Shown: piece by piece, positions 1-64,000 of the stretch | How the letters are laid out: the number at the start of each line of letters is the position of its first letter | Position numbering within the stretch: position 1 is the first letter of the stretch | Assembly (NCBI GenBank): GCA_001051155.2 | Contig: JYIP02000004.1 | Span: forward strand, 4,954,383 to 5,018,382 | DNA: 64,000 nucleotides | Source: Chrysoporthe austroafricana | Taxonomy: Eukaryota; Ascomycota; Sordariomycetes; Diaporthales; Cryphonectriaceae | Reading direction: 5' to 3' | The notes under the pieces: generated by a model | Told to the model about the DNA's origin: nothing | Databases searched by the model: none | What the model saw: only the letters and a program-made list of their open reading frames with translations | Position numbers and translations under genes: made by a program

Positions 1-45
1 TCAAAGGATATATACTGAACCGATCTTGAATAAGAGCTGTCAAAA

Positions 46-461
46 TATTATGAACGCTATAGCAATTCCTGAAATATACTATAGAATCGAAAGGTTTATA
101 TTAGCAAAAGCAGTGCCAAGTATAGCCTTGAGCTCCAGGACGGGTTCGTAAGGGTAATGCAATATTCATAAGCCAATATAGCTATCAATAATGGGTCCAA
201 TTGATATTTAGATTGATAGCTGAAAAACTATTTATCTGTCTAGCCGATAGACCTCCCGGCCTTATATATCCAGTTTTTCAGCTTTGGTTTATAATTGCTC
301 GACGGGGCTTACTGCTGCTTACCGAGCCTCAGTGAGCTCGGCTAAGCCCTGGTAACCCTAACCCTAGCTTACATAATTCCTGCGGGGCATGTATTTCCAT
401 TCCTTAATAGTAAGCCCGGGTTAGGGCCTTATCTTTCTGTCCCGTACGTTAGTTTATAATA
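46..461 (-). repeat. 5' LTR of chromovirus Z (416 bp)
   Basis: The LTR begins TATTAT (RIP form of TGTTAT) and ends ATAATA (from ATAACA). It is closely similar to the 417-bp LTRs of element A. The U3 part holds a telomere-like CCCTAACCCTA pair near 353-366 and a hairpin-forming GCTTACCGAGCC/GAGCTCGGCTAAGC stretch before it. The part nearest 46 is conserved in all chromovirus LTRs of the window. Confidence 0.88.
353..366. promoter_or_regulatory. Telomere-like CCCTAA pair in LTR U3
   Basis: Two tandem CCCTAA units, with a further GGGTTAGGG at 418-426. The same motif occurs at the matching place in most chromovirus LTRs here. TTAGGG is the usual telomere repeat of filamentous fungi. A role as a binding site for a telomere-repeat (Myb-type) factor is inference only. 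Confidence 0.6.
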
Positions 462-462
462 T

Positions 463-1077
463 AACGAAAACAAAGATTACTTTAACGCTGCCCGGTCCTT
501 GCAATGCCAAAATCGCATAATAGGCTTCAAATCCTATATCCAAGCGTATAGGCTAATTAAGATTTTGCAGCTTGATATTTATAATTATACCGACTTTTAC
601 GATTATATCGGAAAGGAAGAACTATTTGCTATATTCTTTCGCAATTTATTAAACTTTAAAGCTATTATTAAAGCTCGGGAAGTTATTCTTAACTAGTAAA
701 TATAATTATCATTTATCGATATAATATTATTAATAGCATATAATGCTGCTTTCTTCTAATAATTTATGGATTTAGCTACTTATATTGAAAACTGGCTATA
801 ATATTGCTATATAACGATTATATACGGCTATCGGCTTTATATGCCGATATATCCTATCGTAATTTCATTTTATATTTATTATTATTATACTTATTTAATA
901 CTTTATTATTTGAAAGCTATATTTTCCATTAATATTTACGAGCAATTTTAATCTTTAATTATATCTATACTAAATATTTCGGCAGTAAATACGATTAAGC
1001 ATTACTAAAATATATTTAGATATCGGCTAATCTTATTATATATAAATACTATATATATCTATCTATCCCAAATATAA
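463..1077 (+). pseudogene. ORF2 of C0, C-terminal part
   Basis: This is the 3' part of the ORF of unknown function that C-family elements carry downstream of pol. The open stretch to 693 ends at TAG. The same frame continues through TAA/TAG codons, at places where other copies allow Gln or Trp, to a shared TAA at 1075-1077. From the ATG at 841 to this stop codon is 234 nt in all four copies (C0, C1, C2, C3), so no indels have built up. I recognise no domain. The residues are rich in Ile, Asn, Lys and Tyr, as RIP would produce. Whether translation really ran past 696 depends on the RIP reading of those stops. Confidence 0.6.
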
Positions 1078-1378
1078 ACCGATTGTAATAGAAGATCAAT
1101 TCTAAGCTCTTAATATAAGCAGGTTTTCTTTTAATTCCCGGCATAAGCATATTTATTATTCAAATTCCCGGCATAAGCATATTTACTTGTTAGGACTCTA
1201 GTACGAATCGGTTTTATGAAACGATTATTATTTCCTATATAATCTCTTTTGTCCAATAATACCGTTATGCTTTTCCTTGCTATATAACCCAAAGTTCTAT
1301 TATATTGTATTACTGCTATTCAAAACGTTTCTAATAATTAGCTTTTTTTGTAAATAAAGGTTATAAAGGGCCGGCAAT
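1078..1378 (+). other. 3' non-coding region of C0
   Basis: This lies between the ORF2 stop and the 3' LTR. It holds two to three imperfect copies of a unit of about 29 bp, beginning TTCCCGGCATAAGC (about 1134-1190), also present in the other C copies. A purine-rich tract (ATAAAGGTTATAAAGGG) just before the LTR is the likely polypurine tract. The ORF2 frame has only TAA/TAG stops here, so some of it could once have been coding. Confidence 0.55.
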
Positions 1379-1585
1379 TGATAGCAAAACTTATAAACGA
1401 AGTGAATTCGTAATAGATTTGCCTGGTAAATTTATAATGAATCCTTTAGTAAATACGCAGTAAATTCACTAGGTAAATGCTATACCCTTACCGGGGGGCT
1501 TATATAATGCCTTAATAGGCTTTAGCATAGTTTACTTTCTTGGAAAAACTATGCTTTATAATATATTTCAGTACGTTTACCATTA
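1379..1585 (+). repeat. 3' LTR of C0 (207 bp)
   Basis: The LTR begins TGATAG and ends CCATTA (from CTATCA). It aligns end to end with the 208-bp LTRs at 4479, 14929, 32569, 32919 and 58395. The right flank, CTTGT at 1586-1590, is the expected TSD copy. Confidence 0.85.
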
Positions 1586-2329
1586 CTTGTAATATTCTTT
1601 TAATACGTTTTTAAATTCTAATAATAGTCTTTCCTCGTTTTTTGAAATCTGGAAAAACAAAAAGTACTATTAAGCGTATTTTGCTTCGCTTGCTTCTTGC
1701 TACTATTTTCGAAGCTTAGCTTCCGGTAATTTCGGGTACTTATCGTATGCTAGCCCGAACTTTCGCTTATAATCTTTCTATATTTGCTATTTCAGAAATA
1801 GTATTTCCTTATAATTCTATAATTTATATAGCTTTATAATGCTTTGCGCTAAATTAGTCTTTTATTAATTGCTAATCGTTTGAATTCTTAATCCGTTTTT
1901 AACCCGTGCTTATAAGTTCAAAATATCCATAACCTTTCTTTATTTTTTAGCGAGTTCGTTTGCTTTAAAAGTATATCTGAACTTATTTGAACGCATATTT
2001 TTAATGCTATTTTTAGTAATTAAATCTCTTTTTCTTTCATTAATTATAACCTTTTCAATAAATACGGCTTATTCTTATAAAATCTAATTAATAGTTCAAT
2101 CGATATAAGAGTTATGCTTTTTGAATTAAAATATCTTTAAAATTAACTTATATTATACTATATTTATAATATTGAAAGTAATTTCCGTTATAAAGCTTTA
2201 AATTAAAATAAGTAAGTAATTAGTTTCTATATCGATTATGCTAAAATTATATGCAACCGCTTTTCTTTTTATAATATTGAATTTATAAAGATTCTTTTTC
2301 TGTATTTAAAAGATTCGTTCTTTATTAAT

Positions 2330-2420
2330 AATTTCTAGCAAGATAAAAATCCTTTATGCGCTATTATTCAAAAATGCGCTATATTGCTGCCCGTTAATAT
2401 ATGCGTTTAATATAATATAT
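2330..2420 (-). pseudogene. Retropepsin region of F
   Basis: Minus-strand reading gives the family motif YINGQQYSAFLNNSA. The catalytic D-S/T-G is altered to N-N-S by G-to-A change. The equivalent motif in element A still reads L-L-D-S-G. Flanking residues (ING before, NFIL-type hydrophobics after) fit an aspartic protease of the gypsy type. Confidence 0.65.
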
Positions 2421-2719
2421 TTTTCGTTTTCTTTCGTAATTGCGTATAAGGACCTCGTAATCCTAATCGGCTATTATTCCGTTATAAGCGATCTTTTTTG
2501 GAATATTCTGGGCTTTTCTCGCTATTTGCTTTGCTAGCTTTTATACTTAACTTTAGCTATATTGCTTTGCTTTCTTAGCTTTCTGCAATCAATACTATTC
2601 TTTAGCTTTATTTTGCATATAAATAGAGCATGCTATAATATAATATTATTCTTATATTATTCTTCTTTGAATGTATTTCTATAGATAATTATTAAGTAAT
2701 TTAATATAAGCATTATTAT

Positions 2720-4440
2720 TCTTAATATGCAAGACTTTCCTGTATTTTTTTCGGGATTTTATAATAGGTTAGATTAATTAATCTTATTCCTTAATTAGAA
2801 ACCAATTATATTTAACTTTCTCGTTAAAATATATCTAGCAATTATAATAAATATAATATAATTAAATAAATTCGTAATAATAAAAGTATAAGTAATTAAT
2901 CTTTCTATTTTCTTGAAATCTATATCCGCTATTTTGGAATAAAATATTTTGGAAAAGTTTTTATAATATAAGCCTATAAATAAGGTATTTAACTTTCGTA
3001 TATTTAAATATTCAGTTATTATATTTCTATTATAGCTATTTTATTTCCGTAATGCCAAGCTTTTTTAATTCTTTCTTGAAATTAGAAATAAGTAAATTAT
3101 CTGGCTATTTGTTTGCAATTCGGCTTTTTCAAATATAGCATTAAATATCGGTATTTTCCTTTTTTGAATACTGAATTCTTCTTTTACTATTATATTTTAT
3201 TATTATTCAAAGTAATAATTTAAAAGAAATTTTCTTAAATCTTCTTCTTTAATATCGAAACGATTGCTTAAGCAATCGGAATTGCTGCTATTTATAGCTA
3301 TATCGTAAATAAGGCTTTTCTTTCTTATAGTAAATTGTCTTTATTTTCTGGATTTGCGCGAAAACTATCTTAAATCTTTTTTCGCTAAGAAATGCAATAA
3401 GCAATAATTTTAATAGCAAGCTATCCAGCTTATATTGCTATAATCGGGGTTTATTATTTATTCCGGTAAGATATTATTATTTAGCTAATTGGGTTTTTAT
3501 TGTTAAGCGATATTAATTTGTTTTTCTAGAATTAGCTTTTATTCTCGCTTTCTTTTTTCTTAATAATAATTGCATATAATATAGCCTTTTTTGCCGCAAT
3601 TATAATAAATAACCCCTTTGCATTATTCCTGTATAAAGGTATTCAATTCTATAAGTTTAGCATATATTATATTTAAATAAGCTATATTATTCCGAATTTT
3701 TTATTAAAATTTATGCTTCCTTAAATTAAATTAGTATTTTAAGGTATTATTATAATTCTTTTATTATTATTAGCGCCGCTTATAGAATCGGTTATCGATA
3801 CGGATTGCTTTATTAATAAATTCGTTAAATTTTTCAAGTCGGTTTTCCTTATAGAATTCGTTTTTAATTTCTTTTTTCAGTTTTGCGTAATAAGCATCTA
3901 TAAGAAATTTATCCTCGTAATCGAAATAAGCGATAATTTGCCGGAACTTGGCCGTATAATCTATAGCTAAGCCGGTTTATTATAATACTTTTAATTGCCA
4001 TATTGCAATACGTTTTTCGTTCGGATTTCCGAAAGTTTTTATAAGAGCTAATTCGAAATTAATATAGCATTAAAAAATACGCTTAGTATTTTTGGAACGA
4101 AATTCCTTGCTATTATCCAAGTAATTTCGGAAAGTCGGTTCTTATTACTAAAAAGCTATTTTTTCGAAACGACTTCTTGCGAAATCAATTTTGTTATAAG
4201 TAGTTCTGAATTGAATTCCGTAATGCTTGAAATAGGCTTTAAGCTATATCAAGAAAGCTTAGAAATTTTTTCAAGTATTTTTATACGGCTTAAGCTTATT
4301 AAGCTTGAAAGCTTTAATTTGCTAAAAAGTATTAAAACGGATTATTTCATTCTTAATTTCTTTAAGCTATTAATAAAAGGCTATATTCTATTGCTAGAAT
4401 TATTCGTTAATAAGGGTAATTGAAATTTCTTTTTAGGAAG
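2720..4440 (-). pseudogene. Gag of F
   Basis: Homologous to gag of A, D, E and B. Reading right to left: an N-terminal Gln-rich stretch, the retrotransposon gag domain near 3780-3960 (the INAYY / DNRFYKRR type core) and a CCHC knuckle near 3580-3610. The frame is broken by many TAA/TAG codons. C1 is inserted near its 5' end, within GCGCTAT. Open frames on the plus strand here (for example 4211-4423) are shadows of this gag. Confidence 0.75.
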
Positions 4441-4478
4441 CTTAATTGCTAGAAAAAAATAGAATTTAAAGCGCTATT

Positions 4479-4686
4479 TGATAGCAAAACTTATAAACGA
4501 AATAAATTCGTAATGAATTTGCCTAGTAAATTTATAATAAATCCCCTAGTAAATACGCAATAAATTCACTAAATGGATATTATACTCTTATTAAAGGGCT
4601 TATATAATGCTTTAATAAGCTTTTAGCGTAATTTATTTTCTTGGAAAAACTATGCTTTATAATATATTTCAATACGTTTACTATTA
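4479..4686 (+). repeat. 5' LTR of C1 (208 bp)
   Basis: Ends are TGATAG and CTATTA (from CTATCA). It is very short for a gypsy LTR. The following bases (ATTAATAGCTACGC) are conserved in C2 and should hold the primer-binding site, but I could not match them to a tRNA. Confidence 0.9.
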
Positions 4687-4733
4687 ATTAATAGCTACGC
4701 TTTGCACGCTTTTATTGCATAATCGGGTTTCGA

Positions 4734-4885
4734 TTATCGGCTTTATAAAGCAATAGTTCTTATAAGAATATCGGTCTTATAAGATAACGGCTTTTATAAA
4801 AGTATCGGCTTTGTAAAGTATCGGTTCTTATAAGAATATCGGTTTTATAAGATATCGGCCTTTATAAAAATAGCGTTCTTGTAAA
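4734..4885 (+). repeat. Short palindromic repeat array in the C1 leader
   Basis: Six to seven imperfect units of 16-18 bp, each beginning ATCGG and followed by a T-rich/TATAAGA half, lie between the LTR and gag. Two contain the perfect palindrome TTCTTATAAGAA. The array is kept in C2 (33174-33325). It could fold in the RNA leader (packaging or translation), which is inference. Confidence 0.7.
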
Positions 4886-4959
4886 AAATATTACAATTAT
4901 TTATCGATAATTTATTGCTAATTCATTATAGCAACTACTAGCAATAATGTTTTACTATT

Positions 4960-7900
4960 ATAGCCTATCGATTATATCGAAATTAAGCATCCCGCCCAAG
5001 TATATAAGTTTATATAAGCTTTGAATAACCCTAAAAGAAAGGATTGGGTTATATCGAATATCAAAATCTTTCTCGAAATCGTATACGCTTTCGTTAACTG
5101 GAAACTTTTAGCCGATCGATACGAAAAAGCAAAGCAAAACTTTAAAGAAGCCAATATATTTTTGCAGAAAGCAAAAATATAAGTAATCAAATAAGGATAG
5201 CCTTTATTGCTTAAATGCTAGATTTAAGAAAGAAGAAAATCGAATTTCGATAAGAATCTATCCCAGTAAATAGGAAAGAATAATATATTTTAAGAAAATT
5301 TTTCCAAATATTATAAACTTTAATAGCTTGCCGAGATAATAACGGAAGAAAAACGATAATAAATATTTATAGAAATAAATAAGAGCAAGGATACTTTTCG
5401 ATTTAATAATTCGAAAAATCTGTTAGAAGAATTAGCTTAATAATAGTTTATCGAAAATCGAAAGTATTATATATTTAAATATATTAATACTAATAGCGGA
5501 ATTAAATATATTTATCCATTACGATATTCGACCGAAAACCCAAATTTCAGATTTACTAATAAATCCGGGAATTCTTTAGCTATAGTAAAAAGAATAAATA
5601 AAAATAAAAGAAAACAATTAATTCTAAGAAATAAGCGTACTTTTTCTTCTTTAATAAAAGCTTAAAATCGGAATATTTCTAAATAAAGTTCCATTATAGC
5701 TATTCCGGCTAACTTTATAAACTTTATAGCAAAAGGCATATTAATGCCCCAATCGGGTTTATCGGACTATTCGCAATTTTTCGGGAAAGAAAACTATAAG
5801 GAAAAAAGACTGAATAAAGAAAGATCGAATAGTCTTATTACTATCTTTCAGAAATACTTAACCCTTTCCTTCTTAATTATTAGCCTATTAAATTAGTTTT
5901 TATAATAACCTGAAATGAAAGCAATTTATCAAAACGGCTTTATTTCGGAAAAAATAATACGTATTGGGTTTAAGAAAATATTCCAATTGTAATAAGCTTT
6001 CAATATGCAAGCATTTCAATCGGAACCTATTAAAAAACCCTTTCCCGTTTCGATTACGAAATATTATATTAATAATAAATATCGCTTTACCAGATTAGCA
6101 TTTCTTGATATTAAAGAACGTATCTAACAAATATTTATATTAAAGGTAAAAAGTTAATTAAATTAAAGACTATTTTCGGGTCTCGAACCGGATATTAAAA
6201 TTAATTTTGATTTCCAAAAAAAACTGGTTAATAAGCCAGATAAACTACCGGATTTATCGGATTCTAGCAATAATAAAAGCAATAGTTTTCGAAATTTATT
6301 ATTCGGCTATAAGCAACTTAAAAATCCCCGAGCTTATCGATCTGATTTATTTAAACTTATAATATTGCCCGTTAGCATTAATAAAGAATTTAAAAATACA
6401 ATTATAAAGCAATTCCGATTTTACGAAAACTAGAATAATTATATTAATTTAATAATTATATTTATTACAAATAGCAAAATTACTATTTGGAAAGACTTTC
6501 AAGCTTTTATAAACCGGTATAAGATATATATAGCTAGAAATATAAAACGCGCTAAATATTTTAGCTTCTATTTATTTGCTTGCTTAATTAAAATAGTATA
6601 TATTTGATTTTATTCTATATTATCCTTTTAAAAGCATAAAGACTTTATTTTATATAAGCATAATTAAAGCTAATAGAAAAAGTAATTAAAAAAAATTTTC
6701 TTTATATTGCAGAAAACTGCAAAAGACTTGCTAAATGCTTAATAATATTCTAGAAAAAACGTATAAAATAACCGCAATATTCTAGAATTTACTTATTATA
6801 TCTATCGATTTACTAAATTAGCCGAATATTCAAATTCGTATTTAGCTAAAAATATTTGGAATCGGATCGATAAAGAATTAATAGCTAAATATTTCGATAG
6901 ACTTAATCGAAATAAAGATACGAGGGATTTCGAAAAATATCTTAAAGCGAAATAAGAAATATAGCATATTCTCGAATTAAATTGCGTAATAAAACTATCT
7001 TGTAAACCCGCGCAACCGGTACGGAAAGTTACGTAATCGGCTATTAATCTTCCCAATATCAATATTCATTTCCTAATTAATATATTCCCAAAATGCTTTA
7101 AAGGATTCAGGCCTTAAAGACTTGAATATTCATTTCGTTTAATAAAGATATTTAATTAGCTAAATCTATCCAAAAGTACTGGATATATCCCGGAATACGA
7201 ATTCCGAAAGCTCTTATTAGAATAATAGCAAAAGCTAATAAATATTCGGAACTAATTATAAGAACGGATAGCTAGATAACAAAATATCTCTAATATAGCT
7301 AAGAAAATATTAATTAATATTATAGATAATAGCAAAGGTTTAATTTTAAAAAACCGAAATTTCCAATTGCGCTTTTACTATTAATTCGTACGAAAAGATA
7401 TTAGAAGACGTTTTGTCTAATTAATTTTAGCAAATTTCAATATTAATAACGGAAAATTGCAATATAATCCAGATAAAAAGGATAAGCTGGCTTGAGAAAG
7501 TTATTTCTCTATAAACGATAATTTGTTTATAGCAAATAGCGATAAATATAATAAAAAAACTGAAAATAGCGAAAACTTATAAAGGCAAGAGAACGAATTG
7601 GAAGAATAGGCTAATAAGGAAAACGTAATAATCGAAAATGATATCTGGATTTTTCGAGCCGAAAAGGCAAAATTATCGGTAAACGAAAGCATATTCTATA
7701 TTAAATACTTTATATAACTATCCAATCAGCTATAGAATTTTCCTAAAATCGATATATAGAAAAGAAAAATCTTGAGATATAATATTCTTATATTTACAGT
7801 TAAGCTTTATTAAAGTAGTAGCTATATATATACAAAAGCTATAGCTAAAGCATATTTAAATAAGCCGAATATAAAGGTTTGTATTAATATAAGCGCTAGT

Positions 7901-8290
7901 TATTATATTATTACCGAGGAATTGCTAATGCAATTCTTTAAAGCGAAAATAAATTAGAATATAAAAGCTAAGCTTAAAAGCGTAAGCCAGTCGCTAGCAA
8001 AAGGCTAAGTTAAATTCGACTTATATTTCTAGAATAATAAATATAGCTATTTAATTATATTTCGTACCCGAATAAAAGCTTGGGTATTGGATTAATTAAA
8101 AGCAAGCATTTTATTAAAATAGGAATATAATATTCTTTACGAATTAAATATTCTGAATTCAGAATTATTTATACGATTTAATTATTTTAATAATGCTATA
8201 GCGAAAATAGAAATATTTGCCCGAATATTAGTACAATCCCGGCAAGCAAAGGCTGCAATTATTATAATAATGCTGTTTAAATCTTATAAG
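4960..8290 (+). pseudogene. Gag-protease region of C1
   Basis: One frame (positions equal to 2 modulo 3) runs from about 4960 through the protease. The gag part has the expected place and size (about 900 residues with protease) and Gln-rich spacing, but no CCHC knuckle that I can see. The retropepsin motif is near 7877-7930: V-C-I-N-I-S-A-S here, V-C-I-D-I-S-A-N in C2, so the Asp is lost here and kept in C2. A further I-L-L-x-x-E-Y motif near 8110-8130 matches the second conserved retropepsin block. Stops are nearly all TAA/TAG. The gag call rests on position rather than recognised motifs. Confidence 0.6.
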
Positions 8291-8499
8291 CTAGTTCTTA
8301 TTAATATTAAGCAAATCTTAAAAACGTAATTTTTCTATTTAAGCCGAAATAGAAAGAGTAAATAAATTGCTTAATAAGCTATTAGATCAAAAAAGTCTTA
8401 ATAACGAATTAAGTAATAATCCTTTTAAAAATTCAGAAAAACTAATTTCTAAAAACAATCGAATTATTCTAAACAAATTATATAACCTTATTAGCGAAT

Positions 8500-11400
8500 T
8501 ATAATAATTACTATTATATTGCGCAATAATACCTCTTTTAACGAATTAAAGATAAATTATAGCTTTTAGGAAAGCTAAATTCAGATTAATTATTATTTAT
8601 TAAGCATATTTTTTAATAAATTGCGGAAATTATTAGAAAATAGCTAAAAGAGTATTAATTCCCGAATATAAAGATTCCCGAAATAAAAGATTATTTCGAA
8701 AATAATAATAAATTAAAGATTCGAAAAAATAAAGCTATTAAAGAATCGGAAATTGATTTCGGTATATATATTTGCAAGCATTTACCGGAATTTCTCTATA
8801 AAATTATAAAATTAATACGAATATATATTAGAATTTTCAAAAATATAAATCTTATTAATATGCTAATTAATTAATAAATGAAAATCGACTTAATTGAAAA
8901 ATAGCAGAATTAGAAAATGGAATAAAAGCTATATTATTCAAGTAAGGAAAATTAAAAAATAATTAATAAAATTTTGGATAAATTATATTAATAAAGTCGA
9001 ACTGAATAAATTATAAATGCAATGCTATTTAATTTATTAATTTTTGTAATTTGGAAGAATATAAATAGCTAGAAAAAAAGATATATAATAATTGATTTAT
9101 ACGTTTTAAATAAAGTTTTAATCCCCGATATTTACCTTTTGCTATTATAATAAGAAATTATTAAATAGTTAAAAAGAAAAATATATATTATAATAATAAA
9201 TATATAGCAATTTTTCTATTAATTCCTAATATATTCAAATTATAAAGACCGATTTACCGTTATTAATTATTATAATTAAAAAAGGATAAAAGTTTTATTT
9301 ATAGAATTTCGAAATTTATTATTTTATATTTAATATTTTATAAATTAACTTTTATAATTATATTATAAATTTATTTTCGCTTTTATAAACGATATTATTA
9401 TTTATTCAATTATAAAATAAGATTATTTACAATATTTATAAATTATCTTCTCGCTATTTTTACGCAAAAATATTTCATTAATTAGACTCAAATCGTTTTT
9501 TGAATATCTTTCAATCCAGATTTTAGAATTTAAAGTAAACGGATTCGGAATTTCCAATACGAAATACCGGATACAAGCCATTCGCGATTTAGAATTCCCT
9601 AAAACATTCTAATAACTAGAAAAGTTTATTGGATTTATAAAATATTTACGTTACTTAATTCCTAAATATAATTATAAAATTAATTTATTTCAGAAAAAGA
9701 AAATTAAAATGCTAAATAAAATTTGCTAATCGAACCGTTTACTTTCAAATATAAAATAGCAAAACTATATTATATAAGCTATTTTCGATCTAATATTAAA
9801 TGAAATTAATAGTTTTTACGATTTTAAAATAGTTTTGGAAATTAAGAATATTTTATTTTATTATATTTTAAATAAATTTCTTTTTATTTAGCTAAATATA
9901 TTTAAAGAAATAGGGTTTTCAAATATTATTTTCCAATTAGCAAACGATTATATATAAAACGGAATATTGCTAATAGCAAGTATAGCTATATAATTAATCC
10001 TTTATTTAAGCAAAACGATTAATAAAATAAAACGAAAATATTAGCTTATAAAGCTAAAAATAGCTTATTTAATATAGTTAATACGAAAATTGCAAATAAT
10101 AATAAAATCGAATTAAGTTAAACTAATTTATATTCTTATCGATTATATAATAATAATTAGCATTATTTATTTATTATTTATAAATATAATAAATAAAATT
10201 AAGGCAAATATATAGCTAATTCTCGTTTCGGAATATTTGAGCTAATTCGATTTGAAAGTATATTATATATTGGGAAAATCGAACGTTTTCGCAAATGCTA
10301 TATCAAAATTACTATTTACCCAGAAATCTATTAACGATAAAAGCATTCTAAATAAAATATAAGAAGATAAACTTATTTAAGTTTTTAATAAAATATTTAT
10401 AAATAGCGAAATAAAAGGGCATATCAAAAAAGGATACGAAAAATACTTTTTATAGTTCAAAATAATCGAATAACTAAAAGATTTAAATAAAATTGCCCGA
10501 TTACTTTTTATATTAAATTATAATAGCCTATTATTTCTTAAAGATTATTATAGGAAATAATAATTATATATCCCGAATAAAGTAGCATTGGATTTTATTA
10601 AAAAAGCTTATAATAAAAAATACTATTTCGGTATAAATAGCATATAATACGATTTAACGGATCAATTCATTATCAAATATTGCTATGCTAAAATATGCAA
10701 TTATATATCGATATATTAAGCTTATAACGAAAACAAAAACGATTTATAATAACTTTTAAAAGAAATATAGCTTATATTATTTCTATTAATCCCATTCTAT
10801 ATTATTATTATAAACTTTATTATAAAATTACCGATAGTATTATTTATAAATATTATATAAATTCTGGCTAAAATGCTATTCTTGAATATATTTCTTATAA
10901 TTACGGATAAGTATTTCAAAATTACGATTATTATATTAAATAATGCAATATATACTATAATAGACTGAGCAACCCTTATTTTACGGATATTTTATATTAT
11001 TAGCTAAAGAATATTCAAAAGGATTATTTCAAATAAAAACTCGAAATTCTTATCGGAATTCTGGAAATATTTGTAAAAAGCTATCGGAACGAAATTTGCT
11101 TACTTTACCGCTTTGCATTCGCAAACGGATAAGCAATTTGAAATAAAAAACCGAATAATTGAAATAGCAATTCGGCATTTTATAACCGCTTATTTTAATA
11201 CAGAATAAACCGAAATAATACTAGCATTATAATTCAACTTAAATAATATATATAACTGAATTATAAAATATTCAGCTAGCTAAATGCTATTCGAATTTAA
11301 CTTATTATTAGGCTAATAAATAAAGGATATAATATTCTTAGCAAAAGAAATTTTCTAGGAAAAAGCTCAATTTTTCATTACCGAAATGCAAATAATAGTT

Positions 11401-12054
11401 AAATTGTAATATAATAAGCATTATTGCTAAATAGTTTTCGAATTAAATAATTGAATATATATTCGCTTAAGCTATAAGTATTTATTGCTAAATAATTTAT
11501 TTCTGAAATTTTTATAATAGAAAATAGGATTTTTTTAGATTATTTGAAAAATAAAGAACTTAGCGTATAAATTGAAATTGGTTCCTTATATAAATATTTA
11601 TTCAGTAATCTTAATAATACAATTAATGCTTGCAAACCTTTTTAAAATAAACCTTTATAAATATAACTTTATATATTAAGACTTAATAAATATGCTAGAA
11701 AATCCGGATATTGAAAAATATTTAGAAAATTATTAATATTACGAGCTAAAAAGGATAATTAACTGCCGTAAACGAAAATATAAATATAATTTGCGCAGAA
11801 TTGAATATTTAATAAAATGAATGAATTATTCTAGCTATTATAATATATAAATGCCCTGTAATATTCTGAATGCAAACGAAATAATACGTAATTTCGAATG
11901 GAAATGCGAAATTATAGCCGAATTGCAGGAAAAAGCAAAGCGAGAGCAGTTATTAGCGGAAGAAATCTCTGAATCAGGAAATATTGTCGTAATTGCCTTA
12001 CGAAAACGAAGCAAGCCAAAGCGCGACTTACGAATAGAAAATGCATTGGAATAA
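8500..12054 (+). pseudogene. RT-RNase H-integrase-chromodomain polyprotein of C1
   Basis: Frame is 1 modulo 3, offset by -1 from the protease. The RT shows P-D-I-Y-P/L, K-D-R-F-T-V-I and the active-site block A-F-I-N-D-I at 9379-9396 (ancestral F-I-D-D), then G-F-G-I-S-N and L-E-F-P-K-T leading into the connection domain. The integrase core has I-S-N-K-N-S-K-F-L-S-E-F-W near 11020-11060 and H-S-Q-T-D-R-Q-S-E near 11106-11135, matching the gypsy blocks ISDR..KFxSxFW and HPQTDGQSE. The chromodomain is at about 11700-11860 (E-Y-L-I-K, then aromatic positions). A charged tail ends at the TAA at 12052-12054. The lineage resembles fungal chromoviruses with long polyproteins. Confidence 0.82.
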
Positions 12055-12299
12055 GCTAATTTACTTATTCCAAAAAATCGAAAGAATTCGCGATATAATA
12101 AGCGCGTATTGGGATAAAAGCGATTGCTGAATAAAGCAAATAAATTTCTAGCAAATGCAAAAAGCTATTATTTCGTAAACTACTAATAAATTCATTTTAT
12201 TTTTTTCTTCTTCTTAGCGCGCTTATAATTACTATCCTTATTTACTTATTATAGCTAGCCGTATCGCTTTATTATTATTACTTTTTATTATATTTTTAA

Positions 12300-14627
12300 A
12301 TATTATTTTTGAATATTAAGCTAGTATTATTATTAATTTCGCTTTATCCTATTAAGCTTCCGTAAACTTGCAAAGATTATATTAATAAAGCTATTAATAT
12401 TATTAAAACTAAAACGCATTATACAATTATCAAATTGTATCTTTCCGTAAATGCTTCGCTATAGGATTAAAATTGATAAGAAATAATATATTTAATTATA
12501 TTTAATTTTTACGCAATACTATACCTTATATCTTAAGAAGAACCTTTCAAAATTTGCCGAAAAAGCAGGATTATATAATATGCTAAGTATATTTATAAAG
12601 TATCGCTTAAAAACCGCTTTTCTCTGGAAAAATATCGGTAAGCTATATATTTATATAATAGCGAAAGCTGTTTCTATTATAATATTTACGTAACGAAAAA
12701 CTACTTAAGCGATTTCTTTCGCTATTAGGAAGCTTATACGATAGCTTTTTATCGGGCGCTAATTAATAAAGGTTATATTAATATAGTAAACCGAAAGGTT
12801 GAATATAATATTTATATTTCTAATACCGAATTAAGTAATAGCAATATTAATCGGCCGCTAATTATTGAAAAAGCTTAAAAATTTATTTTATAATATTTTA
12901 TACTATTATAAATTAACCGCTTTAGCCCTATTTACGAAAAATAAGAATTTTATTTAAATACCTTTACTGGTATAGATATTATTACGAATAAGGATATAGA
13001 TAATAGATTAACGGATAATTTTATTAAGGAAATATCGCTTGAATTTATTCCGAATTTATTTATTATTTGTAATTTTATCTTTGCTCTATATACTCTATTA
13101 ATAGCTTATCGCATCTTATTTCCTATTATAATATCGAAAGATAATTGCTTACGAAATAAATATAGCCGTTATATTAAAAATAAAGCTGGATAAATAATAT
13201 TAAACAGTTATAGTAACCTTACTAAAAGGGAAGTAAATGCTATACGCTATGCCGCTAATATAGCAGAAATCGTTATAATTTACGAATATAGTCGTAATAC
13301 AGCTTTTGCTACTTAGAAAAAAATAGCTAAAAATATTAAGCTAGTTTTAATCAAGCTTAAAATTCTTAAGCCTATTATACTAATCGCTAATCTAAGCTTA
13401 TTTGCTATAATAGAGCAAAACTTTATAATGCTAGCTAAGCGCTATCGAATTATAAATAATATTATCGACTTAACCGAAAATAACTTACCGAATATAGCTA
13501 GTTTATTAGCCATATCAAACAAGGCTTCCCAAGCTAGTATTAATAGCATCTTGCTTTTACGGGCTATGCTTTGCGCTATCCTTGCTTTATCTATTAAATA
13601 TAATCTTAAATCCAAAGCTATTAAGGCCGAAATTGCGATATATTACCGTACGCTAGCCTTTTACATATCTAAAGAATATATACGCTATAATTTTACCTGA
13701 AAAAGCAATTTCGGCATTAACTATCCTTATATTGCTAACGGTTTCGCTATTTATAATAATATTAAGTTCGGCATTATCGGAATTTACGATAATCGTATTT
13801 AATATTTCTTCCCTTTTATTATAAAAGAATATATATACGAATTCGTTATTTGGTTTTGCAATCTTAATCCTATTATCTTATCCAATTAATCGGGCTTATA
13901 TTTTATTATAAACCAAATCTTCCGTTTCGAATACGATTTTAAGGCTATTAAGATCGTTTTTACTAAGAATAATATGGATTACGATTTTAATACTACTTTT
14001 CAGAAATAGGCTAACGAAAACAAAAATTATTTCAGTACTGCTCGGTTTTTGCAATGCTAAAATCGCATAATAGGCTTCAAATTCTATATTCAAGCGCATA
14101 GGTTAATCAAAACTTTACAGCTTAATATCCATAACTATACCGACTTTTGCAACTATATCGGAAAGAAAGAACTATTTATTATATTCCTTTGCAATTTACT
14201 AAACTTTGAAATTACTGCTAAAGCCCGGGAAATTACTTTTAACTAATAAATACAGCTATTATTCATTAATATAATATTATTAGCAATATATAATGCTACT
14301 TTCTTCCAATAATTTATAAACTTAGCTATTTATATTAAAGATTAATTACGATATCGCTATATAACGACTATACGCAGCTATTAGCTTTGTATGCCGATAT
14401 ATCCTATCGTAACTTTACTTTACATTTATTACTATTATACTTATTTAATACTTTATTATTTGAAAGCTATACTTTCTATTAATATTTATAAGCAATTTTA
14501 GTCTTTAATTATATTTATGCCAAATATTTTAACAGTAAATATAATTAAACATTATCGAAATATACCTGGATATCGGCTAGCCTTATTATATATAAGTACT
14601 ATATATATCCATTTATTCCAAATATAA
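12300..14627 (+). pseudogene. ORF2 of C1: large unknown ORF in env position
   Basis: This is a single frame of 2,328 nt (775 codons plus stop) between pol and the 3' LTR, on the same strand as pol. No indels separate it from C2 (48249-49458 joined to 56976-58093, also 2,328 nt), and the 2,115-nt part left in C3 has the same length as here. Stops are TAA/TAG plus one TGA. At 12534-12536 the TAA corresponds to CAA in C3 (15661-15663), showing that at least this stop is a mutated Gln. The start at 12300 is a guess (ATA, perhaps former ATG, straight after the TAA at 12297-12299). No signal peptide, membrane segment or catalytic motif is clear, so I do not call it env. Function unknown. Confidence 0.7.
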
Positions 14628-14928
14628 ACCGATTGTAATAAAGGATTAATTCTAAGCTTCCGGCATAAGCAAGTTTTCTTTTAATTCCCGGTATAAGCAT
14701 ATTTATTATTCAAGTCCCCGGCATAAGCACATTTATCTATTAGGACTTTAGTACGAGTCGGCTTTATAAAACGATTATTATTTCCTATATAATTTCCTTT
14801 ATTCAATAATGCTATTATATTTTTCCTTGCCGTATAACTTAGAGTTTTACTATATCGTATTATCGCTACCCAAAACGTTTCTGATAATTAGCTTCCTTTA
14901 TAGATAAAGGTTATAAAGGGCTAGCAAT

Positions 14929-15136
14929 TAATAGCAAAACCTATAAACGAAGTGAATTCATAATAGATTTGCTTAGTAAATTTATAGTAAATCCCTTAAT
15001 AAATACGCAATGAATTCATTAAGTAAATGCTATATTCTTACTAAAGGGCTTATATAATGCCTTAATAGGCTTTTAGCGTAGTTTACTTTCTTGAAAAAAC
15101 TATGCTTTATAATATATTTCAGTACGTTTATTATTA
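14929..15136 (+). repeat. 3' LTR of C1 (208 bp), preceded by 300 bp non-coding DNA
   Basis: The LTR begins TAATAG (from TGATAG) and ends TTATTA (from CTATCA). The stretch 14628-14928 before it is the C-family 3' non-coding region, with the repeated CCGGCATAAGC units and the purine-rich tract. Confidence 0.88.
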
Positions 15137-15639
15137 CTATCGTATTTCTTAATATTACTTAAAAAATATATATTAAACTATTTTTAAACAAAAGTCGTAA
15201 AAATATTATAAATGCTATAATAATCTTAAAATAAACTATAAAATTAAGGAATTTATATTAATAAAAATAATGCTAAATATAATTTTAAATATTAAGAATA
15301 TATTCGGAGAATATTTATAATATTTATAAGCTAATATAGCTATTATTAAGATATAATATAAGGTTTAAGTAATATTTAGATTTACGATTAAAGAATTATA
15401 GCAATTTATTTAATAAATATTCTATTCTTATATATTTGGCTTTCCAGTTACGGATTACTAGCTTATTAAATAATTTAGTAATTTAAGCTTGCCGGATTAT
15501 TAAGCGAGTTAATAATTCTTATTTTATTTAACTTTAACTCTAGTAAGTTATATTCGGGGTTTTTCTGAATAAATAAAGGTTAAGCGCTTGGGTGTCGAAT
15601 TCCCTTTATTGCAATTTTGGTTCTTAGCTGAATATAATA
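15137..15639 (-). mobile_element. Chromovirus F, 5' end with LTR
   Basis: F continues from 4478 after the C1 insertion: leader 15137-15203, then its 5' LTR 15204-15639 (436 bp, TATTAT...ATAATA). The LTR is of the B type (437-438 bp). The flanking GCAAT at 15640-15644 is the TSD; the undisturbed site in C1 reads GCAAT at 12513-12517. F therefore inserted into ORF2 of C3. Confidence 0.85.
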
Positions 15640-17498
15640 GCAATGCCGTACTTTATATTTCAAGAAAAACCTTTTAAAGTTTGCCGAAAAAGCAAGATTA
15701 TATAATATGCTAAGTATATTTATAAAATATCGCTTAAAAACTGCTTTTCTTTAAAAAGATATTAGTAAGCTATATATTTATATAATAGCGAAAGCCGTTT
15801 CTATTATAATACTTATATAACGAAAAACTATTTAAACGATTTCTTTCGTTATTAAAAAGCTTATATAATAACCTTTTGTCGGGCGTTAATTAATAAAGGT
15901 TATACCGATATAATAAACCGAAAAATCGAATATAATATTTATATCTTTAATACCGAATTAAGCAGCAGCGATATTAATCGGCCGCTAATTATTAAAGAAG
16001 CTTAAAAGCTTATTTTATAATACTTTATACTATTGTAAATTAACCGTTCCAACTTTATTTACAAAAAATAAAAGCTTTATTCAAATACTTTTACCGGCAC
16101 GGATATTATTACGAGCGAAAATATAAATAACGGATTAATAAATAACTTTACTAAAAGAATATTACTTGAATTCATTTCGAATTTACTTATTATTCGTAAT
16201 TCTATCTTTGCTTTATATACTTTATTAATAGCTTATCGTATCTTATTTCTTATTATAATATTGAAAAATAATTGCTTATGAAATAAGTATAGCTATTATA
16301 TTAAAAATAAAACTAGATAAATAATATTAAGCAATTATAATAACTTTATTAAAGGAAAAGTAAACGCTATACGTTATATAGCCAATATAGCAAAAGTCGT
16401 TATAATTTACGAATATAATCGTAATATAGCTTTTGCTGCTTAAAAGAAAATAGCTAAAAATATTAAGCCAGTTTTAGCTAAGCTTAAAGTTCCTGAATTT
16501 ATTATGCTAGTTGCTAATCTAAGCTTATTTACTATAATAAAGCGAAATTTCATAATGCTAGCCAAATGCTATCAAATTATAAATAATACTATCGACTTGA
16601 TTAAAAACGACTTATTAAGTATAGCTAGCTTATTAGCTATATTAAGCAAAGCTTCCCGAATTAATATTAATAGCACTTTGCTTTTACGGGCTATGCTTTA
16701 CGCTATTCCCGCTTTATTTATTAAATATAATTTTAAATTCAAAGCCATTAAAGCTGAAATCGCAATATATTATTATACGTTAGCTTTTTATATATCTAAA
16801 GAATATATATGCTATAATTTTACTTAAAAAGGCAACTTTAATACTAACCGTCTTTACATTATTAATAGTTTCGCTATTTATAATAATATTAAGTTCGGTA
16901 TTATTGGAATTTACGATAATTGCATCTAGTATTTTTTCTTTTTTACTATAAGAAAATATATATACGAATTCGTTATTTGGTTTTGCAATTTTGATTTTAC
17001 TGTCTTATTTAACCGGTTAAGCTTGCATTTTATTATAAACCAAATTTTCCGTTTCGAATACGATTTCAAAGCTATCAAAATTGTCTTTATTAAAGACGAT
17101 ATAGATTACGATTTTAATGCTATTTTTCAGAAATAAGCTAACGAAAATAAAGACTATCTTAATACCGTTCGGTTTTTATAATGCTAAAATCGCATAATAA
17201 GCTTTAAGTTTTATATTTAAGCGCATAAGCTAATTAAGATCTTGCAGCTTAATATTTATAATTATACCGATTTTTGCAATTATATCGGAAAAGAAAAACT
17301 ATTTATTATATTCTTTCGTAATTTATTAAACTTTAAAGCTATTGCTAAAGCTTAAAAAGTTATTTCCAATTAATAAATATAGCTATTATTTATCGATATA
17401 ACTTTATTAATAGTATATAATATTGCTTTTTTCTAATAATTTATAAACTTAGCTATTTATATTAAAAACTGGCTATAATATCGCTATATAACGATTAT
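15640..17498 (+). pseudogene. ORF2 of C3, first surviving part
   Basis: C-family element C3 is visible from the TSD of F onward. The frame lines up with ORF2 of C1 at a constant offset of 3,127 bases (for example, 16504-16827 matches 13377-13700), so there is no indel. It keeps CAA at 15661-15663 where C1 and C2 have TAA. It is interrupted at 17498 by chromovirus B and continues at 32011. The 5' half of C3 lies beyond the window's left edge. Confidence 0.75.
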
Positions 17499-17935
17499 TG
17501 TTATAACTTAGCTAGGAATTAAAGTTGCAATAAGGGAAATCCGATATTTAAGCGCTTAACTCTTACTTATTTAAAGGAACCCCGAATATAACTTGCCAAA
17601 ATTAAAATTAAATAAAATAAGGATTATTAATTCGCTTAATAATCCGGTAAGCCTGGATTACTGGATTATTTAATAAGCCAGTAATTTGCAATTGGAAAGC
17701 CGGGTATATAAAAACAAAATATTTACCAAATAAATTGCTATAATTCTTCAGTCGTAAATTTAAATATTATTTAAACTCTATATTATATTTCAGTAATAGC
17801 TATATTGGCTTATAAATATTATAAATATTCCCCGAATATATTCTTAATATTCAAAATTATATTTAATATTATTTTTGCTAATATAAATTCTTTAATTTTA
17901 TAATTTATCTTAAAATTATTACAGCATTTATAATA
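17499..17935 (+). repeat. 5' LTR of B (437 bp)
   Basis: It begins TGTTAT and ends ATAATA. A TATA-like GTATATAAAAAC at 17704-17715 is a likely core promoter. The telomere-like pair that is intact in the 3' LTR (31665-31680) is here changed to AAAATTAAAATT, so these G positions mutated after insertion. The bases after the LTR (TTTTTACGATTCTTATTC) are the putative primer-binding site. Confidence 0.9.
17704..17715 (+). promoter_or_regulatory. TATA-like box in LTR of B
   Basis: The sequence reads GTATATAAAAAC. The matching place in E reads GATATATAAAGAC, and the minus strand of the A LTRs carries GATATATAAGAAC. Its conserved place in the middle of the LTR fits an RNA polymerase II start about 30 bp downstream. 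Confidence 0.5.
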
Positions 17936-17999
17936 TTTTTACGATTCTTATTCAAGAACAGTTTAGTATATATTCTTTAAGCAATATTAAAAAATACGA

Positions 18000-18965
18000 T
18001 AACGCTTCAGATTCCGTTTTTTTCTAGCAACTAAGCTCTTTAAAAAAAAGCCCTAACTACCCTTATTAACGAATAATTCTAGCAATAAAACGTAGCCTTT
18101 TACTAATAGCTTAAAGAAATTAAGAATAAAATAATCTGTTTTAATACTTTTTAGCAAGCTAAAGCTTTCAAGTTTAATAAGCTTAAGCCGTATAAAGGCA
18201 TTCGAAAAGATTTCTAAGCTTTCCTGATATAGCTTAAAGCTTATTTCAAATATTACGGAACTCAATTCAGGATTACTTACGATAAAATTGATTTCGCAAG
18301 AAATTATTTCGAAAAGATAGCTTTTCAGTAATAAAAACCGATTTTCCGAAATTACTTGAATAATAGCAAGGAATTTCGTTCTAAAGATATTAAGCGTATC
18401 TTTTAACGCTATGCCAATTTCGAATTAGCTTTTATAAAAACTTTCGGAAATCTGGATAAGAGACGTATTGCAATATAGCAATTGGAAATATTATAATAAA
18501 CTAACTTAGCCGCAAATTATACAGCCAAATTCCGGCAAATTATTGCTTATTTCGATTATAAAAATAAACCTTTTATAAATGCTTATTATGCAAGACTAAA
18601 AGAAAAAGTTAAAGACGAATTCTATAAGGAAAACTAACCTGAAAAACTTAGCGAATTTATTAACAAAGCGGTCCGTATCGATAACCGATTCTATAAGCAG
18701 CGCTAATAACGATAGAAGAACTATAATAGCATTCCAAAATATTAACTCAATTCAAAAAAGCGTAAGTTTTAACAGAAAATTCGGAATAATATAGCTTATT
18801 TAAATATAATATATACTAAACCTATAAAACTGAATATTTTTATACGGGAATAATGCAAAAGGATTATTTATTATAATTGTAGCAAAAAAGGCTATATTAT
18901 ACGCAATTGTTATTAGGAAAAAAGAAAGCGAAAATAAAAGCCAATTTCAGAAAAATAAATTAATA
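18000..18965 (+). pseudogene. Gag of B
   Basis: The gag core is well kept near 18520-18710: AKFRQIIAYFDY, then INAYY, KEKVKDEFY and the terminal NKAVRIDNRFYKQR, matching the retrotransposon gag domain. A CCHC-like knuckle follows near 18870-18915 (Y-N-C-S-K-K-G-Y-I-I-R-N-C; first Cys and His altered to Tyr). The open frame on the opposite strand at 18053-18265 is a shadow. Confidence 0.8.
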
Positions 18966-20040
18966 TCGCTTAATAATAAAAACCCAATTAGCTAAATAAT
19001 AATATCTTACCGAAATAAATAATAAACCCCGATTATAGCAATATAAGCTGGATAGCTTGCTATTAAAATTACTGCTTACTGCATTTCTCAATAAAAGAAA
19101 GTTTAAGATAATTCTTACGCAAACTTAAAAAATAAAGATAATTTGCTATAGGAAAGAAAGGCCTTATTTACGATATAGCTATAAATAGCAGCAATTCCGA
19201 TTATTCAAGCAACCTTTTTGATATTAAGAAAGAAGATTTGGAAAGATTTCCCTTGAATTATTACTTTGAATAATAATAAGATATAATAATAGAAAAAGAA
19301 TTCGGCACTTAAAAAAGGAAAATATTAATACTTAATACTATACTTGAAAAAGCCAAATTGTAAGATAAATAGCCAGATAACCTACTTACTTCCAATTTCA
19401 AAAAAGAATTAGAAAAGCTTAGCATTACGGAAATTAAATAATTACAATAGAAGTACGATAACTGAATATTTAAATATACGAAAGTTAAGCACTTTATCTA
19501 TAGGCTTATATTATAAGAACTCTTCCAAAATATCCTATTCCAGAATAGCAAATGCAAACCTTAAAAAGATAGAAAGATCAATTATTTATACTTTTATTAT
19601 TACGAACTTACTTTATTATATTATATTTATTATAATTGCTAAATATATTTTAATGAGAAAATCAAATATAATTGGTTTCCAATTAAGGAATAAGACTAAT
19701 TAATTTAACCCATTACAGAATTCCGAAAAAAATATAAGGAAATCTTATATATTGAAAACAGCAATGCTTATATTAAATTACTTAATAATTATCTATAGAA
19801 ATGCATTTAAAGAAGAATAATATAGGAATAATGCTATATTATAGCATATTCTATTTATATACAAAATAAGGTTAAAGAATAATATCGATTGCAAAAAGCC
19901 GAAAAGGTAAGGCAATATAGCTAAAGCTAAATACGAAAGCTAGCAAAGCAAGTAGCGAAAGAAGCTTAAAATACCTTAAAAAGAAAGGATCGCTTATAAC
20001 GGGATAATAATTGATTAGAATTACGAGGTCTTTATATGCA
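18966..20040 (+). other. Gag-protease spacer of B
   Basis: This is a RIP-degraded part of the gag-pol reading frame, collinear with the 50960-52030 region of E and the 42130-43050 region of D. Lys/Glu-rich stretches are visible. I see no recognisable domain and no separate gene. Confidence 0.5.
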
Positions 20041-20509
20041 ATTACGAAAAAAAGCGAAAAATATATTATATTAAATGCATATATTAACGGGCAGCAATAT
20101 AGCATACTTTTAGATAATAGCGCATAAAAGAATTTCATTTTGCTAGAAATTGTTAATAAGGAACGAATCTTTTAAATACAGAAAAAAAATCTTTATAAAC
20201 TCAATATTATAAAAAGAAAAGCGGTTGCATATAACCTTAATATAATCGATATAGAAATTAATTACTTACTTATTTCGATTTAAAGCTTTATAATGGAAAC
20301 CACTTTCGATATTATAAATATAGCATAATATAAGTTAATTTTAAAAATACTTTAATTCAACAAGCATAACCCTTATATCGATTGGATTACTAGCCAGATT
20401 TTATAAAAATAAGCTATACTTATTGAAAAGGTTGCAATTAACGAAAGAAGAAAAGACTTAATTATTGAAAATAATATTAGAAATATGCATTTAAACAGGC
20501 TTAAATATA
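20041..20509 (+). pseudogene. Protease and start of pol of B
   Basis: The motif Y-I-N-G-Q-Q-Y-S-I-L-L-D-N-S-A (ancestral LLDSGA) is followed by N-F-I-L-L-E-I-V-N-K-E-R-I. The catalytic Asp is kept and the Gly lost. A second hydrophobic block (Y-I-D-W-I) near 20375 is typical of the linker to RT. The frame is cut at 20509 by A; the next bases of B are at 27730. Confidence 0.75.
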
Positions 20510-20926
20510 TATTATAAACGCTGCAGCAAATCCTAAGATATACTATAGAGTTAAAGGGTTTATGCTAATAAGAGCGATACCAAATATAGCTTTAAGCTCC
20601 AGGACGGGTTTACTGAATATCGCAATGTTCATAAGCCAATATGGCTATCAATAGTAGAACCCAATTGATACTTAGATTGACAATTGAAAAGCTACTTATC
20701 TATCTAGCCAGGGAATTCTTCAGTTCTTATATATCTGGTTCTTTGTTTTTAGCCTATAATTGCTCGATAGGGCTTATTGCTGCTTACTGGGCCTTAGTAA
20801 GCTGGGCTAAGCCCTTATAACCCTAACTCTAACTTACGTAATTCCTGCGGGGCATATATCCCTATTCTACTACTTAAGCGAGTATTAGGGTTTCATTCCT
20901 TCTATTTCGTGCATTGGTTCATAATA
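20510..20926 (-). repeat. 3' LTR of A (417 bp)
   Basis: Ends are TATTAT and ATAATA. The internal side starts TTATCCCCTTCCTATC, which on the element's sense strand is the polypurine tract GATAGGAAGGGGATAA. A degenerate telomere-like pair (CCCTAACTCTAAC) lies at 20820-20833. Confidence 0.92.
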
Positions 20927-20994
20927 TTATCCCCTTCCTATCAGTTATTATTCTCAATAACCTTCTGTAAGCCCCTTATAACCCCTAGCTATTT

Positions 20995-21022
20995 ATCGTA
21001 CCTTCCTAATCAGGATATCTGG
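20995..21022 (+). promoter_or_regulatory. Conserved near-palindromic block upstream of antisense gene (A)
   Basis: The core CGTACCTTCCTAATCAGG with following ATATC is found about 100 bp upstream of the antisense start codon. The same block occurs in D (37898-37924), E (56431-56456, minus) and B (about 31471-31495, minus, weaker). CCTAATCAGG is a near-perfect inverted repeat. It lies outside the LTR and outside any frame, so a promoter or regulator site for the antisense gene is the simplest inference. Confidence 0.6.
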
Positions 21023-21122
21023 CAGGATTAGCAAACCTCGTAATTTTCCGTTTTCCTTTTCTTCCAAGAGTCTTGCTCGCCTTAAGCGATTTTCCTTTAT
21101 CGAGTCCCGAAAGTACGAAATT

Positions 21123-21467
21123 ATGCCTTGTTCCTTCTGTCTTGAAAAGGGCTTATTATGCCGTATAGTAGATAGGGTTAAGAGTTGTTCCAATTGTACG
21201 AAGCGGGAGCGTTCTTGTAATGCCGGCAGGGTTCCGTTATCGTCTTATGGGTCTTCCATTCTGATTTACCTTTCCTTCTTCTTTTCTGATTTCGTTATAG
21301 TATTACGAGTTATTAACGAATTGTCCCGGATTGACGGTCGCGAGGTTGAGGAAGAAGGCCGGCTTCTCGAATTCCAGATTCGTATAACCGAATCTCTGGC
21401 TCGTCTTGCACGGCTAAAAAAACAATATCGCTTTCTCCAGGAAAAGGGGATAAAGCTAGTAAATTAA
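21123..21467 (+). CDS. Antisense zinc-cluster gene of chromovirus A
   Basis: A 114-codon open frame on the strand opposite to pol, between the chromodomain and the 3' LTR. Residues 3-34 give C-X2-C-X6-C-X8-C-X2-C-X6-C, the spacing of the fungal Zn2Cys6 binuclear cluster, though the usual Arg/Lys run after the second Cys is replaced by LEKGLL. A hydrophobic stretch (about 45-60) could be read-through of a small intron or a real segment. The C-terminal half is Glu/Arg/Leu-rich and likely a coiled coil (REVEEEGRLLEF, then LARLARLKKQ). The TAA at 21465-21467 is in the V-N-stop-G-L-E-E-E context; a Gln-to-stop RIP change is likely, as the frame goes on to about 21540 with helical, charged residues. 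Homologues in D, B, E and H sit at the same place. Possible DNA-binding regulator; function unproven. Confidence 0.72.
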   Translation: MPCSFCLEKGLLCRIVDRVKSCSNCTKRERSCNAGRVPLSSYGSSILIYLSFFFSDFVIVLRVINELSRIDGREVEEEGRLLEFQIRITESLARLARLKKQYRFLQEKGIKLVN

Positions 21468-21548
21468 GGCCTGGAAGAGGAAAAGCGTAATCGCGTGGCT
21501 GCCGAGATGCAAGCAGTAGTTTCTGAAAAGTTTGCGGCTGCTATTATA

Positions 21549-21575
21549 ATTTTTTTTTTTTTTTTTTTTTTTTTT
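21549..21575 (+). repeat. Poly(T) tract between antisense gene and pol end
   Basis: A run of about 26 T on the plus strand. In D the matching position (38527-38545) is T-rich too. On pol's sense strand it is poly(A). It marks the meeting point of the two convergent genes and could have arisen from a polyadenylated copy, which is inference. Confidence 0.6.
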
Positions 21576-21589
21576 AAATGCCCTTTCTT

Positions 21590-24500
21590 CTTTATTGCTA
21601 TCTATCCTAGTAGTCAGCTAATGCTTATAATGCATTTCGCAAGTTGCTTCTAGGTTCTTATAAGTTTTTGCTTATTAAATAACCTTTCTATTTAACGAGG
21701 TATTCGGGATTAGGGTTTAGTCCGCAATATCTAAGAATTCGTTCGATTTTGTATTCTAGTTCGTTATTTTTAACCTGGGTAATTCTATCCGTCTTAATCG
21801 ATTTTAGTACTAGTTCGAGAAATGAAATATAGAATACCGGGTAAATTCTTATTCTATAGAATAATGCAAGTTCGAAATTAATATTCGAAATTTTCCTTAA
21901 GATTTTGTATAATCCTAATTTCTTATAGTCCAGGGAATAGGAAAGTCTTATTATTTTGATATATTCCTTTTATCGGATAAAGTAAACTTTATTTCCTTTT
22001 TATAGGATTGGTCCTTTAATCCTTTTGGAATTGGCATATTTCGTTATTCTTTCTTGCATAAATTTCAGTTTTTTCTGAAATTCTTCCTGGATTTCCTTGA
22101 TTTTTCTAATTCGTTTTTCCGCAGCTTCTGCATTTGCTCCTAATAATTCGTTATAGTAAGCTATCGGGTTATAGCCGTAAAGTACGTAAAATAGTAATTT
22201 CTTTATTATGCTTGTATTTGCATTATTATATGCAAACTATATTAGTAGTAAGAAGTTAACCTAATTATCCTGTTCGTAATTCATATAATATCGTAAGTAT
22301 TGCTTAATAATCTGGTTAATCTTTTCCGTTTGTCCATCCGTTTGCGAGTGAAAGGCTATAGATATTCTTTATTATGTTTCGAGTAGTTTTATAAGTAAGG
22401 TCCAGAAGTTTAATACGAACTTTCTATCTCTATTGGAAATGATTTCTTTGGGTATGCTATAATTGGCTATAACCGTTCTCAGGAATATATATGCGAGGTC
22501 TTTTGCTATGCTACTTTCCTTATAAGGGAAGAAGTAAGCGTACTTGTTCAGTTTGCAAACTATTATTAAAATGCTATTATATTGTACTTTAGTTAAGGGT
22601 TTTCGTAAGAAAGGTAGCTTGGTAATGAAATCCCAGCTAATAGATTGCTAAACCGCTTCCAGAATAAGGAATAGTTAGAGTAATCCATAAGGCTTGTAAT
22701 ATTCAATCTTGTTCTTCTTGCAGCTATCGCATTCCCGTAAGATATTTTCGATCTTTTATTTAAGCTCTGGAAAATTCCAATATCTTTTGATTCTTTTATA
22801 AATAGCTCTGATTCCTTAATAGCCATATGCCGGTATATTATGCATAATTTTGATATATTCGTCTTATTCCTTAATAATTATATTTTCTGGCTTTTTCTGC
22901 TTATTATTGATTCTGATAATCGTATTGAGTTCTTTTATTTCGTTTATAAAGCTGCTATCTTTATCTTTTCTAAAGATATTCTGGAATTCTTTTGGCTCTG
23001 AATTTTAGTAATCTGGTTATTTGCTAAATACGTCTGCTCTGCTATTTTCAAATCCTTTATAATGGACAATTTTCAAATCGAATTGCAAGAGGAATTCTGC
23101 CTATTTGATCTATTATTTATTCAAAGCCTTAATAGTTATAAATATTATCAGATTTTTATAATCCGAATGCATTATAATCTAGTATTTAGTTCCGATTAAA
23201 TATCGTTACTATTTTTCGAATGCCTTAACAATTGCTATCAATTCCTTATCTGGAATACTGTAATTGAGCTCTAGGCCGTTCAGTTTTTTTGAAAAGTTGC
23301 TTATAATTCTGAAGCGTTCTTGATTATCTCATTATCCGAGCTGTCCGCCTAGAGTATAATCTGATATATCGGTTTCTATTTCGAAAGGTTTCTCTGGATC
23401 CGCTTTGCAGAGAATAGGTTCTGATATAACTCGTTCTTTGATTTTGTCAAATGCTTTCTATATTTCAGAAATCTATCTGAATTTTCGATCTTTTTTTGTA
23501 AAATCGGTAAGAAAGTATGCGATCTTGCTATAATCTCGGATGAATTATTAGTAGAAATTAGCATATCCGAAAAATGCCCTAATATCCTTAACATTTCCCG
23601 GGATAAGCTATTCTTATACCGCTTTGACTTTATCTTATTGCATGCTAATCTATCCTGGTTCGATAGTATAGCCAAAATAATTAACTTTTTGCTAATAAAA
23701 ATAGCATTTGCTTAGCTTAATTAAGAATTTGTTATCTTGCAATATTTGGAATACTTCTTGTATATGCTATTTGTATATCTCGAGGTTTTTGGAGAAAACC
23801 AAAATATTATCAAAGTAAATAATAATAGTAATATCCAGAAATTCGTACAGGACGTAATTAATCATTTCTTGGAAAGATGCTAGCGCATTTATAAATCCAA
23901 AAGGCATAATTATATATTCGAAATGTCTATAGCGTATTCTGAAAGCTATTTTCCAAATATTGCCTTTTTTGATTCTAATATAATAATATCTTTCTTTAAG
24001 ATTAAGCGTAATAAATTATTTTGTTCCAATTAATCGATCCCTTATTTCGTTTGCTAACGGCAATAAGTATCGATTTTTGATAGTAATATCGTTAAGCTAT
24101 TAGTAATCCATACAAAATCGTAATTTGCTATTCTTTTTGAATACGAATAGGATAGGGTATCCTATTAGTAATCGCAATAATCGTATATAATTTCGTTTTA
24201 GGTTTTCGTTAATATATTCCCTAAGCATTTCGAATCTTGCTTTATCAAATCTATAAATAGGGAAGAATTTTAATTGCATTCTTTCTTTTAAAAGGATTTC
24301 GTAATCGTACGAACTATATTCTGGTAATCCCGTATCGAACTTCCTTTGCTATAGTTTCTTGAATTCGTAATACTCTCTTAGTATATTCTCGAATATCGGT
24401 ATTAGTCCTTCTTTATCTTTTGCAATTTGTAAGAATATAAAGTACTATTATGCATATCTTTCTTCGCTAGCTTCTTGTTTCTGGGGCTTTCGTATTTCTA

Positions 24501-25170
24501 GCGGTTTCGGGTATTTATTGAGTACCGAGCCGAACTGCTTTCTAGCGTATTCGTATTGTAAGAACTGTATTTCTTTATAGTTCTATAATCCATATTTCTT
24601 CGTATTGTTCTATATTTAACCGTATTTCTATCGGTCGATAGTTACTTATAATTTTGGTTTATCCTTAATTTTTGTCTAGAAGTTCAAGGTATTCGTAACC
24701 TTTCCCTATATCGTAGCTTGTCTTTCAGTTTTAAAGGTACTTATAAGCTTATTTAAGCGCATTTCTCTTATGCTATTTTCAGTAATTAAGTCTTTTCCTC
24801 TATTAATAATTGCAACCTTTTCAGTAAGTACGGCTTATTCTTATGAAATCTGGCTAATAATCTAATCGATTCGAAAGTTATATTTCTTAAGCTAAAGTAT
24901 TTCCAAAATCAACTTATACTATGCCGTATCTGTAATATCAAAAGTAATATTCGTTATAAGTCTTTGGATCGAAATAAGTAAATAATTAGTTTCCTTATCG
25001 ATTATATTTAGGTTGTATACAACCGATTTTCCTTTTATAGTATTAAGCTTATAAGAATCCTTCTTTTGCATCCAGGGAATTCAATCCTTATTAACGATTT
25101 TAAGCGAAATAAAATTTCTTTATATGCCGCTATCCAATAATACGCTATATTATTGCCCTTTAATATATGC
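21590..25170 (-). pseudogene. Pol of A: protease, RT, RNase H, integrase, chromodomain
   Basis: Read from right to left. The protease near 25150-25115 shows L-L-D-S-G (catalytic triplet intact). RT at about 24150-23700 shows H-F-E-Y-I-I-M-P-F-G and Y-F-D-N-I-L (ancestral Y-x-D-D; second Asp changed to Asn). RNase H spans about 23400-23000. Integrase has a zinc-binding part near 22850-22700 (C-D-S-C) and a core near 22590-22280 (I-I-V-C-K-L-N-K, I-I-S-N-R-D-R-K-F). The chromodomain at about 21775-21610 shows L-E-Y-K-I-E-R-I-L, E-Y-L-V-K-x-K-G-Y and N-L-x-E-P. Stop codons fall at Gln and Trp positions. Short open frames at 22593-22826 and 23376-23675 are out-of-frame shadows of integrase and RT/RNase H. 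Confidence 0.85.
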
Positions 25171-25999
25171 TTTTAGAATAATATGCTCTTCGTTTTTATT
25201 AATAATAGCATATAAGGACCTCGTAATTCTGATTGGCTATTATTCCATTACAAGCAATCCTTTCCTTTTGGGATATACTGGGCATTTTTCGCTACTTATT
25301 ATGCTAGCCTTTTTGCTTAAGCATAGCCTTGCTGCCAATTCTTTTCGATCTTTTGCAGCCTATACTATTTTTCAGCTTTATCCTATGTATATATAGAGCA
25401 TGCTATTACGTAGCATTATCCCTATATAGTCTTTCTATCGACGTATATTCGTAAGCAATTATCCGGTAATCCAATATATGCATTATTATTTTCAATATAT
25501 AAGACTTTTCTGAATCTTCCCTTTTTTTCCGTAACGGGATAGATCAATTAGTCCTATTCCTTTAATGGAAATTAATCTTATTTAATTTTCTTGCTAAAAT
25601 ATATCTGGCAATTATAATAAATGCAATTAATCTAAGCAAGTTTATAATAACGAAAATATAAATAATTAATCTTTCCGTTTTCTTGGAATAAATATTTACT
25701 ATTCTGAAATAATATGCTTTGGAAAAGTTCTTTTATTATAAGCCCGTAAATAATATATTCAATTTCCGTATACTTAATTATCCATTCGTATTTTTCGCAA
25801 TTTTTTTGCTGGAAATAGGCTATTTCTTCTAATAATTTTTCATTAAGAATGGGAATTAGTAAGTTATCCGGCTATTTGTCGGAATATATTAATCTTTCGG
25901 CAGTATTGCTAGGTATTGGTAATTCTGGTTATATAATGCCGATTTCCTTTTCTACTATGCTATTCTATTGCCGTTCCAGATAGTAATTTAAAAAATAAA

Positions 26000-27250
26000 T
26001 CCTTAAATTTTCTTTATTTTGTAAAAGTCTTTCGCTAGAGCAGTCGGAATCGTTATCTTGGATAACAATATTATAAAATGAGCTTTTCTTGCCTATAGCG
26101 AGTTGTTTTTATCCCCGAAACTTGCGTAAGAATTATCCTGAACTTTCCTTTTCCGAAAAGTGCAATAAGCAGTAATCTTAATAGCAGGCTATCCAGTTAA
26201 GGCTGCTATAATCAGAATCCGTTATTTATTCCGGTAGGATATTTTTGTCCAGCTGATTGGGTTCCTATTACTGGGCGACGTTAAGCTATCTCTCTAGGAC
26301 CGGTTTCCATTCTCGTTTCTTTTGCTCTTGCCGACAATTGCGGGCAATATAGCCTTTCTTGCCGCAATTATAATAGGTAACCCCTTTATATTATCCATAT
26401 ACGAGAATATCTAGTTCTATAGGCTTAGCGTATATAATGCCTGAATAGGCCGTACTATTTTTGCCTTTATGCTAGAACTTGCGCTTCCTAGTATTCGGCT
26501 AATAGCGCGGGATAATACCGTAATTCTTCTGCTATTATTGCTATCGTTCGTATAGTCGGTTATCGATTCGTATTGCCTTATTGATAAATTCGCTAAGTTT
26601 CTCAAATCGGTTTTCTTTATAGAGTTTGTCCTTGATTTCTTCTTTAAGTCCCGTATAGTAGGCATCCATAAGGGGATTGTTATTGTAATTGAGATAGGCG
26701 ATAATCTGCCGGAATTTGGCCGTATAGTTTGCGGCTGAACCGGTTTGTCGAAATGCCTCTAATTGCCGTACCGCAATATATCGCTTGTCCGGGTCTCTAA
26801 AAGTCTTAGTAAGAGCTGATTCGAAATTAGTATAGCGCTAGAAGATACGCTTAATCTCTTCTGAGCGGAGCTCTTTACTATTATCCAAATAATCGCGAAA
26901 GGTTAGCTCTTATTACTGGAAAGCCATTCTTTCAAAACGGCTTCCTGCAAAGTCGATCTTATCGTAAGTAGTTCTGAACTGAGTATTATAATATTTGAAA
27001 TACGCCTTGAATTGTATTAAGAAAGCCTGAAAGTCTTTTCGAATACTTTTGTAAGGGCCTAGTTTATCGAGCTTAAAGGCCTTAGCTTACTAGAAAGCAT
27101 TAAAACGGATAATCTTATTCTTGATTTCCTCAAGCTATTAATACAGGGCTATATTTTGCTGCTAAAGCTATTCGTTAATAAGGGCAACCAGTACTTCTTC
27201 CTGAAAGGCCTGGATATTGGACGAAAACGAAATCTGGGGCGCTATTATAT
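26000..27250 (-). pseudogene. Gag of A
   Basis: Reading leftward from about 27250: an N-terminal Gln-rich part, the gag domain (A-Y-Y-T-G-L-K-E-E-I-K-D-K-L-Y and N-K-A-I-R-I-D-N-R-L-Y-E-R-R near 26700-26550) and one knuckle near 26389-26335 (Y-N-C-G-K-K-G-Y-I-A-R-N-C; His and first Cys now Tyr). One of the better kept gags here. The segment 25171-26000 between gag and protease is degraded linker without a visible domain. Confidence 0.8.
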
Positions 27251-27307
27251 CCTGGATATTACTTAAAGGGTATATATTAAACCGATTTTGAATAAGAATT
27301 ATCAAAA

Positions 27308-27724
27308 TGTTATGAATGCTGTAGCAAATCCTAAGATATACTATAGAGTTAAAGGGTTTATACTAATAAGAGCGATACTAAGTATAGCTTTGAGTTCCAG
27401 GACGGGTTTATTGAATATCGCAATATTCATAAACCAATATGGCTATCAATAGTAGGGCCCAATTGATATTTAGATTGATAATTAAAAAGCTACTTGTTTA
27501 TCTAGCTAGGGAATTTTTCAGTTCTTATATATCTGGTTCTTTGTTTTTGGCCCATAGTTGCTCGATAGGGCTTATTGCTGCTTACCGGGCTTTAGTAAGC
27601 TGGGCTAAGCCCTTATAACCCTAACCCTAACTTACGTAATTCTTGCGAAGCATATATCCCTATTCTACTACCTGAGCGGGTATTGGGGTTTTATCCCTTC
27701 TGTTTCGTGCGTTGGTTTATAACA
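27308..27724 (-). repeat. 5' LTR of A (417 bp)
   Basis: Ends TGTTAT and ATAACA are intact, giving the unmutated terminal inverted hexamers of the family. A clear telomere-like TAACCCTAACCCTAAC lies at 27616-27631. Left of the LTR the element's sense strand starts TTTTGATAATTCTTATTC, the putative primer-binding site. Confidence 0.93.
27616..27631. promoter_or_regulatory. Telomere-like repeat in LTR of A
   Basis: TAACCCTAACCCTAAC is the cleanest example of the motif in the window. It lies between a GCTTAC/GTAAGC hairpin and the outer LTR end, in U3, where regulatory sites are expected. Confidence 0.65.
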
Positions 27725-27729
27725 ATATA

Positions 27730-30700
27730 CTTTTAAAGCGAATAAACTTGCTAAAAAATAGAAAAGGATTACAAATACTTTAAACTTATAAATACGGATT
27801 AAAAATAAATTAAGAATTTAAGCAATTAGCAATTAATAAAAAGCTAATTTAATATAAAGCATTATAAAGCTATATAGATTATAAAATTATAAAAAGATAT
27901 TGTTTCCGAAATAGCAAATATAAAAAAATTATAAGCGAAAGTTCGGGCTAATATGCAATAAATACCCGAAACTACTAGAAGCTAAACCCCGAAAATAATA
28001 GCAAGAAGCAAGCGAAGCAAAGTACGCTTAACAGTACTTTTTATTCTTCTAGATTTCAGAAAACGAAAAAAGACTATTACTAGAACTCAAGAATATATTA
28101 AAAGAATATTACGAGTTTAAGAAACTATAGCAAAAGAAATTTAATACTAATTTATTAGAATATAGCCCTTTTAATTATAAGATTTTACTGAAAGAAAGAA
28201 TAAAATTAAAGAATTATTCTATTTACAAATTCAATTAAATAAAGCTCGAAATACTTAAGGAATATATTAACGAAAATTTGAAAAAAAGCTATATATAAAA
28301 ATCGCAATTACTAGTAAAATACTTAATCCTATTTATACTTAAAAAAAACGGCAAGCTATAACTTTATATAAATTATTGATAACTTAACGATATTATAATC
28401 AAGAACCGCTATCTTTTACCCTTAATAAAAGAAATGCAAAACCGATTAATCGGAATAAATTAATTTATTATATTTAATCTTAAGGAAGAATATTATTATA
28501 TCCGAATTAAAAAAAATAATATTTGGAAAATAGCATTTAGGATTCGTTATAGATATTTTGAATACGTAATTTTACTTTTTGAACTAATTAATGCGCCCGT
28601 ATCTTTCCAAAAAATAATTAATAATATTTTCTGCGAATATCTAAATATTATTATTATCGTTTACTTTAACGATATCCTTATTTATTCAAAAGATTTTAAA
28701 TCTTATAAATAGTATATATAGCAAATATTCTAAACTTTGCAAAATAATAAGTTTTTAATCGAATTAAGCAAATGCTATTTCTATTAATAGAAAATTAATT
28801 ATTTTGATTATACGATAAAATTAAGCAAAATTAGCATGCAAAAAGATAAAATCCAAGCAGTAAAAGAATAGCTTATACTAAAAAAAACTAAAGAAGTTAA
28901 AGCGTTTTTCAGCTATATTAACTTTTACTAACAATTTATCCGAAATTATAGCAGAATCGTATGCCCTTTTATAGATTTTACGAAAAAAGAATAGAAATTC
29001 AAATAAATACAAAAAACGCAAGAAGCATTTAATGAAATTAAGAAATAAGTTATATTAGAACTTATATTTTGCAAAGCAAACTTAAATAAGCTATTTGAAA
29101 TTGAAACCGATATATTAAATTACATATTCGGAAAATAATTCGGTTAACGAGATAATTAAGGACGTTTTAAGGTTATAAGCAATTTTTCAAAAAAATTAAA
29201 CGGCCCAGAATTTAATTATAGCATCCCGGATAAGGAATTAATAGCAATTATAAAAGCATTCGAAAAATAACAGAATTATTTAATCGGAATAAAATATTAA
29301 ATTATAATGCATTCTAATTATAAAAACCTAATAATATTTATAATAACGAAAGTTTTGAATAAACGGCAAATTAAATAAGCAGAATTCCTTTTATAATTTA
29401 ACTTGAAAATTGTTTATTGCAAAAAATCGGAAAATAATAAAGCAAATGCATTTAGTAAACGATCGGATTATTAAAATATAAAACTCAAAAAGCTCCAAAA
29501 TATCTTTTGATAAAATAAAAATAGCAACTTAGTAAATAAAGCCAGAGAATTCAATACGATTATTAGGATTTCCAATAACGAAAAGAAACTAGAAAATATA
29601 TTTACGGAAAAACAGAACGAATATATCAGAAATATATATAGTATACTTATATACGGCTATTAAAGAATCAAAGCTATATACGAAAGAATTAAGAAATATT
29701 AAAGTTTTCTAAAGTTTAAAAAGAAAATTGAAAATGCCTTACGAGAATGCAATAGCTGCAAGAAAAACAAGATCAAATATTATAAGCCTTATAAATTGCT
29801 TTAATTATTTTCTATTCTAAAAGCAGTTTAGCAATCTATTAACTAAGATTTCATTATTAAGCTATTTCTTTTACGAAAACCTTTAATTAAAATGCAATAT
29901 AATAGCATTCTAATAATAATTTGCAAATTAAGTAAATACGCTTATTTCTTCCTTTATAAAAAGAGCAATATAGCAGAAGATTTCGTATATACATTCCTTA
30001 AAACGATTATAGCCAATTATAGCATACTTAAAAAAATTATTTCTAATAAAAATAAGAAATTCGTATTAAACTTTTAGATTTCACTTATAAAATTATTCAG
30101 AATATAATAAAAGATATTTATAGTATTCTACTTATAGATAAATAAATAAATAAAACGAATAAATTAAATTATTAAATAATATTTACGATATTACGTAAAT
30201 TACGAATAAAATAATTAAATCGATTTATTGCTATTAATATAATTCGCATATAATAGCGCAAATATAAATATAATAAAAAAATTATTATTTTATACGCTTT
30301 ATAATTATAACCCGATAGCTTATTACGATAAATTATTAAGAATAAATGCAAAAGCAGTAGAAAAACGAATCAAAAAAATTAAAAAAATCTAATAAGAATT
30401 TTAGAAAAAACTGAAATTTATATAAGAAAAAATAATAAAATATGCCAATTCCAAAAAGATTAAAAGACTAATTTTACAAGAAAAAAATAAAGTTTACTTT
30501 ATTTAATAGAAAAAATATATTAAAACGATAAAACCTTTTTATTTGCTAAATTATAAAAAACTTAACCTATTCAAAATCCTAAAGAAAATCTCAAATATTA
30601 ATTTCGAATTCGTATTACCTTATAGAATAAAAATCTACCCAATATTTTACATTTCGCTTTTAAAACTAATATTCAATATAGCCAAAACGGACAAATCCAT

Positions 30701-30870
30701 ACAAATCGAAATTAATAAACCAAAATACGAAATTAAACAAATCTTTAAATACCGAAAATAATTAGAAAACAGAAAATACTTAATTAAATAGAAAAAGTAT
30801 TATTCGAACGAAAATAATTAGGAACCAATTAGTAATTTAAATAATATATAATAAGCATTTGAAAAGTATT
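27730..30870 (+). pseudogene. Pol of B: RT, RNase H, integrase, chromodomain
   Basis: Continues the frame broken at 20509. RT at about 28330-28700 shows Y-Y-Y-I-R-I-K, F-R-I-R-Y-R-Y-F-E-Y and the active site V-Y-F-N-D-I at 28659-28676 (first Asp of Y-x-D-D lost). RNase H is at about 29080-29470 (F-E-I-E-T-D, D-K-E-L-I-A-I-I-K-A-F). The integrase core is at about 29850-30290 (S-I-L-I-I-I-C-K-L-S-K-Y, I-A-E-D-F, I-I-S-N-K-N-K-K-F). C-terminal part 30543-30761 (F-K-I-L-K-K-I-S, L-P-Y-R-I-K-I-Y-P-I-F) leads to the chromodomain at about 30715-30860 (Y-E-I-K-Q-I-F, K-Y-L-I-K). No intact long frame remains. Confidence 0.83.
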
Positions 30871-30929
30871 GGAAAAAGCAATCGACCCATTAGCTAGAAA
30901 AAAAGCTTAAAGCAATTTCGGATTTTACG

Positions 30930-31381
30930 GCCAAATCGATATTAGCTTAATTAATATCGGGACCGAATTATTACAAAACGATATCCAAATCGAAACTTTC
31001 AGGAAAAAAGCTTTCAAATACTAAAACTTCTAAAGCGCGATATTCGGCTTTAGCTTTGCAGCGTTCCTCTTTAGCTTTTTCCGCTTCCAATTGCTCTAGC
31101 TCTTTAATATTATCGATATCCTAACAAATAGCCCGTATTATCTTTTCATATTATATACATTTCTGCTAATGCAAGCGAAATACTTTTTCCTTTACGGCTT
31201 TCAATTCCTTTTCTAGCTTCTAATACTAATAAGCTATTTTGCGAAACTTATCCGGAATAATTCCCAAGATATTATACTAGGAGCGGTTAAGCCGTATATA
31301 TTCCGAATAATAAGAAAAATCTTTTTCCGAAACTTGACAAACGGAAATACTATAACCCTTACAAAACGAATAAAAAGGCAT
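30930..31381 (-). pseudogene. Antisense zinc-cluster gene of B
   Basis: Starts at the ATG complementary to 31379-31381 (M-P-F-Y-S-F-C-K-G-Y). Cys positions are mostly turned to Tyr by G-to-A change, but spacing and flanks (C-Q-V-S-E, then R-L-N-R-S) match D. The distal part keeps K-L-E-K-E-L-K and E-L-E-Q-L-E-A-E-K-A-K-E-E-R, a coiled-coil type stretch. Stops are TAG/TAA at Gln-like places. Same place as in A, D and E: opposite strand, between chromodomain and 3' LTR. Confidence 0.72.
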
Positions 31382-31567
31382 TTGCATAATATACTGCAAA
31401 ACCGTTTTCAGAAAAAAATTATAGCATTATATTTTAGCCGAATAAGCGAAACGAATTTTTCGTATTTTACTTAATATTCCAATTAGGAAAGAAAAATTAT
31501 AAAATAGCAATAAATAAGGATTTTTATAAAAATTGTCAGAAATAATAATCGATAGGAAAAAAGATAA

Positions 31568-32005
31568 TATTATAACTTAGCTAGGAATTAAAGTTGCGAT
31601 AAAAGGAATCCGATATTTAAGCGCTTAATTCTTATTTACTTAGAAAAACCCCGAATATAACCTGCTAGGGTTAGGGTTAAATAAGATAAAGATTATTAAT
31701 TCGCTTAATAATCCGGCAAGCTTGGATTTATTAAATTATCTAATAAGCTAATAATCTGTAATTAGAAAGCTGAATATATAAGAATAGAATATTTATTAAA
31801 TAAATTACTATAATTTTTTAGTTGTAAATTTAAGTATTATTTGGACTTTATATTATATTCCAGTAATAGCTATATTGGCTTATAAATATTATAAATATTC
31901 CCCGAATATATTCTTAATATTCAAAATTATATTTAATATTGTTTTTACTAGCATAAATTCCTTAACTTTATAGTTTATCTTAAGATTATTGCAGCATTTA
32001 TAACA
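31568..32005 (+). repeat. 3' LTR of B (438 bp)
   Basis: Ends are TATTAT and ATAACA. It is preceded by the purine tract GATAGGAAAAAAGATAA. It keeps the telomere-like GGGTTAGGGTTAA at 31665-31680. TSD ATTAT follows. Confidence 0.92.
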
Positions 32006-32776
32006 ATTATATACGGCTATTAGCTTTGCATGCTAATATATTCTATTGTAACTTTACTTTATATTTACTATTATTATATTTATTTAATACTTTATTATTT
32101 AAAAGCTATATTTTCTATTAATATTTACAAGCAATTTTAATCTTTAATTATATTTATACTAAATATTTTGGCAGTAAATACGATTAAGCATTACCGAAAT
32201 ATATTTAAATATCGGCTAGCTTTATTATATACAAGTATTATATATATTTATTTATCTTAAGTATAAACTGATTGTAATAGAAGATTAATTCTAAGCTTCC
32301 AGTACGGGCAGGTTTTCTTTTTAATTCCCAGTATAAGCATATTTATTATTCAAGTCCCCGGTATAAATATATTTACTTATTAGAATTCTAGTACGAATCA
32401 GCTTTATAAAACGATTATTATTTTCTATATAATCTCTTTTATCTAATAGTACTATTATGCTTTTCTTTGCTATATAACCCAGGGTTTTATTATATCGTAT
32501 TACTGCTACTCAAAATATCTCTAATTATTAGCTTCCTTTATAAATAAAAGTTATAAAGGGCCGGCAATTAATAGCAAAACCTATAAATATAGTAAATTTA
32601 TAATGGATTCGCTTAATAAATCTATAATAAATCCCTTAATAAATACGCAATAAATTTATTAAGTAAATGCTATACCCTTACCGGAAGGCTTATATAATGC
32701 TTTAATAGGCTTTTAGCGTAATTTACTTTTTTAAAAGAACGATACTTTATAATATATTTCAGTACGTTTACTATTA
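32006..32776 (+). mobile_element. C3, 3' end: ORF2 tail, non-coding region and LTR
   Basis: C3 resumes after B. ORF2 continues 32011-32266 (TAA at 32264-32266, same spacing from the ATG at 32030 as in the other copies). 32267-32568 is the C-family 3' non-coding region with CCCGG/CCAGTATAAGC units. 32569-32776 is the 3' LTR (208 bp, TAATAG...CTATTA). The right flank GCTTC (32777-32781) should be the TSD; the left one is outside the window. Confidence 0.87.
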
Positions 32777-32918
32777 GCTTCCAGTTATTATATTGCGATA
32801 TATTTCTTATTCGGGTCTTTAAAAGTCTTAATAAAGGCCAATTCGAAATTAGCATAGTGCTAAAAAATGCGCTTAGTATTTTCAGAACGGAAATTCTCGT
32901 TATTATCTAAATAATTAC
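32777..32918 (-). pseudogene. Chromovirus G, gag fragment between C3 and C2
   Basis: 142 bp matching the gag region around 43720-43860 of D and 26770-26920 of A in minus orientation. It joins perfectly to 58603 once C2 is removed (TSD ATTAC). Two C-family insertions therefore hit the same gag 142 bp apart. An open frame at 32670-32855 crosses the C3 LTR/G boundary and is not a gene. Confidence 0.85.
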
Positions 32919-33325
32919 TGATAGCAAAACCTATAGACGAAGTAAATTCGTAATAAATTTGCCTGGTAAATCTATAGTAAATCCTCTAGTAAATACGCAA
33001 TGAATTTACTAAGTAAATGCTATACCCTTACCGGGAAGCCTATATAATGCCTTAATAAGCTTTTAGCATAATTCACTTTTTTGGAAAAACTATGCTTTAT
33101 AATATATTTCAGTACGTATATTATTAATTAGTAATTACGCTTTATACGCCTTTATTACGTAATCGGGTTTCGATTATCGGTTTTATAAAGCAATAGTTCC
33201 TATAGGAATATCGGTCTTATAAAATAACGGCTTTTATAGAAATATCGATTCTGTAAAATATCGGTTCCTATAAGAATATCGGTTTTGTAAGATATCGGCC
33301 TTTATAGAAATAGCGCTCTTATAAG
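32919..33325 (+). repeat. 5' LTR (32919-33126) and palindromic leader repeats of C2
   Basis: LTR of 208 bp, TGATAG...TTATTA. The leader array at 33174-33325 matches that of C1 (4734-4885). Here the first palindrome reads TTCCTATAGGAA where C1 has TTCTTATAAGAA: both arms differ in step. Confidence 0.85.
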
Positions 33326-33399
33326 AAATATTACAATTATTTATTGATAATTTATTACTAATTTACTATAGCAATTACTAGCAATAATATTTTATTATT

Positions 33400-36300
33400 A
33401 TAGCCTATTAACTATATCGAAATCAAGCATTCCGCTTAAGTATATAAGTTTATACAAGCTTTGAATAATCTTGAGAGGAAGGATTGGGTTATATCGGATA
33501 TTAAGATCTTTTTCGAAATCGCGTACGTTTTTGTTAACTGGAAACTTTTAGCCGATCGATACGAAAAAGCGAAATAAAACTCTAAGGAAGCTAATGCACT
33601 TTTGCAAAAGGCAAAGGCATGGGTAATTAAACAAGGATAGCTTTTATTGCTTAAGTATTAGACTTGAAAGGGAAGAAAGTCGAATTTCGATAAGAATCTA
33701 TTCTAATAAATAGGAAAGAATAATACGTTTTAGGAAGATTTTTCCAAATATCGCAAATTTCGATAGCTTACCGAAACGATAACGGAAAAGGAACGATAAT
33801 AAATGCTTATAGAAATAAACGAAAACGAAAATACTTTTCGACTTAATAACTTAGAAAATCCGTTAGAAAAATTAGCTTAATAATAATCTATCGAAAATCG
33901 AAAGCATTATATACTTGAATATATTAATATTAATAGCGGAATTAAGTATATTTATCTATTACGATATTCGACCGAAAATTTAAATCCTAGATTTACCGAT
34001 AAATCCGAAAGTTTTTCAGTTACAGTAAGAAAAATAGATAAAAGCAAAAGAAAATAATAAGTTTTAAGAAATAAGCATACTTCTTTCTTCCCAATAAAAG
34101 CCCAGAATCGGAATGCTTCCAGATAAAGTTCTATTATAGCTATTCCGGCTAACCTTATAAACTTTATAGCAAAAAGCATATTAATGCTTTAATCGGATTT
34201 ATCGGACTATTCGTAGCTTTTCAGGAAAGAAGATTATAAGGAAGAAAGACTAGATAAAGGAAAATCGGATAATCTCATTATTATCTTTCAGAAATACCCG
34301 ATCCCTTCCTTCCCAATTACTGGCTTATTAAACTAGTTTCTGCAGCAATTCGAAATAAAAGCAATTTACCAAAACGGCTTTATTTCGGAAAGGGTAGCAG
34401 CATATATTGGGTTTAAGAAAATATTCCAATTGCAATAAGCTTTCAATATATAAGCGCTTTAATCGGAACTTATTAAAAAACCCCTTCTTGTTTCGGTTAC
34501 GAAATATTATGCTAATAACGAATATCGCTTTACCAAACCGGCATTTCCTAATACTAGGGAATATATCCGGCAAATATTTATATTAAAGGCAAGAAATTAA
34601 CCAGATTAAAGACTATTTTCGGGCCCCAAGCCAAATATTAAAATTGACCTTAATTTCCAAGAAAAACTAGTCAGTAAACTAAATAGACTACCGGATTTAT
34701 CGGATTCTAGCAATAATAAGAGCAATAGTTTTCGAAACTCATTATTTAGCTATAAGCAACCCAAAAATTCCCGAGCATATCGACTTAATTTACTTAAACT
34801 TATAGCATTGCCCGTTAGTATTAATAGAGAATTTAAGGATACGGTTATAAAGCAATTCCGACCTTACGAGAATTAAAACGATTACGCTAATTTAATAATC
34901 GTATCCATTACAAATAGCAAAATTACTATCTGGAAAGACTTTTAAGCTTTTATAGATTAGTATAAAATATATATAATTAGAAATGCAAAATGCGCTAAAT
35001 ATTTTAGCTTTTATTTACTTATTTACTTAGTTAAAATAATATATATTTAATTCTATTCTATATTATTTTTCTAAAAACGTAAAGACCTTATTTTGCATAA
35101 ATATAATTAGAATTAATAAAAGAAATAATTGAAAAGAGATTTCTTTATATTACGGGAAATCGCAAAAGATTTGCTAAATGCTTAATAATATTCCAGGAAA
35201 AATATATAAAATAATCGCAATATTCTGGAATTTACTTATTACGTCCGTTAATTCATTAAGCTAGCCGAATACTCAAATTTATACTTAGCTAGAAATATTT
35301 AGGATCGGATCGATAAAGAATTAATAGCTAGATATTTCGACAGACTTAGTCGAAATGAGAATGCAAGGGATTTCGAAAAATATCTTAAAGCGAAATAAGA
35401 AATATAATATATTTTCGAATCAAACTGCATAATAAAACTATTTCGTAAACCCGTATAACCGGTACGGAAAGTTATGCAATTGGCTATTAATCTTCCTAAT
35501 ATTAATATTTATTTCCTAGCCAATATATTCTTAGGATGCTCTGAAAAATTCAAGCTTTAAAGATTTGAATATTTATCCTGCCCGATAAGGACGTTTAACC
35601 AGCCAAATCTATCCAAAAGCATTAAATATATCTCGGAATATGAATTCCGAAAGCTTTTACTAAAATAATAGCGAAAGCTAATAGATATTCAGAACTAATT
35701 ACGAAAGCGGATAGCTAGATAATAAAATATCTTTAGTACGGCTAGGAAAATATTAACCAATATTATAGATAATAGCAGAAGTTCAATTTCAAAAAACCGA
35801 AATTTCTAATTGCGCTTTTATTATCGATTCGTACGAAAAGATATTAAAAGATATTTTATCCAGTTAACTTTAGCAAATTTCAATATCGATAATGGAAAAT
35901 TGCAATATAATCCAGATAGAGAAAATAAGCTGGCTCGAAAAGGCTATTTCCCTGTAAATAATAATCTATTTATAGCAAATAGCGATAAATAAAATAAAAA
36001 GACCGAAAACGGCAAAAACTTATAAAAACAAAAGGATAAATTAGAAGAACAAGCTAATAAGGAAAACGTAATAATCGAGAATAATATCTAGATTTTTCGA
36101 GCCGAAAAGGCAAAACTATTAATAAACAAAAGCATATTCTATATTAAGTATTTTATATAATTATCCAGTTAGCTATAAAATTTTCCCAAAATTAATATAT
36201 AGAAAAGAGAAATCTTGGAATATAATATTCTTATACTTATAATCAAGCTTTATTAGAATAGCAGCTATATATACGCAAAAGCCGTAGCTAAAGCATATTC

Positions 36301-36730
36301 GAATAGGCCGGATATAAAAGTTTGTATCGATATAAGCGCTAATTATTATGCTATTGCCGAGAAATTGCTAGTACAGTTCCTTAAAGCGAAAATAGATTAA
36401 AACGTAAAAGCCAAGCTCAAAGGCATAAGCCAGTCGCTAGCAAAAAGCTAAGCTGAATTCGACTTATATTTCCAAAGCAATAAATACGGCTACTTATTTA
36501 TATTTCGTACCCGAATAAGAGCTTGAGTATTAAATTAACTAAAAGCAAATATTTTATTAGAATAGGAATACAATATTCTTTACAAATTGGATATTCTAAA
36601 TTCAAAATCGTTTATACGATTTAATTATTTTAATAATGCTATAACGAAAATGGAAATATTTGCCCGAATGCTAATACGATCTCGGCAAGCAAAAGCTATA
36701 ACTATTATAATAATGCTGCTTAAATCTTAT
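33400..36730 (+). pseudogene. Gag-protease region of C2
   Basis: Collinear with 4960-8290 of C1 and slightly better kept. The protease near 36317-36370 reads V-C-I-D-I-S-A-N, keeping the Asp. A second block (I-L-L-E, then E-Y-N-I-L) near 36550 and D-I-L-N-S-K-S-F following it match C1. Open frames at 33952-34179 and 34328-34573 (minus) are shadows. 36731-37291 holds the spacer into the RT frame, where a charged segment (N-N-N-K-L-K-I-R-K-D-K) is clear near 37150. Confidence 0.62.
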
Positions 36731-37291
36731 AAGTTAATTCCTATTAATATCAAGCGAATTCCAAAAATATAACCTTTTTATTTAAGCTGAAATAGAAAGG
36801 GTAAATAAATTGCTTAATAGGCTATTAAATTAAAGAAATCCTAATAATAAACCAGGCAGCAATTCTTTTAAAAATTCAAAAAAATTAATTTCTAAAGATA
36901 ATCGAATTATTCCAGACAAATTATATAACCCCGTTAGCGAATTACGACAATTACTATTATATCGCGCGATAATACCTCTTTTAACGAATTAAGAACGAAT
37001 TATAGCTTTTAGGAAAGCTGAATTTAGATTAACTGTTATTTATTGAGTATATTTTCCAATAAATTGCGGAAATTATTAGAAAATAATTAGAAGAGTACCG
37101 ATTTCCGGATATAAAGATTCCCGAAATAAGAGACCATTTCGAAAATAATAATAAACTAAAGATTCGAAAAGATAAAGCTATTAAAAAATCGGAAATTGAT
37201 TTCGGTATATACGTTTGCAAGCATTTACCGGAATTTCTTTATAAAATTATAAAGTTAATACAAGCATATACTGGAATTTTCAAAAATATAA

Positions 37292-37825
37292 TGTTATAAA
37301 CGCTGCAGCAAATCCTAAGATATACTGTAGGGTTAAGGGGTTTATGCTAACAAGAGCGATGCTAGATACAATCTTGAGCTTCAGGACGGGTTTACTCGGT
37401 ATCGCAATATTCATAAGCCAATATAGCTATCAATAATAGGGCTCCAATAATACTTAGATTGACAACTGGAAATCCTATAGCTAATTCCCTAAGGAACGTT
37501 CCTCGCTATCTATATACTTTGTTTCGTAAGCGAGGCTTACTGGCTTACCTAGTAAGCGGGTGAGCGTGGCTTACTGGCTTACCTAGTAAGCGGTAAGCGT
37601 AGCTTACTGGTTTACCTAGTGAGCGGGTAAGCGTGGCTTACTGGCTCACTTAGTGAGCGGTAAGCGTAGCTTACTGGCTTACTTGGTAATCTGGTAATCC
37701 TTATCTTATCTAACCCTAACCCTTGCATGATTCTGGGATTCGTATGCCTGGTATAGTGATTTCGGTAGGTGGGTCGTTGGTCTATTTTCCTCTCTTCCTG
37801 GTTTCGGATTTGTGGGTTTATAATA
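37292..37825 (-). repeat. 3' LTR of D (534 bp)
   Basis: Begins TGTTAT, ends ATAATA. Longer than other LTRs because of the tandem array at 37534-37690. A telomere-like TAACCCTAACCCT follows at 37711-37723. Just inside the LTR lies TCATCCCCTTTCTTATC, the complement of the polypurine tract. The open frame 37723-37911 runs across the LTR end and is not a gene. Confidence 0.93.
37534..37690. repeat. 33-34 bp tandem array in LTR of D
   Basis: Four full units and a part unit of the type GGCTTACTGGCTTACCTAGT followed by AAGCGG(G)TRAGCGT. Each holds the hairpin CTTAC-CTA-GTAAG. The other D LTR has the same array at about 44501-44658. Other LTRs carry only one or two related hairpins at this place, so the array grew in this subfamily. 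Confidence 0.85.
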
Positions 37826-37897
37826 TCATCCCCTTTCTTATCGGCATTAATGTCCCTATCAATCCCTGTAAGAATTTCGCATCCTCTTACTTGTCTT

Positions 37898-37924
37898 TCG
37901 TACTTTCCTAATCAGGATATCGGG
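37898..37924 (+). promoter_or_regulatory. Conserved near-palindromic block upstream of antisense gene (D)
   Basis: TCGTACTTTCCTAATCAGG then ATATCGGG, about 80-105 bp before the ATG of the antisense gene at 38004. Differs from A at one base in the first 19. Confidence 0.62.
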
Positions 37925-38003
37925 TAGGGTGCAAAAGAATCGTTCGCTCAAAACCTAGCGGCGCGACTCCTTCCTGGAAGCGATCTTTCAATGCGCTATA
38001 CAA

Positions 38004-38468
38004 ATGCCTTTCTGTTCCTTTTGCGAGAGTTGCGGAATCCCTATCTGCCAGGTCTCTAAGCGAGACTCCTCCCGTTATTCTGAATGCGTACGGCTTAACC
38101 GTTCTCGTTACGATATGCTGGGCGTTTCTCCCGACGAGTTGCGCAAGATAGCTTGCCGCTATTAAGAATTGGAAAACGAACTAGAGGCAGCGGAAGAGAA
38201 GGTTTTCCGGCTCTGTCGCCAAAAGCGTATATAATATGAGAAGATAATGCGAACTATTCGTTATGGATTGTCCAGTCTGGAAAAGTTGGAAAAGCTGGAA
38301 GCCGAAAAGGCCGAAGAGGAAAGGCGCAGGGCTATAACAGAATGTCGAGCTGCGAAGCCCTTAGTTCCCGAAAGTCCTTTTCCTGAAAGTTTTGATTTGG
38401 ATGCCGCCTTGCAATAATTTAGTTCGGGATCGGAATAGCCCGTACTGGACCTGGAAGCCAAGCTTTAG
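38004..38468 (+). pseudogene. Antisense zinc-cluster gene of D
   Basis: Starts M-P-F-C-S-F-C-E-S-C-G-I-P-I-C. The frame is unbroken by indels for 154 codons to TAG at 38466; internal stops are TAA/TAG in Gln-like contexts. Cluster spacing is C-X2-C-X7-C-X12-(C/Y)-X2-C-X7-(C/Y). Then V-S-P-D-E-L-R-K-I-A, two helical charged blocks (L-E-N-E-L-E-A-A-E-E-K-V, then S-L-E-K-L-E-K-L-E-A-E-K) and an acidic-aromatic motif F-P-E-S-F-D-L-D near the end. Longer than the product in A and of a different subtype. The minus-strand frame 38261-38461 is its shadow. Confidence 0.75.
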
Positions 38469-38599
38469 GGTTCTTCAGGTTTTTCGAGTACGGGTTTCCT
38501 TGCTTAGGTAATCCCGGTAAGTAAAGTTTTTTTTTTTTTCTTTTACAAGTTCACCCTTTTCTATTATTGCTTGTTCAGGTAATCTTCTAATGCTTGAGG

Positions 38600-41500
38600 C
38601 GCATTTCGTAAATTAATCTTGGGTTTCCATAAGTTTTCGCTTGCTGGGTACTTTTTCTATTTGATAAGGTATTCGGGGTTGTAATTTGGCCCGCAATGCT
38701 TAAGGATTCGCTCGATTTCGTATTCCGGTTCGTTGCTCTCGACTTGGATAGTTTCGTCGGTTTTGGTTAATTTCGGTACTGGTTCGAAAAACGAGATATG
38801 GAATACCGGATGGATTCTTATTCTATAGGGTAATGCAAATTCGAAATTGATATCTGAGATTTTCCTTAGGATTTTGAATAGTCCCAATTTCTTGTAATCC
38901 AATAAGTAAGAGGGTCTTATTATTCTGATATGCTCTTTTCGCCGAATAAAGTAGACTTTATCCCTTTCCTATAGGATTAGTCCTTCAATTCTTTTGGAAT
39001 TGGCGTATTTCGTTATTCTTTCTTATACAAATTTTAGTTTTTTCTGGAATTCTTCCTAAACCTTTTTGATTTTTCTGATTCGTTTCTTTGCAGCTTCTGT
39101 ATTCGCTCCTAGTATTTCATTATAATAGGCTATCGGATTATATCCGTAAAGTGCATAAAATAATAACTTTTTCGTTATATTTATATTTGCGCTATTGTAT
39201 GCGAATTGCGCTAGAAGTAAGAGATTAACCCAATTATCCTGTTTATAGTTTATATAATATCGCAAATATTGCTTGACAATCTGGTTAGTCCTTTTTATTT
39301 GCCCATCCGTCTATAGGTAGAACGCTATAGATATTCTCTATTATATTCCGAGTAATTTTGTAAGTAAAGTCCAGAAGTTTGATACGAACTTCCTATTTCT
39401 ATCGGAAATAATTTCCCTAGGCATGCTATAATTGGCTATAACCGTCCTCAAGAATATATATGCAAAGTTTTCTGCCGTATTGCTTTCTTTATAAGGGAAG
39501 AAATAAGCATACTTGCTTAGTCTGCAAACTATTATTAAAATGCTATCGTATTGCACTTTAATTAAGGGTTTTCGTAAAAGAAGTAGCTTGGTAATGAAAT
39601 CCTAGCTAATAGATTGCCAAATTGTTATCGGGATAGGGAGTAATTGGAATAGTCCGTAAGGCTTGTAATATTCGATTTTATTTCTCTTGCAGCTATCGCA
39701 TTCTCGTAGGATATTCTCGATTTTTCATTTGAGTCCTGGCAAATTCCAGTATCTCTTGATTCTCTTATAAGTAGCTCTAATTCCTTAATAGCCATATACA
39801 AGTGCATTATGCATGGTTTTAATATATTTATCTTATTCCTTAATAATTATATCTTCTAGCTTCTTTTGATTGCTATTAATCCGGATAATTGTATTGAGTT
39901 CCCTTATTTTGTTTATAAGGCTGCTGTCTTTATCTTGCTTAAAGATATTCTGTAATTCCTTAAGTTCTATATTTTAGTAATCTGCTTGTTTGCTAAATAC
40001 GTCTGCTTTGCTATTTTCTGATCCCTTGCAATATACAATTTTTAAATCGAATTGTAAGAGGAATTCTGCCTATCTGATTTATCGTTTATTCAGGACTTTT
40101 ATTATTATGAATGTTATTAGGTTTTTATAATTTGAATATATTATTATCTGGTATTTTGCCCCGATTAGGTAATGCTGCTATTCCTCGAATGCTTTTACAA
40201 TTGCTATAAGCTTTTTATCTGGGATGCTGTAATTGAGCTCTGGGCCGTTCAGCTTTTTTGAGAAGTTGCTTATAATCCTGAGATATCCTTAGTCGTCTCG
40301 CTAGCTTAGTTATTTGCCGAATGCATAATCTGATATATCGGTTTCGATTTCAAATAGTTTATTTGGGTCTGCTTTGCAGAATATGGGTTCTGATATAATT
40401 CGTTCCTTAATTTCGTTAAATGCTTCTTATATTTCCCTAGTCTATTCGAATCTGTAATCCTTCTTTGTAAGATCTGTAAATAGTTATGCAATCTTGCTAT
40501 AATTTCGAATAAATTGTCAGTAGAAGTTAGCATAGCCGAAGAATGCTCTGATTTCCTTGGTTTTTTCCGGTACGGGCTATTCTTTTATTGCTTGAACTTT
40601 ATCTTTCTGTATACTAATTTATCTTAGTTCGATAATATAGCTTAAATAATCGACTTTCTATTAATAGAATTAGCATTTATTCGGTTTTACGAGGAACTTA
40701 TTATCCTGTAATATCTGAAATACTTATCGTATATGCTATTTATATAATGCGAAATTTTTGGAATAAATAAGGATATCGTTAAAGTAAACGATAACAATAG
40801 TATTTAGGTATTCGCGAAAGATATCGTTAATTATTTCCTGGAAGGATGCGGGTGTATTGGTCAATCCAAAGGGCAAAATCATATATTCGAAATATCCGTA
40901 ACGAATTCTGAAAGCCGTTTTCCAGATATTATCCTCTTTAATTCGAATATAATAATATCCTTCTTTGAGATCCAGAATAGTAAACCATTTTGCTCCTATT
41001 AATCGGTCTCGCATTTTTCCTATTAATAGTAAAGGATACCTATTCTTGATTGTAATATCGTTAAGCTATCGGTAGTCCACGCAAAGTCGTAATTTGCTAT
41101 TCTTTTTCGGGACAAACAGGATTGGATATCCTGCCGGTAATCGTGATTTCCGTATATAGCCTCTTTTGAAGTTTTCGTCAATATATTCCTTGAATGCCTT
41201 GAGTTTTGCCTGGTCAAGCTTGTAAATAGGGTAGTTCTGCAGCTTTATTCCTTTTTTCAGTAGGATCTTATAATCGAAAAGGCTATATTCGGGTAAGCCG
41301 TTATCGAATTTCCTTTGCTATAATTTCTTGAATTCGTAATATTCCCGTAATATATTTCTGAAATCTGGCAGCAGTCTTTTTTCGTCCTTTGCGATCTATA
41401 GGAATATAAGGTATCGCTATGCGTATCTTGTTTCGCTAGTTTCTTATTTTTGAGACTTTCTTATTTCTAATAGCTTCGGGTATTTGTCGGGTGCCGAGCC

Positions 41501-42130
41501 AAATTGTTTTCTAGCATATTCGTATTATAAGAACTGTATTTCCTTATAGTTTTATAATCCGCATTTTTTCGCATTGCCCTATGCCTGACCGAGCTTCTGT
41601 TAGTCGATAGTCATTTGTAGTTTTAGTTTGTCTTTAACTTTCGCCTGGAAGTTCGAAGTATCCGTAACCTTTCCCTATATTATGGCTTGCTTTCCTGCTT
41701 TAAGGGTATTCATAAGCCTGTTTGAGCGCGTTTTGCCAATGCTGTCCTTAGTAATTAAGTCTCTTCTTCTATTAACGATTGCAACCTTCTCAGTAAGTAC
41801 GGCTTATTCTTATAAGATCTGGCCAGTAATCCAATTAATTCGAGGGTTATGCTTTTTAAGCTAAAGTATTCCCAAAATCAACTTATATTATGCCGTATCT
41901 GTAATATCAAAAGTAACGTTTGTCGTAAGGCTTTGGATCGAAATAAGTAGATAATCAGTTTTTATATCGATTATACTTAAGTTATACGCAACCGACTTCC
42001 TTTCCATAGTATTGAGCCTATAAGAATCTTTCTTTTGCATTCAAGGAATTCGTTCCCTATTAACGATTTCGGGCGAAATAAAATTTCCTTATACGCTATT
42101 ATCCAATAATACGCTATATCGTTATCTTTT
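38600..42130 (-). pseudogene. Pol of D: protease, RT, RNase H, integrase, chromodomain
   Basis: Protease near 42110-42085 reads L-L-D-N-S. RT is partly open (41014-40736): [40 protein letters not shown] and V-Y-F-N-D-I (first catalytic Asp of the YxDD box lost). RNase H is at about 40400-40000. Integrase core is open at 39556-39341 (I-I-V-C-R-L-S-K-Y, N-T-A-E-N-F, I-I-S-D-R-N-R-K-F), preceded by the zinc-binding part near 39800-39640. The C-terminal frame 38902-38657 reads P-V-F-H-I-S-F-F-E-P-V-P-K, then E-Y-E-I-E-R-I-L and E-Y-L-I-K of the chromodomain. The most readable pol in the window. Confidence 0.9.
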
Positions 42131-42949
42131 AATATATGCGTCTAGAATGATATGCTTTTCGTCTTCCTTAATAGTAGCATATAAGGACTTTATAATTCTG
42201 ATCGGCTGTTATCCCATTACAGGCGATCCTTCCCTTTTGGGGTATCTCGAACGCTTCTTGCTACTTGCTATGCCGGCCTTTTTGCTTGGGCATAGCTTCG
42301 CTACCGATTTTTCTCAATCTTTTGCAGCTTATGCTATCTTTTGGCCTTATCTTATATATATATGGAATATGCCGTTATATAGCATTATTCCCATATAGTC
42401 TTTCTGTCGATATATATTCGTAGGCAATCGTCTGGTAGCCCGATATATGCATTATTGTCTTTAATATACAGGACTTTTCTAAGCTTTCCTCTCTTTTCTG
42501 TAACGGGATAGATTAATTAGTCCTATTCCCTGAATAGGAACCAATCGTATTTGACTTTCTCGCTAAAATATATCTAGCAGTTATAGTAAATACAGCTAAT
42601 CCAGGCAAGTTCGTAATAACGAGGGTATAAGTAACTAATCCTTCTGTTTTCCTGGAATAAACATCCGCTATTCTGAAATGGTATGCTTTGGAAGAGTTCT
42701 TTTATCGTAAGCCTATAAATGATATGCTCTATTTCCGTATATTTGGTTATCTATTTGCTGCAATCCTAATAGTTTTTTTGCTAATGGCGGGCTGTTTCTT
42801 CCATTAATTTCTTATCGGGGATTAGAATTAATAGGTTATCCGGCTGTCTATCGGGATATGCTAATTCTTCGACAATATTGCTGGGTAGCGATAATTCTTC
42901 CTCTACTATATTGCTCCATTATCATTCCAAATAATAATTCAAAGGGTAT

Positions 42950-44210
42950 TTTCCCAAATCTTTCCCGTTCTATAAGAGTTTCTCGCTAGAGCAGTCGGAA
43001 TTGCTATCCCGGATAACCGTATTATAAAGTAAGCCTTTTCTGCCCATAGCAAGTTATCGTTATTCCCGAAGCTTGCGTAAGAACTATCCTGAACCTTCTT
43101 TTTCTGAGAGGTGCAATACGCAGTAATTGTAATAGCAAGCTATTTAGCTGAAGCTGCTATAACCAGAATCCGCTGCTTGCTTTAATAGGATATTTTTGTT
43201 TAGCTGATTGGGTTCTTATTGCTAAGCGACGCTAAGCTATTTTTCTAGGACTGGCTTCTATTCTCGCTTCTTTCGTTCTTATCGACAATTGCGGGCGATA
43301 TATCCTTTCTTGCCGCAATTGTAATAAATAACCCCTTTGTATTGCTCGCATATTAGAGTATCTAATTCTATAGGTCCAGCATGCGTAATGCTTGAATAAG
43401 CCGTACTATTCTTGTTTCTATGCTAAAACCTGCACTTCCCAGTATTTGGCTAATATCGCGAAGTAATACTATAGTTCTTTTGCCGTTATTGCTATCGTTC
43501 GTACAGTCGGTTATTAATGCGGACTGCTTTATTAATAAACTCACTGAGTTCTTCGGGTCGGTCTTCCTTATAGAATTCGTCTTTAATTTCTTCCTTGAGT
43601 CTTGCGTAATAGGCATCCATAAGTAATTCGTCCTCGTAATCAAAATAAGCTACGATCTGCCAGAATTTGGCCGTATAATCCGTAGCTAAACCGGTTTATC
43701 GAAATGCCTCTAGTTATCGTATTGCGGTACGTTATTCGTCCGGGTTTCCAAAAGTCTTAATGAGAGCTGATTCGAAATTGGCATAGCGCTGAAAGACGCG
43801 CTTGGTATCTTCCGAGCGAAATTCCTTATTATTATCCAAATAATCGCAAAAGGTTGGTTCCTACTACTGGAAGGCTGTTCTTTCAAGGCGACTTCCCGCG
43901 AAATCGATCTTGTTATAAGTAGTCCTGAACTGGGTCCCGTAATGCTTGAAATAGGCCTTGAGTTGCATTAAGAAAGCCTGAAAGTCTCCCCGAATGCTTT
44001 TATACGGGCCGGGTTTATCAAGCTTAAAAGCCTTGGCTTGCTAGAAGGCGTTAAGACGGATAATTTCGTTCTTGATTTCCTCAAGTTGCTAATATAAAGC
44101 CATATTCTGTTGCTGAAGTTATTTATTAATAAGGACGGCCGGAACCTTTTCCTGAAAGGCCTGGTTATTGGATAAAGACAAGGTCTAGGGCGCTATTATA
44201 TCCTAAATAT
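42950..44210 (-). pseudogene. Gag of D
   Basis: Minus strand, collinear with gag of A. The gag core is near 43700-43520, where the antiparallel frame 43420-43626 is a shadow. The CCHC knuckle at about 43325-43275 reads Y-N-C-G-K-K-G-Y-I-A-R-N-C. The 42131-42950 stretch is the degraded linker to protease. Confidence 0.78.
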
Positions 44211-44258
44211 TGCTCAAAGGGTATATACTAGACCGTTTTTGAATAAGAGTTGTCAAAA

Positions 44259-44792
44259 TATTATAAACGCTATAGCAAATCCTAGAATATACTATAGGGT
44301 TAAGGGGTTTATGCTAATAAGAGCGATACTAGATATAGTCTTAAGTTTCAGGATAGGTTTATTCGGTATTGCAATATTTATAAGCTAACGTGGCTATTAA
44401 TAGTAGGGTTCCAATAATACTTAGATTGATAACTGGAAATCCTATAGCTAATTCCTTAAGGAGCGTTCCTTGCTATCTATATATTTTGTTTCGTAAGCGA
44501 AGCTTACTGGCTCACTTAATAAGCGGGTAAGCGTAGCTTACTGGCTTATCTAGTAAGCGGTAAGCGTAGCTTACTGGTTTACTTAATAAGCGGGTAAGCG
44601 TAGCTTACTGGCTTACTTAGTAAGCGGTAAGCGTAGCTTATTAGCTTACTTGGTAATCTGGTAATCCTTATCTTATCTAACCCTAACCCTTATATAATTC
44701 TGGGATTCGTATGCTTGGTGTGGTGATTTCGGTAAGTGGGTCGTTGGTCTGTTTTCCTTTCCTCCTGGTTTCGGATTTGTGGGTTCATAATA
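44259..44792 (-). repeat. 5' LTR of D (534 bp)
   Basis: TATTAT...ATAATA, same length as the left copy. Tandem array about 44501-44658; telomere-like TAACCCTAACCCT at about 44678-44690. Leader bases at 44241-44258 (GAATAAGAGTTGTCAAAA) read on the sense strand as TTTTGACAACTCTTATTC, probably the unmutated primer-binding region. Confidence 0.92.
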
Positions 44793-44797
44793 TATAA

Positions 44798-47700
44798 ATC
44801 CCGTTAATATGCTAATTAATTAATAAATAAAAGTCGATTTAATCGAAAGATAGCAAAACTAGAAAATAAAATAAAAGCTATATTATTTAAGTAAAGAAAA
44901 TTAAAAAATAATTAATGAAATTTTAAACAAATTATATTAATAAAATCAAGCTAAATAGGTTATAAATATAATGCTATTCGGTTTACTAATTTTTATAGTT
45001 TGGAAGAATATAAATAGCTAGAAGAAAGGATATATAATAATTGATTTATACGTTTTAAATAAAATCTTAATCCCTAATATTTACCCTTTGTTATTATAGC
45101 AAGAAATTATTAAATAGCTGAAAAGAAAAATATATATTATAATAATAAATATACGGCAATTTTTCTATTAATTCTTAATATATTCAGATTATAAAAACCG
45201 ATTTATTATTATTAATTATCGTAATTAAGAAAGGATAAAAGTTTTATTTATAAGATTTCGAAATTTACTATCTTATATCCAGCATTTTATAAATCAATTC
45301 TTATAATTATATTACAAATTTATTTCCGCTTTTATAAACGATATTATTATCTATTTAATTACAGAATAAAATTATTTGCAATATTTACAAATTATTTTCT
45401 CGCTATTTTTATGCAAAAATATTTCATTAGCTAAACCTAAATTATTTCTTGGATATCTTTTAATCCAGATTTTAAGATTTAAAATAAACGGATTCGGAAT
45501 TTCCAATATAGAATACCGGATATAAGCTATTCGCAATTTGGAATTCCTTAAAATATTCTAGCAACTGGAAAGGTTTATTGGATTTACAAAATACTTACGC
45601 TATTTAATTCCTAAATATAATTATAGAATCAATTTATTTTAAAGAAAGAAAATTAAAATGCTAAGTAAAGCTTGCTAATCGAATTATTTACTTTCAAGCA
45701 TAAAATAGCGAAATTATATTACGCAAGCTATTTTCGACTTAATATTAGATGAAATTAATAATTTTCATAATTTCAAAATAGCTTTAGAAATTAAGAATGC
45801 TTTATTTTATTATATCCTGAATAAATTTCTTTTTATCTAGCTATATATATTTAAAGAAATAGGATTTTCAAGCATTATTTTCCAATTAGCAAACGATTAT
45901 ATATAGAATAGAATATTGCTAATAGCAAGCATAATTATATAATCAATTTTTTATTTAAGCAAAATAATTAACGAAATAGAATAAAAATACTAGCTTATAA
46001 AGCTAAAAATAGCTTATTTAATATAGCTAATGCGAAAATTGCGAATAATAATAAAATCGAATTAAGCTAAATTAATTTATATTTTTATTAATTATATAAC
46101 GATAATTAGCATTATCTATTCGTTATTTATAAATATAATAAATAAAATTAAAGTAAATATGCGGTTAATTTTCATTTTGGAATATTTAAGCTAATTCGAC
46201 TTGAAAGCATATTATATACCGGGAAAGTCGAACGTTTTTATAAATGCTATATTAAAATTACTATTTATTCAGAAACCTATTAACGATAAAAGTATTCTAG
46301 ACAAAATATAGGAAGATAAACTTATTCAAATTCTCAATAAAATATTTATAAATAGCGAAATGAAAAGGCGTATCAAAAAAGAATACGAAAAATACCCTTT
46401 ATAATCTAAAATAATCGAATAACTGAAAAATTCAAATAAAATTGCCTAATTACTTTTTATATTAAATTATAATAGCTTATTATTTCTCAAGAATTATTAC
46501 GGAAAATAACGGCTATGCATTCCGAATAAGATAGTATTAAATTTTATTAAAGAAACCTATAATAGAAAATACTATTTCGGCATAAACTGCATATAATACG
46601 ACTTAACAAATCGATTCGTTATCAGATATTGCTATACCAAAATACGCAATTATATATTAATATATCGAGCTTATAACGAGAATAAAAACGATTTATAATA
46701 ACTTTTAAAGGAAATATAACTTATATTATCTCTATTAATCCTATTTTATATTATTATTATAAACTTTATTATAGGATTACCGATAATATTATCTATAAAT
46801 ACTATATAAGCTTTGGCTAAAATGCTATTCCTAAATATATTTCTTACAATTACGAATAAATATTCCAAAACTATAATTATTATATTAAATAACGCAATAT
46901 ATATTGCAGCAAACTAAGCAATCCTTATCTTACGGATACTTTATATTACTAGCTAAGGAATACCCAAAAGGATTATTTTAAATAAAGATTCGAAATTCTT
47001 ATCGGAATTCTGGAAATATTTATAAAAAGCTATCGGAACGAAACTTGCTTACTTTACTGCTTCGTATCCGCAAACGGATAAGCAATCTGAAATAAAAAAC
47101 CGAATAATTGAAATAGCAATTCGGCATTTCATAACCGCTTACCTTAATACAGAATAAATTGAAATAATATTAGCATTACAATTTAACTTGAATAATGCAT
47201 ATAATTAAATTACAAAATATTTAGCTAGCCAAATGCTATTCGGATTTAATTTATTATCGGGCTAATAGATAAAAAATATAATACTTTTAATAAAGGAAGT
47301 TTTTTAAGAAAAAGCTTAACTTTTTATTGCTAAAACGCAAATAATAGCTAAATTGCAATATAATAAGCATTATTGCTAAATAATTTTCGAATTAAATAAT
47401 TGAGTATATATTCGCTTAAGTTACGGATATTTATTATTAAATAATTTATTTCTGAAATTTTTATAATAAAAAATAAAACTTTTCCAAATTATTCGAAAAA
47501 TAAGAAACTTAATATATAAATTAAAATTGGTTCCCTATATAAATATCTATCCAGTAATTTCAATAATATAATTAATGCTTGCAAATTTTCTTAAAACGGA
47601 TCCTTATAAATATAACCCTATATATTAAAACTTAATAAATATACTAGAAAATCCGAATATCGAGAAATATTTAGAAAATTACCGATATTACGAGCTAGAA

Positions 47701-48003
47701 AAGATAATTAGCCGTTATAAGCGAAAATATAAATATAATTCGTATAGAATTAAATATTTAATAAAATGAATAAATTACTTTAGCTATTACAATATATAAA
47801 TGCCTTATAATGCTTTGAATACGGACGAAATAATACGTAATTTCGAATGGAAATGCGAAACTATAGCCGAATTGCAAGAAAAAGCAAAGCGAAAACGGCT
47901 ATTAGCGGAAAAAGTCTTTAAACCGAGAGATATTATTATAATTGCCTTACGAAAACGAGGCAAGCCAAAGCGCGACTTACGAACAGAAAGTATATTGGAA
48001 TAA
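44798..48003 (+). pseudogene. RT-RNase H-integrase-chromodomain of C2
   Basis: Collinear with 8849-12054 of C1 with no indel. RT active-site block at about 45328-45345 (F-I-N-D-I). Integrase motifs near 46970-47085 (K-F-L-S-E-F-W, then Q-T-D-K/R-Q-S-E). Chromodomain near 47650-47810. The charged C-terminal tail in the open frame 47800-48003 (E-L-Q-E-K-A-K-R, R-K-R-G-K-P-K-R-D-L) ends at the same codon as in C1, so this tail is an ancestral feature. Minus frame 47805-48047 is a shadow. Confidence 0.82.
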
Positions 48004-48248
48004 GCTAGTTTATTTATTCCAAGAAATCGAAAGAACCCGTAACGCAATAAGCGCGCATTAAAGTAAGAGCAATTGTTAAATAAGGCAAATGAATTTCTAG
48101 CAAATGCAAAAGGCTATTATTTCGTAAATTGCTAGTAAATTTATTTTATTTTCTTCTTTCTATTAGCGCGCTTACGATTATTATCTTTATTTACCCATTA
48201 TAACCAGCCGTATCGCCTTATTATTATTACCTTTTATTATATTTTTGA

Positions 48249-49458
48249 ATATTATTTTTGGATATTAAATTAATATTATTATTAATTTCGCTTTACTTTA
48301 TTAAACTTTCGTAAACTTATAAAGACTATATTAATAAAGCTATTAATATTATTAAAATCAAAATGCGTTATGCGATTATTAAATCGTATTCTTTTATAAA
48401 TGCCTTGCTATAAAACTAAGATTAATAAGAAACGGTACGTTTAGCTATACTTAATTTCTATATAATACTATATTCTATATTTTAAGAAGAACCTTCTAAA
48501 GTTTGCCGAAAAAACAAGATTATACAATATGCTAAATATATTTATAAAATATCGCTTAAAAACCGCTTTTCCTTAAAAGGATATCGGTAAGCTATATACT
48601 TATATAATAGCGAAAGCCGTTTCTATTATAATACTTATATAACGAAAAATTATTTAAACGATTTCCTTTGCTATTAGAAAGCTTATACGATAGCCTTTTA
48701 TCGGATATTAATTAGTAAAGGTTATATTAATATAATAAATTAAAAGGTCGAATATAATATTTATATTCCTAATACCGAGCTAAGCAATAGCAATATTAGT
48801 CGGCCGTTAATTATTAAAGAAGCTTAAAAGCTTATTTTATAATACTTTATACTATTATAAATTAACCGCTTTAGCTTTATTTATAAAAGATAAAAGCTTT
48901 ATTCAAATACCTTTACCGGTACGGATGCTATTATAAGCGAGAATATAAATAACGGATTAACGGATAACTCTATTAAGGGAATATTGCTTAAATTTATTTC
49001 AAATTCACTTACCGTTCGTAATCTTATCTCTGCTCTATATATTCTATTAATAGCTTATCGCATCTTATTTCTTATTATAATATCGAGAGATAATCGCTTA
49101 CGAAATAAATATAGCTATTATATTAAGGATAAGGCTAAATAGATAATATTAAGCAATCGCAGCAATTTTACTAAAAAGGAAGTAAATGCTATATACTATG
49201 CAGCTAATATAGCAGAAATCGTTATAATTTACGAATGTAATCGTAATATAGCCCTTGCTACTTGGAAGAAAATAGCCAAGAATATTAAGCTAATCTTAGC
49301 CAAGTTTAAAGTTCCCGAATTTATTATACCAGTCGTTAATCTAAACTTATTTGCTATAATAGAGCGAAATTTTATAATGCCAGCCAAGCGCTATCGAATT
49401 ATAAATAATACTATCGACTTAACCGAAAACGACTTACCGAGTATAGCTAGTTTATTAG
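48249..49458 (+). pseudogene. ORF2 of C2, first part
   Basis: Matches 12300-13509 of C1 at constant offset. Positions 48004-48248 between pol and ORF2 are short non-coding DNA with T-rich runs. The codon before the chosen start is TGA here and TAA in C1, so it may be a true stop. Charged and aliphatic residues alternate (K-D-Y-I-N-K-A-I-N-I-I-K near 48325), with no family motif that I know. Interrupted by E at 49458 and continued at 56976. Confidence 0.7.
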
Positions 49459-49903
49459 TATTATAAGCTAATATGCAGAATTAGGATATAGCATTAAAGC
49501 TATTCAAAACGACTTATTCAATGCCGGGATTTTCAGGCTTAGCTGCAAAACCCGACAAATGCTTATATAAGCTAAGGTTAAGGTTAAATAAGATAAGGAT
49601 TATTGAATTACCAAATAAGCCGGTAAGTTAAGCTTATTAGCTTATTTAATAAGCCAATAATTCTATATTGAAAAGCTAGATATATAAAGACTAAATATCT
49701 ATTAAATAGATAGCAATAGCTCTTTAGTTATCAATTTAAGTATTAATTAAACCCTATTATTAATAGTTATATAAGACTTATAAATATTGCGATATTCGTT
49801 AAATCGTATTTCAATATTTAAAGCTTATACTTGGCACTGCTTTTACTAGCATAAACCTCTCGACTTTATAGCACTTTTTTAGCTTATTGCAGCATTTATA
49901 ATA
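49459..49903 (+). repeat. 5' LTR of E (445 bp)
   Basis: TATTAT...ATAATA. TATA-like GATATATAAAGAC in the middle. The telomere-like pair is present in changed form (AAGGTTAAGGTTAA, about 49573-49587). Confidence 0.9.
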
Positions 49904-49989
49904 TTTTAATAACTCTTGTTTAAAGACAGTTTAATATATACCCTTTAAGCAATACTAGAAATACGATAGCGCTTTAAACTTTATTTTCT

Positions 49990-50960
49990 TCTAGCAACCA
50001 AGCCTTTTAAGAAGGAAACCCGGTTATCTTTACTAATGAATAATTCCAAAAACAAAATATAGCCTTATATTAATAGCTTAAGGAAGTCAAAAACGAAATT
50101 CTCCGCTTTAACGCCTTTTAACAGATTAAGGCTTTCAAGTTTGATAAGCTTAAGCTTTACAAAAATACTTGCAGGGATTTCCAGGCTTTTTTAATTTAAC
50201 TTAAAGCTTATTTCAAGCATTACGGCATTCAGTTCAGGACTACTTACGATAAGATCGATTTCGCAAGAAGCCAATTCGAAAAAATAGCGTTCTAGTAATA
50301 AAAACCCACTTTTCGTAATTACCTGAATAACGATAATATATTCCGTTCCGAAGATATTAAACGCATTTTCCAGCATTATTCCAATTTCGAAAAAGCCTTT
50401 ACTAAGATTTTCGGAAACCCGAACGAGCGATATATTGCAATATAGCAATTGGAAGCATTCCGATAAATAGGATTAGCGGCAAATTATATGGCCAAATTCC
50501 GACAAATTATCGCTTATTTCGATTACGAAAACGAATTTTTTATAAACGCTTACTATTTAGGATTCAAGGAAAAAGTTAAGGACGAATTTTACAAAAAAAA
50601 CCGACTCGAAGAATTCAGCGAGTTTATTAATAAAGCGGTCCGTATCGATAATCGATTCTATAAGCGGCGCTAATAACGATAGAAAAACTATAATAACGCC
50701 CCAAAATACTAATTTAATTCGGGGAAATGCAAGTTCTAATAGAAGAAACGGAATAATACGGCTTATTCGGGCATTACGTATACTAGATTTATAGAACTGA
50801 ACGCTTTTATACGAGAATAATATAAGGGAATTACCTATTATAATTATAATAAGAAAAGGCATATTGCTTGCAATTGCTATTAAGAGAAAAGGAAGCGAGA
50901 ATAAAAGCTAGTCCCGGAAAGATAAATTAGTATTGCTTAGCGATAAGAATTCAATCAGCT
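49990..50960 (+). pseudogene. Gag of E
   Basis: From about 50015 the frame reads T-N-E-Q/stop-F-Q-K-Q-N-I-A-L-Y, a Gln-rich helical start, then F-K-F-D-K-L-K-L-Y and Y-D-K-I-D-F-A-R-S-Q-F. The gag core is open at 50488-50673 (A-K-F-R-Q-I-I-A-Y-F, K-E-K-V-K-D-E-F-Y, V-R-I-D-N-R-F-Y-K-R-R). The knuckle near 50836-50872 is Y-N-Y-N-K-K-R-H-I-A-C-N-C, with two Cys altered and the His kept. This copy shows the gag N-terminus best. Minus frames 50191-50448 and 50557-50862 are shadows. Confidence 0.82.
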
Positions 50961-52019
50961 AAGCAATAATATCCAACTGAAATAAGCAGCGAACCTTAAT
51001 TATAATAGCGTAAGCTAAATAGCTTATTATTAAGATTATTGCTTATTGCATTTCTCGGTAAAAGAAAATTCAGGATAATTCTTATATAAATTTAAGGGAT
51101 AGCGGCAATTTGCTATAGGAAGAAAAGGCTTATTTTATAATACGGCTATAAACGATAGCGATTCGGATTGCTTAAGCGACTCGCTATATGCTAAAAGAGA
51201 AAATTTGGGAAGATTTCCTTTAAAAATATATTTCGATTAGCGATAGGAAAAAGCGATAAAAAAAGAACTCAATATATAAGCATTAATATTCAATGCTACG
51301 CTTAACGAAACGATATTATAAGACAAATAGCTAGATAACTTGCTAATTTAGATATTCGAAAAAGGATTTATCGAAGAAATAGGAAAATCAATTGCTTAGC
51401 ATATTAAATCGAATTATTCCAAAAACCGTAATTGAATAACCAAGCATACAGAAATAGAATACTTTATATACGGACTTACCTTAAAAAAACTCTTCCAAAA
51501 TATTCCATTTCAGAATAGCGGATGCAAATTCCAGGAAAATAGAAAGATCAATTATTTATACTTTCGATATTACGAACTTGCTTGAATATATTATATATAT
51601 TACAATTACTAGATATATTTTAGCAAGAAAGTCGAATATAACTAATTCTCAATTAGGAAATAAAACTAATTAATCCAACCTATTATAGAATCTTAAAGTA
51701 AATATAAAAAAGTCTTGCATATTGAATATAATAATATATATATCGGGTTATTAGACAATTGCTTTTAGAAATATATTTAAGGAAAAACAATTTGGGAATA
51801 ATGTTATATTATAGCATATTCTATTTATATGCAAGATAAGGCTAAGGAATAATACTAATTGCAAAAAGCCGAGAAAGCAAGGTAATACGTATAAAGCCAA
51901 ACAAGAAAATTAGCAAAGCAAATAGCGAGATAAGCTTAGAATATCCCAAAAAGGAAAGATCGCTTATAATGGAATAATAGCCGATCAAAGCTATAAAATC
52001 TCTATATACTATTACTAAA

Positions 52020-55000
52020 AAAGATAAAGAATATATCGTACTGAATATATATATAAACGGGCAATATTATAGCGCGTTATTAAATAATAGCGCATAAAGA
52101 AATTTCATTTTGCCAAAAGTTATTAATAGAGAATAAATCCTTTGAATGCAAAAAAAAAAATCCTTATAAACTTAATATTATAAAAAGAAAAGCGATTGCA
52201 TATAATTTTGGTATAATCGATATAAAAATTGATTACTTATTTATTTCGATCCAAAACCTTATAATAAATACTATTTTCGATATTATAAATATAGTATAAT
52301 ATAAGTTAATCTTAAAAATACTTTAACTTAAAGAATATAACCCTTATATCGATTGGATTACTAGCTAGATTTTATAGGAATAAGCTATACTTACTGAAAT
52401 AATTGCAATTAACGGAATAAGGAAAGATTTAATTATTAAGGATAGTATTAGGAATATACGCTCAAATAAGCTCAGATATACCCTTAAAGCAGAAATACTT
52501 GCTAAACGATAGAGAAAAGTTATAGATATTTCGAACTTATAAGTACAAATTAAAAACGAACTGAGAATTCAAGCAATTAGCAATTAGCAAAAGGCTAATC
52601 CGGTACAAAATATTACGAAATTATATAAATTATAGAATTATAAGGAAATTCAGCTTCCGATATAGCAAGCATAAGAAGATTATAAAAAGAAATTTGGTTT
52701 TACAAATAATAAGCATTCAAGGCTACTGGAAACCGGGATATATAAACGGAAAAAAGAAGTAATAGAAAGGAAATACGCTTAACGGTACCTCTTATTCTTC
52801 CAAATCTCAGAAAACGAGGAAAGACCGTTACCAGAACTTAAAAACGTACCAAAAGAATATTACGAATTCAAAAAACTATAGCAAGGGAAATTTGATACCG
52901 GTTTACTAAAATACGGCCCTTTTAATTATAAAATCCTATTGAAAGAAAGGACAAAGCTTAAGAATTACTCTATTTACAAATTCGATTAAGCGAAACTTGA
53001 AATACTTAAGGAATATATTAACAAAAATCTAAAAAGAAGCTATATATAGAAATTGCGATTACTAGCAGAATATCCAATCCTATTCGTACCAAAAAAGAAT
53101 AGTAAATTCCGACTTTATATGGACTATAAATAGCTTAACGATATTATAATAAAAAACTGCTATTCTTTATTTCTAATAAGGGAAATGCGAAATCGATTAG
53201 TCGGAATAAATTAATTTATTATATTCGATTTCAAAGAAAGATATTATTATATTAAGATTAAGGAAAACAATATCTGGAAAATAGCATTTAGGATTCGCTA
53301 TAAATATTTCGAATATATAATTTTACCCTTTAAACTAACTAATGCATTTATATTCTTCCAAGAAATAATTAACGATATTTTCCGCGAATATTTAAATATT
53401 ATTATTATTATTTATTTTAATAATATCTTTATTTATTCAAAAAACTTCAAATTCTATAAATAGCATATATAGCAAGTATTTCAAACTTTATAAAATAATA
53501 AATTTCTAATTAAGCTAAGCAAATATTGCTTTTATTAATAAAGAATTAACTACTTTAGCTATATAATAGAATTAAGCAAGATTAATATATAGAAAAATAA
53601 AATCCAAACAGTAAAAGAATAGCTTATACTAGAAAAAATAAAAGAAATTAGAATATTCTTTAGCTATACTAACTTTTACTAGCAATTTATTTAAGGCTAT
53701 AGCCGAATTGCATATTCTTTTACGGATTTTATAAAAAAAAATCGAAAATTCGAATGGATATAAGAAATGCAAAAAACATTCGATAAAATCAAGAAACAAA
53801 TAATATCAAAGCTTATACTTTGCGAAACAGACCCAAATAAACTATTTGAAATCGAAACCGATATATCAAACTATATATTAAGGAAATAGCTCGGTTAACG
53901 AGATAATTAAGGATATTTCAAGATCGTAAGCAATTTTTCGAAAAAACTAAACGGTCCAGAACTCAATTATAGCATCTCGGATAAGGAACTAATAGCAATT
54001 GTAAAAGCATTCGAAAAATAGCTATACTACTTAATCGGAACAAAATACTAAATCATAATGCATTCCGATTATAAAAACCTAATAATATTTATAATAACGA
54101 AAGTCTTGAATAAATAATAAATTAAATAGGCAGAATTCCTTTTATAATTCAATTTAAAAATCGTTTATTGCAAAAGATCGGAAAACGGCAAAGCAAATGC
54201 ATTCAGCAAGCGATCAGATTACTAAAATATAAAGCCGAAAAAGCTATAAAATATCTTTCGATAAGATAAGGATAGCAACCTTATAAATAAAGCTAGAGAA
54301 TTTAATACGATTATCAGAATATTTAATAATAAAAAGAAACTAAAAGATATAATAATGAAAGAATAAGACGAATATATCAAAAATATATATAATGTATTCG
54401 TATACGGCTATTAAGGAATTAGAGCTATATACGAAAGAATTAAGAGATATTAGAACTTACTAAATTTCAGAAAGAGAATTAAAAATATTTTACGGGAATA
54501 CAATAATTATAAGAAAAACAAAATTGAATATTATAAGCCTTATAAACTATTCTAATCATTTCTTATTCTAGAAGCGGTTTAGCAATCCATTAATTAAGAT
54601 TTTATTATTAAGCTACCTTATTTATAAGAACCTTTAATTAAAATGCAATATAATAGCATTCTAATAATAGTTTGCAAACTGAGCAAGTATGCTTATTTCT
54701 TTCCTTATAAAGAAAGCAGTATAGCAAAAGATCTTGTATATATATTTTTAAGAACGGTTATAGCCAATTATAGCATGCTTAAAGAAATTATTTCCGATAG
54801 AAATAAGAAATTCGTATTAAACTTTTAAACTTTACTTATAAAATTATTCGGAACGTAATAAAAAATATCTATAGCATTCTATTTATAAACGGATAAGCAA
54901 ATAAAACGAATAAATTAAATTATCAAGCAATATTTATAGCATTATATAAATTACGAATAAGACAATTGGGTTAACTTATTACCCTTAATACAATTCGCAT

Positions 55001-55600
55001 ATAATAGCGCAAATACAAATATAACGAAAAAATTACTATTCTATATATTATATAGCTATAACCCGATAGCCTATTATAACGAATTATCAGGAATAAATGC
55101 AAAAGCAGTAAAGAAACGAATTAAGAAAATCAAGAAAATATAAAAAGAATTATAAGAAAAACTAAAATTTATACAAAAAAGAATAACCCGGTATGCTAAT
55201 TTCAAAAGAATTGAAAGATTAATTTTGCAAGAAGGAAATAAAGTCTATTTCGTTCGACGAAAAGAATATATCAAAATAACCAGATTCTCTTATTCGCTAA
55301 ATTATAAGAAATTCGGATTATTTAAAATTTTGAAAAAAATTTCAGATATTAACTTTGAACTTGTATTACCTTATAGAATAAAAATCTACCCAATCTTTCA
55401 TATTTCGCTTCTTAAACCCGTATTCAAAATAGCCGAAATAAATAATACAATACGGGTAAAAAATAACAAACTAGAATACGAAATAGAACGAATCTTTAAA
55501 TATCGAAAACCAATAAACTATAAGGAATATTTGATCAAATAGAAAAGATATTATTTAAGCGAAAACAGTTAGGAACCAATTAAAAACCTGGCTAATGCAA
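52020..55600 (+). pseudogene. Protease and pol of E
   Basis: Protease near 52055-52110 (Y-I-N-G-Q-Y-Y-S-A-L-L-N-N-S-A) with an A-run frame slip near 52150. RT at about 53085-53470: K-K-N-S-K-F-R-L-Y, Y-Y-Y-I-K-I-K, Y-F-N-N-I (both Asp of YxDD changed). RNase H at about 53840-54240: F-E-I-E-T-D, N-Y-S-I-S-D-K-E-L-I-A-I-V-K-A-F, M-H-S-D-Y-K-N-L, A-F-S-K-R-S-D-Y. Integrase: zinc part near 54400-54540, core 54643-54828 (L-I-I-V-C-K-L-S-K-Y, I-S-D-R-N-K-K-F). The frame 55225-55542 ends in the chromodomain (E-Y-E-I-E-R-I-F, K-E-Y-L-I-K). 50961-52019 is degraded gag-protease linker. Confidence 0.87.
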
Positions 55601-55984
55601 AACAAGCATTCCAGGTTTATTAGGAAAAGGCAGCTACTAGAATATAAAAATTCTTTTAATAAGACAAACCGACTAGTCAAATAACTTAACTAGGAAGCTT
55701 GCTATAATATTAATATAAGCAAACTTATATTAATAAAGAAAAATCCGTAATTAATCAGACAAAATTGCAAATAGTAAAACGCTATTATTAGTTAGCATTC
55801 AGTATTAAAATAAAAGAATAACTAATTAGAAAGACTTATTAATTAATTAAAAGAATAATTAATATTAGAAAAACTAGCCGCATTTTCAAGCTTAACTTTT
55901 GAAATAATAACGGATTAATTAACTTCGAAATTAAACTGCTATAAAGCAATTTCAAAATCGAAATTCTTAAAAAAAGGACCTTTA

Positions 55985-56349
55985 GAGATGAAAAGCTTTA
56001 CAGTACGACGCTCGGCCTTGGCCTTGCAATATTCCTCTTCAGCTTTTTCGGCTTCCAGCCTTTCTAGCTTTTCTATACTATTAATTTCCCGACAAACGGC
56101 CCGTATTATCTTCTTATATTATATACGCTTTTAATATCGAAAACGGAAGATTTTCTTTTCTGCTATTTCCAGTTTATCTTCCAATTTTTTATAATAATAA
56201 GTTATTTTGCGCAACTTATCGGGAATAATGCTTAATATATCGTAACGGGAACGATTAAGCTGCATACATTCCAAATAACGAAAAGAATCCCGTTCGGAAA
56301 TCTAGCAAACCGGAATACTGCAACCCTTATAAAACGAATAGGAAAGCAT
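55985..56349 (-). pseudogene. Antisense zinc-cluster gene of E
   Basis: ATG complementary to 56347-56349. Product begins M-L-S-Y-S-F-Y-K-G-C-S-I-P-V-C; Cys and Tyr alternate at the cluster positions as expected after G-to-A change. Then N-R-S-R-Y-D-I-L, I-P-D-K-L-R-K-I, K-L-E-D-K-L-E-I-A-E-K-K-I and K-L-E-R-L-E-A-E-K-A-E-E-E. Same subtype as D and B. Confidence 0.73.
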
Positions 56350-56430
56350 TTGAACGGCATACTGGAAAATCGCTTCTAAAAGAGAATTACGATATTAAGT
56401 CTTAAGCGAACGTTTCTTTTGCACTCTATC

Positions 56431-56456
56431 CGATATCCTAATCAGGAAAGTACGAT
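56431..56456 (-). promoter_or_regulatory. Conserved block upstream of antisense gene (E)
   Basis: On the minus strand ATCGTACTTTCCTGATTAGG followed by ATATCG, about 82-107 bp upstream of the antisense ATG. Matches A and D in sequence and distance. Confidence 0.62.
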
Positions 56457-56525
56457 AAGTAAAAAGAAAAACTAAGGAAGCTTACAGAAATTGATAAGGA
56501 TATTAACCGATAAAACGGGAAATGA

Positions 56526-56970
56526 TATTATAAGCCAATATACAGAATCAGGATGCAGTATTAAAGCTATTTAAAACGACCCATTCAGTATTAAGATTTT
56601 CAGGCTTAATTGCAAAACCCGATAAATGCTTATATAAGCTAAAGTTAGAGTTAAATAAGATAAAGATTATTGGATTACCAAATAAGCCAGTAAGTTAGGC
56701 TTATTAGCTTATTTAATAAGCCGGTAATCTTATACTGAAAAGCTGAATATATAAAAACTAGATATTTACTAAATAGATAGCAATAGCTTTTCAGTTATTA
56801 ATTTAAATATTAATTGAACCCTATTATTAATAGTTATATAAGACTTGTAAATATTGCAATACTCGTTAAATCGTATTTCAGTATTTAAAGCTTATACTTA
56901 GTATTGCCTTTGCTAATATAAACCTTTCGACTTTATAGCACTTCTTTAGCTTGCTATAGCATTTATAACA
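56526..56970 (+). repeat. 3' LTR of E (445 bp)
   Basis: TATTAT...ATAACA, preceded by the purine tract GATAAAACGGGAAATGA. The minus-strand open frame 56878-57081 spans the LTR end and ORF2 and is not a gene. Confidence 0.92.
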
Positions 56971-56975
56971 ATTAG

Positions 56976-58093
56976 CTATATTAAGCAAAGCTTTCCGAAC
57001 TAATATTAATAGCACTTTGCTCTTGCAAGCTACGCTTTGCGCTATCCCCGCCTTATCCATTAAATATAACTCCAAATCCAAAACTATTAAAGCCGAAATC
57101 GCAATATATTACTATACGCTAGCCTTCTATATATTCAAGAAATATATACGCTATAATTTCATTTAAAGAAGCAATTTTAGCATTAATTATTCTTATATTA
57201 TTAATAGCTTCGCTATTTATAATAATATTAAGTTCGGCATTATCGGAATTTACGATAGTCGTATTTAGTATTTCTTCCCTTTTACTATAAGAGAATATAT
57301 ATACGAATTTATTATTTGGTTCCGTAACTTTAATCTTATTGTTTTGTTTAACCGATCGGGCTTATATTTTATTATAAACCAAATCTTCCGTTTCGAATAC
57401 GATTTCAAGGCTATCAAAATTATCTTTACTAAAGACGATATGGATTACGATTTTAATACTACTTTTCAGAAATAGGCTAACGAAAATAAAGACTACTTTA
57501 GCGCCGCCCGGTTTTTGCAATACCAAAATCGCATAATAGGCCTCAAATCCTATATCTAAGCGTATAAGCTAATCAAAACCTTATAGCTTAATATTTATAA
57601 TTATATTAACTTTTGCAATTATATCGGAAAGGAAGAACTATTTGCTATATTCCTTTGCAATTTATTAAACTTTAAAGTTATTGCTAAAGCTCGGGAAATT
57701 ATTCCCAATTAATAAATACAGTTATTATTTATCGATATAATATTATTAGCAGCATATAATACTGCTTTCTTTTAATAATTTATAAACTTAGCTATTTATA
57801 TTAAAAACTAGCTATAATATTATTATATAACGACTATACGCGGCTATCGGCTTTGCATGCCAATATATCCTATCGTAACTTTACTTTATATTTATTACTA
57901 TTATATTTATTTAATACTTTATTATTTGAAAGCTATACTTTCTATTAATATTTACGAGCAATTTTGGTTTTTAATTATATTTATACTAAATATTTCGGCA
58001 ATAAATACGATTAAGCATTACCGAAATATATTTAAATATCGGCTAGCTTTATTATATACAAATATTATATATATTCATTTATTCCAAGCATAA
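56976..58093 (+). pseudogene. ORF2 of C2, second part
   Basis: Joins 49458 after removal of E and one TSD copy; total 2,328 nt as in C1. Includes G-I-I-G-I-Y-D-S-R-I near 57240, F-E-Y-D-F-K-A-I-K near 57395 and D-D-M-D-Y-D-F-N near 57437. The last 78 codons (57857-58093) are open and form a hydrophobic, Tyr/Ile-rich segment. Since RIP turns His to Tyr, Val to Ile and Ala to Thr, the hydrophobic look may be partly secondary. Confidence 0.7.
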
Positions 58094-58394
58094 ACCGATT
58101 GTAATGGAAAATCAATTCTAAGCCCTTAGCATAAGCAGGTTTTCTTTTAATTCCCGGCATAAGCATATTTATTATTCAAGTTCTCGGCATAAGCACGTTT
58201 ACTTATTAAGATTCTAGTACGAATCGGCTTTATGAAACGATTGTTATTTCCTATATAATCTTTTTTGTCCAATAGTGCTGTTATGCTTTTCTTTGCTATA
58301 TAACCCAGAATCCTATTATATCGTACTATCGCTATTCAAGATATCTTTAACAATTAGCTTTCTTTATAAACAAAAGTTATAAAGGGCCGGCAAT

Positions 58395-58602
58395 TAATAG
58401 CAAAACCTATAAATAAAGTGAATTCGTAATAGATTCGCTTAATAAATCTATAGTAAATCTCTTAGTAAATACGCAATGAATTTACTAAGTAAATGCTATA
58501 CTTTTACCAAAAGGCTTATATAATGCCTTAATAGGCTTTTAGCGTAGTTTACTTTCTTGGAAAAACTATGCTTTATAATATATTTCAGTACGTATATTTT
58601 TA
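58395..58602 (+). repeat. 3' LTR of C2 (208 bp)
   Basis: Begins TAATAG; its last bases read ATTTTTA where others read ACTATTA. The 58094-58394 stretch is the C-family 3' non-coding region with three CCCGG/CTCGG-CATAAGC units and the purine tract TTATAAAGGGCCGG. Confidence 0.87.
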
Positions 58603-59461
58603 ATTACGGAAAGTTGGCTCTTATTATTAAAAGGCCGTCCTTTCAAAGCGGCTTCTCGCGAAATCGATTTTGTCGTAAATAGTCTTGAATTGAGCGCTAT
58701 AATGTTTGAAATAGGCTTTGAGTTAAGTCAAGAAGGCTTGGAAGTCTTTTCGAATGCTTTTATAAAGCTTAAGCTTATTAAGCTTAAAAGCTTTGGCTTG
58801 CTAGAAGGCATTGAAACAGAAAACCTTATTTTTGATTTCTTTAAGCTGCTAATACAGGGCTATATTTTGTTGCTAGAATTATTCGTTAGTAAAAATAATT
58901 GGAGCTTTTTCTTAAAGAGCTTAATTATTAGAAGAAAATAAAATTTAAAGCATTATCGTATTTCCAGTATTGCTTAAAAGGTATATATTAAACCGTTCTT
59001 AAACAAAAGTTATAAAAATATTATATATGCTATAGCAATTCTAAAATAAACTATAAAATTAAAAGGTTTATATTAGCAAAAGCGGTATTAAATATAGCTT
59101 TGAATACCGAAAACTATTCAATAATATTCGCAATATTTATAAGCCTATTAGGCTATCGCTTGAATATATAATTAAGTCCAAATAATATTTAAATTTACGA
59201 CTGAAAAGCTATAGTAATTTATTTGGTAAATATCTTATTCTTATATATCCGGCTTTTCAGTTCTGGACCGATAAGATTATTATCGATACTATCGGTTTAC
59301 GCAAAACCGTTAGAATTAATAGCGATTTTATTAATCTAACCCTTAACTTTAAATTACGTTATCCTTATAAATATCCTTAATAGAGTTGTTATATAAGCTG
59401 TTTTATTGGCCCTTTCCGCTTTTAATGCATTAGCAAGCCATTCCCATATTGAGTTATAATA
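58603..59461 (-). mobile_element. Chromovirus G, gag start, leader and 5' LTR
   Basis: Gag continues from 32918 (58603-58960; plus-strand open frame 58690-58941 is its shadow). Leader follows, then the LTR 59019-59461 (443 bp, TATTAT...ATAATA) with a changed telomere-like stretch (CTAACCCTTAAC) near 59335-59347. The right flank CTTAA (59462-59466) is the presumed TSD. G interrupts the antisense gene of H. Confidence 0.83.
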
Positions 59462-59466
59462 CTTAA

Positions 59467-59722
59467 TATCAAAAGCTGGAAAATGAGATTAAAGAATTCG
59501 AAAACCGGCTAATGCGTTTACGCAAGCAAAAATAGTTATAGCGGAAACGGATAGTACGAGCGTTTTGTCGAAATCTATTCAACTTAGAAGATTTTAAGCA
59601 TATAAAAGCAGAAGAGGCCGAAAAGGAATATCGTAAAGCCAAAGCTAAATATCGTATTGCAGAGCCCTTAATTCTTAAAAGTTTCTTTCCGGAAAGTTTT
59701 GACTTGAATATTATAAGCATAT
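59467..59722 (+). pseudogene. Antisense zinc-cluster gene of H, 3' fragment
   Basis: Reading Y-Q-K-L-E-N-E-I-K-E-F, L-M-R-L-R-K-Q-K, then E-A-E-K-E-Y-R-K-A-K-A-K-Y-R and F-F-P-E-S-F-D-L-N: the distal half of the D-type antisense protein. The zinc cluster part lies on the far side of G, outside the window. Homology stops at about 59712-59722, where the foreign segment begins. A minus-strand frame of 83 codons here is a shadow. Confidence 0.75.
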
Positions 59723-60366
59723 ATATACAAATAATTAATATAAAAATATAAATAGTAAGCTCTATAATAATATATAAATATATATATAAATAATATAAAA
59801 AGCTTAAATAATTAAAAGAAGAAAAGTTAATAAATAAATAATATTAAAACTTTATTTCTTAATATTTCAATAACTATACGAGCTATAAAGCTAAAGTTGC
59901 TATATTTATATATAATATATAATTATATAATCAGTTGATTACGTAAGCAAAAGCTGCTAGAATATTTGAGAGAGTAGCGAGTGGCAAATAGCAAGCTTGC
60001 ATAATGCAAAGCTTATTATAATAATTATTTTCCTATTGCTTTCGAACGGATAAACCAAATAATATAAATGCAACTTTAATTTATAATAAGCTGATAAATG
60101 CTTATAAATACAGCTTATAATTATAAATCAAGTAGCAAAGAATATTCGAGAAAGATAGAAATTTCAAATATATATATTTCGCTTTCCGCCCACTCTCGAT
60201 AAATAGAAAGAAAAAGAAATAACGATAATATAATAACTAATATAACAGAAATCAACCCTCTTTTTATTTTCTCTTTATCTGTGCTTATATAATTATTTAA
60301 ACCGAATATTTACCTTTAATTTATATACCTTTCTATTTACCCTATACCGAAATTCGCCCTCTTATA
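59723..60366. other. Unexplained AT-rich segment replacing pol in H
   Basis: About 640 bp with no match to any other part of the window. In D the same two flanks (end of antisense gene; ATTCGTTCCCTATTAACGA next to protease) are 3.6 kb apart and enclose RT to chromodomain. Features: TA-rich runs (59725-59930), two similar stretches (AGAATATTTGAGAGAGTAG near 59960 and AGAATATTCGAGAAAGATAG near 60140), the palindrome GCAAGCTTGC (59991-60000), and CT-rich runs near 60255-60285. No frame of note. Could be an inserted small element, filler DNA at a deletion, or host DNA. Confidence 0.6.
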
Positions 60367-62560
60367 TTTGCATTTAAAGAATTCGTTCCCTATTAACGAT
60401 TTCCGGCAAGATAAAGTTTCCTTATACGCTGCTATCCAAGAATGCGTTATATTTTTGCCCGTTAATATATGCGTCCAATATAATATATTTCTTATTTCCT
60501 TTCGTAATTACGTATAAAGACCTTATAATCCTAATTGGCTATTATTCCGTTATAAGCGATCCTTCCTTTTTGGGGTATTTTGAGCTTCTTTCGCTATTAG
60601 CTTTGCTAGCCTTCTTACTTAGCTTTAGCTATATTGCTTTGCTTTTTCAACCTTTTATAACTTATGCTATTCCTTAGCTTTATCTTATATATAGATAAAG
60701 CATATTATAATATAGCATTGCTCTTATATCGTTTTTCCTTAAATGCATTTTTACGGACAATTATCGGGTAATCCGATATAAGCATTATTGTTTTCGATAT
60801 ACAAAACTTTTCTGTATTTTTCGCAAGATTCCATAATAAGTCGAATTAATTAATTCTATTTTCTAATTGAAAACCAATTATATTTAACTTTTTCGCTAAA
60901 ATATATTTAATAATTATAATAAATATAATATATCCAGGCAAGTTTATAGTAATAAGAGTATAAGTAACTAATCTTTTTATCCTTTTAAAGTCCGTATTCG
61001 CTATTCTGAAACGGGATGCTTTGGAAGAGTTCTTGTAATATAAGCCCGTAAACGAGATATTTAACTTTTATATGCTTAAATATTTAGCTATTTTGCTTTA
61101 ATCGTTCCTATTTTACATATTAAATAACCGTCTTTTCTATTTCCGTATTAAGTTCTTTTTCAAGCGTAAAGGTTAGCAAGTTATTTAATTATTTATTTTG
61201 TAATGCTATTTTTCCAAATATAATACTGGGCGTAAATATGCTTATTTGCTAAATGCTTATTCCGTCCCTTACTATCGCGTTTTATCGTTAATCGAAATAG
61301 TAGTTTAAGAGAAACTTTCTTAAATCTTTTTTTCTAATATCTAAAAAGTTATTTAAATAGTTTGAATTGCTGCTATTTATAGCCGTATCGTAAATAAAGC
61401 CTTTCTTTCTTATAGCAAATTACTTTTATCTTTTAAATTTGCATAAAAACTATCCTAAACTTTCTTTTATTAAGAAATACAATAAGCAATAATTCTAATA
61501 GCAAGCTGTTTAGCTTATACGGCTATAATTAAAGTTTGCTATTTATTTCGGTAAGATATTATTATTTAGTTAATTGGGTTCTTATCGTTATGCAATGCTA
61601 GCTTATCTTTCTAAAACTAGTTTTTAATCTCATTTCTTCTTTTCCTAATAACAATTGCGTACGATATAGCCTTTTTTGCTGCAATTATAGCAAGTAATAC
61701 CCTTGCAATATTCTCGTATTAAAGTATTTAATTCTATAGGTTTAATATATATCGTATTTGAATAAGCTATACTGTTTTAAGTTTTCTGCTAAAACTTGCG
61801 CTTTTTTAAATTAAGTTAATATTTTAAAGCGCTATTATAGTTTTTTTATTATTATTAGCGCCGCTTATAGAATCGGTTATCGATACGGATTGCTTTATTA
61901 ATAAATTTATTAAATTCTTTAAATCGGTTTTCCTTATAAAGCTTATCTTTAATTTCTTCCTTAAATCCCGCATAATAAGCATTTATAAAAGGTTCGTTTT
62001 CGTAATTCAGATAAGCGATAATCTATTTAAACTTAGCTATATAATCCGTAATTAAGCCGGTTTATCGAAATGCTTCTAATTGCTATATTACAATACGTCT
62101 TTTATCCGGATCCTTAAAAGTTTTAATAAAGGCTAATTCAAAATTAGCATAATGCTAAAAAATGCGCTTAATATTTTCGGAACGGAAATCCTTATTATTA
62201 TTTAGATAATTACAGAAGGTTAGCTTTTATTACTGAAAGGCTATTCTTTCGAAACGGCTTCTTGCGAAATCGATTTTGTTATAAGTAGTCCTGAATTAAG
62301 CGCCGTAATGTTTAAAATAAGCTTTAAGTTAAGTTAAAAAGGCCTGGAAGTCTTTTCGAATGCCTTTATAAGATTTAGGCTTATTAAGCTTAAAAGCTTT
62401 AGTTTATTAAAAGGCATTAAAGCGGAAAACCTCGTTTTTAATTTCTTCAAGTTGCTAATATAAGGCCATATTTTATTATTGGAACTGTTCGTTAATAAGG
62501 ATAGTTAGAGCTTCTTCTTAAAAAGCTTAATTGCTAGAAGAAAACGGGATTTAGAGCGCT
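60367..62560 (-). pseudogene. Protease and gag of H
   Basis: Resumes with the sequence before the protease (motif near 60430-60460, Y-I-N-G-Q-K-Y type) and runs to gag: knuckle near 61690-61640, gag core near 61990-61860, N-terminal part to 62560. The site used by C1 in F is undisturbed here (CTATC, 62559-62563). Long TA-rich runs and many stops. Confidence 0.78.
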
Positions 62561-62624
62561 ATCGTATTTCCGGTATTGCTTAAAGGGTATATATTAAACC
62601 GTTTTTAAATAAGAATCGTAAAAA

Positions 62625-63070
62625 TATTATAAATGCTATAATAATCCTAGGATAAACTATAAAGTTAAAAGGTTTATATTAGCAAAAGCGATATTAAATA
62701 TAGCTTTGAATACCGAAATACGTTTAATAAAATAATCGCAAGGTTTATAAGCTTATACGGCTATCACTTGAAAGTATTGTAAGGTCTAAATGGTACTTAA
62801 ATTTACGACTGAAAAGCTATAGTAATTTATTTAATAGATATTCTATTTTTATATACTTAGCTTTTCAGTTATTGGATTACTGGCTTACTTGGTAATCCAG
62901 TAAGCCGGGCTTACTGGAATACTTAATAATTTGGTAATCCTTATTTTATCTGACCCTATCCCTGGGTTATATAAGCGGTTATGGGGTTTTCCTTGGGTGG
63001 ATTTAAAGGTAAAGTGCCTGGCTAATATTTTTCCCTTTTGCGTGCCTTAGTCCCCTATTAAGTTATAATA
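62625..63070 (-). repeat. 5' LTR of H (446 bp)
   Basis: TATTAT...ATAATA. Contains GGATTACTGGCTTACTTGG and its inverted partner CCAGTAAGCC, and a changed telomere-like stretch (TGACCCTATCCCTGGG). Flanked by CTTAA at 63071-63075. Confidence 0.83.
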
Positions 63071-63100
63071 CTTAAGAAAATAAACGGATTAGTTATTTAT
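63071..63100. other. Short non-element stretch between H and J
   Basis: Thirty bases that match no element interior I can recognise. They may be the only non-transposon DNA between two elements, or an LTR-flanking remnant. Confidence 0.35.
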
Positions 63101-63274
63101 TATTATAAACGCTACAGCAATCTTAAAATTCACTGGAAAGTCGAAAGGTTTATGCTAGCAAAAGCGGTACTAAATATAGGTTTAGAATACTCGAAACACG
63201 TTGAACGGAATATCGCAATGTTTATAAGCCTAGAGCGGCTATTACTTGAATGGTTTGTAAGGTCCAAATGGTAC
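63101..63274 (-). repeat. LTR fragment J
   Basis: Starts TATTATAAACGCTACAGC and matches the inner 175 bp of the H and G LTRs in minus orientation; cut by element I. The left flank is not gag leader, so J is a 3' LTR or a solo LTR. The open frame 63152-63358 runs across J and the I LTR and is chance. Confidence 0.75.
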
Positions 63275-63368
63275 TGTTATGAACTAGCGAGAAGTTCGGA
63301 CCTTATAAACGAATCGAAACAAAGAAGGACCAGATATGCCAAGAACCAATTACTATAATTATATAATC

Positions 63369-63383
63369 AGGGTTAGGGTTAAT
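63369..63383. promoter_or_regulatory. Telomere-like repeat in LTR of I
   Basis: AGGGTTAGGGTTAA, at the same relative place (U3, upstream of the TATA-like region) as in B and A. Here it directly precedes the tandem array. Confidence 0.6.
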
Positions 63384-63390
63384 TTTACCA

Positions 63391-63557
63391 ATAAGGTTGG
63401 ATAGCTATGGATATAAGTTATCCAGAAAAAACGATAAGGTTGGATAGCTATGGATATAAGTTATCCAGAAGAAACGATAAGGTTGGATAGCTATGGATAT
63501 AAGTTATCCAGAAGAAACGATAAGGTTGGATAGCTATAGATATAAGTTATCCAGAAG
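63391..63557 (+). repeat. 43-bp tandem array in LTR of I
   Basis: Units at 63391, 63434, 63477 and 63520 (last one partial), nearly identical. Each carries the inverted pair TGGATA...TATCCA. Near identity in RIP-prone DNA points to recent amplification. Confidence 0.92.
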
Positions 63558-64000
63558 TATCCCCTAGGAAATATAATAATAGGGAAAAAGATATAAGGAT
63601 AAAGCATTCCTTCCTGAATAAATAGACTATTAGAGAGTTTCTCAATTATTAATTTAAGTATCAATTAGACTTTACTATTGATAGCCATATTGGCTTATAA
63701 ATATTACGGCTTTCAGTAAACCTGTCCTGAATTTCAAAGCTGTACTTAATACCGCTCTTATTAGTATAAACCCTTTAACTTTACAATATATCTTAGGATT
63801 TGCTGCAGCGTTTATAATATTTTGATAACTCTTATTTAAGATCGGTTTAGTATATATCCCTTAAGCAATATTCAGGATATAATAGCGCCCTAAATTCCGT
63901 TTTCGTCTAATATCCAAGCCTTTCCGGAAGAAATACCGGTTGCCCTTATTAACGAATAATTCCAGCAGCAAAATATAGCCCTGTATTAATAGCTTAAAGA

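Follow-up and report, generated by a model that had tools for sequence, protein, structure and literature searches.

The window (the whole stretch of 64,000 nt analyzed here, positions 4,954,383 to 5,018,382 of Chrysoporthe austroafricana contig JYIP02000004.1) contains LTR elements that we denote A, B, D, and E, and a fragment denoted H (Table 1). In element A, the minus strand has a purine-rich tract right beside the left LTR, which places pol on the minus strand and the antisense gene on the plus strand; the ATG of this gene lies approximately 196 nt inside the 3' LTR. The orientation of pol in A is based on the polarity of this tract and on homology to element B (21558-27481 against 38527-44432, 77% in the self-comparison), and the chromodomain of A itself was not among the matches listed (150 scored of 437 candidates). 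Repeats were also observed in the window, namely arrays of 34/67 bp of a GTAAGC-type unit in the LTRs of element B (37526-37697 and 44493-44651) and a tandem repeat at 63391-63557 (43-bp unit, 3.9 units, 98% matches).

Table 1. Retroelements and antisense genes in the 64,000-nt window
Feature	Position	Strand	Remarks
LTR element A, Ty3/chromovirus type, 7.2 kb	20510..27724	-	LTR pair in self-comparison, ends and TSD
TSD of element A, 5 bp, ATATA	20505-20509 and 27725-27729		flanks both ends
3' LTR of element A	20510..20926	-	upstream of antisense gene; inner edge from sequence
5' LTR of element A	27308..27724	-	self-comparison, ends and TSD; inner edge from sequence
Antisense gene of A, exon 1	21123..21246	+	six-Cys region CX2CX6CX8CX2CX6C; ends in phase 1
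Antisense gene of A, intron, 54 nt	21247..21300	+	donor GT lost (ATGGGT), acceptor TATAG kept
Antisense gene of A, exon 2	21301..21545	+	charged helical region; RIP-type stop at 21465-21467
Element B	37292-44792		TSD TATAA
Intronless antisense gene of B	38004..38417	+	with stops
Chromodomain of B	38573-38722	-	Pfam chromodomain listing
Element D	49459-56970		pol on plus strand; TSD ATTAG
Related antisense gene of D	55939..56349	-	with stops
Related antisense gene of E	30971..31381	-	with stops; truncated element, LTR 31570-32011
Fragment H, C-terminal half	59476..59709	+	N-terminally cut

The original prediction placed a gene at 21123-21467. An ORF of 114 aa is present there on the plus strand, but it includes the unspliced intron, the donor GT having changed to AT, and terminates at a Gln codon converted to TAA by a RIP-type change; past this stop, the reading frame extends to about 21545, up to a 26-T run (21550-21575) at which the C-terminal third is missing. 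The gene is real, and the 114-aa ORF is what decay has left of it in this copy.

The window ORF matches 147 stretches in its own genome (48.15 Mb, 22 contigs). Merging matches that shared a strand and were separated by less than 500 nt yielded 82 places, which is a lower bound, so that the gene is present at 82 places at least. The 82 copies were aligned at the DNA level and, after the removal of five divergent ones, the remaining 77 were used to derive the gene model. In the family of A, the gene consists of two exons separated by a phase-1 intron: exon 1 of 124 nt and exon 2 of about 120 codons to the stop, for a product of about 160 aa that comprises the six-Cys region, an apparently helical stretch of charged character, and a tail of acidic and aromatic residues (FDWNS..DWSGF). 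The intron is 53-62 nt long in 63 of the 77 copies (range, 33-290 nt). The donor is GT in 61 copies, AT in 15, and another dinucleotide in one; the acceptor is AG in 56 and AA in 21, and both GT and AG are intact in 45. All 21 acceptor losses and 15 of the 16 donor losses read as G-to-A changes. The divergent copy L045 contains an intron at the identical place and in the identical phase. We also considered intron read-through as the source of the true protein, and rejected this model given the exon junctions, the phase, and the variation of the intron. Long T runs, some with N, were observed inside the intron of five copies (L022, L036, L049, L067, and L075); together with the 26-T run at the lost 3' part of the window copy, they seem to reflect an expanding polypyrimidine tract.

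For 59 of the 82 places, the Pfam chromodomain listing has a match no more than about 2 kb away (none is listed for the other 23); in all 59 cases the chromodomain lies downstream of the gene and on the other strand, at an offset of 466-832 nt (583-603 nt in 49). A search with the L045 protein added 18 places, six with a listed chromodomain and 12 with none listed; all six chromodomains are again opposite and downstream, with offsets of 416-435 nt in four cases and of 1958 and 2100 nt in the other two. For 22 copies taken with long context, an LTR pair delimiting an element of 6.9-7.3 kb was found in 15, whereas three had no LTR pair (two of these at contig ends) and four yielded other repeats. 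In the 15 copies, the ATG lies 181-311 nt inside the 3' LTR alignment (181-205 nt in 12), an alignment that is partial in L011, L019, and L029 and ends early in L013, L014, and L020. By eye, 5-bp TSDs were identified in L030 and L025, and an integrase just before the chromodomain on the same strand, for example, at C1:3201326 and C1:3200570; the genome search with the integrase rve domain listed 32 places, all below the cut-off and none in the window. Thus, the elements combine a chromodomain following the integrase, LTRs, and a 5-bp TSD, as expected of chromoviruses, the chromodomain being found in B as well. The 3' end of the gene meets the end of pol tail to tail, and the ATG lies inward of the 3' LTR, in most cases by about 195 nt. 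The predicted arrangement, a gene common to the chromoviruses, antisense to pol and located between the chromodomain and the 3' LTR, is borne out by the layout of the copies. As in aORF-3R, the ORF is antisense to pol, lies between pol and the 3' LTR, and is present in many copies and conserved as coding sequence. We conclude that chromodomain LTR retrotransposons of one family carry it as an accessory gene, encoded antisense to gag-pol. One locus (G000:C18:3054211-3054660), where a 1371-aa open frame contains two matches to the chromodomain, is probably a host remodeller rather than an element.

The genes in B, D, and E and fragment H can be read as one related, intronless gene. The profile built from the A copies yielded no significant match to any of them (1.3 bits and E = 3.8 for B, 6.1 bits and E = 0.13 for H, with D and E absent from the matches listed); their assignment relies on the homology that the elements share and on how these genes align to further copies from the genome. 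The intronless relative was found in seven further copies, six fetched and one inside L003, and two additional fetched copies, L097 and L098, resemble L045. On this combined evidence, the claim that A, B, D, E, and a fragment in H all carry the antisense gene holds. The full CX2CX6CX8CX2CX6C pattern claimed for A is present as well and, among the window copies, is seen in A alone; B has CX2CX7C plus an extra Cys.

Almost all copies are disrupted: 75 of the 77 contain at least one exon stop, and the other two contain none in the aligned exon columns. Of the 181 in-frame stops, 180 can be reached from the majority codon through transitions alone. RIP produces transitions only, so that transversions report change of another kind. 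On the tree of the 77 copies (160 codons), transversion steps at codon positions 1, 2, and 3 number 15, 10, and 33, respectively (position 2 versus 3, p = 0.0003); for comparison, the 57 columns of the intron hold 30 steps, and the 120 upstream columns hold 41. When two divergent copies are included, the steps number 76, 45, and 116. A cruder and weaker count of columns containing a transversion, position 2 against position 3, gave 4 versus 8 of 41 in exon 1 (p = 0.35) and 6 versus 16 of 119 in exon 2 (p = 0.042). The avoidance of codon position 2 by transversions implies that selection worked on the protein, and this phasing indicates translation of the gene and a benefit to the element. Selection acted at the protein level while the elements multiplied, and RIP broke nearly all copies later; of the gene and its selection we are close to certain.

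A relative from another source was identified in P0001, an uninterrupted protein of 138 aa on a 1,090-nt contig (source label lgn), which shares 68% identity with the spliced L020 protein across 65% of the latter (E = 3e-36). The alignment runs from the first residues of P0001 through the tail and covers exon 2 only; P0001 begins at the exon-2 boundary, which fits the gene model. The protein database contained no match to the unspliced ORF or to the L045 protein, and three scans of viral contigs and genome contigs detected no relative, in collections that we suspect to be poor in fungi. An alternative explanation for the window ORF is that it arose by chance or as an artefact of RIP: an ORF of 114 or more codons starting with ATG occurred in 2 of 500 dinucleotide shuffles (2 kb from 20931), so that ORF length on its own is modest evidence for a gene, and the prevalence of exon stops points the same way. 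The stronger evidence, that is, the 82 or more places, the constant layout, the codon-phased transversions, and the external relative, refutes this explanation, to which we give practically no weight.

The conservation of six Cys positions, part of the original prediction, was assessed across the genome copies of the family of A. Among 456 cells, 294 hold Cys and 160 hold Tyr, the RIP product that results from TGY-to-TAY changes, 454 in all; the two other cells fall in a single copy, and one further copy lacks exon 1. All six Cys are intact in two of the 77 copies, including the window copy. The third Cys (codon 13 of exon 1) stands apart, being Tyr in 58 of the 77 copies. On a tree of 79 sequences, it changed seven times, compared to 14-27 changes at four other positions and four at the sixth, and 56 of these 58 copies belong to one clade of 62, which also includes five copies with Cys. 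A shared ancestor that lacked this Cys is a simpler reading than parallel RIP at a favoured site. Transversions at codon positions 1, 2, and 3 number 4, 2, and 17 among these 58 copies and 15, 9, and 24 among the other 19. The copies with Tyr at the third Cys still show selection on the protein, so a complete set of six Cys may have been dispensable, and a strict requirement for a binuclear cluster of six Cys becomes less likely.

The cluster had been taken for a fungal Zn2Cys6 DNA-binding domain, for which the spacing rule is CX2CX6CX5-12CX2CX6-8C. The spacing agrees in the family of A, as it does not in B, but membership in the domain family was not supported. The gene resembles fungal Zn2Cys6 factors (PF00172) in the CX2CX6CX8CX2CX6C spacing and in the charged stretch behind the cluster, and differs from them in having neither the RxRKxK-like stretch nor the Pro that 12 host domains of this genome mostly share. 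The Pfam Zn_clus model matched window exon 1 at 18.5 bits, below the cut-off of 21, in two stretches, the better of which is the second half and covers half the domain; no Pfam or NCBIfam model matched above its cut-off. An exon-1 profile retrieved no Zn2Cys6 chains from the PDB at E <= 1e-3 (AlcR appeared at E = 9), in contrast to a control profile of 12 host Zn2Cys6 domains that found 24 distinct sequences; a single exon 1 gave one PDB match, at chance level. Comparison of profiles with the host domains aligned half-domains alone. AlphaFold modeling of exon 1 (34 rows, with the Tyr-bearing rows a handicap) produced one helix and a hairpin at a mean pLDDT of 60.3, compared to two short helices at 83.2 for the host control (12 rows). 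Sites with paired CGG were not enriched beside the gene (observed 2, 8, 4, and 7; expected 7.7, 8.0, 7.3, and 8.0). With Pfam below the cut-off and the PDB profile search empty, we rejected assignment to Zn_clus. The six Cys are real and, judged from the sequence, cluster-like, and do not amount to a demonstrated Zn2Cys6 member.

These matches also bear on the possibility that the gene is a captured fragment of a host Zn2Cys6 gene carried as a passive passenger. Of 34 exon-1 sequences, the Cys-richer part of those available, 19 do match Zn_clus at E <= 1, the lowest E being 0.00098. Yet none of the 82 places was among the 149 listed in a Zn_clus genome scan (150 of 219 candidates scored; compared by eye), the layout is common to divergent families in the genome, and the constraint is codon-phased; this origin was already disfavoured, and we consider it improbable.

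Antisense genes in a similar position have been described. Boty-like elements of Botrytis carry an additional antisense gene, brtn (Zhao et al. 2011, Virology 417:248, cited in PMC8365987, PMC7264820, PMC4227169, and PMC5987419), which, like the gene described here, lies on the strand opposite to gag-pol in a Ty3-type fungal element that has a CHROMO domain (PMC4227169). It has been named for Sclerotinia too (PMC7264820), and a Monilinia transcript matches it (PMC5987419). The comparison with brtn is by description only, and the available portions of these reports mention neither a Cys cluster nor an intron for it. In plants, the aORF-3R of Grande (gene23), RIRE2, Retand, and PvRetro13 are likewise conserved antisense ORFs between pol and the 3' LTR, and the Grande gene23 product is reported to be nuclear (PMC7264820). 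The likeness to aORF-3R is one of layout, not of sequence, and Retand, unlike the elements studied here, is not a chromovirus (PMC11963269). Some elements are drawn with an extra ORF in a survey of Tcn1-like chromoviruses, with no strand stated in the part available (PMC2864245). In the accessible portions of the open-licence literature, we found no report of a Cys cluster, an intron, or a selection analysis for such fungal genes. Going by these partial sources, antisense genes at this place are already known in both fungi and plants.

We propose that the spliced product of this accessory gene regulates its own element, a proposal that, taken as a whole, falls a little short of an even chance. 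The transcript would begin in or near the 3' LTR and would then be spliced and translated, yielding a small, metal-binding, self-associating nuclear protein that could adjust the expression of its element. The model for such a role is HBZ of HTLV-1, an element-coded regulator produced from an antisense, spliced gene on the 3' LTR side. HBZ, however, is a retroviral bZIP protein without homology to the product described here, so that the analogy is limited to the way the two would work. The helical stretch may mediate self-association, given a heptad periodicity that stands out clearly in L045, is marginal in both the window copy and P0001, and falls short of significance in L020. The acidic-aromatic tail might serve in activation: by eye it is similar to fungal activation domains. 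A regulatory action of the protein on the element, most likely as a nuclear regulator, is what we infer, with slightly less than even confidence.

Alternatively, instead of regulating transcription, the product could be a structural or replication accessory, for instance an additional nucleic-acid chaperone or a factor for integration or import. A small, charged, Cys-rich protein in which the features of Zn2Cys6 DNA binding were not found would suit such a role, but separate antisense expression would be odd for a particle protein, and the Pfam scans detected no likeness to gag or integrase. We view this as unlikely, although deserving consideration.

The agent might also be the antisense transcript and not the protein. 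Antisense transcription inside an LTR element is known from the antisense RNAs of Ty1, which, in contrast to the elements described here, is a copia element; we know of no such Cys protein in Ty1. The tail-to-tail layout implies that an antisense mRNA would be complementary to genomic RNA reading into the 3' LTR; pairing with the 3' end of the genomic RNA could form dsRNA and trigger RNA interference, or the transcript could act as a Ty1-like antisense RNA. In Botrytis, small RNAs derive from BcGypsy1 (the brtn subfamily), BcGypsy3, and BcGypsy4, according to the available part of the report (PMC8365987). Control by RNA leaves unexplained why codon position 2 changed less than position 3 and why the intron is conserved, and as the sole explanation it appears rather doubtful to us, although it may operate beside a protein function.

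Returning to regulation by the protein, in its most far-reaching form this reading would mean that a fungal chromovirus lineage encodes its own miniature antisense transcription activator, spliced, made from the 3' LTR, and feeding back on the LTR, in which a six-Cys region, a helix, and an acidic-aromatic tail are combined. Such a protein would be an independent parallel to HBZ, with a binuclear-cluster-like domain that is non-homologous, or only distantly homologous, to host Zn2Cys6. To us, this extended version seems a speculative and rather unlikely one.

Retrotransposition probably leaves the intron in place, since what the genomic RNA contains is its complement, and this is not spliced; an antisense intron also fits an element that spreads via its sense RNA and not via the antisense transcript. 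Because RIP is confined to transitions, the mutation spectrum allows selection on the protein to be read off the transversions in the many copies of a single genome, and the question of what the antisense gene does becomes open to direct tests.
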